A stretch of DNA of 64,000 nt from Volutella citrinella (Eukaryota; Ascomycota; Sordariomycetes; Hypocreales; Nectriaceae): positions 620,001-684,000 of the forward strand of contig JAWZSP010000010.1 in NCBI GenBank assembly GCA_034401135.1, read 5' to 3'. The number at the start of each line of letters is the position of its first letter. Position 1 is the stretch's first letter. Shown piece by piece: positions 1-64,000 of this stretch. The notes below the pieces were generated by a model, which was not told the origin of the DNA, did no database searches, and saw only the letters and a list, made by a program, of their open reading frames with translations. The translations under genes and the position numbers were made by a program.

Positions 1-408
1 GCAGCGGTCGACGTGGCTGCTTTTGCGGCAATAACATCAACAGCCAAGGCATTGCATGGGCTGTGGCTCTCGCGCCTCGCCCGCACTGTCGCGCACGAGC
101 TGGGGCATTGTTTTGGGATGGATCACTGCGTCTACTTTGCGTGTATGATGCAAGGCACGGCCAACATGCACGAGGACGTCTGCCAGCCACCATACCTCTG
201 CCCTGTATGCTTGACCAAGGTTAAATCCGCCATCGCTGTCGAGCTCCTAGGCGGCAACGAGGAAAAGCAGCGGCTGTACATCAAGGAGAGATACCAGGCT
301 CTGGCTGCGGTTTGTGACGAGTGGAAGCATGTTGGGCTGTTTGCAGCATATGGCGCTTGGCTTCAAGTTAGATTGCAAAGCCCGGGATTTGAAGGACTCG
401 ATTGGTAG
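1..408 (+). CDS. Archaemetzincin-like zinc metallopeptidase, 3' part
   Basis: The frame is open from base 1, so the gene starts outside the window; the GTG at 13 is only an internal codon. The protein shows HELGHCFGMDHC followed by a Cys four residues on, then a Met, and later CPVC. This is the archaemetzincin (M54) signature: HExxHxxGxxH zinc ligands, with a four-cysteine second zinc site. The family hydrolyses peptides and is cytosolic or nuclear in eukaryotes; its physiological substrate is poorly known. The Glu of HExxH is present, so the enzyme looks catalytically competent. The C-terminus after CPVC (about 70 residues) ends at TAG 406-408 and is family-typical in length. It is the only conserved housekeeping-like gene near this edge and may mark where the accessory region begins. 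Confidence 0.85.
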   Translation, partial: AAVDVAAFAAITSTAKALHGLWLSRLARTVAHELGHCFGMDHCVYFACMMQGTANMHEDVCQPPYLCPVCLTKVKSAIAVELLGGNEEKQRLYIKERYQALAAVCDEWKHVGLFAAYGAWLQVRLQSPGFEGLDW

Positions 409-541
409 GATTTACATAGACAAGTCACGTCCAGCGCCAGCACTTTGTATTCTTGAATCTTCTCGGCCCTGGAGCGAAGAAAGCCGAGCACCCTAAAAGA
501 GACCAGCATTATTTCATAATACCCCATGAACCCTGATATAT

Positions 542-979
542 CTAATACATAGCACATATAGTATTTTTAAACTTCCCAGCATTACACCATCCTAAAGCCG
601 GGACCTGGGGAAATGCCGTACCCTCACAGCCATTATCTGAACACCGCCCCAAGTTGTAATCTTCCCACTCATCACTGCAAGGGCATCCCGCAAAGATATT
701 GGGAATTTCCGAGTCCCCAATTGGACAAAGGCCTGGCGTGTTCTCTGTTCCTCCGCAGCCTTCGTCAGTGCATGCCCGCTTATAGCTAGGACAATTGCTC
801 TTGCACGGGGCGCCCCTCCTTTTGCTGGACAGGCATGTGCCGTCTAGCCCGCCTACCGAATGGACTCCGTCACAATCAACGTCGTTGCAAAGTGGCTTCA
901 AGCCAGGTAGTGCAGTTACTGCTGGAAGAGACGCCAGCATAAAGGCCGCAAGTAGTGACAAAGGCTTGTTTAGCTGCAT
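542..979 (-). CDS. Small secreted cysteine-rich protein, candidate effector
   Basis: A single 145-codon exon. Residues 1-23 form a signal peptide (hydrophobic LSLLAAFMLASLPAVTA, cleavage near ALP). The mature part of about 122 residues has 14 cysteines. It contains three similar units, each CxDxxCxG...GxC, beginning at Cys31, Cys70 and Cys113, so it seems built by internal duplication. The even number of cysteines suggests disulphide pairing in an extracellular protein. On the minus strand a TATTTAAG box lies about 80 bases upstream of the ATG. I do not recognise the family. Proteins of this size and cysteine content are commonly effectors, antimicrobial proteins or wall-associated proteins; which one applies cannot be told from sequence. 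Confidence 0.75.
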   Translation of the reverse strand: MQLNKPLSLLAAFMLASLPAVTALPGLKPLCNDVDCDGVHSVGGLDGTCLSSKRRGAPCKSNCPSYKRACTDEGCGGTENTPGLCPIGDSEIPNIFAGCPCSDEWEDYNLGRCSDNGCEGTAFPQVPALGWCNAGKFKNTICAMY

Positions 980-1139
980 TGTTCAGGGTGCGATGAGGTC
1001 GATTCGTAGCAGCAGTAATTATAGGGTAAAGAAAATTACTTGCCCGAGCTTAAATAGTGGGATAGATGGCAATAGCAATGGTAATGGCAATGGCAATGCC
1101 TCAATAAACCAGTGCGAAACTGCCCGCTTTTAGAGACCT

Positions 1140-2165
1140 GCATCTCGAACTTGCGAAGCTATCCTGCACACGACATCTATCTATAGAATAAACTGTGCTT
1201 CCTCCTCCTCATCCTGATCCTTGGGCGCTATTTAGACAATGGGATTGTAGAACTTTGAGAAATTCGCTCAGCCTAAGTGGCTCTATCGCTTCCAAAAAAA
1301 AAAACCCCCCAAAAAACTAGCCAACCAATTGCAATTACAGTCAGTTCCTGATTCTGAGACGCTGCACGGGGGACTGGAGCCCCTCATCTTAGCGAATTTT
1401 TCGCATCGATGCCTTCTGGAACGGTGCACGCTACTAAGGATGAGTCCTAGTCGACTTTACTACTCTAAGTCTAGGGAGGATCTCGGCCCGCATTGAATCG
1501 CTGCCCGGGATGTATGAGTGGCGCAATCCTATGCGCACTAAAACGATGCATGTCGTGAAAAGGAAGAAAACGAAAAGAAAAAGACGCGCGGGCTCACCTT
1601 GAGCTGTTGTCGCTTGGCTTAAACTTGAAATAGCACGGTCTGTAAGGGGGTGGCCTGCCGTTGAAATATATACTTACAAGTTCGACCTCGGCGGATTAGC
1701 TAGAAGGAACTGGAAAGATAGACAACCGAGGTAAGATTATATTCGTATTCGTATCATTAGGCAAGGCTCCTGTCTAATCACATACTATATCGAACAACTG
1801 ATTATATATATAGTATATATTAGGACGTTATCATCTGCGTGTTGAAGCGATGCGTGACTCTTTAACCGTATTAAACTTTGCAAGCAGGAGCTGCAGGGGC
1901 GAATTGTTACAGGGATTATTTATCCATATTAAAAAAAACTTAATAAGCAGGATTCTCTAGTAAAGGATTCTGCTAGAGGATCTAGTAGGCGGCCGCGGGC
2001 GAGGTTTGCACAGGGAAATCAACTTAAAAAATAATAAACCGTTATAGAAGTGGACCAGGAGTCAAGAAATATTTATTATAAAAGTCAACTATGCCATATT
2101 ATCTAACATCTCATTCTCTTACCTATTAGGCTTATTTGAAACCACTCTCCATTCTATCTACTATA
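1140..2165. other. Gene-free stretch
   Basis: No coding frame of note. It holds a short A-run followed by C-run near 1292-1310, several TA-rich patches (around 1740-1830 and 1930-2090) that look mutated, and the presumed promoter of the secreted-protein gene that starts at 2166. A simple repeat of the GGCAAT/GGTAAT type lies just before it at about 1066-1100. Confidence 0.5.
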
Positions 2166-3034
2166 ATGATGCTCTCTTTCTTTTACTATGCGTTGCTATG
2201 TCAAGCAGCAGTTTCTATAAACGCAGCACCGCTGGATGAGGCTCATGAGCTCCGGCATAGCGATGCCTCTAGCAGCACTGTTCAAGAGTATGTATTCAGA
2301 ATGGTTCAAGATGCTTAAATCTATAGATCTAACTTTCAGATGATAGTTTGCCCCTGTCTGAAAGAAACATATTGCCAAAGCGAGCCGATAACCGCCCTCG
2401 GCCCGGGCCGCTCATCCCTACTCCTCAGTTCCTACGTCAGATCCCAGGAATTAGCAATGCCGGTTTTAGGAGTGCATTAAGGATGACCAGGTTGAATTAT
2501 GAACCACCTATGGTCCTAAATCTTTTAGAGGGGCAGCGAGCACTCGTGCTCGGGGCATCACGTTTAGCAGGTAAGGTCGCGACCGAGGTCTACCAGTTGA
2601 CCCAAGATGCAGCCGTCAGGTTCTCTAGAGAACTCACGGCTGAAGGACCTGACATGGAGACTGCTCGAGTTCTGGAGAGGGTCGGTGATTTTCTTAAAGG
2701 CACCGAGGAAAGAGCTGCTGGGCTCCAAGTTCAAGGAATCACCATCTATTCGACGATTACCTTGGCCGATGAGTGGGAAGGGGCAAACTGGGCCCAGCTC
2801 AACGAGTTGTCCACAAACCCTACCTCTAGGGTGCACGAACTCGAAGCAATGATCTGCGCGATCTTTAACGACGTAATAGCAGGGGGATTTCCATATGCGG
2901 AGTATGCCCTCGGAGTCCCTGGCGTTAATAGTGCTGGCGTATTGACCGGTCATTTCATCGCTCGCGCATTTGTGCGCATTTTTGTGCTAAAAGGGGGTCA
3001 ACAGCCTCCCCCAGGGCATGATGAGTTTAGATAG
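2166..3034 (+). CDS. Secreted protein of unknown family with Kex2-type site (one intron)
   Basis: Two exons, 2166-2287 and 2347-3034. The intron (2288-2346) has donor GTATGT, branch sequence CTAAC at 2329-2333 and acceptor TAG; splicing joins an otherwise out-of-frame signal peptide to the long 3' frame, giving 269 residues. I chose the ATG at 2166 because upstream codons in frame include no ATG. Residues 1-22 form a signal peptide. After about 50 residues an LPKR dibasic site precedes ADN, typical of Kex2 processing in the Golgi, so residues 23 to about 50 look like a propeptide. The mature part has no cysteine pairs worth noting and no membrane segment. I do not recognise the fold; it may be a secreted effector or enzyme. 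The coding region seems intact. Confidence 0.7.
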
Positions 3035-3155
3035 GGAAAATGTTAGTATATTCTTATACTCTATGTATAGCCTAGAGTGTGATAAGGGACAGGGAAGAAT
3101 CGACACAGTGCTGGGTCGGTGTAGCTGTCACAGTCGAACTGGCTTGGCCGAGTGA

Positions 3156-3566
3156 TATAGCGCGCATGTTTACTCCGTGGTGGAAATATCCGAGAGAAGC
3201 TATGGAAGAGATGATCCGACGACAATTCGCTGTCTCGACCGCGTGAGCTGGTACCTGTACCAGGTTGGGAGATTCAAAGAGGCCGAGGAAACAGTTAGAA
3301 AAGTTCTGAGATGGAGCTGGGTCATCATCGGCACTAGCAACAATGAATATTCCATGCTCAAGTTCTTGAGACGACTCTCCCTGCCCCTGGTCCAGCAGGA
3401 AAAGTGTGAAGAGGCAGAGATGCTGCTTAAGGAAGCGTTGGAGGCAAGGATGACCAAGTATGTGAAGAATGCGGCGGAGGTGCGTCTCAACCCCAAGCCC
3501 AACCCATCAACCCATGCCCGCATGCCAACCCTGCAGGCGAGTCTCTGCAGCAAAGACCCGAGCTAG
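3156..3566 (+). pseudogene. TPR-repeat fragment of an NLR-like protein
   Basis: The frame opens after a stop at 3153 with no ATG. It encodes about one and a half tetratricopeptide repeats: a WYLYQVGRFKEAEETVRKVL unit, then QQEKCEEAEMLLKEALEAR. These repeats are typical of the C-terminal half of fungal NB-ARC/NACHT-TPR proteins. Both ends are ragged and the last 30 residues are unrelated, so I read this as a fragment. The N-terminal domain of the same protein type lies just downstream (3861) rather than upstream, so the locus is rearranged. Confidence 0.55.
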
Positions 3567-3860
3567 CAGCGCAGTTTTTATAGGGGTGAGGTCAGTTACT
3601 CTAAAAGCTCAAATTACTGTGAAACCATGTAGCAAGCCGGACGGTGCGGCTGCGGCAGGCCTGTTGCGTCTGATTGATAGGATGGTCCTTTGCTCCTTTA
3701 CGCGAGGCTGTCGTTGCGGCAAGATCGACCGGAGTCACGTGAGGCCAGCCGGTAGCGTAGCCTCACCACCCCTCACTTATCAGGCCATCCGAGATGCTTC
3801 GACCTCAGGCGTCATCAGTACGGTTAACGGACCCATGATCCACCCCTTTTGGTTCTAAGC

Positions 3861-3991
3861 ATGAGCCCCACACGCCCTGCCTCTCGGAACGACTTCGAGA
3901 TTGCCATCCTCTGCGCCCTCTCACTCGAAGCAGAAGCCGTTCAACAACTCTTCGATCACGATTGGGACGATGACGGCCCACCCTACGATAA
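3861..3991 (+). pseudogene. N-terminus of a nucleoside-phosphorylase-type NLR-like protein, broken
   Basis: Begins at an ATG and reads SRNDFEIAILCALSLEAEAV, then DDDGPPYDK. This is the start of the PNP/UDP-type nucleoside phosphorylase domain that opens many fungal STAND/NLR-like proteins. Homology stops after about 43 residues, at roughly 3991, where foreign sequence begins. No glycine-rich phosphate loop or nucleotide-binding ATPase domain follows. In this protein class the domain acts as an effector or sensor domain ahead of the ATPase. Confidence in family is fair; it is certainly incomplete. Confidence 0.55.
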
Positions 3992-4138
3992 AGTGACTAG
4001 CCTTTTGCTTCTTTCGAGCTTTCGACGCGCACGCTTGTCTCTCTGTCGCTGCAGCTCACGTTCTTTAGCTTCTTCGGCGGTGAACGTAGGGTGTGATCTC
4101 CCCGGATGCGTAAGCTCAGAAGCTTTCTTTCTTGCCAT
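3983..4138 (-). pseudogene. Short basic N-terminal fragment, probably transposon-derived
   Basis: Reads from an ATG at 4138 as MARKKASELTHPGRSH, then a strongly charged Arg/Lys/Glu helix (about residues 20-48) and stops after 51 codons where the broken phosphorylase fragment begins. It resembles the charged N-termini of fungal transposon or transposon-captured proteins, but I cannot assign a family. Upstream (4262-4318) sits a pair of similar 15-base units of the form CGGGGxGTCATCGC about 40 bases apart, which could be subterminal repeats of the same element. Low certainty. Confidence 0.3.
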
Positions 4139-4405
4139 GAGAGGCCACTAGACGAAGAATAACTTGAGAGGTGATGTTCCAGTTGACGCTGGGAATCCGG
4201 GCTGAAGTTGTTAGTTACTCGTTTGAAGATTCGTTTAATTAAGGGGTTGCAGCTTACTTTGCCGGGGAGTCATCGCTTAGGTGGGGAATTTTGGTAATTT
4301 TTGTCGGGGGGTCATCGCCGAGTTAGGAATTTTATGGGCCTCTATGGTGAACCGAACCTTTAATTGGCTGAAGCTTGTGGTATTTTTTTCTGAACTCGAA
4401 GGTGT
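4139..4405. repeat. Gene-free stretch with two GGGGxGTCATCGC repeats
   Basis: Two direct repeats, CCGGGGAGTCATCGC (4262-4276) and TCGGGGGGTCATCGC (4304-4318), in a short stretch between the charged fragment and the truncated TLH. No coding. Possibly the subterminal part of a transposon; the ends are not identifiable. Confidence 0.35.
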
Positions 4406-6400
4406 CTACTGTCCGCCCATCAAGTGAGTAAACATGAACATCTGCTCACGGAACCGGTCCACGGCGACTCCGTACTCCCTCACCGCCCGGGCCCGATATG
4501 GATTCTGTGTGTCCAATGACTCCGCGAACCACACCTTCATCCGTGCGTCACTCGCCACGATCCGCTCCGTGACCCAATCGTCCCCGGCGGCCAGCCACGG
4601 CCGGTTGATCTCGCTCCGCATAAATGAATGACCTACCTCGGTCTCTCCGTGCTGGTCGTGGATCTGCGACCACGGAATCGGCGGCAACGTAACCTGCAAC
4701 TCGACCGCATCCGGGTCCTCCACCATCGCCAACGTGGCCAATGTGCGGCGTGCCTCTGCAACCAAGCTGTGTAACATGTCCTGGATCGCCCCGGTCGATA
4801 ACTGCACGTTGCGGCATATGATGGTATCGCCGTTCCGCCAATCGATCGTCTCCTGGCCCGGCGTTGTGAATCGGATCTTGAACCCGTACGACCGTGAGTT
4901 GATGATCCAGTTCATCGGCGTCGGGTCCGCCTCTGCGTCATCGGACATCCGCGTCATGTACCGCCGCACCTTGCGCCGCACGATACGGAACAATCCGTCG
5001 CCTTTCTCCTCGGCCTCCCGCGGGTTCATGATCTGCGATAACCGGGCAACCTCGGCACGGCGCTGCCGCATGCTCTGGTATAATACCAGATACTTGGCCA
5101 TCCGAATCACGGCTGAATATACCGTTGTATACTCCATCGCCGTCTTCCACCCACCCGCTGCGTCGAGCCCCATAACGGCCAACGCGCTGATGATGATATT
5201 GTCGTAATGTCTCCCGCTCTTGATCTGGTGGTCCAAAAAATGCTCCAACATATCGGCGCACGCATTCTGCACTATGTCGGGTGTCCACCGGCCGGCTCTG
5301 TCGGTGCCGGCGACCGTTTCCCTGACTGCCCGTCCGTACAATTCCCATGCCGCCTCCTGGGCGATTGTCATGCGGAATGGCGGCATTTCTTCCTTGTCCC
5401 ATGCCTGCACGCGCTCCCAGATGCACAACATGGTCCGCCATGTGTCCTTATACCGGCCCCATGAATCCGGCTCCATGATGCCGTTGAACGGCGCGTGGGT
5501 TGTGACGTGGACCTCCTTTCGCTCCACCTCGAACAATACCGCCCCGCCCTCGCCCAACCGGACGGCCGCCTCGTATGCATTCTCAAACACCGTCTCCATG
5601 ACCTGCCACTTACGCTGCAGCATGGCCTCCTCCTCACGCACCGGCTCTAGCAACGTCTGCAGCCGGTCCTTGGCGATGCCCTGTAAATGCCCTGCCCACC
5701 CGACCCTCTCTAACCACGCGTTGGCTTCGGCCTTTCCGTCAACCGCCTGGATCATCCTCTCCATATTGGCTCTCAAAACGTCGGCGATGGCCTGCTGCGA
5801 TGCCCGAATTGCCATGGCCCGCCCGTCTGTCGATCTGCTCGGGTGGCCCTGCTGCTGGTCCTCCCGGCCGATCTCGAACCAGCGACTAGCGTTGCCACTC
5901 TTGAAAAAACGCTGGCATCGGACGTTGACTCTCCACGGCACCTGCCTCTCCTCGGTGGCCCGCTGCCGCACGTTTCCGCCCTTCTTCCAGTCGCTGGTCC
6001 AAGAATGTTTTTCCCGATAGTGCTTCTGTATACCCTGTGGGGTGCTGCATGCATAATCGTCATGGTGGCATGCAAATGGCAAAACCTGGGGCGGCATGAT
6101 CCACGGCACCGGCCCATCTTCTGGGTCGGGGAATACAAACCGTTGCAACAATACGGCCTGGCTGCGGATGATGCCTGGGATGCTCTGTATGGCCTGCTGG
6201 ATTGCCTGCGCCTCGCTGCCTGCCTTGCTGTGTTGATCCTGTAAATGTGCCCTGACCTCATCAGCTACCTTGGCAAACTTGCATATTGTGCATACTACTA
6301 CCTTGAACCTGGCTAAATGGGTGAACGGGGCTATTATACTCTTGTCCTCTCTGTTATTGTTATCCCTACTATTCTTTCTGCTGGGCCCCGTGCAGTGCAT
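4406..6400 (-). pseudogene. TLH-family gene: OrsD zinc-finger plus core-binding region, 3'-truncated
   Basis: 664 codons open from ATG 6400. Residues 30-180 form an OrsD (DUF3505) domain: C37xxC40 with H52/H57, then C111, C118, H127, H132, the conserved VPWRVNVRCQRFF segment (W156, Q163) and RWFEIG. Residues 215-660 match the central region of the other TLH copies, ending FTHLMGGQ. In intact copies this GGQ is followed at once by the catalytic Arg segment of the recombinase domain; here a TAG and unrelated sequence follow. The protein therefore lacks the entire YR and helicase parts. Only 16 bases separate its start from the stop of the upstream gene on the same strand. It could still encode a DNA-binding, non-catalytic protein, but a truncated remnant is simpler. 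Confidence 0.7.
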
Positions 6401-6415
6401 CCCTTGTTGCAGCTA

Positions 6416-6433
6416 GTCAACTCTTATTGAGTA
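6416..6433. repeat. 18-bp sequence shared with 50342-50359
   Basis: GTCAACTCTTATTGAGTA occurs here, across the stop codon of the OrsD-YR-OrsD gene, and identically at 50342-50359, where a gene is cut beside a palindrome array. It contains the short inverted pair CTC...GAG. The identity ends sharply on both sides. It may be a shared insertion-target or element-end sequence; chance is not excluded. Confidence 0.4.
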
Positions 6434-9400
6434 GGATAGGCTCTTCCCTAACCCGACTAACCTCAAACCACCTACCGCCATAACCCCAATGACAAAGCCG
6501 CTGACAGATGACGCCTTCCCTCCATGGCATTGAGGGTCGGCCTTGGGGGGTTCGATCATGAACGTTGCCACCCCTCTTCCAATCATTGACCCACCCATGC
6601 TGAGTGCGGCAGTGCGCCTGAATCCCGTGTATGTTGCGGACGACGTATGCGCATTCATTGCAACCTAATCCATCTCTACGAGGCGGCTGAATATATGGTA
6701 TTGGGTTGGTATCAGGCGGTGGGTATTCCCATAGCTGCATCTCATCCTGATCCTGGACGAGTCCGGGCACCGCCATTATCTCACCCACAATCTTCCTTCG
6801 TTCTGATATTGAAAAGGTATGATTATGACATGGTAGGAGGAGATGGGACTTAGCCTCAGTGGCCAGTATGACATACTTACAAGCTATGCATGCCATCAGG
6901 TTCCACTGCGCCAGGTGAACAAAGGGCCCAATAGTCAACAATGATCTCTCGACTGCAGACTCCGTGGATAATTGGCCTTGATCCTCAATATGCAAGGTAG
7001 ACGGCCCAACTGGGGATGGCAGGACTATAGGCACGTTGTCTGCACAAGAGGCTGTGCCTAAGTCATTGTCACTGCCTAGATATTGCAGGTCAGCATCAGC
7101 GTCTGCAGGATCACCTTCAGTCGGCGATGCAAGTCTAGCTCGCTTTCTAATGGGGGGTGATTCGGCTGCGTGTGCTGAAAGACGCCGTTTGCTAGGAGAT
7201 AGGCCCCCATCAGTGCTCATGAGTGCGCTTGCAGACCCAGTGGTCTCGTTGTCCGCCAAGGGTTGATCAACTGAGAGCATAGAGTCCTCCCCCCATAGAA
7301 AAGCATGCCAGCTGGCTGATACCCTGGCGTAGTTTTGGAGCAAGGCAGGCTGTAAGGAGTCCGGATAGGCGCCGTCGAGTCCGTATGTCATATGGCGCTG
7401 CATAGGCCTATGGCCACTCTGCCAGGCAAACACAGGATCATGCCCCGCCGCCCGAGTCACGTCGTCGTATCGGTTAAAACGCTCGGCGGCGGCACGGACG
7501 TGGCGTTCTGTGATGGCGATCGAAATTTGGCGATACAGCTGGACTCCAATGCCGTCAGGAACGCCTGGCGTGGCATCACAATGTCGTCGGAGTTCTTTTG
7601 TGAAGGTTGAAGAATCCCAGGATGTACCAATTTTTGATAGAGGCGCAAAGAGCAATACTATGCCATTGGTCTCGGAATGGAAACACTTACGCAGTATTGC
7701 CAGGGCCAAGGGTCGGATATAGATTATGTAGTGAAGTAAAAGGCGAGAGACAAGTTGAGAGAAGAAGCGAGCGACGCAGAATTCCTGGTTTGTCGCCAGA
7801 CGGGCCTTGTGATGTCGGGTGACCGAACATATCTGGCCGCCCCAGATATAAATTCCCCGAGACCTCGACGACGTATTAGAGTACTCCACTGTTAGCAGCT
7901 CAGAGATCCGCGCGCATTGGCCACCATCTAAGTTGCAGAGAACCATAAGCGTCTTCAGGAAGTCATCATGGGCTTCGAGATAAGCCTGGGCAGCCTTGGC
8001 ATCCCAAGCGCCCTGAGTTCTGGCATGTGTTCGAACCAGCCCATTAACAGGCGAGATGCATGCCCTCAGCAGGACTTCGAGGTAGGCATCTGCCAGCTGG
8101 TTGGTGGGATCAGACACAAAGGAGTAGCCTGGAGTTGTCGTGGCCATCCTGTCCCGAATATAGGTCATATCAATATCAGGAGGCTCCCAGTCGTACATGA
8201 GCCGAGCGGAGAGAGCGGTTGCTGACTGAAGCACACATCGGGCCATGTTACGGAAGTTCCCCATCGAAAGCTGTTGATTCCCATCCCAAGACAGGACTTC
8301 GCCGTCCTCGCTCCAATGGAAATAGAATACTGCGCCCTGGGACCTTCGAAGAGCAGAGCCATACGACAACAGGCTTAGGAATTCGCCCATAACTGACAAA
8401 GTCCCATCGCACATGTATCGACGTCGGGCAGCCAGAAGTCTTGTCAATTGCCCATAGCGGGGTCTTCGGGGAATGCCGATATAACCATGCGAGAACTGAG
8501 GCAGTATGGCTTCGAGGAAGATCAATCGCGAGCAATAGATAAACCGTGATAATATCGGAGTGAACCGGTGGGGCATGAGGTATTCGTCACCGTTGGGAGC
8601 CGACAACCCGCGGACTGCGCTGAAGTATACGAGCATCGTCGAGCCTGCAAGGCCATCCTCGAATTCTTCGCAAAGTGCAAAGTAGCAGAAGCGGAGCAGA
8701 AGATCAACTGCTCGATTGCCGTGTTGCCTCTGCTGGGTAGCATCTGATGATGACGTTGAGGTTGAATCTGTGTCTGACTGGGCGCTTTCCTGCTCGTCTG
8801 GGGACTCATACTCTTCACCATATTCCAGTTCATCCTCCTCAAGTGAATCTTGATCCTCGTCATCGTCCGCTTGGTCTTCATATTCGTACCCATCAATCAC
8901 GCTCATTCTATCGTCATCGGCATCCTCGGCCTCCCAGATATCATCCCCCCAGAGGTCTAACAGGGCTCTGAGTTGACGTCGACCAAGACGTCGACCCATG
9001 ATAGTCTTCGCCGTCGCGGGCAGAATGCGGGATAGACGCAGCGAAAAGCAGATAAAGCGTTTCAACTCTTTCCGATAAAGCTTCTCTGAAGATAGCCTGG
9101 AAACCAGCTCAAAGGGTGCCTTGTAAGGTTGATCTGGAAACCTGCCGCGGAGCCACCTCCTTAAGCAGACGTCAGTGCTTCTGGCGGTCTCGCTGCACTG
9201 GTCCAGTAGTCGATCTATTGCCGGTATCATAGAAGCTAGCTTCCGCTCATCACTTGCTGAACTCTGTACGAGCTGCCCGTCGACCATACCAAGAGACAAG
9301 GGCTGAACAGGCTCGCGAGGGGGCAGCGCGGTCAAAGAGACGAGGACATCACGCCGAGCGTGCTCAAGCAGCTTTGGCCAGCCAGTGCGACGCAGCCAGT

Positions 9401-10055
9401 TCGTCAGCAGCATCGGGGGCACAGATTCAGTTGCTCCCTGTAGCTTGAAGCGGCGATTCTCCTCACGTTCTAGCCTGGCACGCTCCTGCGCAAATAAATC
9501 CTCTGCGAAATGCCTAACAACATCGGGGCTAGCTTGCAGGAGGACGTTGGTATTGTGACGTCTGATCTCGAGCGGATCGTCTGTCACCACAATCCACGAC
9601 CTCTTGATGTCGCTGGCTGCCCAGCTTTGGAAGGAAATGCCCTGCCGAATATGGTCGTGTAGCCAGTGGCGTGTCTGTTGCCGACCCATACGCCGAACCT
9701 TGTCCTCATGCTCCTTTCTCAAATGATCGGCGAGTACCTTCTCACTCACTGAGCGGAGGCCGCAGTGCTTGCATGCCGAGCCACGCTGCAGGGCAAGATG
9801 CGGGTGAGGCCTCGAGCCATCGACGCGTAGGGGAAGCAAGGCAGGATCCTGTAGTTGTAAAGAATGGATAAACTGATTGAGCCCCCGGCGTTCTTTCTTA
9901 GAGATATCGTGTTTCTCCCAGAGATGTCTCGATACACGGTCGCTCTGGGGGTTAAGGGCAAACTCGCATCTGGTGCAGAGGATGGCGTGCTCTGGCTCAT
10001 TGAAGTGTAGGCCAAGCTTCTCTAACCACCGAAGGTCCTTGCGTGATAAATCCAT
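6417..10055 (-). CDS. OrsD - tyrosine recombinase-like - OrsD protein, no helicase
   Basis: An intact 1212-codon frame. Domains: OrsD 1 at 15-158 (C27xxC30, H44/H49; C95xxC98, H111/H116; ISFQSW); an acidic/serine spacer 375-440; helical core-binding region 450-700; YR catalytic region 700-900 with R716 (GGQCARISELL), K750 (RHHKARL), R842 (QLYRQISIAI), H882 and Y891 (GHRPMQRHMTY); basic patches KRR and KRAR near 956-974, possible nuclear signals; OrsD 2 at 1040-1205 (C1056xxC1059; C1132xxC1135, H1148/H1153; PWREGVICQ). His-to-Tyr spacing is nine, as in XerD or Cre-type recombinases. Where TLH proteins carry a RecQ helicase this one has a second OrsD domain. The likely role is site-specific DNA recombination or DNA binding in the nucleus. 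Its 5' region holds palindromes and telomeric repeats (10213-10399). Absence of stops suggests recent activity or constraint. Confidence 0.75.
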   Translation of the reverse strand: MDLSRKDLRWLEKLGLHFNEPEHAILCTRCEFALNPQSDRVSRHLWEKHDISKKERRGLNQFIHSLQLQDPALLPLRVDGSRPHPHLALQRGSACKHCGLRSVSEKVLADHLRKEHEDKVRRMGRQQTRHWLHDHIRQGISFQSWAASDIKRSWIVVTDDPLEIRRHNTNVLLQASPDVVRHFAEDLFAQERARLEREENRRFKLQGATESVPPMLLTNWLRRTGWPKLLEHARRDVLVSLTALPPREPVQPLSLGMVDGQLVQSSASDERKLASMIPAIDRLLDQCSETARSTDVCLRRWLRGRFPDQPYKAPFELVSRLSSEKLYRKELKRFICFSLRLSRILPATAKTIMGRRLGRRQLRALLDLWGDDIWEAEDADDDRMSVIDGYEYEDQADDDEDQDSLEEDELEYGEEYESPDEQESAQSDTDSTSTSSSDATQQRQHGNRAVDLLLRFCYFALCEEFEDGLAGSTMLVYFSAVRGLSAPNGDEYLMPHRFTPILSRFIYCSRLIFLEAILPQFSHGYIGIPRRPRYGQLTRLLAARRRYMCDGTLSVMGEFLSLLSYGSALRRSQGAVFYFHWSEDGEVLSWDGNQQLSMGNFRNMARCVLQSATALSARLMYDWEPPDIDMTYIRDRMATTTPGYSFVSDPTNQLADAYLEVLLRACISPVNGLVRTHARTQGAWDAKAAQAYLEAHDDFLKTLMVLCNLDGGQCARISELLTVEYSNTSSRSRGIYIWGGQICSVTRHHKARLATNQEFCVARFFSQLVSRLLLHYIIYIRPLALAILRKCFHSETNGIVLLFAPLSKIGTSWDSSTFTKELRRHCDATPGVPDGIGVQLYRQISIAITERHVRAAAERFNRYDDVTRAAGHDPVFAWQSGHRPMQRHMTYGLDGAYPDSLQPALLQNYARVSASWHAFLWGEDSMLSVDQPLADNETTGSASALMSTDGGLSPSKRRLSAHAAESPPIRKRARLASPTEGDPADADADLQYLGSDNDLGTASCADNVPIVLPSPVGPSTLHIEDQGQLSTESAVERSLLTIGPFVHLAQWNLMACIACKYVILATEAKSHLLLPCHNHTFSISERRKIVGEIMAVPGLVQDQDEMQLWEYPPPDTNPIPYIQPPRRDGLGCNECAYVVRNIHGIQAHCRTQHGWVNDWKRGGNVHDRTPQGRPSMPWREGVICQRLCHWGYGGRWFEVSRVREEPILLNKS

Positions 10056-10143
10056 TATAGGGCAGGTAGGAAGGAAGGTAGAAACACTATGTCTAGGAGA
10101 AGAGAGTGTGATAAGAGCTTAGTGACCCTTGCTGGGAGTTAAA

Positions 10144-10193
10144 TGATGATGGTGGGAGCTACGCGTCTGGATGATGGTGGGAGCTACGCGTCT
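10144..10193. repeat. Tandem duplication of a 25-bp unit
   Basis: GATGATGGTGGGAGCTACG... occurs twice head to tail with no visible mismatch, directly between the start of the OrsD-YR-OrsD gene and its palindrome array. It is a simple replication-slippage product, or a duplicated upstream element. Confidence 0.75.
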
Positions 10194-10212
10194 GGGATCT
10201 TGCTAGCCTTTT

Positions 10213-10326
10213 GGAAACGGGGCGCGTTTCTGCTAGTGCGAGAAACGGGGCCCGTTTCCAGGGGCGAAATGGAAGAACGAAGTTGCTAAACGTGATTGGC
10301 TCAAAAGTGGAAACGGGCCCCGTTTC
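10213..10326. promoter_or_regulatory. Array of 17-bp odd palindromes around a CCAAT box (module at 10.2 kb)
   Basis: Three related sites: GGAAACGGGGCGCGTTTC (10213-10230, imperfect), GAAACGGGGCCCGTTTC (10242-10258, perfect 8-1-8) and GAAACGGGCCCCGTTTC (10310-10326, perfect 8-1-8, central base inverted). TGATTGG (CCAATCA on the gene strand) lies at 10293-10299, 34 bases after site 2 and 10 before site 3. The array sits 160-270 bases upstream of the ATG at 10055. The module at 50.2 kb has nearly the same spacing. The sites could be operators, or recombination sites for the YR protein encoded next to them; CCAAT suggests promoter function. Confidence 0.7.
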
Positions 10327-10383
10327 TCGTCTACATTCCTGAGAGCATCCCGGCATATCTAACTAACTATACTTCCGGGTTAT

Positions 10384-10399
10384 TTAACCCTAACCCTAA
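10384..10399. repeat. Interstitial telomeric repeat
   Basis: TTAACCCTAACCCTAA, two and a half units of the CCCTAA strand, lies about 60 bases outside the palindrome array. A telomeric tract so close to the 5' end of a TLH-type gene suggests the element once bordered a chromosome end, or that it targets telomeric DNA. Confidence 0.75.
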
Positions 10400-11173
10400 T
10401 ATATTCGTCACTACTGCTACTCCTACTATACTACTTATCTACTTCTTAACCCGCTGCATTGCCGACCTCCTGCTAATATCCCTCACAACCCAATCAATCC
10501 GTAATTCCCTGCACCTTCTTAATCATGCTGCTATATATAATCACCTTCCCCCGGACCATGTGCTGCTATCCATGCTTAAACAACCTCCCATACCCGCTCT
10601 ACTATCGCCTCGTATTCCTCGCCCTCCTAATTAACCCTGCTGTCCACCTTTATCCTCCTCCAGCTGCCGTTTGCTACTGCCCCTCTACTCTTGACCCCGT
10701 CCTCATCTTCAATCACCTCGACTCTGTACTGTATATTCCGCTCCACAAACCTCCGGAACCCCTTGCTGACGGCTGACTCTGCCGTTACAAATACCAACGA
10801 CGCCGCCCGCTGCACCCCTCGACTCTTCTACATATACGCGTCGATCCCCAACCCTAAACACCGCTCTGCCATATCATCCTGCAACGATACCAACGGCCAT
10901 AACCGTTAACCCGTCCGGCGTGCAATATGCCGGCAATATAAACGTCTAAACTCTTGCCCCCTCCTGTCGGCGTCACCTGCACGATCAGCCACTCTCCCCG
11001 CGCCACCGACTACTCTGCTTCTTCCTACCCTGCACCGCCTGCTAAAATAGCAATACTAACTATATATACTATACTAATAACTCTCCTACCTTGCGCGGTA
11101 AATACCGGTGTATAACCTTAATATTGCCAGTCTGCCGGAACTCTTTAATTACCTAGCAGTCTATTACACTGTC
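10400..11173 (-). pseudogene. Decayed TLH helicase fragment
   Basis: Strongly C-to-T shifted sequence downstream of the nearly complete TLH. On the minus strand around 10815-10627 one frame reads SLVFVTAESAVSKGFRRFVE, matching the segment before the DExH box of the other copies (VFTTPESAMTKRFQDYVE at the 36-40 kb copy). Other frames are broken by stops. It is therefore a second helicase remnant in the same orientation, implying that TLH copies were once arranged in tandem here. Confidence 0.55.
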
Positions 11174-14100
11174 TTATTCTATCTCAAACCAATACCCGCC
11201 GCCCTTATATGCCTCCCAAATAATCGCCTCCCATAATGCATGCATATTCGTCCCTCCCTTCCCATGAAACTGCCGCCGGGCTCCTAACCATCGGAAAAAA
11301 GCGTCCCTATCCTGCGTATCAATATTAAACTGCTCCTTCGCTAATTCCCGTACCCGCCAGCTCCGCAGCCCCATCAACACAACCGGCAACACCTTATCTT
11401 TATATGCACAATATCCCTCCTCCTCTCGCGTTTCCTCGCACCAGTCTAGCGGGAGCTTACACGTAAAGCAGCACAATAACCGCCCAAACGTGATCTTCTT
11501 ACGCACAACTTCATAACTCTCGTCGGCCACGTTCTCGCACCACTGCCCACCCTGCTTATGTCGCGACTTATCCGACACTTTCCCGTTCTCCAGTCCCCTG
11601 TAATGACGACGGACGTGACATACCGGACACTCGTCCGCAACTTCGTCCAGCCACCGGAATAACATCCTTACCTGCATGCCCTCTTTCGTGCCAAACGCCT
11701 TCCAAATTTCCCTGCCTTTATCCGCATTAACCCTCTCGCTCTCGTCGTCTTCGTCTATTCCTCCCTCGCTCTGTATACCAATGACACTCTCCGGCAACTC
11801 GCATCGATCACAAAGCTCGGCCCCAGCCACATCTCGGCACGTCTCTCCAGTCACCCCATCCATGAAACCGGCGATCACCGCCCGTCGGCAACCCGGCGTC
11901 GACACGAATGCGTCCATCTGTGCCTGATTGATGTTGTCCACGAAGCTGCCGTGTCGGTCCTCCCGCGGCGGTCGTCCATCATGAATGATGATCGACTTGA
12001 CCACCTCCCCTGTCCGCCGCCCTCCCCGGCCTGTCTGCTGCACAAAGTCCACCAGCCCATACGGTTGCTCCACGTGAACGACGGCAACAATCCCCTCGAT
12101 GTCGACCCCTGTCCCCAGCCCGGTCGTTGCCACAATCCACCGGCTTGCTCGACCCTCTATCCACGCCGTTCGCGCCTCATAGCGGTCCTTTTCGGTCATG
12201 CCGCTGTGATGGACCTCGCAGCCAAGCTCCTCGGCTATAGCTTCGCACTGTCCCCTCGACCGGCAGTACATCACCCCTTTCTGTCGGCCTGTCAACTGCG
12301 CATCAAGCTGCTCTATGACCTCGACTGTGCGCTTCTCGACCGCCCCGCCCCCGGGCTTGACCTGCTCGACTCGGTATCGACAGTTCAGCTTCGTCGTCCG
12401 GTCTCGCACCATTACTGCTGACTGTGCCAGCATCTCGCGGCGGAACCACACCTCGAATATGTCCGGCAGCGTCGCCGTCAGCAGCACGATCGGACACCCG
12501 TATCGGTGCAAGCTCCGTAGCTCGCCCAGCTTACCACGGTACCCGATGTCCATGATGATCGTGTGACACTCGTCGATGAATATCCGCTGCAGCAGCCCTG
12601 CACAACATAGCCCGTCCACGTATCCTGAAAACTCGGTACTGGAAACGATGTCTGCGCTGACGACCACCAGCCGTGCTGCTCGCGGCACACCCTCTCGCCC
12701 GGAGTTCATCGACGACCTGAACCGTATGCAGTCGACGCCCATATCTGTTGCTCGCGCGACCAAGTCATCCATGAGCGCAACGAACGGCACCACCACGATG
12801 CTCGTCCCTGTCTCTCGCATCACCGCCGACAGCATAAACAGTATGCTTTTTCCCGCCCCCGTCGGCAGCACGTTGATGGCCGTCTGACCGTTCTTCATTG
12901 ACACGATCGACCGCATGCTCTCGGCTTGCTTGTCGGATCGCCAACCGGCGCCCGGTCCGAATAACGTCTGCAGTCCGTCGACCATGTCTTGCTCCGTGCA
13001 CCGTTGTCCTGCTTCTTTATCGGTCCTTGCCCGCTTGCGGCTAGTCGTCTGGGCCGGGCCATCGACGACCCTCTGCTTGTCCGACACTTGACCCTTTCGC
13101 TTGCGTGTCGGCGCCTTATCCTCTGCGCTGCTCCCCTCCAAAAACTGATGCCATAGCTTGCTGATCTCCTTGAACGTTGCTATCATTTCCGGCTGCAGTT
13201 TCCCGGGGAAGCCGATATGGACGGCGTAATGCTGCCTCGCGATGCGCGTTCCATGCGTCGACTGCAAATCCCACACAATATTCCAGCTCCCCCCGCAGTC
13301 AATCGGCTCGCCTGTGATCGGGTCGATCTCGATGTCATCGTCATCACCCTCATCCTCCATTCGACCCTCGAGCTGCTTCATCACCAGCCCTCGGATCCGC
13401 CGGCCCATCTCGATCGCAATCGCCCGGTACCGCCCCACCCCGAGCCGTACCCCCGTGCCGGCCTGCATCACTCGTGCAAGCTTTCTGCTGAGCCGCTCAG
13501 TATCCCATATCCGCGAACTGCCGTCTCTCCACATATATTCAAGCTGCTCTCCGCGCGGCTCCGTGAGCTTGCACTCGCGTCGTAATACCCGTTCCGCCGG
13601 AATCAACCATGATATATATGCCACCATCATCCGCCCGATCCGGTCGGGAACAAATCGTGCTACCTTCCGGCCGTTATCACGAATCGCCTTCATCTTGTCT
13701 CGGTCTGTGACGATCATGACCTGCCCATCCATCACGAATATATTCCGTATCAGTTGCCACGAGTCGCAGTGCCGCAGCGTTGTCAGCTCCGGCCCCCTAC
13801 CCGGGAGCCCGCCCCACGTATGCACAAGCACCATGAGCGTCTCCCTGAGCAGCCGCAAGTATCGAAGCCACTTCTTAACCCCCTGTTGCTTCCACCGGTT
13901 CCGTGCTGAGTCCCAAATGGATGCTTCCATGAGCCTCGTCACCTTTGCCGGCCCGGCTTTCAGCCAGTCATTCTTCGGATTCGTCGCGAATGATTGACCT
14001 ACTCCATGCCGCACCATGCTGTCGGCGATCCGATCCATCTCGATCTTTCGGCTGACCGTCTGCCACGACCCTCCGAATAGTTGATCCAGCAGCTTTTGCG

Positions 14101-15268
14101 CCTCAGTAACCTGACCGCGGAGCGTACGGGTGAACTTATCGACGTCGACCTGCTCGCCCATGTGGAACACTGCCTCTCCGTTGTCGGCCCATCGTATCGA
14201 CGCCTGACCACCCATCTTGTTGCGCCAACCTTTGCCGTACGCCATCCACCCAATGATCGTACTCACGACGGTGTGTGTGCCGGTACACATCCATGCCATA
14301 TGCTGCTCCCGGAACGCAAGCACGGCATCAATGCCAACCTCGTCTTGATCCCGGGGCTGAGTCTCGAATACCGACTCTAAAAAAAACAGCCGGCCCCACC
14401 ACAGTACCGCCGCTAGCATCCCCGTGTATAAGTGCGGCTCTGTGTAGCCAAGCGGGCGTTGTTGGACGCCCAGCGCAGCGCAAAAGCCCAGCAGCGAGTT
14501 TGTATATACGTTTCCGCCGACATGGACTTTGATCGAAGCAACGATGAATGAGAAAACAGCCCTGTCAAGTGCGCTATGCGTCGGGGCGACTATACCCTCA
14601 TCTTCTGTTACCTCGTCGTCGTCATCGTCGTCGCTGCCCGCTTCGTTGTCGCTCTCAGCTTCCCTCTCTCTGCTACTGCAAAAGCCGCTATCGTGACTGC
14701 TGGGGAATGCATCCCCCTCCAGCTCTTCTGCGACGGCGCGTAGTAAGCTCCACTGCTCGTCCGTGAAGCGAACCGCCCAGCGCTTGAATGCCTCTTCGCG
14801 CCCGATGCAATATGCCCTCCAGCAAAAGCTCAAGTACCGGTGACCAACAGACCGATACTTGGCCATCGATGCCTCCTTGCCTTTGCGACCAAACGGCACG
14901 CCGCTCGGGTTCGCTGCCGTGATGCTGGCGAGCCACTGAAGCGTCTCTATCGGCACGCTATCGAGCCGCCAGCAGCAGCGGTCCACCTCGCGGTCGAAGC
15001 TCTGCCCGAGCCGAGCCAGTAGTAACCGTTCACGAGCTGCTCGCTCATCCTCCTGCTGGGCCCTTCTACCGGTCGGCGCCTTTGCCCTTACCCACTCGGC
15101 TGCTTCGTGAACGCTGAGCAAGTCGCGGGAGCCAAAGTGCCTCACCCAACCCAACCTCTTGATCCACGATGAATCGCGGTCGATGTCCTCTTCCAAGTCG
15201 CCCATCCGGAGCCTTGTAGTATCTTCTGCCTTAAGCTGGGCTTGACTGCTAGCAATCATCTTTTCCAT
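11174..15268 (-). CDS. TLH: tyrosine recombinase-like domain fused to RecQ helicase
   Basis: 1364 open codons. Residues 30-470: helical core-binding region with an acidic run at 211-225. YR catalytic region: R491 (PGRGPELTTL), K525/K527, R615 (RYRAIAI), H672 and Y681, nine apart. Basic linker KRKGQ...RKRART (722-747), a probable nuclear signal. RecQ core: Walker A LPTGAGKS 801-808, DECH 899-902, LLTATLP 929-935, motif VI QQTGRGGR 1077-1084. Cys-rich C-terminus with CPVC at 1214 and CCFTC at 1266-1270, then CAY. RecQ enzymes unwind DNA 3'-5' using ATP; TLH genes of this kind are known next to fungal telomeres. The frame continues upstream of the Met at 15268 as a decayed OrsD domain (15269-15781) with many stops, so the original protein was longer. 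It is possible that the shortened protein is still made. Confidence 0.85.
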   Translation of the reverse strand: MEKMIASSQAQLKAEDTTRLRMGDLEEDIDRDSSWIKRLGWVRHFGSRDLLSVHEAAEWVRAKAPTGRRAQQEDERAARERLLLARLGQSFDREVDRCCWRLDSVPIETLQWLASITAANPSGVPFGRKGKEASMAKYRSVGHRYLSFCWRAYCIGREEAFKRWAVRFTDEQWSLLRAVAEELEGDAFPSSHDSGFCSSREREAESDNEAGSDDDDDDEVTEDEGIVAPTHSALDRAVFSFIVASIKVHVGGNVYTNSLLGFCAALGVQQRPLGYTEPHLYTGMLAAVLWWGRLFFLESVFETQPRDQDEVGIDAVLAFREQHMAWMCTGTHTVVSTIIGWMAYGKGWRNKMGGQASIRWADNGEAVFHMGEQVDVDKFTRTLRGQVTEAQKLLDQLFGGSWQTVSRKIEMDRIADSMVRHGVGQSFATNPKNDWLKAGPAKVTRLMEASIWDSARNRWKQQGVKKWLRYLRLLRETLMVLVHTWGGLPGRGPELTTLRHCDSWQLIRNIFVMDGQVMIVTDRDKMKAIRDNGRKVARFVPDRIGRMMVAYISWLIPAERVLRRECKLTEPRGEQLEYMWRDGSSRIWDTERLSRKLARVMQAGTGVRLGVGRYRAIAIEMGRRIRGLVMKQLEGRMEDEGDDDDIEIDPITGEPIDCGGSWNIVWDLQSTHGTRIARQHYAVHIGFPGKLQPEMIATFKEISKLWHQFLEGSSAEDKAPTRKRKGQVSDKQRVVDGPAQTTSRKRARTDKEAGQRCTEQDMVDGLQTLFGPGAGWRSDKQAESMRSIVSMKNGQTAINVLPTGAGKSILFMLSAVMRETGTSIVVVPFVALMDDLVARATDMGVDCIRFRSSMNSGREGVPRAARLVVVSADIVSSTEFSGYVDGLCCAGLLQRIFIDECHTIIMDIGYRGKLGELRSLHRYGCPIVLLTATLPDIFEVWFRREMLAQSAVMVRDRTTKLNCRYRVEQVKPGGGAVEKRTVEVIEQLDAQLTGRQKGVMYCRSRGQCEAIAEELGCEVHHSGMTEKDRYEARTAWIEGRASRWIVATTGLGTGVDIEGIVAVVHVEQPYGLVDFVQQTGRGGRRTGEVVKSIIIHDGRPPREDRHGSFVDNINQAQMDAFVSTPGCRRAVIAGFMDGVTGETCRDVAGAELCDRCELPESVIGIQSEGGIDEDDESERVNADKGREIWKAFGTKEGMQVRMLFRWLDEVADECPVCHVRRHYRGLENGKVSDKSRHKQGGQWCENVADESYEVVRKKITFGRLLCCFTCKLPLDWCEETREEEGYCAYKDKVLPVVLMGLRSWRVRELAKEQFNIDTQDRDAFFRWLGARRQFHGKGGTNMHALWEAIIWEAYKGGGYWFEIE

Positions 15269-15781
15269 AGCGCTAATGCCGGCGTTATCAGACGCGACTA
15301 TGCCGGCATCCTCCTCATCATTATACTTTCGAACCGTCCAGTACCGCGCATACTTCCCCCCTATCCACGTCTATAGTCAAACCTCTATCCACCGAGCCTC
15401 TGCTTATCCATGCTATGCTTCTCTCTAGTAACAGACAGCGTTGTCTCGTGCTACCGTAAGATATCAGCATGCAGTGCAGCTATAACCTTTCAGCACTAGG
15501 AGCAGTTCAATAGCTGCACTGCCATCTACTAAGAGTACATCATTTTCCAGGTCAGCCAATTCCATGCTAGTATAGTAGTCATTGATCTCTCTCAGCATGT
15601 CACCTATCAACTAATGTGCCCATCGGAAGTGCTTCTCGAAAGTATTCAGCTGCAGTGCGGTATTACATTTATAGTAAATAAGCTTCTAGTGCTCCTCGTT
15701 AAGTTATACATACTCGTTCATTACGTGCTTACGATACTTAAATATCGATTCGTGATGTTGATAAAATATAATATGACTGAA
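15269..15781 (-). pseudogene. OrsD domain of the same TLH, in frame but riddled with stops
   Basis: In exact frame with the TLH at 11174-15268, this stretch still reads as OrsD: FEKHFRWAH, GSAAIELLLVLKGYSC, YLTVARDN, ARWIEV and TWIGGKYARYWTV are visible. Nine in-frame stops interrupt it (TAA, TAG and TGA), at positions where aligned domains have Gln, Arg or Trp, that is CAA/CAG/CGA/TGG changed by C-to-T or G-to-A. The downstream 1364 codons carry none. The domain would have been the N-terminal zinc-binding DNA-interaction part of the protein. Confidence 0.65.
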
Positions 15782-15842
15782 TAGTAAATACCACAACCCT
15801 TCCTTCTCATATAACCCTGACCCCTTTTTTTCTGATCCTGCG

Positions 15843-15866
15843 TAACCCTAAACCCAAATAACCCTA
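15843..15866. repeat. Degenerate telomeric repeat
   Basis: TAACCCTAAACCCAAATAAC and CCTAC: about four degenerate CCCTAA units just upstream of the decayed TLH N-terminus. It marks a second former telomeric junction in the window. Confidence 0.6.
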
Positions 15867-15880
15867 CCAAAAAGTTTTAG

Positions 15881-16091
15881 CCAATCAGCAACTCGGCCTA
15901 GCGGCAAGCGATATTGCGGAAACGCACGGACGTCACATTTCCATTTGTATAGACGATTCTGGCAGAATCGCCTGTGAATAATACCTAGGGGGCAGCGTTT
16001 TGGCCACTCAGTTTCTACGGGCTGCTCAACCCGAAGAAATTCATGCCCCCAAGGGGCTTAACCGTTGGATATTCCTGCCCCCAGGGGGCAG
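15881..16091. promoter_or_regulatory. CCAAT box and two 17-bp odd palindromes (module at 16 kb)
   Basis: CCAATCA at 15881-15887 is followed by CGATTCTGGCAGAATCG (15954-15970) and CTGCCCCCAGGGGGCAG (16075-16091), both perfect 8-1-8 palindromes, with extra half-sites (GGGGGCAG near 15987; GCCCCCAAGGGGC near 16045). A telomeric remnant lies immediately to the left and a protease gene cut at its 5' end begins about 200 bases to the right. No TLH frame follows in this orientation, so this may be the isolated end of a lost element. Confidence 0.55.
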
Positions 16092-16300
16092 CTATTTTCG
16101 TTGATCGGTCTCCGTCCTAGTTCAAAGATTAGAAGTCAGTAGATAAATTGAGATACCTTTCCCTTTTCTTGTCCGTAACCCTACGTCGGCTGTCCGGAAC
16201 GGACAGTAACATTTATGATGCCAAATACCTACCAGTCCACATGGTGTGTTTACTTGCCACATTTATGGCTTTCCTGGGAATTACTGACGACAGCCTCTAG

Positions 16301-17939
16301 GAATTCAGGCAGGGCTTCCAGCTTGTTAGGAATACGAGGTACATGTCCCCAAGGGACAGGAAAACGCCTTGGACCCCTGAGCCCTCGCAAACGGGAAAGC
16401 ATACGGCAGGTATGCTGGCCCACATGGGAGGCCATAGCCAGGGGATGGCAAAGCATGCGAGACCAATCTTAGTTGATCATTGCATGATTGCTAGCGCAAT
16501 GGGATTGCATTGCTGGCTCCAGTCACTTCGAAACGTAGCACATGCGGCTACGGGCTTGCCCAGTGTTTTCGTCGCATCGATCGGCACTGACCGGTTCAGC
16601 AATAAAGAGGGGACAGTTTTCAGCTTTCCATCAGTGATTCAAGGACGAGATGTCTGGGAAGACATCCTGACTGTTGTCTCCGCAATCTTTAGGAGGATGG
16701 TGGCGAGAAATGTCATACCCCTCATATCTGCTGGAAACGACGGTGCGGTGCGTTAGTCTTCCGTCACTCGAGAGCTTCAACTAACATCCAGCCCACAGAC
16801 AAGAATATCCATGCGCCATCTCTTCCAAAGCATGTCTAGGCCTGAATCAGGGCCCTTCTTTGTTCGTGAAATAGTTCTGGTTGGAGCAACGACAAGTGAC
16901 GGCACATCAGAGATGAATTTCTCAGATCACGAGCGGGTGGGACCTGACCGATCGAAATGGCTACCACATATCTTTGCACCTGGTCAAAATTCTCGAGTGC
17001 CTGTAGGCGCTAGTGGCTGGGAAGAATCAGAGTTCGGCGCGACTTCCATGGGTGAGCAAATCCTCGTCCACATTCAAGCGTGACAGCCTGATAACCAAAT
17101 ATCCAGCCAATGCAAAGATGGCAGGCTTGTTTGCCCACATGATCGCAGTCATGAAGCGGGCGGGTGTCATCGGCAATGGCCAGAACGACGTTGCGACGGT
17201 GCGCCAGGCAGTCCTCCGACTATCTTGGGAAAGGGCTACAGGAAGGCCAATAGAAGCCGACTCGACTGTCGCCCCAGTTATTAACGTAGGCTACAATGGT
17301 CTCAATCTTGACCACTTGAGTGGGGATGGTCCCACTTGTAATTGGCAGTTTTTCCAGCGCCGGGATGGGTCGCCAATTAACCCTAATCAGCTTGAATGCT
17401 CTATGCCCAATACCCTATCTACAGTAACAAGGCCGACTTCAGCCAACAGCCAGTCTGCGACAGAATCCGATGCTACAGGAGCAACAGCGACAAGGGATCA
17501 GTCTGCTACAAACTCTGAAGCTACTAGAGAAGGCACTTCTACCAACGCGGATATGGGTGCAAGGCCGACAACAACCCACTTGGATTCTGCAGCTAGCAGC
17601 GATGCCACGAGAATAAGCCCTTCTACTGACGCTTATGCAGCTCATACCCACACTAGCGATGCGGCTGCCGCCTCTACAGACAGCAACACATTACCCTTTA
17701 CTGGGGGTGCTCCTGGGATGGGGACCGGATTGCCCGGAAAGGGGCAGTCTTCGTCCACAACTAGCAGTAGCACCGTCTTATTCTTTGGCGGCTCCCCTGG
17801 GATGGGCCATGTACCTGTACAAGGCCCAGGCGCTGTTACTTCAGAGACAACACTCATAAAGAAAACCAAAACTTCGACTGCGTCGACTTTAAGTCAAACC
17901 GGATGGGTTGTTGTTGGAGGGTCTCACGGTGCTGGATAG
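16301..17939 (+). CDS. Subtilisin-like serine protease (S8), 5'-truncated
   Basis: Three exons in frame: 16301-16747, 16799-17051, 17107-17939, with GT-AG introns of 51 and 55 bases. Visible catalytic features: His in GKHTAGMLA (exon 1), oxyanion Asn in ISAGNDG, and Ser in GATSM, which splicing joins to ANAKMAGLFAHM, matching the GTSMAAPHVAGL block of the family. The segment with the catalytic Asp is missing: the frame opens after a TAG at 16298-16300 with no suitable start and a palindrome module lies just upstream. The last 180 residues are Ser/Thr-rich with repeated TGGAPGMG / GGSPGMG motifs and end in GGSHGAG, like a glycosylated tail. Subtilases of this type are usually secreted or vacuolar. 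Probably non-functional unless an upstream exon survives unseen. Confidence 0.65.
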
Positions 17940-18342
17940 TCTCGCCAATGCTAAGGCAGAGCGTCAAAAGTAGGAGACATTATATATTGTTAGAATATAT
18001 AACCAGTAAATCAAGGAAATAAGCCACTGATACAGCGACTGCACTTTTGGCCCCCTTGGCTAGTCTGATTATTAAGAGTCTTAGAGTCTAGCCCCTTGCA
18101 GCAGGCTGTAACAACAAAAGAAAAGAAGCTAGCTACTTAAAAGTTAAGTGTTTAAACCTTATAAAAGGAAACATAGGCTATAGTGGTAATTAGGCCTATG
18201 TTCTTATAACAAGTGGCCCCCTTTAGAAAGAGAGACAGCGCTGTCCCTAGCGCTTATAGAGGACCTTCTAGGGCCACAGCTGCTGTCAGAACATATAACT
18301 GGAAAGAATAAGGAATAAGCCACTTATCGCAGCGACCGCAAT
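17940..18342. repeat. Gene-free stretch with a pair of direct repeats
   Basis: About 55 bases at 17995-18050 recur diverged at 18292-18345 (ATATAAC...AATAAGCCACT...CAGCGACYGCA). The second copy abuts the LTR at 18343. The sequence between is TA-rich with short GC dyads near 18235-18290. It may be remains of the interior of a retrotransposon; no coding frame is seen. Confidence 0.4.
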
Positions 18343-18654
18343 TGTCAGAACCTGACGCTAATGCGCGGTGCCCGGACCTGCGGCGCAGCCGCTCGGGACG
18401 GAAGAACCCATGCCCCACCCACGTGACCACAGACCAATCAGAGCAGGAGCGACGAACAAAGGAGCGACAGCGCTCCCTGACACACTACGCTCCGCGAACA
18501 AAGGACAGGCAGTAGGCCACGTAACAAAGGATCAATTACTATATAGACCCATGAAGAGTGCACATCCAGCATGAGCAGCTCTTCAGCTATCAATACAACT
18601 TGGTTACCTCAATCACCGCTACCTAGCAACCTTTGACTATTACCAGACGTGACA
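18343..18654 (+). mobile_element. Solo LTR, retrotransposon family with TGTCAGAACC end
   Basis: Starts TGTCAGAACCTGACGCTAAT and ends TTACCAGACGTGACA (TG...CA termini). Inside are a CCAATCA box, an inverted repeat GGAGCGACAGCGCTCC, a TATATAG box and the conserved stretch CTTCAGCTATCAATACAACT. The minus-strand copy at 21321-21643 shares both ends, the CCAAT box and the CTTCAGCTATCAATACAACT stretch. No gag/pol lies next to it and I see no target-site duplication, so it is a solo LTR. Confidence 0.75.
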
Positions 18655-19066
18655 GCGACCCGTATCGGTCACTGCTCAGTAGTATCACCCTATCCGCTCT
18701 GCTAACATAAACCCCCAGTACTTTTGGTACAGGTTTACACAGTTAGGACCACTCCAATCGTCACAATCCTGAGACATTGCAAAGGATAGAGGAGGCCTGA
18801 TTTATCTCGAGACTAGTAAGGAACCAGCTTTACTTCCAAGCCGTGAATTTACTACTAACCCAAAAACAAAAGGTCACCAGCTAGGCAAGAAATTCGAGGA
18901 CGACTTCAGTCCGTCAACCAGCTATTACTTGTCTACTCCAGTCGGCTGTGGAAAAGGGGCTGGCCTCAGCTTAGAGAACGCGTCCTTGTTGCATTTCCCT
19001 TCACCCTCTCAACCCTTTTGCTTTTTCCTCCAAACCCTAGAGTCTCCTGCCCTCCTTGCCTTATCC
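18655..19066. other. Gene-free stretch
   Basis: No coding frame recognised. It may contain the first bases of a former retrotransposon interior just after the LTR. One degenerate telomere-like AACCCTA unit occurs near 19033. Confidence 0.35.
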
Positions 19067-19208
19067 TGATTGGCTACAGCACGAAATGGTAGTTTGGTAT
19101 TGGTAGTTTGGCCCCCCTGTTCGCGTCCCGGATCCACCCCGCGTCGCCCCTCGCATGCTCATTGGTCCCTGCCCGTAACCCTGAAATGGTAGTTTGCCGC
19201 AAACTGCC
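19067..19208. promoter_or_regulatory. TGATTGG box with GGTAGTTTG repeats and dyad
   Basis: TGATTGG (19067-19073) is followed by two direct copies of TGGTAGTTTGG (19087-19097, 19101-19111), an ATTGG, a GTAACCCT unit and GGTAGTTTGCCGCAAACTGCC (19188-19208), a palindrome with one mismatch per arm. The layout (CCAAT box, repeated half-sites, dyad, telomere-like unit) recalls the TLH-associated modules at 10.2 and 50.2 kb, but no TLH gene is adjacent. It lies just past the 3' end of the KP4-like gene. Confidence 0.45.
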
Positions 19209-19221
19209 GCCGGCCTCTCGG

Positions 19222-20277
19222 TTAGGTTGGCGGTACTAGTGGGATGCCAGTATGGGAAAGAGTCACTATAATTGTCGCAACCAAGGCGCTGGTCGCCTTG
19301 GCTCGGAGCTTAACTGTAGCGCCAGCCAGCCCTGCGTTCACCATTCTGGTCTGTATAGCCCCAAGTAGAGTTATTAAAATAGGCCGTGAAAACCCAACAC
19401 CATCTGGAAAGCTTCCATCCGGTCTGAGGGTAGAGAAGAAGCGAACATTAAAGATATAGTCCCCTGATGTGACAGTCTCCTGAGCAAAGTTTCGAGGAAT
19501 CTCAAGCCCTAACCCTTGGCAGAGTTGTGGGATGAGGGGTGTAAGCCAAGGAGCAGTGAGTGCACAGAGACCATCCTCTGGCGGTGTATCCCGCACTAGG
19601 GAAACCAAAAGCTCGTGACCAGTATGCGTAATAAGGGTATCAAACGCTTGTAAAGCAACCCCAAATCCAATATTTGCCCTCTTTTGGAGACTTTGAGTCG
19701 AGTGCTTAGATGTTGAATCGCGTCGGACTTCTATTGCGGGCGCCGGGGGACCTATTGGGGGCGGGGCAGGACAGGTAGCAGGATTTGTCGCCCTGGATTC
19801 GAACTTCGGGGCGTCGCAAACTACTTGATTGCAGTGGTCGGATGTGTCTGCAACATAGTTGACGGTCAGCATTCCCATTACCCTAACATCATTAGGGTTA
19901 GGGTTGTTCTGATTGTCTCCCCCGAACTCTTCGAGCAGGTTAACTGGAGCAGTGCCGCATGTTTTGACACCATGGTCGATAAGGCGTTTAAGAAGGGCCA
20001 CGACTTGATGCCCATATATAGGGAAGGGAGGTAGGTTCCCTTGTAAAAAGGCACAAAACGAATCGACACAGGCAATATGTCTTCCTCCCCAGTAGGGTTT
20101 CATAGGTTCGATAGTCTCAATCATCTTCTCGAACATGTTGGGGACAATATTTTTTCCACTGCAGTGAAAAGCATTGCCTCGGTCGTTGATGCCGGTTACC
20201 TCACGTTCCACTAGCTGCGAGACTGATGCAGCTGAGATAACACTGAGGAAGACGGATACAATAGCGAGGAGATGCAT
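19222..20277 (-). CDS. Secreted KP4-like protein with C-terminal extension
   Basis: 351 codons, one exon. Residues 1-18 are a signal peptide. Residues 28-155 resemble the KP4 killer-toxin-like fold: a GINDRG start, Cys pairs (C39, C70, C75, C107, C149, C154), an HGVKTCG segment and LTVNYV before the last Cys pair. KP4-like proteins are small secreted fungal proteins, some of which act on calcium channels of other fungi or plants; activity of this one is unknown. A proline-rich hinge (168-180) leads to a LQKR dibasic site at 197-200 and a further domain of about 150 residues that I do not recognise, with few cysteines. Kex2 cleavage would release the two halves. A TATATA box lies about 110 bases upstream. 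The gene seems intact and is longer than a lone KP4 domain. Confidence 0.65.
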   Translation of the reverse strand: MHLLAIVSVFLSVISAASVSQLVEREVTGINDRGNAFHCSGKNIVPNMFEKMIETIEPMKPYWGGRHIACVDSFCAFLQGNLPPFPIYGHQVVALLKRLIDHGVKTCGTAPVNLLEEFGGDNQNNPNPNDVRVMGMLTVNYVADTSDHCNQVVCDAPKFESRATNPATCPAPPPIGPPAPAIEVRRDSTSKHSTQSLQKRANIGFGVALQAFDTLITHTGHELLVSLVRDTPPEDGLCALTAPWLTPLIPQLCQGLGLEIPRNFAQETVTSGDYIFNVRFFSTLRPDGSFPDGVGFSRPILITLLGAIQTRMVNAGLAGATVKLRAKATSALVATIIVTLSHTGIPLVPPT

Positions 20278-21320
20278 TGCGTCGTATAGCAGCGGGACGT
20301 TGAAGAGGACGAGACCACGAGGCTTAGTAGATGAATAGAGAGAAAAGGCTTATTGATAGAGCTGAAGAGAAAAAGATCAAGTCAGGCCGCTCATTATATA
20401 GCTCCTGCTACAGCTTCGGTCGGGGATACTAACAGGAAAATAAATCTTTATATAGCAGCTACTTATGCGGGCGTATTTTTGTGACATTCCCGCAGGATCG
20501 GAGAGTGGGACAGGGCTCTAAGTTAAGCTTTTGCTTCCTAATCAACAGGGCGGGTGGATGAATCCTCCCTTAGTTAATATACTTTTGTATGCCCTACTAA
20601 ATATCATAGCCTGCAGGTTACACAACTAAATAAGATTATTTAATAGTAGAATTCCTATACAGTGCTATTACTTAGATATTAAGATGCCGATCTACCCTAG
20701 CTGTATATATAGTATATGAAACTAATTTACTATAGTTTTGAACAATATTTATGCAGTAGGTGAATTTCCCGGTTGGGCCTCTATTACTGACAGTGTCAAT
20801 GTCAAACACTATGCAGCGGCTCTTTCTCTGAGCCTTTCTGAGCGAGATATAGTTAGCACTTGAATGGGGCATATCAATTCGCTCACTAAAGACGCCCCGC
20901 TTCAGCAGTCATGATCCATATGTGGCCTGAGCACTGATTGCTAAATTAAATACCTCACCCGGAAAGCCAGGGCTATTACTACGGGTATTAAAGAGCGCAA
21001 TGTAGACGGAATATTTCGGCCGGTGCCTGGGGTAGTGCGCAATCCTTCTATGGCAGGATCGCCTGGGCACTATTCTTGTCTCCAAATCCCAATACTCCGT
21101 TAGCACTAATCCCATCCTTGGGCGCAGGGCTGTAGAATAAGCGTCGCCGAAGTCTCGGAGAAGATGACATCAGCGACGGGGCCGACGGTGAGGAAGTAGA
21201 AAAATGTGACGACCGGGCTGGTTCCAACTGTGTAAACAGCAGTAATCGTACTAGGGTTTATGTTAGTAATTATACCAGGGCGTAATGCTAAGCATTGATC
21301 GGTATATAAGATAAATGTAT
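20278..21320. other. Gene-free stretch, TA-rich
   Basis: Holds the promoter of the KP4-like gene, then TA-rich decayed DNA (about 20560-20760). Two short minus-strand frames at 20909-21115 and 21106-21342 may be remains of one gene truncated by the LTR at 21321, but I cannot identify them. Confidence 0.35.
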
Positions 21321-21643
21321 TATCACGTCTGGTAATGGGCAAGTAGATTGCGGTAACTAAGTTGTATTGATAGCTGAAGAGGCTGATCCTCTTTATTGTA
21401 CTATATAGGTTATATATATACTAAGCTGGTCACATCCTTCCTTTATCACCCCGTGGTAATAGTTATTACTGGTGACAATCTCCTTGTCACGGTGATTGTA
21501 ATAAATCCCCTCGTGACAAGCCCTATGATTGGTGGCCGTTCCTATGCCTAGTCCTACCTTCGGAACTTTTGTTTGATCCGGGCCCGTTCGTTCCGTGCAT
21601 GTGCGTTTTGTCCTGCACTGTGCATTGGCGCCAGGTTCTGACA
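21321..21643 (-). mobile_element. Solo LTR, same family as 18343-18654
   Basis: On the minus strand it runs TGTCAGAACCTGGCGCCAAT ... TTACCAGACGTGATA. It shares with the plus-strand copy both termini, the ACCAATCA box, TATA sequences and the CTTCAGCTATCAATACAACT stretch. Between CCAAT and TATA is an unrelated dyad set, GTGACAA-TCTCC-TTGTCAC (about 21460-21478) plus another CGTGACAAG. The final TGACA has become TGATA, a C-to-T change. It truncates the minus-strand membrane-protein gene beginning at 22122. Confidence 0.75.
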
Positions 21644-22122
21644 AAAAAGAACCAGACGATAAGAATGCCTGCCTCGGTATTAATAATTGCATTACTCTTA
21701 AGTATAATTCCTAAGAAGCCGACGAGCAGTATAAGGAAGGTGAGGATATATAGTCTAGCTACTAGTGTTCGCGGCATTTGCGACGTAAAAGGCCGGGCCC
21801 AGGTAGATATTAGGTGCGCGCGCTTGCAGAAAGTGAAAAAGGCCAAAGACATCCATAGGCGGCTCCGCATGTGGGAGGTAAAAAAATCGAATCTCTTAGG
21901 AAGAATGCATTCACGGAAGTTCCTTGTGCCCACCTTATCTGTTGGCAGAATGTCAGACCAACGATGGAAGATAATTAGATATGCCCGACCTCGCCAACGC
22001 CCGACGCCCTCCATCACGGACCCGATAATAACGAAGCCTAAGCCCAATGCGAGGGACTTCAGTCTGGCCTCGCGGCTGGCTCTAATTGCATCTTGCGCGA
22101 AGACCTCTATATGCCCTTTCAA
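21644..22122 (-). pseudogene. Multi-pass membrane protein gene, cut by LTR
   Basis: From ATG 22122 about 159 codons are native before the LTR takes over after FFF. Hydrophobic segments: ALGLGFVIIGSVMEGVG (about residues 26-42), LWMSLAFFTF (about 89-98), LYILTFLILLVGFLGIIL (about 125-142) and AGILIVWFFF (about 151-160). The family is not recognised. The frame continues for 40 more codons into the LTR, which is why it looks like a 199-residue protein. Confidence 0.5.
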
Positions 22123-22196
22123 TCACAGAAGCATTGCATAATATCCACTCGATGTTGTGAGTATGGAGACAATATAATCATTGTTCCTTGAGATCA

Positions 22197-23200
22197 TTAC
22201 GACTCAGCAATACTAGCACGGAGACAGTCTAAGCAAGTTGAAGCACTCTTGTACATGGGCATTAACTTTCCTTCCAATGTTTCATCAAAAGTAGGAGCTT
22301 CATGATGGTAGCCTCCGTAGGGGCTACGGTGGTACTTTTTTGCTGTATCTTTTGTTTTGACCGCTTTCATTGTGTGGGTGACATCCAGAATTGGCACTCT
22401 GATCATCATCAAAGGACCGTAGTCTTGTGTTAATTGACGATACTGCTCGCCGAAATGTTTACTCCAGCCGCACTCACAGCTGGAACTGGCCCATCCGTAA
22501 ATAAGATTGCTTAATTCGGCTCTCATTCGAGTTCTTCGCTCTGACATTTGATCTGGGCACGTTAGTGTTACATTTCAGTTGAGAAAATCCTCAGTTAGAT
22601 CGTACAAATGATTCTCCAAGGTATATGCCTACTGATGACTTGGTCATCCATGAGTGCTTCGAAGGTCTCATCATAGCGAGTTACCACATCGAGACTGCGA
22701 GCCATTACGGCGTCCTCATCGCGAAATAATAGGGCAGCAGTCATCAGGTATGCCATTTCAACCATGTTCTCGTCCCCTCTAGGTTGTAGCCACTGAGCAG
22801 AAACGAACCTGAGCGCAACGACCAAATCGTACTTGTCTGCTATAATTGCGACTTGAAGTACTTCGAGAGCATCCAAACTCTCTGGAACCATCGTGTTTTG
22901 GTGATGGAGAATATGGCAGACCAGGCGCATCGAGCTGGGGTTATCCTCTGGCTAGGGGATATCCTGGGGCCGAGATGGAGACCTGCTTCTGTTTCCAGTC
23001 CATCTGGGGCTTAGCATAGCTTTGAAGACATCGGAGGCGCAGCTCAGGCACTGGGAATAAGCCACGATATGCATCTCCTCGGGGCCAACTCGAAGGACAA
23101 TATCACCTTCGATGGAGAATTCCACAGGCGGGTTCCCCTGACCTTTTCCTATACTGTTCATTCTCAGATTCTTACTGATACTTGGGGCGACAAACTGCAT
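22197..23200 (-). pseudogene. BTB/POZ-domain protein with one in-frame TAG
   Basis: Exon 1 23200-22606, exon 2 22552-22197, intron 22553-22605 (donor GTACGA, branch ACTAAC, acceptor CAG). The start is the ATG at 23200 (another at 23161); the frame upstream has only GTG. BTB features: GDIVLRVGPEEMHIVAYSQC, CASDVFKAMLSPRW, then VCHILHH and LEVLQVAIIADKYDLVVALRF. BTB domains mediate dimerisation and cullin-3 ligase recruitment. The C-terminal exon with a CECGW motif is typical of a fungal-specific subgroup. The frame is broken once, by TAG at 22952-22954 in DIP*PEDNPSS, at the usual loop between the two halves; CAG-to-TAG by RIP is the simplest explanation. Otherwise complete at 316 codons. Confidence 0.65.
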
Positions 23201-23239
23201 TGAATGACATGACACAGTTGGAGCTATTGCAGTATGCAC

Positions 23240-24069
23240 GCCAATGGTATATATATGCAGGCAATATGACTGGGTGTGACACCACTCTTGCGATGCAAAG
23301 CGAAGCTAATGTCGATTGAGTTCTCGGTTAATAGAGCCCCTTCGCGGACTTAGCTTGATCCGGGTTTTCTATACTTCCCCATCAAGACTTGCCCGCTTTC
23401 AGTTATGCTGAGAAGGTTTAATTGAGTGGTCAAATGTGTCACGCATTCGCCGATGGTCCACGAAGTATCTGGAGGGAGCGGTCAGAATAGCGGCCTATGT
23501 TGGGCTGCTTCACCGGCGCACACTGGGACACCATCGGGCACCAGAATGCATTGCGCATATCCCTCGCCCTCAAACTGGCAATATCGCTCTTCGATTTATA
23601 TACTGCTAGGCTCCACATAATGAAGTAGGCAGCAACAAGATGCTGCATTGTCACGGGCAGACGTACGGCATAGAGGACCCTCATCTGTCTGGCATTTAGT
23701 TCATTCAGCCGTGCTGCCACCCAATGCGTCCAAATTGTAGCCATCTGACCGATAGCCAGTGGATACTACCCTGGACGCCACAGATATCATGGACTCGGAC
23801 CGCCGCCTTTTGAGGTCCTGCAGCAGGCCGGCCTTTCCCCCCTAGCCGAACCCGGACTCAGCCGCAGCCACAGACCCGCAGGCCAGGCATGCTGATTGAA
23901 GCAAAAAGTGAGGCGAGCCAGCTGCTTTACAACCGGCCAACTTTGTGAAAGCAAAATCTTGTCCAGGGCCTATTTCTCACACCACCACCCCGGGTGCGCT
24001 ACCTGGGTCCAAAACCCTAAGCCAATAAGACTCTGTAGATAAATGCCTCATATTTTTCTTATGTGACGC
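23240..24069. other. Region without a convincing gene
   Basis: A minus-strand frame at 23439-23744 (101 codons) has an ATG but no recognisable domain and is probably fortuitous. The remainder (23750-24070) holds no coding. A single ACCCTAAG unit near 24010 is telomere-like only by chance length. Confidence 0.3.
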
Positions 24070-24165
24070 TGTAGGCTGTAACCTGGCCGATATGCAGCCT
24101 ATAGGAGCGGGGTTCCACACCGACTTTTGTCGGTCTCCTCCCAAAGGAGATGGCCACCGGACACC
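24070..24165. other. Cluster of three potential hairpins
   Basis: In about 95 bases: TAGGCTG...CAGCCTA (16-base loop), ACCGAC-TTTT-GTCGGT, and CTCCT-CCCA-AAGGAG. The stems are GC-rich and tightly consecutive. Such a run could be a transposon terminus, an RNA structure or a protein-binding array. No gene starts here. Confidence 0.4.
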
Positions 24166-24772
24166 ATTTTGTCAAGTTGCAGTTACGACACGACCTCGCG
24201 CCAAAGATTCATCGCCGCAATGTTAGGCCAAAGAGCTCGCCTGTTGGCTATATAAGATTCTATCGCCTCCAAGTTTGACATAAAGTAGAGCACCGAGATC
24301 ATACCAAGCTCAATCACGTGTCGCTCACAAAGTACGTCAGCACTATATTTACCCCGCACCTTCTTATCTTCCAAATGGTTTGCGGATGCGAGCGAAGGCA
24401 TACCAGGCAGGTGTGGCAAACCTGCACTGCCACTCCAAAACATGTTGTGGTCGGAAGATCAGAAGTCGATTGCGTATGGCGTTATGATGACGGATAGCGG
24501 ACAGGTTGTTCTTTGTCAGAACCCAACATGGTAAAGCTATACGGGGTTGGTTAGCGATTGTTAGAAACGATGGAGAGCGACCGTAAGGGCAAGATAGATA
24601 GATCTCAAGGCGGTGAGGTGCGGCATTACTACCGCCATTAAGTCATCAACCATAAATCAAATTTGAGCTGGCTAGGGCTCTGATGCGCGTTATTAGATGA
24701 GCGGACAAAGATTTGACGAATGAACACACATTCAGCAGTAGGGGCACCGAGAACCCGGCACTCGCACCATTG

Positions 24773-25612
24773 ATGTGGCCAAGTACACATCCTGGTATCC
24801 TTCACACAATTTTCTTTTTTCCTCGTCGACAGTACCATCCTCCGGGGGTCAAAAAAGTCATTGCCACCGGAGGCAGTGCCTTCATTGGCGAAGTAGATGC
24901 CTCGACCATCATGAAATACCCCCTCGACCCGAACGGAGATATGTCCCGCATGGAGGCTGAAAAAAACATTCTGCAGATTATTGGGTCGCACAAGAACATC
25001 ATCGAGTATAAGGGCTTCTCTGATGATGGCATTTACTTGGAGAGAGCTGTAAACAACAGTGTTGCCTATTATTTACTCGCTTCCAAAAACCCACTGCCCT
25101 CTTACAAGCAGCGGCTGGCCTGGTGCCGAGAGGCCGCCGAGGCCGTTGCATGGATCCATGACCGGAATGTCCTCCGCTGCGATATTCAGCCTGGGAATCT
25201 TCTCCTTGATAAAGACCTTCATATCAAGCTCTCCGATTTCCAAGGGAGACACCTTTCGGCGACCGGCCAGGTGCTCGTCGATGGCTGGAGCAGCGAGGCT
25301 TGCCGATTCTCCTGCCCACGAGTTGACCCATTTCACTCCGACGTGAAAACGGATCTCTTCGCGCTAGGGTGTACATTTTACTTCATTGGCACAGGTCATG
25401 CTGTCTTCCCTGATATTGTTGATGGTGAAGAAGGATATCACGATGCGGTGGAGCAGAGGTTCAAAAGCCAGTTGTTTCCCGAGGACAAACACGTCTGTAG
25501 TGATGTTACAATGAAGTGTTGGAAGGAGCAATATAACTCTGCTCACGAGGTGGTTCGGGATCTTAAGGTTCTTGAAGCGGCCTGGCTCGACGAAGATGAA
25601 GCTTCAATTTGA
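24773..25612 (+). CDS. Protein kinase-like protein, atypical DFG
   Basis: 279 residues from ATG 24773; upstream in-frame codons offer only TTG. Glycine-loop-like VIATGGSAFIGEV with the ATP-site Lys in IMKYP, helix-C Glu in RMEAEKNIL, catalytic loop LRCDIQPGNLLLD (RCD instead of HRD, Asp and Asn kept), and SDFQG in place of DFG with the metal Asp kept. The C-lobe holds DLFALGCTFYFIGTG and MKCW. A fungal family with the same LSDFQG motif is common in ascomycete genomes, so this is a family trait rather than decay. It might be a soluble Ser/Thr kinase or a pseudokinase; substrates are unknown. Gene intact. Confidence 0.7.
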   Translation: MWPSTHPGILHTIFFFPRRQYHPPGVKKVIATGGSAFIGEVDASTIMKYPLDPNGDMSRMEAEKNILQIIGSHKNIIEYKGFSDDGIYLERAVNNSVAYYLLASKNPLPSYKQRLAWCREAAEAVAWIHDRNVLRCDIQPGNLLLDKDLHIKLSDFQGRHLSATGQVLVDGWSSEACRFSCPRVDPFHSDVKTDLFALGCTFYFIGTGHAVFPDIVDGEEGYHDAVEQRFKSQLFPEDKHVCSDVTMKCWKEQYNSAHEVVRDLKVLEAAWLDEDEASI

Positions 25613-26303
25613 TATGATTCTCGAACGTCTCCTGGATCGGTCCCACGATCGCAACATATGAGTTCGTAGCAATCTTGTTATTGCGCTGAGGCATGTGGCC
25701 AGGTCCTTGTTCGCGATGCAACCACTGATATCAGCAAGGCTGTGGTACTCATGCGATATATCTGCGATGCTCCCAAAATTGCAGGAGAGCAGCAGAGGTT
25801 ATGCACTGGCAACTTGGCGAAACTGATGCGGCCCGGGCCAGACAAGATACAGCCTTTGCAACCATCAAGCTCGTTCGCAACGCGTAACGACTAGCCACCC
25901 CCGCTGGCAGCATCCTGGCAACCTGGGCCTGTCGCTTCACGGGAGGGGAGGCGAGGCATTGACCATAATATTTAGAGCTTCTATGTCCGATGTCTTTTGT
26001 CCCTTTCGCCACTCAAAAGTCGCTCCATATAACTATTGATTTCTGGAAGGCCCTGGTAGTGATATAGTTTTCCAAGCTTGATAGCGCGATCAATGATAGA
26101 TTGAACACCTGTTATATTAGAAAAAGGAAATCTGTAGGTGTGGCGTCGCTTACAGGTAGTAATGAAAGTTGTTCAAGTATGGGTCATTGTCCGGACGTGT
26201 TTGCCTATTCGCACCAGCACTCCCGAAATCCATACCCGCTGAGCGGTGACCGATGTAGCGGAGACTCCCGCTTGTGCCTCCCTTGATCTCCTTCTTCCAA
26301 CCT
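25613..26303. other. Gene-free stretch
   Basis: Intergenic between convergent kinase genes. Fragmentary frames on both strands around 25640-25990 have no recognisable domain. No repeats seen. Confidence 0.4.
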
Positions 26304-28810
26304 TCACTCCTCCTCTGACTGCATTTCCTGTTGCGCAGTGCGCAGTATGTCCATCATGGAATCGTACAATGAACCGTCCTCCACTTTCCAGCGCTTGCCA
26401 TTGGGAAATACCACTTGCCTCAACTTCGTCATCCAAGGAATTATGGGCTTGTAGTATTCGGTAAAATACTCCGTCACAGTAGAGAGGAACATACCGTCGT
26501 CAGCAATCGCCCCAGTCTTACGTTCCGCTAGCTGATCCATGTCGGCGTAGTTCCATGAGTCATAACGTGGGACAACGTGTCCTCTGCCTGGACCTTGATA
26601 ATGGATGCATATCCAGAACAGGACCCAAAAGAACGACTCCAGGTCATGCATGAAGGAATGCTGCTCTCCCAGAAGCACGCCGATGGCCATAAATGCTCGT
26701 GTGCCCGTCTTGCCCCTGGCCCCAGAAGCCTGTTCTCGGGATTCCTTGATGCTGAGGTCCAGGTCGATCAAGAACTCGGACCAGGAGGGGTTGTCGCTGT
26801 CCTCGTTTATTATCATATTGTTGATGGAAATGTCTCGGTGGATGATTCCAGCTTCGTGGCGCAAAGAACGGTGCGCTTCAATGCAGCCGGCGAATGCGCG
26901 GAAGAGGGCCGCTGGGGAGCTTGCTTCGTAGATTGGCTTTCCGTGATCTCTCACTACAACGCGTCGTCGTTCTCTATTCGGGTCGTCCTTGTCGCTGGGC
27001 TTCCTGGCGGATTGTGAGGAGGAGTAACGCTTGTGCGGTGGCAGCGGAGCCCCAGTCTGGCTGGATGACCGCTTCTGGCTCATTGAACCATCACCTGTGC
27101 GAGAAGTGTTGTGTGCGCCTAGTGATGACGCGCAATCACCACGGCTATTGTCCGCAGTCGTGATATCTAGACCCTTTCGCACATTGCCTAGAACATCATC
27201 GTCTGCGCCGAAAACTTGGACAGTCTCGTGGTGGTAGTATCGGGCGACATTCACAACACCCTTGTCCGTGGTCTCGCGTAGTAACTCGCCTTCCTAGGGG
27301 CGATCCGTGTATTGCCAGGAGTCCTTGATGATCAGAGGTTGCTGGGGATGGCCCTCGCGATGTGCCTTCCAGCACGTTGTAGCCCTGCCTGCTACGCACG
27401 GAGCTCGCCGTACCACTTGATCAATGATGAGGCGCTCCGCTTGTCCGTTTCGGTTGATCTCAATACATCGCTGACCATCGAGGGGAAGTATCGTCGGGTC
27501 AAAGCCAAGCTCTTCCTTGGTCATCCAAAGAAACCCAATAATCGTAGCGACAAACTGCAACGGGTCTTTGTTGATGTCAAATCTTTCAGATGCAATCCCT
27601 CCAAGGCGGTCAAACTCCCATATCCTCATGAGAGAGCCACAGAGAGTAAAACCTAGAACATAGCGCCGTGCGTCCTGGGCAGCAAGGACTTCCCTTGCGT
27701 ACCGTCCCAAGTCGAGCCATGCTTTCGAAGTAATATCAGCAGCTGGGTTGCTCTTAAGCTCGCCCGGCACCAGTATGTGCTTCCAGTGGCATGTCTGTCC
27801 AGCATGCTGCCCCTCGATAAGGCCCACGTCTGTCTTCCGATCTGCTGTGGAGCCTTGGATCGGTTGGTTAGGTTGAACGAGGGGCCGCCGTCTTTGCGCC
27901 GCCGGTATCGGCCTATAGCTTTCCGCCAAATTAGCCAGATGTTCGATTGTCTCTCCTAGCCAGCTCAAGACTCCGTTTTGGTTCGCATCTGTTGGCCACC
28001 CAACCCATCCGTCGTCGCTATAGACCCTGTCTTTTCCTTCCTTGCATTCGTCCAAGACTGCCCGAGATGCTCTTTCAAGGCCCGCCACGGGTCCAAAGAA
28101 CTGTTGGTGGAAGTTCTGAACGCCGACATGGAGAGAACTGAGTTCCTGCTTAAGGACCTTATCCACATATTGGCGGTGTTCGGAGGAGTTGGCAAAGCCA
28201 CTGGTATTTTGAAGCCAGGGGGTTTGTGACAAGGCAGAGGCAACGGATCGCGGAGGGGTCGGTTCGGTGGCGGCGTCGTAGGCTCGAAGCCATATGAGCG
28301 CGTCCGCAGAGCTATCATCGACGGCGACTTTCAACAGGGGAATGATGCGGTCGAAGTCGAAGAGATCGTCGGAAGTGACAGCGGAGGTGAGCTTCGAAAG
28401 ATCGGTGATGAAACCCTTGCCTCGTCCACGTGGAGGAAGTAGTTGACAGACATCGAGACCTTGGAGCGCCAAAAGAAGACTGATGGACGTATTCCAGAGA
28501 GCTATTATGTTAGGTTATCGTTAGGCATGGCTACGGGTACCAGGTTAGAACGAGGGATTAGGACTGTACCCTTTTCGCTGAGATGATCGACCGAGTCCGG
28601 CGCGGGAGAAAGGTCGTTGCTTTCGCAGGTTGCAGTGAACTTGGCCCGGAACGCATCGAGACCTTTCCCGATGGGATGTTCCTCGATAATTCTCGACCGG
28701 GCTTCGTCCATTCCAGCGACGAGCCCGACGGGGGCTGTCTTTCTTGTCTTCTGGCTCGTTCGGCGCTGTCGTGGGGTTTCGTTGGAGAGAGCTTCGTGTC
28801 GGTTGAACAT
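26304..28810 (-). pseudogene. FunK1 fungal-type protein kinase with one in-frame TAG
   Basis: Exon 1 28810-28570, intron 28502-28569 (donor GTACAG, branch CTAAC, acceptor TAG), exon 2 28501-26304; 812 codons. FunK1 (PF17667) marks: WKHILVPGELKSNP, GRYAREVLAAQDARRYVLGF, ERFDINKDPLQFV, KDSWQY, NVARYYHHETV, catalytic loop IIHRDISINNMII, metal-binding IDLDLS, GTRAFMAIGVL and HDLESFFWVLFWIC. All catalytic residues are present. A single TAG at 27294-27296 (TDRP*EGELL) splits the frame between the two lobes; CAG-to-TAG is the simplest cause. FunK1 kinases are expanded in filamentous fungi, often in variable regions, with unknown substrates. Without readthrough the catalytic lobe is lost. Confidence 0.8.
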
Positions 28811-28944
28811 TCTCGCGGAGAGAGGCGCTGAGTCAGTTATGTCACGTGATATCTCGATTTGGGCCACATCGGGCTTTGCACTAAGCTTGATTTGGTCAAG
28901 CCACACACTTTAGTATGCCTCACCGAAGAAGAGATTTGGCTACC

Positions 28945-30636
28945 CTATACGAAGAATAAAATATCTAAACTGCAAGTCGAGCTGTCATGGTGGGACTTGA
29001 TGTACTCGAAGAGAAAGCAATGCCTGTTGATGTTGCTATGTAGGAAGTGTGCCATGGTTCTCGATTGGATGGTGAAGAAAGGTGGCTCCCGGCCGGCAGA
29101 TGACTGATGATGACCAGTTTGGGCCGCCGTCTGGGAAGAGACTGAGTGAGGGAGGATGCGTTGAAGGAGCGCCCAAGATACGCGATCTTCGGCTCGAACC
29201 CCATAGGTGAACGGGATGGGAATTCCGTCTTCACCGCTCGGAACTAAGCCGGCTCTGATGCGAAGCTTACTCAGGCGGTATGCGAGTTTAAGAGAAGCTT
29301 GATTGGCGTGACTCCCACGGGTAGAGCCTTCGCAGTCAGCCAGGTATGACGGGTCCAGGGCGATCTTCTCGAGCTGGGGATTCTGAAACGGATATTGGCT
29401 AGCAGCGTCAAATGGAATCTTGATGAGATTGTAGAACTGGCTGTACAGGAGGCCTTCAAGAACCTCACGGCTCTTGTGCGTGGGCGTGATGGTCATGTCA
29501 ACCGCGTCGCGCGTCGTGACCCATGGGTACTCGGCTTGGCGGAGGGCAGCGACGCCAGACTTGACTGGCTCTGAAGGCTCGGGTGGGTTTTTTTCAGCAA
29601 GGCCTAGGGCATTATAACGACGACTCCACGCCTGTCGCTGCCGCCAGAAGCGCCTCAGACAACACCGCCGCCAGAGGAGCACATTGGCCTCAGCGGCAGA
29701 CCCAGTTCGAGGAGTATATTGACGGCCGATATCAACGTAGGTACTACTGGGGTCAAGGAATCTCTCTTCAACGGCGGCATTCCATTGGTTGCGCCAGTCG
29801 CTGATGGTTTGAGTGATATCGGGATGCATGTAGGCAAGCTTCAAGTTCTTGGCCCCCATGTAGAGTCTTATGCCAGCAAACTGGGGAAACGTCGCCGCGC
29901 GTGATTGAACCCCTTGCCATATGGCCCCAAGGTGTCTGTGTTGAAGGATATAGGAGAGTGCGTTGCTCCTGGTGCCCTGGCCAAGGACGTCAGCATTCCC
30001 ATTCTCCTCGTTGAGGCGCTCAGGCGAGATGCTCATGCTCTCCTGCCGGGCGCGCGAGGTGGATCAGGCGATTCGGCGGCTTTTTGGTATGTATTGAAGG
30101 ATGTTCGGGTCTTGAACTGCTGCGTTGATCGCTGGCAGTAGGATCTGCTCATACCAAAGCGTGTACTGTTCCTTGGGGAGGGAGGTCTGCGTGTGCGGGT
30201 TGTTGTGTGTATATTGAGAGCATAAGGCTGGGAAAAACACCCAGATGAATGTATCGATTAATCCTTGGATCCGTCCTAAGCAATAGTTAGGGATATGATG
30301 TAGGGGTCGTCGTCGCTGGTGGGTTCCCTGGGGGTGAGAGTTGTTTTGGTAAAAAGTACTGCTCGGGATATCAATGCTGAGATGTACACCATCGGTATGG
30401 TTGAAGATGACATAGGGTTGCGGGTACCATTGGATACCTAACTTGGCGACCGCTAAGGAAGAGGGAAAACTACAAATGCTATCGAGGTCGTAGGTCTTCT
30501 GAATAAAGTCATCTGTAAAGGGCTGGGCAAGGCGATGTCTGGTTGGGAGGCAAAGACTCGGTGGTGCACCGTCACTTGAAGATCCTTCAAGAGCGATTTG
30601 GCAAGCTGCTCGGAAATCACGATAGTGCGAGTGCAT
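28945..30636 (-). pseudogene. Fungal gene of unknown family with one in-frame TGA
   Basis: One frame of 563 codons from ATG 30636, broken once by TGA 30064-30066 (RRIA*STSRA). The two halves read QYTLWYEQILLPAI ... NILQYIPKS and FAGIRLYMGAKNLKLAYM, then STYVDIGRQY and LLWRRCCLRRFWRQRQ, the last two reminiscent of a large fungal-specific family that I know only as uncharacterised. There are no signal peptide or membrane segments. The family's position beside mobile DNA is common in my recollection, but function is unknown. CGA-to-TGA would explain the stop. It lies head-to-tail with the P450 remnant upstream. Confidence 0.5.
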
Positions 30637-30820
30637 GGGCTGTTGCGCATCGTAAGGAGGGTCGCCAGCGTGGAGATTCTCCAGATTATTGTAAAATTGT
30701 ATAGCAACAACTAGATACTAAGGGTGCGTAATAATGATTGTCATGCTGGATCGGATACAGGAATGTGAACGGAGACGATAAGACTCTTATTAGATGTCTT
30801 CTTTTCATTCTAAGACCTAT

Positions 30821-31385
30821 TTAGACCAAGGAAACTCGAAGGTGCATTCCATTCCTAGGCCGGAGACTGACTCCACTCTTCTGTGGCTCGACGTAACCAG
30901 TATTTTCGAATGAAAAGTTACGGATTAGCTCAGCCATAATTGCCTTCATCTCTAAGAGGGCAAATTGTTTACCGATACAAATCCGCGGCCCCTGGGAAAA
31001 CGCGAGTGATACATATGGATCCTTCGCTTGTTCTGACAGCTCGTCCCACCGATCAGGGTTAAATAGGTCGGCATCTGGGCCCCAAATGGTAGGGTTGAAG
31101 TGAGGAGCTGCCGGCGCTACATTAATCAATGTTCCCTTAGGGATGAAAACGCCTTCGATAGTAAGGTTTTCGGCTGCCTGTCGGTGAAAGTTTGGGGCTT
31201 CGTCATGGAGTTAGTTACCACCTTAAAAATACCAATCGGGACTTACCTGGCGGGTAGAATCGCAAAACTTCGTTGAAAAAGTTGTTCATATAGGGCAAAT
31301 CTTCAAGTTCGGCCTGGGTTGGTACAGCGGCAGTTACCTTAGCCCTGACATTTATGGCTTGCGTCGTCTGGCAGACGACGATTAA
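30821..31385 (-). pseudogene. Cytochrome P450, C-terminal part only
   Basis: Exons 31385-31247 and 31173-30821 with a GT-AG intron at 31174-31246. It shows the K-helix ExxR as NEVLRFYPP, the IEGVFIPKG strand, the FNPDRW (PERF-like) motif, and the haem loop FSQGPRICIG with the Cys ligand, ending normally. These are the last ~160 residues of a typical 500-residue P450; the membrane anchor, oxygen-binding helix and substrate region are absent. The homology ends about five bases beyond a perfect 19-bp palindrome (31362-31380), after which TLH-type sequence runs the other way, so the gene was probably cut by that element. Originally a haem mono-oxygenase of the ER. Confidence 0.75.
31362..31380. 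repeat. Perfect 19-bp palindrome at the P450/TLH junction
   Basis: CGTCGTCTGGCAGACGACG, nine-base arms around one G. The P450 frame runs through it (codons VVCQTTQA), so it may be the host target itself or the product of insertion. Confidence 0.75.
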
Positions 31386-31461
31386 TTTTTGGTGCAGGAT
31401 TGAAACACGCTAGCACGACATGGGGTAGCCGACGATTAAATTTGGGGCAGCCGACGATTAG
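31371..31461. repeat. Three direct repeats of about 14 bp (GCAGCCGACGATTA type)
   Basis: GCAGACGACGATTA (31371), GTAGCCGACGATTA (about 31425) and GCAGCCGACGATTA (about 31447), in the 5' region of the TLH fragment. A related pair, GCAGGCGACAATTGA and ATACGACAATTAATA, lies at about 50143-50175 upstream of another TLH, so these may be conserved element 5'-end motifs. Confidence 0.55.
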
Positions 31462-31780
31462 TAGTTCTCCACGAGCAGGAAAGGTAAGGACTAGAAGAGA
31501 GGTAAAGATACTAAGTCTGGGTATGCGATCACAACGATCGTATTATTTTGCGTTTAAATATTCCATTTTAGGGACTGTTGGTGTATTAGGTTGGAGAAGT
31601 ATTCGTGGGCGAGTGTCAGTGACAGGGATTGCCTGCACGGAGCAACGAATCACGGTCACTAGAAGACGCTCCTATGGCTGCGTAGCGGTGGTACTGAATA
31701 TGTAGAAAAAAAGTAAGTAGAGCTCGGGAGGGGCAAAAGGGGCATAGAACAGCAAGGCGTAAACTTTTCTCTGTCAGCGA

Positions 31781-32413
31781 TTGCATCTACTTGATTTGGT
31801 TTTCTACCACTTGGAGGACCTTCGCGTCCTCAGCTGTCGCATATGTTCGACATGTGTTATCGGATGCAGGATCGAGCCTCACTTGCGCGCGCCGCCTCAT
31901 AAGCTTACTAGGCCAGCGATCAAGCAGGCACAGAAGTGGGCAGCAACGCTTGACATTATCTGGAATCAGGACGATATACACCAAATACCATTCCCGCCAG
32001 ACACTGACCCGCCAATTCAGGCGCTAGGAATACCCAAGACGGGTGGGTTTCGATGCACGGTCGATCCAGGCTGCCGATTTGTAGGGTCATCTCTACGAAG
32101 GATTCGGGAGCATGGCAGACTGGTTCATGAACTGGGACAGCGGCTCAAAGGCGGCCGTCGATCAGCTGGCCAGCGTGAAGCCGAGCAGGCCAGCGCACCA
32201 TGGAGAAGCGGAGTCATCTACCAGCAGCTGTTTGCTAGAGGTCCCCGCAGCGAGCTCTTCGAGGTGGCTCGTGGCCAAAGCATTGCCGCATTGGATCTCG
32301 AGCAGGAGCAGAGAGAGAGGGAAGTAACCGAGGCAGTGGACGCGTTCCAGTCTAGAGCAAAGCAGATTCGAAGAATGGAGGGTGAGCAATTTCAAAGGAA
32401 GGCTAGTCTTGAA
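31781..32413 (+). pseudogene. TLH N-terminal fragment: OrsD domain
   Basis: The frame encodes a full OrsD domain: SCRICSTCVIGCRIEPHLR, AQKWAATLDIIW, the second zinc unit (FRCTVDPGCRF...HGRLVHE), GGRRSAGQ, APWRSGVIYQQLFARG and ELFEVARG. It ends in a helical KQIRRMEGEQF stretch, then homology stops near 32413. The start codon matching the minus-strand copy at 43.6 kb (MEYFLY) is TTG here (LVFYHL). The upstream sequence AAAGTAAGTAGAGCTC at about 31706 is shared with that copy. It retains no YR or helicase portion; it is an element end left beside the interrupted P450. Confidence 0.7.
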
Positions 32414-33169
32414 AATAGATGCGCTCACCCGAAAATTCATAATGATGATGATGATGCCCGAAGGCTAATACTCACTATGGCAATCCACGGTCGCCCGTGC
32501 TGCGATGCACCCAAGCATTAACCCAGCCACACATCAGAAAACGCCTTCACCATGGGCTATACGGCAATTGCTACTTCTAGGCTTCATCTTAGTATAATGG
32601 AAACACTCCCCGCGCAATATAGCCCTAGGGGTCTATTGTTCAGCCATTTATTTAACTTGGAGCTCGATGGTCCTTTGGCCCGCCGTCGGTAGCAGCAACA
32701 TCGTCATCTTTCCGCTGAATGAATGGATTTTATTGCGCCCGGTAGGAAGGACTAACCTCAGGGCCAAATTCTTTCGGCCGAAAGGCACTCTGCAGTCTGG
32801 AATTTCCGTGGCTCAGGCTCCGACCCGTCGTCTGAAAGGGGAGACCTGCTTAGCTAAGCCGCCGCGCTATACCGATTTGAATTAATCGTGAGCCAAGACT
32901 TTTCAGTGGGCCACACGCTATACCAAATGGAATTAAACGTGAGCCAAGACTTTCTTATGTCAGCGACCAACTTGTCAAACTTCAATCCATGTAATATTCC
33001 AAACCACGATAACTTATTCCATAAGATAGTGAAAAATATGGGACTAGCCTCATTCGATTGCGTTTTTCTTGCTCTATTGTTCATATCATCTTTTCTCTGT
33101 TCTGACAAGATTTTGTTTTCGGAACTCACCGTCACCCCTAACCCCCATTTCTCTATATGACACTTTCTT
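32414..33169. repeat. Gene-free stretch with a 51-bp partial tandem repeat
   Basis: Around 32865-32954 a 51-bp unit beginning CGCTATACC and containing GAATTAA.CGTGAGCCAAGACTTT occurs twice with a few mismatches. A minus-strand frame across it (32854-33135) is probably fortuitous. No domain recognised. Confidence 0.45.
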
Positions 33170-34252
33170 TAGCGGTTAGCGGTTAGTTTAAACCCTTTTA
33201 CTGCCGCCGGCGCGCCCTCTTTCTTTAGTAGTTAGCAGTTAGTTTAGAACCGTTTCCACTGTACCCTGTCAGCAAAGTACTACACTCTTCTTCTTAATAG
33301 CTCAACCCACGCCACAACCCTAGCTCTCTAACTTTTACTCCGCCAGCGCGTTTACACACCTCAAGGTGAGTTAGACGCAACCAGCCTGCTACGTATAGTC
33401 AGTCTCCTTGCCCTTAACCCTTACCACAGCTGCTTAGCTCACTCTACACTCCTCAACCTTATAGCTCTAGTTGCCGTCCCAGTCGTAGTCATAGTCGCAG
33501 TCGTTGTTGTAGTTGTAGTTGTAGTTGTAGTTGTAGTTGTAACGGCAGTCACACTTCTGCTCCCTGCCACCCAGCTTAGCACCTTACCTCTCTCCTGGCT
33601 CCTTCTCTCTACCCCCGTCCTGTTTCTACCACTCTTTAACCCCGCCGCACAACTCTACTAGCACCCTTCACTCTCTTTAACAACCTACGCCCTTACTAAC
33701 TCGCTCTTTACCCAGCTACTCAGCACCCTACGCCTCTGCTTACTGCTCTACCGGTTACTCCTGCAGCTTGTACTGCTGTACCCTGCTCCTACACGTCACC
33801 ATTTAGCTTCTCAACTGTCTCAACAGCCACACCACCCTTCCACACCCCACCCGCCAGTCTCTCTCTTTAATTCAATTCAAGAGCGCCTCCCCTTCTACTC
33901 CTTACACCCTAGCCTCTTCTTTACTTCAGCCACGCTCGACTACAACCCCGAGACCACCAACAAGCACTACCGAGCTCCATTTAGCTCCCACCTCTCATCC
34001 CCTAGCCCTTTCTGTCTCTCTCTCTCTTAGCTTCTCACTGCCACAGTGCGCCCCTATAAATTAGAGGTACGCTTTTACTACCTCTACTCTATCCTACTCT
34101 TAACCAGTTGAAATTAGACCTTACTAAAAACAACGCAGTGCCTCTTGCCCTAGCACTACAACCCTCGCTCCTCTTTCAACCCTATACTACTGACCTCCAG
34201 CACCATAACAGTTCCGATAACGAGAGCCCTCACTGTTGACCTTCCTTAACCT
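33170..34252. other. Pyrimidine-rich tract without genes
   Basis: More than 1 kb whose plus strand is markedly rich in C and T, with almost no open frame. It starts with short GGTTAG repeats (33171-33185) and contains a (GTAGTT)n microsatellite at 33506-33540. It ends in telomeric repeats at 34253. Such strand asymmetry suggests subtelomeric filler or decayed low-complexity DNA. Confidence 0.5.
33506..33540. repeat. (GTAGTT)n microsatellite
   Basis: About six uninterrupted six-base units, preceded by related GTAGTC/GCAGTC units from about 33486. Simple sequence; no CRISPR-like spacers. Confidence 0.85.
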
Positions 34253-34273
34253 TTAGGGTTAGGGCTAGGGTTA
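34253..34273. repeat. Interstitial telomeric repeat, TTAGGG strand
   Basis: TTAGGGTTAGGGCTAGGGTT then A, three and a half units with one variant. The G-rich strand reads to the right here, opposite to the tract at 10384, so the two are in inverted orientation. It closes the pyrimidine-rich tract. Confidence 0.75.
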
Positions 34274-34449
34274 CCCATAAAACCTACCCTAGACCAAGAC
34301 ATAAACTACCCCTGAACACATTATCGCACCATCTATAGCTCTGCCCCTTGCCAATAAGTATTTACCTAACTAAGAAACGCAAAGATATATAAGAGGAAAC
34401 TTATTCAACACCTTGTAACTCATCATCGTCTTTCCATACTCTCTTTCTC

Positions 34450-34753
34450 CGACCAGAAGCTTGTCGAGATTCTGCACTACCTCTTAAAGGAAAGCGTCTT
34501 CGAGTCTAATTACAAGGCTCGCCTACTCTTTCCCGAGCTGTTTCACCCGCCTCCATCCGAACTGAGTGTGACCTGCGCCAAGTCTCCTCCTCCTACTACC
34601 ATACACTCCTTGGCCATGGACCTGGATAGCCATGCCCGGTTTCTAACCCATATCGCACGCATACCAGCTAGGCAATTCCTCCCTTCAGTACTAAAACAGG
34701 CCCTCCAGCCAGATCTGCCTCTCTGCCTCCACCGCATCCGGATAAGACCCTAA
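34450..34753 (+). other. Open frame fragment of unknown origin
   Basis: Reads SDQKLVEILHYLLKESVFE, KARLLFPELFHPPPSE, then HSLAMDLDSHARFLTHIARI and stops at TAA/TAG 34751-34753. The composition looks protein-like but no family is recognised and no start is obvious. Overlaps the end of the minus-strand frame at 34691. Confidence 0.25.
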
Positions 34754-35125
34754 GTGCCCGAGAAAGTCTTGTTGGCAAAGAATACTGTCTAGATTGGAGA
34801 TAACACTAGGATGCCGTTGAAGGATGCTAGCCCACCATGTTTGGAACCAGACGAAATAGTCATCCGAATTGATTTGTCCCAGTGTGGTAGGTTTAATGAC
34901 CAAGACGACCAGTATTCCCAATACCGGGTGGACATTCCATGCATCCTGCAGGTTTCGTTTCGCACGTCTTCGTACGGTGTAGTCATGTCGGCGCCCCAGC
35001 CATCGCTTCCAGCGGTCAACCTCTCCCTGCTCCTTCCCAGACAAGGTAATGCGGCCGCCTTCGAATGAACCCGCTTTAGTAATGACTGCGTTGCCTAGGT
35101 CGGCGAGGACGGAATCTTGAGACAT
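34691..35125 (-). CDS. Hypothetical protein
   Basis: 144 codons from ATG 35125 (MSQDSVLADLGNAVITKAG). Basic middle (RWLGRRHDYTVRRRAKRN), one hydrophobic stretch HPVLGILVVLVIKP that may be a buried strand rather than a membrane helix, then FVWFQTWWASILQRHPSV. No recognised domain; possibly the start of a longer gene truncated near 34700. The 16-base G-run at 35249-35264 lies upstream. Confidence 0.3.
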   Translation of the reverse strand: MSQDSVLADLGNAVITKAGSFEGGRITLSGKEQGEVDRWKRWLGRRHDYTVRRRAKRNLQDAWNVHPVLGILVVLVIKPTTLGQINSDDYFVWFQTWWASILQRHPSVISNLDSILCQQDFLGHLGSYPDAVEAERQIWLEGLF

Positions 35126-36119
35126 TGTATGGCCCTGATGAGTGTTAGCTATTGAATATAGGCTGCTGAGTGTGGTAAAGTTACCCTAAGAATAGTCGAC
35201 TGCTACAGGCTGCTAAGATCAGGGAAAAGGACCATGGTTCCAGGTGGCGGGGGGGGGGGGGGGGCATTGCGTCCACCTTTACTCCTTCTTATAACGGCGA
35301 GCCCCTTGCTGGTGCTACACACCGAGATAGCCCAGACGCCACAGTAAGGCTATTAAATTTAATTCAATTTTTTTCATATTTGTGTAACCACCCCAATCAC
35401 AGGAAGTGTTACACGCCAATATACCCAGAAACTGTGTTACCTCTGTCCAACCTCGCTTAGTTATCTCGCTTGCCTTACCCAATCGTTAAACCAGTCTGGG
35501 GGTCACAGCATAAAGGAGCGAAAGATTCCGGTCAGCAGCATCCAGCAATCGGGATATGTTATACACACACCTGCACAGAGAAGGACTGTGATGGAAGGCT
35601 AGGGTAACGAGAATGGGGGTCAACGAGGATAACAGTAGCCGCTTGGAGGAACGAACCGTACAAGATCTTAAAGGGCTCTGACGGCGGCATGGCAATGTCT
35701 TAGGACCAATAGCCTGACTAGCTGAAGCTTAACATAGGGCAGCCTTCTTTTATTTTTATTTATTTTTCTTTGTTTTTTAGAGTATATGAAGCGATGTATA
35801 TAACCACATACTAAGGATTTTATTCTAGCCAAGCTCAATTAGTAAAAGTGCGGCTACACGATTGGCCGGTATATATTTGTCCCCCCCGAGCGATGCTGTC
35901 TCTCCGAGCCATTTCATGTGCCGTGTGAAACCTCCTCTCAAAATGCTTTCGGAACCATTCCGTCCGACCACGTCTATAATAGGCACCATAGCACAGCGGT
36001 ATCCCCGTGTCAGGGAACCGGCACTCGGTTACCTCCTCTACCTTGGGGTCTGCCACCCGATAGATCTCCGCGGTACGATCTAAACACCTAGCTTAAGAAG
36101 GTATGTATTCTACTCCATT
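35126..36119. other. Gene-poor stretch with a G16 run
   Basis: A run of 16 G at 35249-35264, TA-rich sequence at 35740-35830, and a short minus-strand frame (35835-36056) with a C..C...H..H arrangement (ECRFPDTGIPLC, then KHFERRFHTAH) that could be a zinc-finger relic. No confident gene. Confidence 0.35.
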
Positions 36120-39100
36120 CTACTTAGGATACTCTGCCATATATGAAAATACCCTACAGATATTCGATGCGTCAGTCCCAGCCCACGATACCCTCTGTCC
36201 CATCCACTTCCACACCTGCTCCCTCCCCTCTTTGCTCGACCATCCTTTCGCAGGAAGGCCTTGGAATCCAAGTCTCTTATAGAGATCATCTGCCTCTTTA
36301 GGTATGTATGCCCCAACATAGGCAATCGTCGACACCACGACCCCCTCGTATTGACATTTCCGGCCGGCCACCTTGCGCCACCCTCCACCCGCTACATCTT
36401 CCTCCCACGCATCACATAATTCTTGCGGCATGAAGCAGCTCCGACAGCAGCCAAAGTCCTCTATGGTTTTACCCCGCCACAAGAACCGTTCCATCGTCAC
36501 GGCCATCTTGGCGGCTGCCGCCTTGCCTTCTTCCTCCATCTCGGCCATACCAAGGCACCCGACCCCTGAATGCTCCGCGTCCTCGGCCCCCTCTCTAAAA
36601 TAACAAAAGATGCAGCCCTCGAGCGACCTCTGCTGTAGCCTCTCCTTGAACCCGATCCATTCATCCTCCTCCCGAACGCTAGAAGTGACCGCTCGTCAAC
36701 GCAACGCCTGAACGTCCAGCTCGCGCACCCGCATGCAGCTTTCCTCCTCATCCTCGGAACGCCCCGTATCTTCTTCCAGGTCCGCTGCTAGGCTTCGCCC
36801 CAGGCAGATATCGCACATCTCTTCTTCTTCTTCTTCTTCGCATCCCTCTCGATCAGCTCTTCCGTCCATAACCGAGTCCATCACCACTCGACGGCATACC
36901 TGCCCACTGACGTAGTCTTGAGCAGTCGTCTCCTCGGTCGCCAGACTCCAGGCCCTCCTCTCCTGCTTTTTGTCGCCCAGGCTCACCCGGACCACCGTGG
37001 CCTCGCTGCGAAGCCCATCCCGCCCTGCACGCCCGCTCTGCTGTGCATAGTCAGCCATGGCGAGGGGCATCTCGGCGTGGAGAACAACCCGGATGTCGGG
37101 CACATCAATGCCGAGGCCCAGTGCGTTGGTGGCCACAATCACCCGTCCCTCGCCGTACTGGTCTCGTACAGATCCGCTCATCCAGGCGCGGACCCTCTCC
37201 GCCTTTCCATCTCTTGTATCGATCTCTCGGTGGTAGGCGTCACACCCCAGCTCCTCCGCCACAGCTTCCGTGGCATCTACTCTCTGGCAGTAGATGATGA
37301 TCTTGGCGGGCCAAGGGTACTCTTCGAGTTTCGCATCCACAAGCTGCCGTATGGCCATTGTCATCGCTGCTGAAGCGTCGGCGGCCCTAGTCACAGGAAC
37401 AGACTGAACACTGTACACGATATTAGCGCGCGTCGTACGCATCCGGACCATGTGCACGTCCTCGCGCCTGGTGTTCAGGAGCCTGAATAGAGCGTCTTCT
37501 TGTGTAGGTGGCAGTGTGGCTGTCAGGTATACCATCTGCACCCCGATCAGCGCCAGGCTTCCGAGCTCTTGCAGTTTCGGCCGGAACGCCCTCGTGCCCT
37601 CTAGGATCGTGTGGCCTTCGTCCACTACGAACCGATCAAGCCGTGCAGTAACCCGCAGCATCTCGACATAGTCTTGGAACCGCTTCGTCATGGCCGACTC
37701 GGGCGTCGTAAACACGATGGACACGTCGCCCGGCACTCGATCCGCCCTCCACTCGGCGCAGGCGATGTTCAGCTTCTGACAACGTTCCATCATGTCGCCC
37801 TGCAGAGAGACGAGCGGGACAACCACCACCGTGACGCCGCCGGGGCAGCTCGCAGCCGGCAGCATGAAGCAGAGACTCTTGCCCATACCCGTTGCCATAA
37901 CCACCACGATAGGACTTGCGTTCATCATGATCAGCTGGACCGCCTCGCGCTGCTTGCCGCGGAACCTGGCCTGGTCCCCGTAGAGACGACAGAGCTCCCG
38001 GTCGATATTGACACGCCGCAGCATCTTCCACCGTCGTAGCTGGAGGTCCTGCATAGCCTCGTAGTGTAGTGACGGGTTCTTCCGCTTCCGCCCCGGCTTC
38101 AGCACATCCCTAAACCCACACACGGCGGAAGGGAACCCAAAGAGTCGATGCAGCTCCTCGCTGATGAATCGAAACTGGACGCGGCGTTCATTCGTCTCGA
38201 AGCAGCCCTCCGTGATGAGGCGCCCGTAGACCAGCCCGGCGATCAGGGATCCGTGCCCGGCCTGTACGTCCCACGGGCTATCCTCGTCACCTTCGTCGTC
38301 GCTGCCGCTGCCGTACCCCTCGTCCGTCTCCCCGATCAGTGCCGAGTAGGCCGTGTTCGCGTTCCGGAAATACCTCCGCGTAAAGGCAATGACGAGATGC
38401 CTACAGCTGCTGATCGTCAGCCCCTTCTTGCATCCAGCTTGGCTTAGCCTTCGCAGGATGCGCGTCATCCGGGGCGACGTCCAATGCTGACCGGGGCCAA
38501 GCTTGCGGCGACGCTTATCGTATCCACCCTTTTGTAAATGATCATGTTCCTCGTTGACTGATCCATCTCCGGCGAATCCATCCTCATCTTCACTCTCCTC
38601 TGCCTTGTTGTCGAGCGTCTCTTCTGTAGCCCACACGGCCGCACTGAACTCACTGGGGCTGTACACATTGGCCTGTGCATTTTCCCAGAACGGCAACACG
38701 AGCCACAGATAGTACACCAGCAGCACGCCGACTTCGCGTGGCAGGAACCGATGGATGATCTTTTCCCGCTCTGTCTTGGAGAATCCTTTATGATAGCCTG
38801 CGACAAGCATGACGAGCCCGCGGTCGATGAATACATTCCGTACCCCGCCATTGATAGTGTTGCGGTGCCGTAGGGTAAGCAGCTCTAATGCACGGGCGGG
38901 CTGCCCGCCGGATAGGTGTACTAGGAATAAGAGCACCTCGAGAAAGTCTTCCAGCGCCATACCGTACTGCAGAAGAGCCTTATCGTGCAGTATGAACTGA
39001 CCCTCCGAGTCAATGTGCGCCCACTGGCTTCGGAGCTCCTCGTTTGTCCACACCTTTCGAAAGAGCCAGGCTTTGCTGTCGGGCTGGAGAGCAAAGAGGC

Positions 39101-40760
39101 CTTTCACGAATGAGTACCCAAGAGTAGCATCTGCTGCATTGTCGATGATGTCGTCCCAGGGAATCTCGGGGATGCCGAGCTCCCCTACTGTTTGGTCCGT
39201 ATAGTGCGGGTAGAAGAGTAGCTTAGTATAGAGCAGAGTTTCAGCTCGGCGCACTGCCGCCTGGAGCATGGTCTGGATGCCAAGGACGCTCAATCGAAGA
39301 CCCTTATATACGGCATGCTCTCCGTCCCAGCTAACCGACCCCTGGGTCGCTTGGTTTCTGTCCGCTGCCATGCCGTAGTTCCGCAGTCGTATGATGAATT
39401 GCGTGGGCGTTGTGTCCCAGCCCCGACCGCCCCCAACCATGAATCGTCGTGTCATGTCGGAGATGAGCTCAAAGTGGCTCGGGCTATTCTCTTCTGCTTC
39501 CTCCCCGCTCTGGCCGCGGTCTCTCTTTCGCTGGATCGAGCTGGCTCGTTGATCGACAACGTACTTGATGAGCAGAAGGCGTGAGATAGCCATGATGGCA
39601 GAGAGCTTAGGGGTGAAGTTGCTGTAGCCTTCCCACGTCTTGTCCTTGCGAATACTAAGAACCATCAGGAAGCTCACGAGGACGCTCTGGTATTCAGTAG
39701 TCTTCGTGAAGTGGTCAAGGATGGAGATGTACAGCTCCAAGACAGCTGCGTCTAGTCGGTCCCGTAGCCCTGCGACCCGTGGACCGTCTTGAGCACCGCC
39801 CGTCTCCTCCAACGCATCCGTCAGGTCATCGACATGCTCCATCATGGCATCGTAGGCAGCACTTTGCCTCCGGCTGAGCTTGAACGGCGGCCTCTGGTTT
39901 TTATCGTCGAATGCCATACACCGTACAATGTAGGCAAAGAGCTGCAGGCATACTGCAATATACTTCTTTCGCGTTGCAGGCTTGAACCGGAAGTGGAACG
40001 GCGTGCTGCGCTCCTTGTCAAGCTCTTTTCGGTTCGCTTCAAACAGCACATTCCATGAGACCACGTCTGGATGGGTCGCAGAGATGGCGCGGCGGATCAC
40101 ACGCTGGACCGCGAGGTGTATATGCTGGAGCTCGTCATCATCTTCTCCCGCATAGTCGAGTGATACAAGTCCCCGCAGGAAGTCCTTCTTCCCGCTGAAG
40201 TCCTTGAGGTGCCCCGGTGCTCCCAGCCGACGGAGCCACGGGTTGGGTGAGGCAAAGTCGCCCTGTTCATCGATTGATTCGCCTTCGCCCTTTCGAACCT
40301 GCGTTGCCTTGAGCTGGAATGCTTCGAACGCCTCCTCGATGCCCTGTTCTCCTACCCGCTCCTCCGCCTCCAGTTTGTCTAGGTCTCGGCCGCGGCCAAC
40401 CTCGAAGAGCTCACTACGAGGTCCTCTCGCGAAGAGCTGTTGATAGAAGACGCCGCTTCTCTACGGTATATCGGTTCGCTCGGCTTCGGCCTGGGCGGCA
40501 GACCGGCGGCCGCCCTTGAGCTGCTGGTCGTACCCGTGCGCATCCGTACTGTGCTCTCGGATCCTCTTCCACGTCGAACCCACAAATGGGCAGTCCAGAG
40601 TAGAGGTACACCGGAACCCATCCGACCTGGGCTTTCCGAGTGCTTTGATCGGCAGCCCGTGATTGTCATAAATGTCAGGGCGGCAGCACGCTGGGGGACC
40701 TTTAGAGAGGTAGCAATGCCTCAGGCTGCCAGAGGTTAGTTGGTTGGTACTGCGCCGCAT
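36120..40760 (-). pseudogene. TLH: OrsD - tyrosine recombinase-like - RecQ, two in-frame stops
   Basis: One continuous frame of 1546 codons from ATG 40760, interrupted only by TAG 40461-40463 and TGA 36696-36698. N-terminus: second half of OrsD (FRCTSTLDCPF...HSTDAHG), then RSGVFYQQLFARG. The TAG replaces the Trp conserved in every other copy (PWRSGV / PWREGV / PWRVNV). Counting from the Met at 40100: YR residues R403 (GGQPARALELL), K438, R567-H568 (SSCRHLVIAFTRR), H616 and Y625 (nine apart); RecQ Walker A MATGMGKS 735-742, DEGH 827-830, YLTATLPP 858-865, QQSGRAGR 1020-1027; CDIC at 1096. Past the TGA the frame continues as the Cys-rich tail (EGCIFCYFR, FGCCRSCF). The first zinc half of OrsD is missing. 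RecQ unwinds DNA; the YR part would cut and rejoin it. Nearly intact and inactivated only by two point changes. Confidence 0.85.
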
Positions 40761-41160
40761 TCATGGCCCTACCCCGCACCAAATCTGTGAACGCCGCCCC
40801 CACTGTGTATATCAAGCTTATAGACTGTGCAAATGCACTGTGCGGCTATATGGGCGCGGCAGGGGCGCCCTCGCGGGCGCCTTCCTGCCACAACAAGCAA
40901 CTATTGACGCAAATGCCCTCACTTATGCCCTTGCGAGCCTCTTTTCCTTCCGCTGCCTTACTGGCAGCTTTCCTTTGAGTCATAGAGCTCTTAATTTCTC
41001 AAAACCGTGTCAGTTTCCGGGCACAACAATCAAAATTCCCGCGCCTATTCTGTCTTGCGACGTTCTGCCTCAACCCAATCACAGTAAGTCACTCTACTGT
41101 CAGGGATGAAGAGACCTATATAGCTAATGAATGCGGATGCGGTTGCAGCTCGAGCCAACC
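40761..41160. other. TLH upstream region with GC-rich dyads
   Basis: No gene. Contains GTGCA-AA-TGCAC (about 40827-40838) and the strong hairpin at 40858-40889, plus CCAATCAC near 41075 ahead of the small coiled-coil gene. It is the promoter region for the divergent TLH and coiled-coil genes. Confidence 0.45.
40858..40889. promoter_or_regulatory. GC-rich nested inverted repeat upstream of TLH
   Basis: GGCAGG-GGCGCCC-TCGC-GGGCGCC-TTCCTGCC: two nested stems around a TCGC loop, about 100 bases upstream of the TLH ATG. Its position parallels the palindrome arrays of other copies, though arm lengths differ. May be a protein-binding site or a hairpin end. Confidence 0.5.
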
Positions 41161-41436
41161 ATGGATAATGCAGCAAAGGAGCAAGCCAAGAAGGAGCTGG
41201 ACAGGCTTATTCAAGAAGCAGACGAGAGGGAGAGCGTGATCAACGGCATCTTACAGAACGTTGAGAGCTTGAAGTCAATGGTTGCACGAGGCTCAAGCTC
41301 CAGAAAAAAGAGAGGAATGGAGGATGCAACAGATATTTACACGCAGATCAAGGAACTAGAGGCAAAGGCAGCCCAACACCGAGAGATCCAAAGGCAGGCA
41401 TGGCTCAAAATCGCGGACCTGCAGAGTCGAGTCTAG
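41161..41436 (+). CDS. Small coiled-coil protein
   Basis: 91 residues from ATG 41161, which has a good context (AACCATGG); an earlier in-frame ATG at 41131 would add ten residues. Nearly all helical and charged: heptad-like EQAKKELDRLIQEADERESV, a hinge GSSSRKKRG, then QIKELEAKAAQHREIQRQAW. No membrane segment or known domain. It lies divergent to the TLH gene. May bind a partner through the coiled coil; function unknown. Confidence 0.5.
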   Translation: MDNAAKEQAKKELDRLIQEADERESVINGILQNVESLKSMVARGSSSRKKRGMEDATDIYTQIKELEAKAAQHREIQRQAWLKIADLQSRV

Positions 41437-41485
41437 TTACTCTCACAACATAACGTTTCTTAGTCCCGAGGCTGGCTTCTAGTAT

Positions 41486-43027
41486 TTATCGGTTGACATC
41501 CTTTGGTGCGGGTGGTGTAGCGCTAGCCGGGAAATACCGTTGTCGCACTTTCACGGGCGACTGACCTGCCTCCAAAGCTTGAATCGCAGCGTTGCTCCTA
41601 TTCAACAATCGCTTGATCTCTTCATCATAGGTTTCCTCGTCCAGATCGTTGTGTTGAAGATATTTCGTGTAGCGCCGGGATTCGGCGAGGCGACGGTCCA
41701 CGCCTCTCTGCAGTTGGAGCATGTCGGGTGACGGGATGCCACATGACGCAGGCATGTTGGGGACGAGTTGTTTTCGAAAGATGAAGCGAATATCTGCTGG
41801 ATCTAGTAGAGCATGCAGCAGAGACCATCGAAAGGAATCCTCGAAACCCCAGTCGACCGCGAGCTGCGAATGGTACTTCGACTTGTGTTTGACAGAAGAC
41901 AGAACGCTGAAAAACTCCTCAGTTAGTGCAGGCAGTCCTCCGCGGTTGCCGGTGATCCACGCCGGGGGTATGCTGGCGCACTGCGGAACGGTTGTGGCGT
42001 ACTCCCAATCGATGATGCCGGTGATATTCCAATCGTCATCTACGAGGATATTTCGACAGCTGAGATCGCAATGCGCTATGAAGAATGGCTCGTCGAAGGG
42101 TATGGCGAGTCTTTCTTCAGCCTCTGGTTGACTGACGAATTGCACAGCAAACTCGTCTTGTTCTGCCTCCTCTAAATCGAGACCTTTCTCGGGCACCGTC
42201 CACATTTGGCGTAAGAGGCGACGCTGCTCCCGGAAAAACTCTTGTGGGTTGGTAGTCACAACTCGGGGGAGTGTACGGCCTGCCGTATGGAGTTCGCTGT
42301 TGCGCATCGAGAAGGCACCAACAATACGTGGTGTGTTTCCGGAATCAAGTTCGATTAGGGACCCTCCTTGTGTGAAGGGAAGTTTTCGAAGCTCAGCAAA
42401 CACATCGATGAATTGCTCAAAGAATCGACGGCGGAGTGGCTCTGCACCATCCTTGAGGTCGTGCTTGTTCAATGCCTGTCCGCAAAGGTGCTCCATAACC
42501 ATGAAGCATTGAGGCTCCGAGGTATCTCGACAAAGCGGGCTTCGGCCGTATGTATACACGCGGGGAACGGGAATGTTGGTATTACGTCGAAGATACCTAG
42601 GAATACACTGTTAGCCGGGAATTACACGGTATATGTATAGTACCTACTCCATTGTGGCCACTTCAGATTGTAGCTTCTCCCAGACGTCTGGTCCTGCTGG
42701 TTGGTGGGGGATTCGCATGATCCGGAGGGACCCATCGCTGAACCGAAGAAAAAAGCATGTGTTGAAGCTGCCTTGGCGTTGCTCTGTAATATCACATGAT
42801 ATATTGCTGTCGTGATGCTTGGAACCTAAAGCCCGAATTGCATCCCTGTCGATGGATTGGAGGAATTCGTCCGTCTTGCGATCAATTTGCCTGTCGGTCA
42901 GCGGCCACGGGTCGGCGGGCGTTCGAAACAAGGCAAAAACTCTTATGCGGAGCTTTCCGATGAAGCTAATAATCAACGTCCAAGGTGTCCAGAGAGGCAA
43001 GAGGCGGTCTCTAATGAATCTGAACAT
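41486..43027 (-). CDS. Aminoglycoside-phosphotransferase-like (APH) kinase
   Basis: Exon 1 43027-42648, exon 2 42596-41486; intron 42597-42647 with GTAGGT donor and CTAG acceptor, which restores EYLRRNTNIPVPRVYTYG. 496 residues. N-lobe: GSFNTCFFLRFSDGS and IMRIP. C-lobe: catalytic HCDLSCRNILVDDD (HxDLxxxN) and IIDWEYA with the metal Asp. These are the hallmarks of the APH/choline-kinase-type fold, which is widespread in fungi with unknown small-molecule substrates. A short hydrophobic stretch near the N-terminus (LWTPWTLIISFIG) could be a membrane association or a mere buried helix. The gene is intact and carries all catalytic residues. Confidence 0.75.
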
Positions 43028-43311
43028 TGTGCACGACGATGGAGGAGAACAGAACTACCGAGGCGCAAAGGGGGAAAGCTGTGCCACTTTTTGATGAGTC
43101 AGCACAGCTTTTGTCTGCGGCACAGCCACGGAGCGCCACCTCGGAGAAACCCAATTATCTTAAGTCAAACCCATCGAGGAGCACAGAATTGCCTACTCTG
43201 GAATTCGCTGATTTTCCTTGGGAAAACGCCATTTGGAAACTTGTTTTTCTATTCTGTGCGTGCACAGGAAAACCCCTTTTAAGCGCCTCTCTTGCCCCAC
43301 AATTCTCTGGC
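43028..43311. other. Upstream region of APH gene; no confident gene
   Basis: A plus-strand frame (43027-43413) begins inside the APH promoter and runs into TLH debris; I see no domain in it. Confidence 0.3.
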
Positions 43312-43770
43312 TCATCGTGCTCCACCGGCCGCATTGTCGATGATATCATCCCATGGAATCTCAGGAAGGCCAAGCCCGGCTGCTGTCTGGTCGGGATCAT
43401 TTGCGCGGTATAGTAGCTTTGCATAGAGTATCGATTCGGCGCATGGGTTCTCCAAGTGCTTTGATCGGCAGTACTGTATCCGGTAGAAACGGTACGTTGG
43501 AGATGTCTTCTTGCTCCCAGATGATATCAAGCTGACGCGCCCATTTCTGTGCCTTCTTGATCACTGGCCGACGTAGGCCGCGCAAGTGAGGTTCGATTCT
43601 GCATCCAATCAGACATGTCTCGCACTTACGACAGCTGATGACACGGAGCTCTTCTATGTAAAGGAAATACTCCATTGGGCGATAGAGAGATGATGTGATT
43701 GTCTAGGGAGAAACTACAAAAACTCCTTCCTCTCGCTCCGGCTTCTTCTGTTCCCCTGAGCTCTACTTAC
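43312..43770 (-). pseudogene. TLH scrap: OrsD start joined to core-binding segment
   Basis: From ATG 43675 the minus strand reads the OrsD start (CRKCETCLIGCRIEPHLRG, AQKWARQLDIIWEQEDI, PIKALGEP). It then jumps, out of frame near 43445, to AESILYAKLLYRANDPDQ and LPEIPWDDIIDNAA, a segment that lies about 300 residues later in intact copies. An internal deletion of about 1 kb therefore joined the two parts. Upstream it shares AAAGTAAGTAGAGCTC with the copy at 31.7 kb, so these are the same element family. Nothing functional is left. Confidence 0.65.
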
Positions 43771-44699
43771 TTTGTTTGTTAAATGGTCAGTACTACGGCC
43801 ACTGCAGCCACTGCGCCTTCCAGTGAGCCTGATTCGTTACTATGGGCAGGCAATGGTTAGAGTATGGCTCAGAGCCACCCAATTAGTCCGCATGCCTGTC
43901 TCTCCCGTATGTACTACAGCTTTGAAGGCGTTCGAGCTGTTGCACTGGTGTGTAGCTGGGCATAAATCCGCGAAGATTGATCAGAAATCTTCACCTGGCA
44001 GTTCTAATATATATACGTGATAAAGGGCAACATTCTCGGAAAATTAGTGCAGCTGTATCCGTCGAGCCCGCTGCAACGTCCCGTACCCGAGCCTCTGTCA
44101 GGAGCCCTATGCCGCTGGTTTATAGTGGATATCCACTAAAGTCTTAGTGGATAGACTGCTAATTTATTCAAGCTACCCACTAATTTATAGGGCATTCTTT
44201 TCAATAGGTAGGTGGCTGCCGGGATCAAATTTAGTCCGCACCTCACCAACCGAATCTTGAGAATAGGATTCCTACCTATCACCTCAGCCTCTCCCATCAA
44301 ATCCTCTACTGCACCTTTGGGACCGCCAACTCAAGGGAACATGCGTCGACTACTGGCAAGTCCTCGTCGCTACGAAGGTCGCCTTGGTCGTTGTCGATGT
44401 ATCATGGGCAGGAATTGTCACTTGGCGACTTCTGATGCTCCGAATGCGACTATGGGACAAGATATGGGTTGTGCTTTTGCTCGGGCTGGTTGTTCATTCG
44501 GTTAATAATATATCCGGTGTCCGTGCGCGTGCCGCATGCCAGGGCACCGTGCATTAGCGCGGGTCCTGACAGCCAGACCCCGCCGCCCAAAGCTCAGCCG
44601 AAGCCCTATTCAACTCACTACAATACGTTGCCCTCAAAGCTTGCATATCGGTAAGCTCCATTCCACTCGACTATACCCTCAAGGATTCTCTCAGATACA
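43771..44699. repeat. Gene-free stretch with palindrome and LTR-end-like sequence
   Basis: TAGTGGATATCCACTA (44123-44138) is a perfect 16-bp palindrome with two further TAGTGGATA-like copies to its right. At 44542-44571 the minus strand reads TGTCAGGACCCGCGCTAATG then CACGGTGCC, matching the start of the LTRs at 18343 and 21643. The rest of an LTR is not recognisable, so this is probably a fragment. The F-box gene promoter lies at the right end. Confidence 0.45.
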
Positions 44700-46061
44700 A
44701 TGGTGGGACTTCTTCAGCTTCCTAACGAGGTGCTGGCCATCATATTTGACGGGCTAGACGCCCAAGGCTTCTCCGCCCTCCGGTTGACGTCCAAATATGC
44801 AAACTTGGCCACGTTACCAGCTTTCATCAGCCAGTACTTCCAGATCCGCTACATAATGCTCTCAAGGCTCAGCCTCGAAAATCTCGTGGAGATTGCGCGA
44901 CATCCAGTCTTTGGCCCTGCTGTGAGAACACTAGAACTCTGTACGGATCATTTCGAGCAGTTCCCGGATTCAGTTTCTCATATTACACGGCACGAAGGCG
45001 ACATCTTCCTGGCCATACAGGAAGGTCGATACCCTCCTGCAGTTTTAGTGGACAGCATAGATGATGCACATTCGTCCGATGAGGAGGGGGCCCAAGGCCC
45101 TGGAGAGGAAGATGGGGGGACCGATGAATGGAGTCTCTCGTCTCAAGACTCGTATGAGGCGCCTGTGGATAAGGTGGCTTATAAGTCGCTGTGGGAAGAG
45201 CAGGAACATATAATAATTTCCGGCCTTGCACAGGCCTACATCACGCAGGCGCTGATTTCTCTTACCAACATCGAGGCTGTCGTCATTAGCAACATGCATC
45301 GGCCTTGGGGTGCACTAGCGCATGGCCGACAAACAGGTCTACCACCAACAAACGTCCTACACGATTACGAGGAGGTTCCGTTTATAGGCCAAGTCCTTCG
45401 CATCACCCTTACAGCCATCGCTACGAGTGTTGCCGCTCTTGGCAGCCTTGCCATCACAGCTGGCCTCCCTGGGGAGGCGATTACACCAGACATTCTCAGA
45501 CCCTCGGAGTCACATCTCCAATACTACAAGAACCTCCCGCCAAGTCTCACGGAGCTCACATTAAATATATCCGCCGGGGCAACGAGGGGGGCTGAGGACC
45601 GATGGGCGGACGACCTATCAGCATTTATCGGTGTGTTTCGACAACTCAGGCAACTGGATCTCGCCATCCAACCAGTCGATTTCGGCCCACAGGTTGACCG
45701 GTTAAAACAGCTGGCACCAAAGCTGCAACTACTGAATCTACAATGCCTAGGGCTCTATAGAGTATATTGTAGCGTTCAGGACCTTGGAGCTTTTGTCGTG
45801 AGGCACAAAGCAACACTCCAAAGCGTTTCTTTGGTCCGAGTAGGATTTTCAGGTGGGATTGGCCGCTGGAGGTCTTTATTCGCTCTGATTCGTGATCATC
45901 TCCCAAGGCTTGGGTTATCCATAAAACTATGCACCGCAGGAGGGCTTACCCTATTGTACCGAGCGGAGCACGAAAACGGAGAGGAGTTTGAAGATAGTTT
46001 TGATGTCGGGGGCAGTCACGAAGACTGGACAAGGGCAATCCATGTGATAAAAACAAGATAG
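44700..46061 (+). CDS. F-box protein
   Basis: 453 residues, single exon, ATG preceded by AGATACA. The N-terminal F-box reads LLQLPNEVLAIIFDGLD, then FSALRLTSKYANLATLPAF (residues 4-48), the SCF-type Skp1-binding motif. An acidic, low-complexity stretch lies at 120-145 (SDEEGAQGPGEEDGG). The C-terminal half has loosely leucine-rich strands (LTELTLNISAG, LRQLDLAIQPV, LQLLNLQCLGL, LQSVSLVRVGF), which likely form the substrate-recognition surface. F-box proteins of this type recruit substrates for ubiquitination; the target is unknown. The frame is intact, unlike many neighbours. Confidence 0.8.
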   Translation: MVGLLQLPNEVLAIIFDGLDAQGFSALRLTSKYANLATLPAFISQYFQIRYIMLSRLSLENLVEIARHPVFGPAVRTLELCTDHFEQFPDSVSHITRHEGDIFLAIQEGRYPPAVLVDSIDDAHSSDEEGAQGPGEEDGGTDEWSLSSQDSYEAPVDKVAYKSLWEEQEHIIISGLAQAYITQALISLTNIEAVVISNMHRPWGALAHGRQTGLPPTNVLHDYEEVPFIGQVLRITLTAIATSVAALGSLAITAGLPGEAITPDILRPSESHLQYYKNLPPSLTELTLNISAGATRGAEDRWADDLSAFIGVFRQLRQLDLAIQPVDFGPQVDRLKQLAPKLQLLNLQCLGLYRVYCSVQDLGAFVVRHKATLQSVSLVRVGFSGGIGRWRSLFALIRDHLPRLGLSIKLCTAGGLTLLYRAEHENGEEFEDSFDVGGSHEDWTRAIHVIKTR

Positions 46062-47299
46062 ATACATTTCGTCACGATATATATCCCCTGCATTCTACAT
46101 AGGTACAAGAGGCTGGATATTGGTGGTGAGCAATCTAGTTACCACTATACGCATTAAAAACTAGACTTATTTTCTATATATCTTTAGCCAGTATTCAATT
46201 AAAAAAATTGCTAGAAAAGCCGGATACCCCCTACGTGCGTTGCCTGTGAAATGAAGCCCGCGCTCTTTCTAGCTTGTAGGCATATACCCACATCAAGTCG
46301 AGAATTCGTTGGCCTGGAGCCTCCGAGACCATTGTTTCGGCCTTCTTCTTGTCAATTGCGAGGATCCAGTGAGGCATCGCCCTGGCTGATAAGCCAATTG
46401 CCAGTAAATCTCCAGCCGGATAAAATAATATCCTTCCTCATGCCCGCCTCTCTGGCTTTCGCGTATACCCGAATAAAGTTAACATTGTCAACCGGCGCAG
46501 AATCAGTCAAACTAGCCAGCTTTTAGAGTTCTTTCCGAATCGCACATTTAATAACTTTAAAAATTCCATTATCTAAAGGCTGTAAGCCATAGAAACAATA
46601 TGCTAGTAGGTAACAGCAGTAGATCGTCAAGAAGTAGTGGTAAAGGAGGGTCGGCACGCGCTATGGAATATGCAGCAAGCCTGGACATAAGTCAAGAACG
46701 TGTCAAATAGTGATTAAGACACCTAGGAATAGTATAGCAATTAGTTTCAATTAATAAGATAGTTTATTATGTTTTTATAGCGATTTCTATTTCAAAGGTT
46801 TTAATTTTTAATCCGCATACTTATCTGATCCATATACTTGTTATATACATTGTCTACTAGATAGCAATTAACATAATCTCAGGGTAGGAAGCGATAGATA
46901 ATCTTAAGACATTCTGTCTTTAAGAACCCTTTATAATATCTAGTAACAAGTATAAAAAGACTACAGTCTATCAAGATATTTCATACCCTACCGTTCACTA
47001 TATTACAATACCGCAGGGTGAGAGCGATTAATAGATAAGGCACTACGTATAAGCACTAATAGATAGATAATATACTATCCTTAATTCACTATCTTCCTTA
47101 GGGCTACAATTCAGGCCCTATTACCACTAAATCCCAGCCACACATACCACTCACAGCAAATTCATCGATATTCAGCCTTTACACTAGCAATATAACTAGG
47201 CGCCTCCTATAACCCTCGTGCATAAGTTAAACCTACTAGTTTAGTTAAATGCACTGCCATCTCATCATTCCATGCCCAAGAGACTGCTTCAATAAAATC
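46062..47299. other. TA-rich decayed DNA
   Basis: No genes. From about 46530 the sequence is strongly TA-rich with many TAG/TAA triplets in all frames, as expected of heavy RIP on a former repeat. A short plus-strand frame at 46251-46526 has no domain. Confidence 0.5.
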
Positions 47300-49702
47300 T
47301 CGTTTAAACTTTGCCTGCTGCAGGTGCCGGCGTGAGATCGCAATAGCAGCATGTCTCCACAGCTGAATATTCGTCTCTGTTCCAAGAAAGAGCCTGAATG
47401 CCCTGCTTAGTGTGTCGGATAATCTCGTGCCTGGCCATGAATCGTCACACGCACTGGTTTCCGCTCTACCAGCCGCGCCTTCTGCATTTGTTTTTAGCCG
47501 TCTGAGTGTCCGAGATATCTTCTTCTTCTCTCTTCAAGCAGCCTTATCGTCTGTATTGGAGCATGGTGGGGTGAAGTTCTTCTTACCCCATGCTGAGATC
47601 ATCGGCGGAATGGCGAATTCACCCCACAGATACGGCGTTGTTGCTCTTCTGAACCCAGGGATCTTTGCTAACCGGGACAGTTGGTCGAGGAAAGGAACCA
47701 CAAGCAAAACATAATACACAAGAAGCTCCCCCACCTCACTTGGCAGATACCAGTAGATAATCTTAGTTGTACCAGTAATACTGTACCCTTTGTAATAGTA
47801 AGTCACAAAGCCAACCAATCCATTTTCGATAAAGATATTTCAACGTCCTCCGGATCCATCCCTTAGATTAGAGTGCTATATGCACAGCAGCTCGGTCCCA
47901 CACGCCGGCTGACCCCCTGTAAGATGCACAAGAAGTAACAGCCGCTCAAGAAAGGCATTGACTGTAGAAAGATACCGAATGACAACTTGCAGTCGCCATT
48001 TAGCCGTCTTTTCGCTCTCGAAAAAGTCATTCCAGAGAAACTCTTCCTTAAGTATCCAGTCGAGGAGCCATCTTTAGTGTCCATAGAGAACTTCATTTTA
48101 TAGATGTTAAGTAAAGTTCCAGCCTGGTGTACTCTCCGATGGATCATCTAATAATAACCGCAAGCTGATTTTGGGTATAATGTCTTCCCTCTCAGTATCA
48201 GGTAGTACGAGAAGTAGGTCGGCTAACTGGCTTTAAGCGGCCTTGACTTCTATAGCAACAAGATTTCAGAGCCCTGTCATTAAGAATTGCATCTTCTTAT
48301 AGCTCAGCATTTCATTATCATCTAACCAAATGATATGACCAAGACTCGTTGTATTATCCTTGATCGCTTTGCCATAGGCGCGAAGCTTCAACAACCAGCT
48401 GATCGGTGACCTTGAGTCCTTTGTCACGAACCGATCTTGCATCTCTTCCAGCACTCGGGCTGGGACATCAGCTTCATCAAGCTCGACTGCGAGCAAAGCC
48501 CTCTCTGCAACAAGAAATTGACCCATCTTAATAATTGCTAATAACTTGGGAGTAAAATCGGCGGCATCGTATAACTGTTGCCCAGTGCTAGATCTTGAAC
48601 CTGGCCGGATACCTATTGCGGCAAGAAATCCAACCACAATACTGTCGTAAATGTCGCTATATAGCTTGTAGTCCAAGAGTGAGACCATGAACACAAGACA
48701 TCTATCGTCAAGTATCTTCCTCAGGTCCTCGGCTTGATCTAGACTGAGCCCATCGCCATCGCTCTGAGCTAGCTCTGACGCCGTACGGACTGCCTCGAGC
48801 ATTGCGACTGCCTGCCCGTCGGTGAGCCGATAGTGCAGTCTTGGCCCTTTTTTCTGCCACGCAAGGCGAAAGACGTAACATAGTAAGTGTTGGAGAACCC
48901 GCCCGTACTTCCTATATATCTCTTCCTTCAAGTTGTGGATGATTAGCTTCTGCGATAAGCGGCCGGCAATGAATGAGTTAAGCCGGTGCTAGTCAAATAT
49001 ATTCAGCCTTCCTTCCTTTAGCAAGCGCCGGGCTCGGGCTATAATGCGATCAAGAGAGCCGAGGAGAATGAATAGTAGAGCATCTGAGCTGCTTGTAACG
49101 CTTTATTCATATGATTTGCCTAAATCAGGCAGAAAGGTTAATACAGCAACATGGCACAGCTCGTGCTTATAGGGCTCCAGAAAACGAGGCCATTCAGTCA
49201 TCTAGAGCCACTGTGACTAGTGCCTTACATCTCGAGACATAAGGTGAATAGAATCATTTTCCTGCGTTGCAGTAAAATGCTCTTCTCCTTCTTGCCTAGC
49301 AAGCTCAAGGTCTATGAGATCCTGAAGCCCGGACGCAGAACGCCTAGGCTCGTTGTGTGTCCCATTGCCCTCTGGGCGCGGCGTTTCTGCGACTATATCC
49401 AGCCGGTGCTGACTTCCCTGGCCGGCAACCATAAAATAACGACATCGAGAGTTGCGGAAGAGAGTTTGACACGGCAGCTGATTCCGTACCAAGCCAGCAT
49501 GAACCAACCCCTCGATGCCACCAATCGACCCACTGCATCGTCGACCTGGCTTACGAGGCGATAGACCATGTATTTTCCTCAGGTATTCTTCAATAGCTAT
49601 GCGACCTCGGCAGATATAGCGGCTTGTGTCATCCTCGCAGAGCTGACAACTAATGCCATCGTAGAATACACTGAGAAATCGAATAGGCGCGGCACCTAGC
49701 AA
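47300..49702 (-). pseudogene. Decayed TLH: OrsD to YR region
   Basis: Read right to left in three open fragments: 49702-49217 (OrsD: CQLCEDDTSRYIC, and LPCQTLFRNSRCRYFMVAGQ), 48931-48266 (core-binding: FRLAWQKKGPRLHYRLTDGQ, ADFTPKLLAIIKMGQ, LLKLRAYGKAI) and 47818-47534 (YR: YYYKGYSITGTTKIIYW, LPSEVGELLVYYVLLVVPF). The order and orientation match intact copies; frames are separated by stops and the helicase half is absent or unrecognisable to the left. It has the 5' palindrome module at 50204-50341 and is thus the body of that element. Confidence 0.7.
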
Positions 49703-50203
49703 TGGTCAGACCGCTTTGTAGATCTCATCTGGGTCTTGTCTCAATTCCAGACGATCGAAGGTCCGCACAAATAACTTAATTATAACGGATTTGTGAATAC
49801 GCATTGGATTGTAGTAGAGGCGGATATGATAGGAAAGATCGGTCTGCAGTACAGTTTCACACTCCTTACATATCATAATCCGCTATAAGGAATCGTGGTA
49901 AAAGAGGTTATTAAGATCCATGATTGGGCTATGTCTTGGGAGTGATTTAAGGTGATTTCTTCAAGAACAAAATTGTCCATCGAAGAGCAAAGAAGCATGC
50001 TATAACACGTGTGCCACGATAAGACGCGACGAGACGCGTTAATACGTGTAAATGAGTAATCAAGAAAAAGCAAGGAGAGCATCTCGAGTAGAATTGATGA
50101 CGGAAATAGCCCGGGTTTAGACGACAGCCATATTTTTACAGGGGCAGGCGACAATTGAGGGTATACGACAATTAATAATAGAAGAGTAGGGGTCTATAGG
50201 GGT
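49703..50203. other. Upstream region of the decayed TLH
   Basis: Non-coding, TA-rich. At about 50143-50175 it holds GCAGGCGACAATTGA and ATACGACAATTAATA, like the direct repeats near 31371-31461. Confidence 0.4.
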
Positions 50204-50341
50204 TGGAGCGGGCCCCGTTTCCGCTTTGTACAAGATGAAGACCGACCGGGCAACGAAACGGGGCCCGTTACGCCCCACAAAAATGGCGATCCGGAATAGG
50301 GAGTTGTGATTGGGCGAGAAGACGTAACGGGGCCCGTTACG
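50204..50341. promoter_or_regulatory. Palindrome array around a CCAAT box at the end of a TLH element (50.2 kb)
   Basis: Imperfect site GAGCGGGCCCCGTTTC (about 50207-50222), GAAACGGGGCCCGTTAC (50255-50271, one mismatch), TGATTGG (50307-50313), and CGTAACGGGGCCCGTTACG (50323-50341, perfect 9-1-9). The last ends exactly where the shared 18-mer and the truncated minus-strand gene begin. Spacing from middle site to TGATTGG is 35 bases, and from TGATTGG to the last site 10 bases, versus 34 and 10 in the 10.2-kb module. I read it as the 5' terminus of the element whose body is 47.3-49.7 kb. Confidence 0.7.
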
Positions 50342-50749
50342 GTCAACTCTTATTGAGTAAGGTCCTCGCTGGAGAACTTGGGCCAGGTCAGCCCAGAAGG
50401 TGCCGTTCGTCAGCCTCCGTAACTCGCTTCTGGACAGTTCGAGCAACTTTCGCGGGTTGCTCCCAAGGAGGTTGTCCTTGTGCAAATCGTCGAATTCATG
50501 GAATCCGGGTTCGTCGCCACAGCAGGAGCAAGACAATGTATGGGACTCGGCAAATACAGGCAACCTTGACATGGTCGGTTGAGCGTGGGGCACTAGAAGA
50601 CGACTGGCGATGAGATGGTTAGTACCCCAGCGACTTGCAGACAGCTTGCGCTCATTCTCTGGCATCTCTAAGAAGACGCTGTAGGCGTTCCGATCGTCGC
50701 ACAGAGCCCGCAGCCCAGTGGGGTCGCGTGGTGAATAAGACGTGGACAT
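50342..50749 (-). pseudogene. Unidentified gene cut by the TLH element
   Basis: From ATG 50749 (MSTSYSPRDPTGLRALCDD) about 136 codons run to the 18-mer at 50342-50359; beyond it the frame merely continues through the palindrome array, giving repeated RNGPR stretches that are not real protein. Contains SCSCCGDEPGFHEFDDLH, which might bind a metal. Family not recognised. The abrupt entry of the palindrome inside the frame marks the insertion point. Confidence 0.5.
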
Positions 50750-50757
50750 TATGGTGG

Positions 50758-51405
50758 ATGGTTTTTTGGGCGGGAGAAGAGAAGTTGGGACCACTTAAGA
50801 GAGTCGGGTCGAGCAGGAGGTTTGGAACGAAAAAATATGCGAAGTTGCTCTCAGTGACCCCCCCTCATCACAAAGAGTCCGTCCGACAACAAAAGGGAGC
50901 CGAATTTCGCAAGCTGCAGCCGGACAAGCCAGAGCACGACCCATATATTCTCGCCATGATGATTGCCCTGGCCCAGATGCAGCGATACCGGACCAGGAAA
51001 TTACCACAGCGAACCGATGGTTCAATGGCTGCTGAACCAGCTGCCTCCAATGCTAGTTCTTTCAAAGCATGTAGTGTTCCTATCTGTCTATGGCGTGACT
51101 AACAATTCTAGGTTGCCGTTCTGACTACGCGCTATGACCCTGAAAACCGTAAAACGGACGACGACTGCGAATTCCTGTGTGTCTATACGGCTCAGGTACC
51201 TGAGAACCTCCTTGCCCAATTCGACTCCCCAAAAACGCCGTTCGAGATGTTACGAGTCGAGATCCAACGGTCCGTCATACCGCCCCGGCCCTATGCGGCT
51301 GTTGTTCCTCGTCTGCGACAAGAGCTTGGTCTGCCTGCCCACGACGTAGGCGCAAATGTCTCCAGCGACACCGGGTCAGGTGACAGCCAACCACAGGATG
51401 GCTGA
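50758..51405 (+). CDS. Uncharacterised fungal protein, paralogue of 53079-54119
   Basis: Exons 50758-51066 and 51112-51405 with a probable GC-AG intron (51067-51111, branch ACTAAC, acceptor TAG); only this donor keeps phase. 200 residues: FGTKKYAKLLSVTPPHH, DPYILAMMIALAQMQRYR, then VAVLTTRYDPEN, CEFLCVYTAQVPENLLAQF and PFEMLRVEIQR. The minus-strand gene at 53079 shares the pattern of alpha helix with AMAQ, then LxILTND...FxxYTGHI..AFLERF. The start is uncertain because the ATG lies only nine bases from the start of the divergent truncated gene; an N-terminal exon may be lost. No known domain. Confidence 0.5.
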
Positions 51406-52115
51406 AAGGCGGCTGCGGAAGGGATCATTCTGGATGGAGTTCTAGATGGAGAGTACGCGGAGCGTGAAGGGCGACTATGATACGAGGGCCTGGGCTTGTT
51501 CTCACGTAATTGACCCAATGTAACAACATGAGATCGAGTTATTTGCGTTTTGGCAAGACATGGAAGCTTTGGACTTGAGAATAATGTAATGATAGCATGG
51601 AAACAGGGCGTTTGTACTCGGCACGCTTAGATACCTTGGCTTCCTTAATGAATGCTCAGGAGCATGACCAACACCACCCGCATCCATAACCTGCTGTTTC
51701 CGATTGACATCAAAACTCCACGGCTGCCAGCCTTCAGAGGGGAGGACAGACATAGACTAGTCCAAAGTCAATACGATGCGATATCCGTTCTAGTGCACCC
51801 TCCCTACCTAACGAAGTAAGCCTGCTCAACGCACAGTGTTACTTTTAACCAAAATGCGACGCCTTACCTCCCAACAATAGGTCCACCGGCCAATTCCCCC
51901 GGGTAGACACTTTCTACCAGTTTACTCCAATCAAGCATGTCGTATGCAGTGTTGCATAGTATACGTAGATGAAAACGACTTGTCTGGTAATCTCAGCCCT
52001 TGTTACATACGCTTGCCTCCGTTGGAAAGCATCCTACCTATTTTGGCCATTCTGGCGGGCTTATAATGCAGTCTTATCGTTGATCCTGGAAGGACTGCAT
52101 AGACACTATAAAAAC
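51406..52115. other. Gene-free stretch
   Basis: Short frames on both strands without recognisable domains. At its right end a TATAAAA box at about 52108-52114 precedes the small secreted-peptide frame. Confidence 0.4.
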
Positions 52116-52268
52116 ATGTTTGCCGTGCCTTTTGCTCTATTCTCCTTGCTAATAACTGCAGCTTCACTCCCGATCTTAGAGCGATCGATTGAGCCCGAGG
52201 CGGTGGTACGACAAGCCACTGCCTTTAAAAGACTTATAAGCAGGGCTTTCGATAGAGCACCTAGCTAA
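52116..52268 (+). CDS. Small putative secreted peptide
   Basis: 50 codons from ATG 52116, which follows TATAAAAAC closely. Residues 1-18 (MFAVPFALFSLLITAASL) form a clear signal peptide; the remaining 32 residues are charged, without cysteines. It might be the first exon of a longer secreted protein whose remainder has decayed into the TA-rich sequence beyond. The same frame is open upstream to 51969 but that part does not look native. Confidence 0.35.
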   Translation: MFAVPFALFSLLITAASLPILERSIEPEAVVRQATAFKRLISRAFDRAPS

Positions 52269-53078
52269 ACGGCCATATATATAAAAGAAACATATACTGT
52301 TATGAGCAAAACCATCTTCCGGTGTCCACTCTATGCGCAAGTCTTTGAGGTGCAAGAAATGGACGATATATACTAAGAAATTTTGCGCACGCCGTCAAAT
52401 CAGAAATTATGAGGCCGCATTCGCTGTTGTTAGCTAATCATAGACGCATGGCTAGAGTGGACCAACTTCTATACTATAGTTATGAGGCGCTTTTGTTCAA
52501 AACACATATTGATCAAAGGAAGCTGTTTTTGCTCATAACAGTACTATTATGACTCTAAGTAATAGAAATATAGCTGGTAGAGTATAATGCAGTTATATAA
52601 GGATTTATTCCTATAGATGCTTAAATATAGTACTTAAGTAGAAATTAGTACGACTTAGTAGCTGTAATCCTCAGTTATGACTACTGGTATTCAGCATACT
52701 AAAGAGGGCTTAGTAGAGTATTCATAGCATAAAGAGAGCTATAACTATCTCCAACTCCAGTCCCTGATTTTAGAACCGCTATAATACCCCTTGTTAAGTC
52801 ATTTAGCTTCTTATATAATTATAATGAATAACTTTAAAATACTATAAAATAGCGCTTTAGGTCCTATTCCCCTCTATTATAAAGGACTAGATTTAGGGCT
52901 TCTTTGCTTTGCATATCTTATTATAAATAACATATTCCGGTAACCGTTTACCTATCTCTAACTGCCCGAGATCCTACAACTATATTTCTAGGTGGTTCGG
53001 ATCGAAAGTTCTAATGATATCCCGTCCCAGTACTTCCCTAATTCATTCGCGTAAACCAAGAATAGGCCAAATCTGAAC
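52269..53078. other. TA-rich decayed DNA
   Basis: No genes; the many TAGT/TATA stretches and stops in every frame suggest a RIP-mutated former repeat. Confidence 0.5.
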
Positions 53079-54119
53079 TCAGACATACTCAATCCTAATA
53101 CCAGACCCTTGAGCATCGCCAGCCTTAAGCGGGTTGTGGAACCTCTCCAGAAATGCTCCAGTTATATGTCCCGTGTATATAATGAAGTGTTCCTCGTCGT
53201 TCGTGAGGATTCTCAGCTTGAGGTCACGAAACGTTTGGGTCGGCACGCCTCCTGCTGAGGTCTTGATTGGCGCGTCTCCTTGGGTTGACACATCCAGCGG
53301 TGGATAGAAGTGCTTTTGGGCCATAGCTAGAAAGATGCCAACGAAGCATGCATCGTGATCCGAATATGCTGGTTCCAGCGATCGGGCTTTTCGTTGCTGC
53401 AACTTCTGCACCGGCACATTCGGGCTCCCGTCCGGCCTCTTCCGTACCCGAAAGGCATTTCGACGATCCCACGCAATATCCGCTTTTCCAATGTAACATA
53501 CTGTAGGGAAGGTTTCAGGTGGTGGCAGCATATGTGACGTCGAGGAGCTGAATGAACCCGCCATCTTCCTTGCCATTGAGTTGAATGATGAACTGGGCGC
53601 ATCGGTAGGGAGGTTCCATAGTATTGGAAGGTTGACTGTGTTTGTATAAGAACGGTCACCAAAGTAGAGGTGAAGGTGGCATGACGATTGCGGCGCCCGA
53701 AAAGGTCCCGGCCAGAGTGTGGAGAGCGCGGTCCGGACTGCCTTGTGGCGAATGGTTCGCTCCTGGTGTGGGAGCACAATCTGATCAAGAGCTCTCATCA
53801 ACGTAGTAATCGTTCCTGAGGGCCGTAAGTGGCCTTCCGACGGCTCTGACCCTGAAGGCACAGCGGGTTGGGGTATATCGTATGAAGACAGCTCCTCCCA
53901 TCGTACACGGAAAATTTTACTATGCAAGTCGATCCAAAGGCTTGGTCGTACAAATAGCGATTTGCGAGCGTGCTGGTGGAGTAGATCAACGAGCGAGCCC
54001 TCGTCCGGCTGCTGATTTTGACGAATGCGGTGTTGTAATGGATATTTGGCTGCGTTTTGCGAGCCAGTGGGAGTTGTACCCATTGATGAACGGCTTGAGG
54101 AGGAGTAGGACGTAACCAT
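53079..54119 (-). CDS. Uncharacterised fungal protein, paralogue of 50758-51405
   Basis: 346 residues from ATG 54119 (the frame extends to a TTG at 54137). Low-complexity start (SSSSRSS), then RVRWEELSSYDIPQP, a middle part with VCYIGKADIAWDRR, and the C-terminal segment shared with the other gene: HDACFVGIFLAMAQKHFYP, FRDLKLRILTNDEEHFIIYT, ITGAFLERFHNPLK. A helix followed by a beta-strand pair with an acid (DIAWDRR, then a helix) could suggest an enzyme core, but this is weak. No signal peptide. It appears intact, with no intron needed. Confidence 0.6.
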   Translation of the reverse strand: MVTSYSSSSRSSMGTTPTGSQNAAKYPLQHRIRQNQQPDEGSLVDLLHQHARKSLFVRPSLWIDLHSKIFRVRWEELSSYDIPQPAVPSGSEPSEGHLRPSGTITTLMRALDQIVLPHQERTIRHKAVRTALSTLWPGPFRAPQSSCHLHLYFGDRSYTNTVNLPILWNLPTDAPSSSFNSMARKMAGSFSSSTSHMLPPPETFPTVCYIGKADIAWDRRNAFRVRKRPDGSPNVPVQKLQQRKARSLEPAYSDHDACFVGIFLAMAQKHFYPPLDVSTQGDAPIKTSAGGVPTQTFRDLKLRILTNDEEHFIIYTGHITGAFLERFHNPLKAGDAQGSGIRIEYV

Positions 54120-56297
54120 GGCGCCGCGCGATGGCAAATAAATAACTGATCCCGAAAATTTTGCAGAAACCTTGGATCATTTCAAGGCCCTTGGGAAGTT
54201 GCTCGTAGGTGATTGCTTCGTGGTGACTCTATGAGCATCCTGGCCGTCAAGCCAAATTCAGGAGGGAGGTAGAGTCCAGCAGCGCAGCGTTAATGATGAG
54301 AATCTGGTCGGGATACAATAAGTAGCCGACGAAAGACGGGCTGGGCCCTGGAGAGGGTTCCAGTGCCCTCGCTCGCAGCTCTGATGCAGAATATGCTCCA
54401 CAACATCTTGCGGGATGCATGGATCACGGGCGTGTGGGAAATGAACTCACGTAACGTAACTGGCTGTCTGGCCAATCAGCTAGCATGGCTTAAAGTTGTC
54501 AGTCGAATGCAATCAGTGACATGGTTTGCATGACACCGTCAGCAGCGCGTAGTCCTCGGCGCAACCTCGTTCTTCATAGCCGAGCTGAGCCGGCCTTTGC
54601 TGCCCACACCCTTGGTGGCGACATCATTACCGAATACGACAGCTTGCCCAGTCTGAGGAATCCTGCCTGGACAGCGAATTCGACCTGTCCGTTTGCCGTG
54701 TCGGGCGCACCCTACAACATCCCAGGAAGGCCTTCGTTGGAGCATTGTCAACGAAGCAACAACGTTGTGGGAGCTTTTCTACCGCAGGGGATATAGAGGC
54801 GAAGAGGTTGTCTATACTACATGTGATATAGCTAACTATACAAAAACGCGCTCTCTCTGGCCTTTGAATTGACCCAGGCGACAAGCCTTCCGATCACCAG
54901 AATGTCGAGGTTGCAATGCCTCAAATGGACCCACTCCTGGATTATCTGATACGGCTCTTGACGTACACCCAACGCCATCGTCACGATCGCTTCTCTCGCT
55001 TGGGGGATGTCCGTCGACCACCACGGGGCCACAATCCCTGCTGCTCACACTGCTTGCGATTTTACAGCCGGCCCTAGACGAGTTCAAGCTACTGGTGCTG
55101 GTGCTGTTGCCCCCGCTCCTCCTGTATGCCGCCGCGTTGATCCTGGCCGACGATTCCGCGGGGTATCCCTTCGGCGGCCTCCTATCCACGTGGGCAGATG
55201 ACTAGGACTGCGGCCTATTCACGTGGCCAAGGGTGGGGGGCGCCGTCGACCCGCGTCCAGACATTATCGCCGACCGAGCCAATGCAAATAGTTGGCAATA
55301 TGAACGAATTCCTGGCTCAGAATTTTTGGAGACTCCGTTCCCAGTCCTTAGCCAAAGTGGTAGCCTGGTGGCTTTCTAAACTATCTTACATAAGGTGGTG
55401 GAATGTAGGCTGAGGGCGGTTAGCCATTGGTCGGATCATCAGATAGAAGCAAGGGGATCCAAAGGCCAGGCCCATGACCTGAACAGCCACTCCAGTTCTC
55501 GTCCTTGGTGAAAACCTAGCCCCAGCAGTCCTGAATCCGTAAGTAAGAACAACGGTCCGTCCCTGGGTCCACCCATGTGATCCCATGACTTCCTGACGTG
55601 GCCATAACCAGCCTCCAGATTGCGCTCGTCTTACCCGCATAATATCACGAAGGGCAATCATTAGGCCTTAATCCTAGATGCTGTGCTAAGTCCAGCCAAG
55701 CTCATGTTGACTTAGCGCCCTATAAACTTCGGCCTCTCTCAAGCTAATCGTCGTGCTCCGCCACTCCATTCTTGGTTCCCCTGATTCTGGCTGAACCACA
55801 TTATTATATTGACTCAGGGCATGGCTCCATTGAGTTACTGCCCTAGCTGTACTAGCTCGGGCCGGTGACCTGGTTATGTAGGATTATGCGACTGGTTAAG
55901 GCAGTGGGTGGCAGAGTCCACCGATAACCAAGTAAGCAACCTCCCGCGTGGGCTACCATGCCCTATGCTCGGAGTTGGTAGCTACTGGAGACAACTAATC
56001 GGTTCCTCCAAGCAGGCGCTGTATAGGTCCTCTGCATATACCTCTGCCTGCATGACTGCTAGATTTTTTAAAGGGCCTCTCACCGGCCGCCTGGGCATTT
56101 ATTTAACTCCCGTCTTTAGTCGAATGGTCGAGGTCCCATCCACTTGCTAAGTAATAGCCCAGCCCCCGCGCGCTCCATCTTTCTCCCTGCTCTCACGTCA
56201 CACCCATACCGTCCACACGGCACTAATGCCAGCAACAGTATCGTTTAAAGGCTTCATATCATCGTAAACCAGCCGCCAGCACCCACGCTCGCTCGCC
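54120..56297. other. Region without a convincing gene
   Basis: Several overlapping short frames on both strands (for example 54521-54796, 54836-55189, 55386-55661), none with a domain, signal peptide or intron structure I can support. No repeats of note. Confidence 0.35.
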
Positions 56298-56540
56298 ATG
56301 TACGTCCTCTTAATCACCCTCCCCACAGAGCTCGTCGAAGCCATCCGCAGAAGATGCCGCCGTTCCTATCCTCCAGCACCTCGTCGACCGTCTCCTCCTT
56401 GCCATTTCCTACAACTATGGCCTCATCAACACGGCCGGCTTATTGCTCTCGGTCTCGCTCTATGGCTGTCAATTTCCTCTTGAAATATGCGACTCGGAAC
56501 AAATTATCTGTTCTGATGGTTTCAAACTCGGCCCTTGCCT
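56298..56540 (+). pseudogene. Possible F-box-type gene remnant
   Basis: ATG 56298 opens MYVLLITLPTELVEAI, the start of an F-box or ankyrin-type fungal protein, but homology shifts to another frame (PILQHLVDRLLLAISYNYGL) after about 17 residues and ends in a stop. Probably a frame-shifted remnant. Confidence 0.3.
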
Positions 56541-57410
56541 GACTCTTAACGGCCTATAGATCCGATCGCTAATCGGGCCCCATACTACCAGACTTCAGTC
56601 TGGTACCACTGGCTGGTCCTCCCCTTCTGACAGCAAGTTCAGGGTATGCACCAGGGAGAAGATCAGTATAGTTCCTTCCTCTGAACAGATGGACCTTGCC
56701 GCACAGCTGAGGCAGCTAATGGGACCCTTGGCAGTCTTCCGGCCGGTCCAGCTGCCGGCCATACGAGCCACCGTGGGGAGAGCCCTGTCTTCCACCCTGA
56801 CCACGTCCAATGCAAAATCCTTGCGGTGCAGACCGGGCCACGGCATGCCTCCCCGTCACCTCCATCCGTATTACGCCATCATCTGGATACCGCCAAGTGA
56901 CCAGTTGGACGAAGCTAGAGTGCGTTCCTCTCTGGCCATGTTGGGAGAACCCGAGCCCGGAAGGGCTCGTCGAGCCATCTTGTCTGTTGCGGGAATCGAG
57001 ACCACGAGTGTCGGTTACAACTATACAGCGCTTTCCACGGCCATCTTAATGCGAGGGGTGAACGAACGCAGCAAGCCGCATAAATGAGCAAGTCACTTTG
57101 TACTATGCAAGTTCTAATGCGAAATAGCTCTGTAATTTGCGTAGGTACACAGCATAGCGCACCAACGGTCGGAACACCTACTCAGTTGCAAGACAGCAGC
57201 CAGCTTCAAGACAGTTTGAGAGACAGAATTTCTATCTCCAATCTTATACATAGTACTTTTTATTGCCCGCCAGCATCTTTCACCGCCTAGACATTCATTC
57301 AACTCCCGTCTTTGGCCGAATTGGCTCGCTACATCATGAACGATTACGTCCCGCCACAGAGTTGACAATTGCGCGGGTTTTGACAATCACTACGCTCCCG
57401 ACACTCTTCT
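56541..57410. other. Region with an unidentified open frame
   Basis: A plus-strand frame at 56689-57087 (132 codons, PYYAIIWIPPSDQLDEARV) looks moderately protein-like but has no recognised domain. The rest is non-coding. Confidence 0.25.
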
Positions 57411-58340
57411 TCAATCCTTCTTCTCCATCGCTGTCTTCCCAAGTCGACCGTGTGGATGTTTGTAAGGTTGGTGTGAGTACCTGCAGGGGCGAATGCTGGG
57501 ACGAGAAGAGCGAGACATTGTTCTGTAGGATGTCAGTTTATATACATCAGTGTAGCAACCCACCGGGCCGCCCACCCACCAAGGCTTTCCATTGTGGGCA
57601 GGTTCTGCCGTTAGCGTCGAAATGATTGCTGTAGAAGAGTGTATCGAGTTGGAAAATGACCGTCGGCGGTCGTGGGTCGGGTTGAAAGAGGCGAAACCGA
57701 ACGAACCTAGAAGACGGGCTCTGAGCCAGCTCACCTTCATAACCAAACCTAGTACGAAGAGTACAATTACAAGTGATACCATTCCCGCCACCACAGTAAC
57801 AATCATCATTGCCAACGTAAGTCGTAGGGTTTTGTGACAGGGGACGGTTGTGTAGTGGCTGGCTGCATTGGCAATGGGAATTGTCAAAGAGGCAGGACGT
57901 CACCTAGTATTTATCCCCCCCTTTACCAGCAGGATCTGGGTTCGGTCAACACACGTGATCATATCCGGGGAGTGGGCATCTAGGTGGTGCCCTTCCGGCG
58001 TGCCTCTTGGCGCCCTCCGTCGGACCTCGAGCTGGATCTCATTCGAGTCCACTTCCCCCTCCAACGGAACTGACGTGGTTAGCCTACAACATGATCCACC
58101 CTGCCAGGTCTGTACACCCTCCATCCTCCACGCCACTGGCACTCGTATGTTGTCGGGGATATTATTGCTTTCGACCGGACACTCATGATAGTCGTGTACG
58201 TAGAGGGGGCGAGCCGAGACGAGGCCGCAAAACATCCTTCAGAGCCGCTGGTATCGCACTTCAAGTACGATTGACTAGCTTGACATCCGACGTATGTCCA
58301 ACTCTTGCGGCCAGCCCTTGACCTTATGCTCCGTAATGAA
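57411..58340 (-). pseudogene. Fragments of a single-pass membrane protein gene
   Basis: Minus-strand frames change twice: KCDTSGSEGCFAASSRL around 58264-58079, a middle with stops, then MMIVTVVAGMVSLVIVLFVL, a strong membrane helix, around 57815-57740. A Cys-containing part followed by a helix suggests a surface protein, now broken or carrying introns I could not resolve. Low confidence. Confidence 0.3.
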
Positions 58341-58852
58341 CGCTACACTGCCTGTGTGGTGTCAGTCTTGATGTCGCATTGGTCAGACTCAAACTACTTA
58401 ATGCACATGCAGGCATGTAAGTCGCCCTAGGCCCCGTTCAGTCTAGAAGATAGAGAAATTTCTCATCTACTCCTTGATGAGGGGAGGTAGAGGAATCCTA
58501 CTATGGATACTCAAGAACCCTTCGAGCACGGCGAATCGCAGCCATGGAGTTCACATGAGAAGAGAAGAGGGGCGCAGGAGGCGTCGTGCACACGTGGGCT
58601 GCTTCAAATAAGGCGGGAGACGAGCACACGCCTTACTTTCGCACCGTCAGGGTGGCAGCGACGCTTGGATTGGCCTCCTTTCAAAAGCAGCGTCCGGCCC
58701 GAGGTTTCGGGCGCATGACATACGTGGCCGAATGCACTGCCCATCAACCGACGGACATGAAGGGATGCATGTCAGTTTCGAACCCCTGTTGTGCTGGCGG
58801 GGAGGTTCTTTGTTTGCTTGGACAAACATCTTATCCCTGAGGAGGATCACTA
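58341..58852. other. Gene-free stretch
   Basis: No supported gene. Short overlapping frames around 58503-58850 lack features. Confidence 0.35.
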
Positions 58853-59021
58853 TGGTTCACTGGTGACCCGTCGTGATCGGTTCACGGGGTTCACTGCGTG
58901 ACCCAGGTGACCTTCGCTTTGATTGGTTGCGGGTGTCTCCCTTTCCGTAGGTTGTTCCGTTCCCGCGTGGCTTAGCACCGCGTCCTTTTCACGGTGCATT
59001 AATTAGCGTTAGGTTCTGACA
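58853..59021 (-). mobile_element. Partial LTR of the TGTCAGAACC family with a GGTTCAC array
   Basis: On the minus strand it begins TGTCAGAACCTAACGCTAAT at 59021 and shares with the 18343 LTR a GGAACGGAACAACC-type stretch and an ACCAATCA box at the matching distance. It then carries four or five GGTTCAC/GTGAACC half-sites at about 58853-58912 where the other copies have different dyads. The far end (TATA and TTACCAGACG) is not recognisable. Confidence 0.55.
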
Positions 59022-60630
59022 GCACCTTACCAGAGTAATCACGTGTTAAGTCGCGGTACAACTCCAAGGCGTCGGGCATCCCCCGCCCATCCCTCTCTCC
59101 ACTAACCTTTCGTAGGGGTAACCGGTCCCTAAAATGTCAGTTAATGGAGAGGATCTGAATCTCCCGCTATCATCTTAATCCCACTTTGCTAAATTTAAAA
59201 ACTTTACACTTAACGATAATACGTCATTCAACCATAAATTTGCCCGCCTTATGTCATCCTAGAACTGGATCCCCGGCTCCTAGCTATATACTAGGGAGCG
59301 CACTATTATAATACGCTAGGAACTTAAGTTATATTACTTTTCTTAATCACAGCTACTTAATAATATAGAAAAAGAGATCACTAAAAAAGAGAAACTCAAA
59401 AAGTATTAAACCCTTTACTATAAGGTCAGTATACCTCTAAGCAACTCTATCACTAAATGCAAGGAGTATTTAAAGAATACGCTTATTAATATTATAGACC
59501 TGATTAATACGCAATAAATATACAAGGAGGTCAAACTATAGTATAATTTCAAAGTGTTCTATAACTACATGCTCTAAGATGAACATAGGATTAATGTAGA
59601 GGAGGCGAAGAAAGACAGGGGATACCTAGCATTATTACTGCAGTACCTCTGGGGCCCATAGCGGCAGAGAAAAAGAGGTGGGAGGGCAAGTAATCAAAAA
59701 CAGCCACAATTAAGGAGGGAAAGAAAGTAAGCAAGATACTATAACTTATCTATGGCTATAGAGATAAGGAACTAAATTATATAGATGATTTATAAACTTT
59801 ACATCAACCTTGTTAATATAGTAGAGTGCGCGTAAATTTACTGCTCTCTAGCAGTATATAATTAAGTACGCTATGTTCTTCCCTACTGGGAAAGTGTCTG
59901 AGTTTATGTAGTATATATGACAGTTTTATTATAGGGAGGCAACAGGTTAGACAAGGCTAATATTGCTGATAAGAACAAGCCACTGCAGAACGCAGCTATT
60001 CGCTTGCTATAAGTAATACATTGAAAAAGAGTAGTGTGTAAGGATATTTATATTAAGAATATATTATTTAATCCAGAGACTCATAGGGTAATATAGGTTA
60101 GTTTGACCTTTAGAACTATTAGTGCCTAATAAGTAAGTAAGAATATATAGAGATGATACTAAGAATAAATCAAAGGGCTTGCATAAGCAAACTTAGTACG
60201 CCCGAGTCTTTAATCAGGATATTTTAATAGCAAGGGCAGTATTTGCGGGCGAATTCCATATATAAGCGTCTACTTAAAGAAGACTATGTAAGCGATTCTA
60301 TACTGCTCTTAGTATAGTGAGCTACATAAGCACAGACATACTCAGCCAGGTCCTCTTAACTTAAGTCTTCATCTAATCCCCTGTATTATATCCATGCCTT
60401 TTTCCCCGATAGATTAAGTAAATAAGTTACCGCAAGCTATATATCAAAGAAGTCATTATCTTCTAGTAAACGAGCATTACTGCAGGATGATACGACATGC
60501 TTCTTATAGTTGACACTAATATACTGCATTCTGCGCAAAATAACTTCACGCTTAGTAGTGCTAGCAACTAGCTCACACTGTTTGTAGATCAACTAGTATT
60601 AACTTTCGAAATACCCATGATGTACAAGAA
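59022..60630. other. TA-rich decayed DNA
   Basis: Long TA-rich stretch with stops in all frames, directly beside the LTR fragment. Faint coding memory (for example EHRINVEEAKKDRGYLALLL around 59580-59650, plus strand) suggests a RIP-destroyed gene or transposon; family not identifiable. Confidence 0.45.
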
Positions 60631-60702
60631 ACTGTGTGCCTGACCATCATGGAAAGCACGGAGACCGATGTGAAGCGGCATATCTTGTCTACGACTGGAT
60701 GT

Positions 60703-61243
60703 TCAACAAGTCTCGAGGCGAAAACGTATTCCCAAATATTCCTTGACATGGCTCACAAAACTTCTGCAATCGGCACAGACCTGTTTGCTCACTCTGATAT
60801 CAGCGCCCCCCTCGAAAGGCCAGGGCTGAACTTCAGTGAGATCAGAAAATTCAATGCTGTCTCTCATCCATTGGCCTCCTTCTTCCCCTTCACCTAATAT
60901 ATTGCCTACAATCGTAGGTGGGAGAACAATATGTTTGTCAATAAAGTAAGCAATGAGCTTTTTCTCGGCGTGGGAAGCAAAGTATGTTCCTGGCGCCACG
61001 TTCATAGGGATAGCAGAGTTGGTAACGTAATAGTATCGCTGCTAACTCTCCATGACAATGCGATACTCGGGCCTGGCCGAGGATGCGGGGGTTTCCCACG
61101 CCGTGGCTGTGACGTGATAGGCAGTAGGGACATACTACTCGCAGCGAATTCCGGTTCCATTCAGTGACCAGAGCGAGTGGGATATTGCGGTTATTGTTGT
61201 CAAGTGTTCCGTTCGATGGAGAGGTTCTTGGGTGCGGAGACAT
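60703..61243 (-). pseudogene. OTT_1508-type deaminase fused out of frame to a zinc-binding N-terminus
   Basis: From ATG 61243 one frame reads SLRVVCPYCLSRHSHGVG and YQLCYPYERGA, the start of a fungal protein class with a CxxC...H zinc unit. Another frame, overlapping at 60938-61005, reads GTYFASHAEKKLIAYFIDKH and, 50 residues on, VSKQVCADCRSFV: the HAE and CxxC zinc motifs of a cytidine-deaminase-fold family (OTT_1508-type), predicted from comparative work to act on nucleic acids. All active-site residues remain, but the deaminase has no in-frame start of its own beyond an ATG at 61005. Probably a recombined or frame-shifted remnant. Confidence 0.55.
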
Positions 61244-61599
61244 CGTGGGCAGTAAAGAAATGAGTATGTCGCATCGAGATCCCTCGATCGAGCAATCGAC
61301 CTTTGGCCCTGCAGAAGGTTTTGAAGCCAGTTCTAGCGTGATGTCTGCTTTTACCTCGGTTGGTGGCCGAAGTTTAATCGGGCTCGAATGATAATTTCAT
61401 TGAGCTCTATCCGTTTCCGTCGACGTTCCATTAAACTGCCAAAAAAAATTTCACCAATCCACTATATTAGGTTCACCATCGTATCATTCAAGATAAGGTT
61501 TTAGCCAGCCTGACGCTCTGCAGGGCTCCCCTTCATATCTAAAGGTGCCCCTGCCTGACACCCTTAGCAAATTTTCCTTAATATTGCCTACCATGCGAC
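61244..61599. other. Gene-free stretch
   Basis: Intergenic between the divergent deaminase remnant and RNase III gene; an A-run lies at 61441-61448. No repeats or genes recognised. Confidence 0.4.
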
Positions 61600-62100
61600 A
61601 TGGCTTCAAACGCAGCCCTTCAAGACAAACTCCAATACCACTTCACAGATATCCAGCTGCTCGAGGAAGCTTTATTGGCAGACGGGGCTGCAGTGGCACG
61701 CCCTGAAATCCACGGACGTTCCGACGGCAATAAACCGCTTGCGCTTGTCGGAGATGCTCTATTGAGACTTTTCGTTGCGGTTGATGGCTACCATCATGGA
61801 TTACACACTGGTAAGGAGCTCCTGTCAGAGTTCTTCCACGGCTAACACCTCGTAGAGCAAAGCACCAGGGCTCTTGGCGATCTGGGTTGCAATGTTGCCC
61901 TTGAAAAGATAGGGAAGAAATTTGACCTTGACCATTTCGTCGTCACAAATCCATGCCAAGGAGGAGACGTGCCTCGAACGACCCTAGCATCGACGGTCGA
62001 GGCCATTATTGGCGCAGTATGGTTGGACAGCCAACGGGATGATCAGGCAACTCGGGAAGTCATCAATCGTATGGGAATATCGCTCGGGGATGTAGCCTAG
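61600..62100 (+). CDS. Small RNase III-domain protein
   Basis: Exons 61600-61810 and 61856-62100; the intron (61811-61855: GTAAGG donor, GCTAAC branch, GTAG acceptor) removes an in-frame TAA. 151 residues, a single RNase III domain: LQDKLQYHFTDIQLLEEAL, NKPLALVGDALLRLFV in place of the NERLEFLGDS signature (Asp kept, the first Glu replaced by Ala), and TTLASTVEAIIGAVWLD with the second acidic residue. No dsRNA-binding domain. RNase III enzymes cut double-stranded RNA in rRNA and small-RNA processing; the altered signature makes activity uncertain, and this could be a structural homologue. The gene is intact, with good ATG context (GACATGG). Confidence 0.75.
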
Positions 62101-62695
62101 CAACAAGCCGCGGCGGAGGGGATATGGCGGGCGCGGCACTATGCAAAGCTATCGCATTTTTGCTCCGTGCCCCCTTTGACGTTGTGCCTGGCGTACTACA
62201 CCGAATGCGGCCAACAAAGTTGGCGTCAATCCTTTTTCAGGTGCAGCTTCTAAGGATCAGCGCTTCGGCGTTCCTCGGCCAAGGCATATTATCTGCGTCC
62301 GATCTTGTGACGTGATCTCCGGCGTGAAACAGCATCCGAAGCCTTCTACATCCCTACTATGGCACGAGTACGTTTTTTTTTCTGCAACCTCAGAGGCGAT
62401 GCTAACAATACAGTATTAGAATCATATCAGAAGCGATTGATGGATCCGTTACACTCACTGAAACAGATTCTGGAACCTTCGCCCGCTTCTGCGAGTTTGC
62501 ATATACTGGAGACTATTCCGCAGAGAGGTTCCAACAACGTTCAGACTATCAGGCCCCTGCACTTTCGAGCCCTTCGAGTGACATTCTCATTCCTTCTCCA
62601 CCTAGGAAATAGGAGTTTTGAAATACCATCCTAACAAGCGTGTGAAACAAATAACTATTCACTGCCATAGTTTTGGTGTTGGTCAAAGGTTGTGA
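62101..62695. other. Gene-free stretch
   Basis: Short plus-strand frames at 62124-62315 and 62359-62634 without domains. Nothing else seen. Confidence 0.35.
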
Positions 62696-63220
62696 CTAAA
62701 AGTGTGCGAGTGAAACATGCTTCGAGTACTCTTCGAAATCTAAAAATGTAAAGCTACACTCAGGCAGAAGGCATAACGTTGGATTGTCGTCAGACACTGC
62801 TGAGTTCTGAGTGTTGCGCTTAGTGTCCTTCAGCTCCACATTTTGCATGCTCTGGTGAAGTTGCTCCACATTCCCATCAAGAGCACTATCCTTTGCTTCC
62901 AAGGTAATATTTCTCCGGTCTTGATATTGTCCATTGGCCATGCCATCAGCTATCAACGTAGCTGAATGCTGATGCCCATAGTCTAGTCGCGGTGATCCAT
63001 CACGTGGAAGTGCAGGGAGCAACACAGGCCGTTCGCGATTCGTCTTAAGACCTTTGGGCTTGAGGCAGGAGGGATGAATCCCGTTGCACCTACGCCTCCT
63101 TCGTCGGCAGGAAGTACAAGCCACCCTTGTACCGCTCCGCTTAGCGGTCGATGTAGTGCTTTGCTTGGGTGGACACGGTAAGCGGGTGGCACTATCAGAT
63201 AGCGGGATTGTTGCTCCCAT
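62696..63220 (-). CDS. Zinc-finger protein with cysteine cluster and C-terminal C2H2
   Basis: 174 residues if translation begins at ATG 63220; the frame stays open to 63652, but the upstream part (poly-Arg/Pro, then LWLTFLSLLAS) does not fit. Residues 31-52 read TRVACTSCRRRRRRCNGIHP then SC, like the first half of a Zn2Cys6 cluster (CxxCx6C), but the second half is missing. The last 25 residues, ECSFTFLDFEEYSKHVSLAHF preceded by CLLP, form a C2H2 finger (Cx4C-x12-Hx4H). Likely nuclear and DNA-binding or a regulator fragment; function unknown. Confidence 0.45.
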   Translation of the reverse strand: MGATIPLSDSATRLPCPPKQSTTSTAKRSGTRVACTSCRRRRRRCNGIHPSCLKPKGLKTNRERPVLLPALPRDGSPRLDYGHQHSATLIADGMANGQYQDRRNITLEAKDSALDGNVEQLHQSMQNVELKDTKRNTQNSAVSDDNPTLCLLPECSFTFLDFEEYSKHVSLAHF

Positions 63221-64000
63221 CTCCGCTAGGTGCGACCGTCGGCATTCAAATCTTGTCTCGGTGGTTAGTTTAATGTCCACAGAATCTTTGTATGGCAGAG
63301 CCCAAGTCAGGAGCAAGGCCCAACATTCTAGTGAGGGGTGATGAGAAGCCAAAAGTGATAAAAATGTCAACCAAAGACATACATTTAGGCCCATACCGCA
63401 CTCTTCTTGCATAGCAAGGTCAATTTCGTCGATTTCCCATGCGTTGGTGGGCTTAGGAGTGAAGTGAAGCTTGCGACGCCATGCGACGAGTTGCCCAAAG
63501 CCCACACCAACCGCCATTTTCTGTGTCTCAAAGTGGCCCTTCCTTTGCAAGTTAAGGCAGTCGCCACGTCCGACTGAAGCGCGCCGCAGGAAGCGCTGGG
63601 GCCAAGAGCGGCCGAATAGGGGCGTCGGTGCCGGGGGGCGAGGCGAAAGCACTTCTGCGTCACGTTGCGGGTCCTATAGCTTGCCTCTCTATGGACTGAG
63701 GTACAGGTAAGGGCGGCGCCGCACAAGGAGTACAGCGGCATGTGGCTCTACTGTACATGGCCGCAAAGAACACCAAGCTGACCTGGATGCGACCTCGGCT
63801 CGAAGGCATGCTGGAGAAGTGACACAGAGACCGGAAGCAGGCCGTTGACGAGAGCTACCCCAGTCCAGAGGCCACTTATATCGATATCGGCCGCTAGGGT
63901 AGGGTACTGCTCTGACGCCGGTGCTGCCTGGATAAGCTGTGGCGCGGCAGATGTCAAGGCCCTCAAGGGCCGCCGGGCGCCGATCACGCGGACGACAAAT
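63221..64000. other. Window end, no confident gene
   Basis: Frames at 63385-63741 and 63748-63987 (minus) have no domain. A gene crossing the right edge cannot be excluded. Confidence 0.3.

What the first reader, a model, noticed from the sequence alone, without database searches (positions are those of the whole stretch)
36696..40100. RecQ helicase fused to a tyrosine-recombinase catalytic domain
In one frame, GGQPARALELL (R403), HKGFSK (K438), SSCRHLVIAFTRR (R567-H568), AGH (H616) and Y625 occur in the order and spacing of the tyrosine recombinase site, ahead of a complete RecQ core. The H-to-Y distance of nine equals that of XerD-type enzymes. The second copy (11174-15268) gives R491, K525/K527, R615, H672, Y681. 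Only the first His of the HxxR motif is absent. Known: fungal telomere-linked RecQ helicases and OrsD domains; YR enzymes drive Crypton and Starship elements. I do not know of a description of YR and RecQ in one protein. Inference: these are site-specific mobile elements or telomere-maintenance recombinases, with the helicase assisting strand exchange or replication.
Basis: partly seen in the sequence, partly recalled or inferred. Interest (0 to 1): 0.92.

Follow-up and report, generated by a model that had tools for sequence, protein, structure and literature searches.

The report
Recombinase fused to telomere-linked RecQ helicase
A well-known family of fungal helicase genes found near chromosome ends appears to carry, in the same protein, the cutting-and-joining centre of a tyrosine recombinase, which offers a testable idea of how these genes might move or rebuild chromosome ends.

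The parts
36696..40100 (-). Q1: YR-RecQ ORF, 1134 codons from GTG 40100 (open frame 1254 codons)
38106..39428 (-). Q1 core-binding plus YR catalytic region, about residues 225-665; R403 at 38892-38894, E406 at 38883-38885, K438 at 38787-38789, R567 at 38400-38402, H616 at 38253-38255, Y625 at 38226-38228
   Evidence: AlphaFold model, VIA-align, conservation
36966..37988 (-). Q1 RecQ helicase core, about residues 705-1045
   Evidence: Pfam; PDB sequence matches
40464..40679 (-). Q1 upstream remainder of the OrsD/linker region, separated from the ORF by an in-frame stop at 40463
   Evidence: tblastn of P0001, P0006, P0008
36132..36695 (-). Q1 downstream Cys-rich tail beyond the in-frame stop at 36698
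   Evidence: tblastn of P0006 reaches 36132
11174..15268 (-). Q2: second YR-RecQ ORF (open frame 1398 codons); R491 at 13796-13798, K525 at 13694-13696, R615 at 13424-13426, H672 at 13253-13255, Y681 at 13226-13228
15370..15721 (-). Q2 OrsD N-terminal part in the same frame, with several in-frame stops
   Evidence: tblastn of P0122, P0125, P0129
6417..10055 (-). Q3: OrsD-YR-OrsD ORF of 1212 codons without RecQ; catalytic R716, K750, R842, H882, Y891
   Evidence: two OrsD stretches; model; VIA-align
4406..6400 (-). OrsD/TLH N-terminal ORF (664 codons) that ends just before the YR Arg box
46882..49924 (-). decayed TLH/OrsD copy (stops inside)
43327..43675 (-). TLH fragments
10738..11146 (-). short helicase-type fragments between Q2 and Q3
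31802..32410 (+). OrsD/TLH N-terminal fragment on the opposite strand
34109..34621 (+). subtelomeric repeat remnant downstream of Q1, in left-chromosome-end orientation
16139..16213 (+). subtelomeric repeat remnant upstream of Q2; the next piece of the same repeat is at 34109
10385..10399 (-). interstitial TTAGGGTTAGGG motif on the 3' side of Q2

Best explanation
The two ORFs are members of the fungal telomere-linked helicase (TLH) family whose full form is: OrsD double zinc finger, helical core-binding domain, tyrosine-recombinase catalytic domain, RecQ helicase, Cys-rich tail. The OrsD and core-binding parts would bind a sequence in or near subtelomeres (inferred). Y625 would attack the DNA backbone and form a 3'-phosphotyrosine link, helped by R403, K438, R567, H616 and E406 (inferred from Cre). 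The RecQ motor would open or branch-migrate the recombining ends, or drive copying of them (inferred). The result would be integration, excision or copying of the gene itself between chromosome ends (inferred). It is therefore best read as a subtelomere-associated, probably selfish, recombinase-helicase gene family. Shown: residues, conservation, predicted fold, order of domains, copy number, location, decay. Inferred: every enzymatic step, the target, and movement.
For: Five catalytic residues exact in 212 of 229 rows, 12 more differ only by gaps, 5 have substitutions; E406 226 of 229. Models of two clades match recombinases far above unrelated folds. The helicase lies behind the YR in 196 of 198 helicase-bearing rows; the other two have a stray short hit. 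194 of 227 full-domain rows of the Q1/Q2 clades carry it. The third OrsD-YR clade keeps R,K,R,Q,H,Y in 27 of 58 rows; 24 others are gapped fragments. Two ordinary RecQ-type genes of the same genome (C1:3.53 Mb, C4:3.13 Mb) match only the helicase part. Multicopy and partly decayed: 34 places for Q1 and 32 for Q2 in six-frame searches, ordinary helicases included; one copy with 57 stops lies 12.6 kb from the end of C2. Copies or fragments lie near ends of C1, C2, C4, and an uninterrupted OrsD-YR frame of 1549 codons at C10:14211-18857. Subtelomeric repeat pieces lie next to Q1 and Q2.
Confidence: 0.58

Rival explanations
1. Host-serving telomere maintenance: the fused enzyme rebuilds or recombines chromosome ends when telomerase fails, and copies are kept because they help the host, as has been proposed for TLH-type and Y' elements.
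For: A TLH gene (UMAG_12032) rises in two Ustilago maydis telomerase-negative survivors, and UTASb there consists of a conserved core, an OrsD domain, or both (PMC10532341, passages). TLHs often sit beside telomeric retrotransposons in Fusarium oxysporum (PMC12857005, passages). Copies here lie beside subtelomeric repeats.
Against: Copy number, decay and a copy with 57 stops look like a selfish family. No data here on telomere length or survival.
Confidence: 0.2
2. Topoisomerase-IB-like use: the domain nicks and reseals one strand and works with RecQ to relax or decatenate DNA, as RecQ-Top3 or reverse gyrase do with type IA enzymes.
Against: Archaeal Xer, XerH, XerA and Cre score higher (12.7-10.8). 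OrsD DNA-binding fingers and multicopy subtelomeric spread fit a recombinase better. Weak discrimination.
Confidence: 0.12
3. The YR domain is a retired enzyme kept for DNA binding or assembly, as in YR-like phage repressors.
For: Two phage repressors appear among the structural matches (MrpR; SroF). The HxxR His is gone.
Against: The nucleophile Tyr, the Lys, both Arg and the His are among the 12 best kept of 405 columns, also in the OrsD clade that mostly lacks the helicase; retired sites normally drift.
Confidence: 0.07
4. Coincidence: a helical domain of another fold with residues that happen to fit.
For: No profile-level sequence match; Foldseek alone weak.
Against: Rows 1-28 and 1-35 of the two VIA-align comparisons are YR/TopIB-type proteins; chance of the residue pattern 1.5e-8.
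Confidence: 0.03

Closest known systems
Telomere-linked RecQ helicases (TLH; S. pombe tlh1/2, M. oryzae TLH, U. maydis UTASa, F. oxysporum tlh)
   Same: RecQ core, multicopy, subtelomeric, OrsD part; some homologues here carry the names tlh1, tlh2-like or recQ family helicase.
   Different: The passages I could read speak of the helicase and OrsD only; the YR domain is added here. Whether S. pombe or U. maydis TLHs have it was not tested.
Xer/Cre-type tyrosine recombinases
   Same: Predicted fold, R-E-K-R-H-Y order, H-to-Y spacing 9.
   Different: No HxxR His, long inserts, OrsD fingers, RecQ fused behind; no detectable sequence-profile match.
Starship captains (DUF3435)
   Same: Fungal YR-type protein; the Sanctuary captain also lacks the HxxR His (Tyr there; PMC12506042, passages).
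   Different: PF11917 not among the families shown for the proteins scanned. The Sanctuary captain has Ala at the Cre E176 place and Tyr at H289; here Glu and S/A/G.
Crypton transposons
   Same: Eukaryotic YR transposons, also in fungi (PMC3627910, passages).
   Different: No Crypton reference sequence was on hand. The one search with Crypton and RecQ gave 3 papers: in the two whose passages I saw the terms stand apart, the third was seen as a listing.
Academ DNA transposons with a RecQ-type helicase
   Same: A RecQ helicase as part of a mobile element (PMC3627910, one passage).
   Different: Not a tyrosine-recombinase element as I recall it; no Academ sequence was compared.
OrsD proteins (PF12013)
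   Same: Same N-terminal double zinc finger; OrsD proteins mostly without helicase form the third clade.
   Different: PF12013 covers only the 114-position finger region; the YR part behind it has no Pfam name here. A. nidulans OrsD itself was not tested.

Membership tests
Tyrosine recombinase superfamily | YR catalytic fold | tested here: met
Tyrosine recombinase superfamily | R, K, R, H/W, Y catalytic residues in order | tested here: met
   212 of 229 exact, 12 gap-only, 5 with substitutions
Tyrosine recombinase superfamily | First His of HxxR (not universal: the Sanctuary captain has Tyr) | tested here: not met
   S/A/G in 204 of 229, H in 1; captain from PMC12506042
Tyrosine recombinase superfamily | Sequence-profile similarity to known YRs | tested here: not met
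   Pfam, PHROGs, hhalign to Xer: nothing above controls
Tyrosine recombinase superfamily | Covalent Tyr-DNA link and strand exchange | not testable with these tools
   needs biochemistry
Type IB topoisomerase | TopIB-specific fold details or relaxation activity | tested here: inconclusive
Telomere-linked RecQ helicase | RecQ helicase core | tested here: met
Telomere-linked RecQ helicase | Subtelomeric location | tested here: inconclusive
   The window lies 620-684 kb into the 778-kb C10, but beside subtelomeric repeat remnants; other copies or fragments lie near ends of C1, C2, C4, C10, and some lie inside C1, C3, C6 and C10
Telomere-linked RecQ helicase | OrsD region ahead of helicase | tested here: met
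   Many homologues carry PF12013; Q1 and Q2 hold damaged OrsD ends
Starship captain | DUF3435 (PF11917) domain | tested here: not met
   Not among matches of 7 proteins at E up to 1 nor among the 25 of 26 families shown for 20 proteins at E up to 10; genome search uninformative (control silent)
Crypton | YR related to Crypton YRs | not tested
   no reference sequence on hand

The most novel reading that the evidence does not exclude
Fungal telomere-linked helicases are not host helicases but a class of eukaryotic mobile element of their own: a one-protein recombinase-helicase, guided by OrsD fingers, that inserts into or copies itself between chromosome ends, and that hosts sometimes use to rescue failing telomeres. 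OrsD proteins at large would then be tyrosine recombinases and their domesticated remains.
Probability: 0.35. Interest if true: 0.95.

Novelty: new variant of a known kind. Interest (0 to 1): 0.83.

Why it matters
RecQ-like genes at fungal telomeres have been in print since at least 1998 (Sanchez-Alonso and Guzman, seen as a reference), yet what they do and how they came to fill chromosome ends is open. A conserved YR-type active site in the same protein gives a direct, testable mechanism: mutate one tyrosine. It would also put a probable function on the OrsD family, join a chromosome-end helicase with a strand-exchange enzyme, and add a YR group next to Starships and Cryptons in fungi.

Tried and rejected
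Sequence route to YR: Pfam on 7 and 20 proteins, PHROGs on 4, PDB sequence search with Q1 and with A1 (the 60 best shown each time are helicases), hhalign to single XerD and lambda Int with five E. coli/lambda control proteins and to an 81-sequence Xer profile with two control profiles from this family: nothing significant; the N-terminal control scored above the YR. One sub-threshold alignment paired the Arg boxes in register (RISELL with RVSELV); I do not count it.

Mobility: three copies of a 20-kb repeat on C10 (79349-99586 reversed, 266364-286574, 599786-619836; aligned pieces mostly 96-99.8% alike, with a sharp left edge) first looked like YR-led elements because an OrsD/TLH gene stands at the left edge, pointing inward. 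Rejected as evidence: that gene ends before the catalytic part, the edge sequence recurs inverted near the right end, and the shared stretch runs on past it. A split subtelomeric repeat (16213 | 34109) suggests an insertion of 17.9 kb, but its edges show no clear duplication and I could not tie it to a YR gene. Lack of a target duplication would not speak against a YR element (PMC3627910, passage).

Genome search for PF00589 found none, while 14 of 14 control genomes rang; for PF11917 the control stayed silent, so it says nothing. Viral contigs: 34 pattern matches, none a relative. Plasmids: 196 records, the five rows shown are RecQ genes. Telomere resolvases score low (TelA 5.1, TelK 5.8, ResT 3.7 and 4.2); that excludes nothing. 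The alignment misplaces P0281 and P0288, which sit apart in the tree.

Literature: ten searches. Most hits were seen as listings; passages were seen in nine papers. None of what I saw joins TLH or OrsD with a tyrosine recombinase. Not held: Salimi 2024, Hansen 2006, Urquhart 2023, so prior description there is not excluded.
Full report
Where it is. The window is C10:620001-684000 of a 45.1-Mb assembly in 26 contigs. The nearest listed proteins are from Fusarium: F. solani 67% for Q1 (residues 220-700), F. ambrosium 88% for Q2 (residues 430-760), F. decemcellulare 89% for the helicase-less ORF. A subtelomeric repeat of about 440 bp stands at 21 of the 22 ends of C1-C11, plus one place 11.7 kb into C6, so these contigs are nearly complete chromosomes (inference). 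C10 has 778,381 bp and looks like a small accessory chromosome (inference).

The observation. Both carry a RecQ-type helicase behind them. Pfam gives no name to the YR region in front.

Conservation. The Q1 search found 139 homologues, 120 listed. The 93 of at least 1000 aa, with Q1 and Q2, keep R403 in 94 of 95, K438 in 94 (one T), R567 in 92 (3 gaps), Q613, H616 and Y625 in 94. Adding the Q2 search (125 found, 120 listed) gave 242 proteins; 13 without a domain stretch of 300 aa were dropped and 229 aligned: R403 227, E406 226, K438 228, R567 221, Q613 217, H616 217, Y625 219. Exact R,K,R,H,Y: 212; only gaps: 12; substitutions: 5 (P0120, P0136, P0149, P0187, P0235). Of 405 well-filled columns the five rank among the 12 best. 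Spacings are fixed where a YR fixes them (R-E 3, R-K 34-35, H-Y 9) and loose elsewhere (K-R and R-H).

What sequence tools miss. Pfam, PHROGs and hhalign do not connect the domain with known YRs. This is the main weakness, and a plausible reason why the domain has not been named.

Three clades. Q1 and Q2 lie in two RecQ-bearing clades: 194 of 227 rows with a full domain have the helicase, and 32 of the 33 others end within 300 aa of the YR, so may be cut gene models. A third clade, with ORF 6417-10055 and the 1549-codon frame at C10:14211-18857, mostly lacks the helicase: 34 of 38, of which 21 have 167-559 aa of other sequence behind the YR and 13 end within 80 aa, so cut models are possible for those. 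It keeps R,K,R,Q,H,Y in 27 of 58 rows; P0259 and P0265 have a substitution, five rows are partial or misaligned (P0281, P0282, P0284, P0285, P0288), 24 are gapped. In a quick tree of 74 rows (of 124 non-redundant ones) the clade holds together at 99% SH-aLRT, with three helicase-bearing rows in it (P0052, P0210, P0088), some perhaps fused gene models. Loss or gain of the helicase cannot be told without a root; by eye a Cys-rich tail is present in both forms, which leans to loss. A site kept where the helicase is absent argues that the YR works in its own right.

Surroundings. Seventeen tblastn stretches of this family lie in the window, 16 on the minus strand. Q1 has a subtelomeric remnant 1.5 kb beyond its tail (34109-34621); Q2 has one 0.4 kb upstream (16139-16213) and a TTAGGG pair 0.8 kb beyond its end, with short helicase fragments in between. 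The two remnants are neighbouring pieces of one repeat, now 17.9 kb apart. Elsewhere copies or fragments lie within about 13-26 kb of ends of C1, C2 and C4 and dispersed on C10; others lie on C5 (distance to its end unknown) and inside C1, C3 and C6. One near the end of C2 has 57 stops, as expected of repeat-induced mutation (inference). Two ordinary RecQ-type genes match only over the helicase.

State of Q1 and Q2. Against homologues, Q1 has stops at 40463 and 36698, Q2 several in its OrsD part. Both may be ageing copies, or may use later starts.

How it works. See Best explanation. Shown: parts, order, conservation, fold prediction, copy number, location. Inferred: chemistry, target, movement. 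A TopIB-like role with RecQ is the rival I find hardest to dismiss.

Known or new. TLHs, OrsD and YRs are each known, and RecQ helicases occur in Academ transposons (PMC3627910, passage). Searches that paired TLH, OrsD or RecQ with recombinase or transposon terms listed no paper that by title, abstract start or the passages seen joins them; subscription papers were not readable. The rise of a TLH in telomerase-less U. maydis survivors and the neighbourhood of TLHs and telomeric retrotransposons are the published facts this would most directly touch. I rate it a new variant of a known kind.

Noticed in passing
G000 C10:79349-99586, 266364-286574, 599786-619836 (the last ends just before the window): Three near-identical 20-kb repeats with a sharp left edge (CCTACTCTTCTATTATTAATTGTCG), an inverted copy of that edge near the right end in two of them, a truncated OrsD gene and, by eye, an F-box/ankyrin ORF and a LINE-type reverse transcriptase ORF inside.
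   Followed up: partly
window 16214-34108: A 17.9-kb stretch splits one interstitial subtelomeric repeat into two neighbouring pieces; edges show no clear target duplication.
   Followed up: partly
window 6417-10055: OrsD fingers at both ends of one ORF around a YR domain; homologues of like length in F. decemcellulare (1220 aa) and F. oxysporum (1234 aa) suggest a stable form.
   Followed up: partly
window 41486-42559: APH-type phosphotransferase/choline-kinase-like ORF beside Q1.
   Followed up: no
window 52295-52543: Inverted repeat with 41-nt arms, 78% complementary, 167 nt apart; not identified.
   Followed up: no
row P0033, row P0159: TLH genes filed under bacterial metagenome-assembled genomes (Blastochloris viridis, Planctomycetes); probably fungal contamination.
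   Followed up: no
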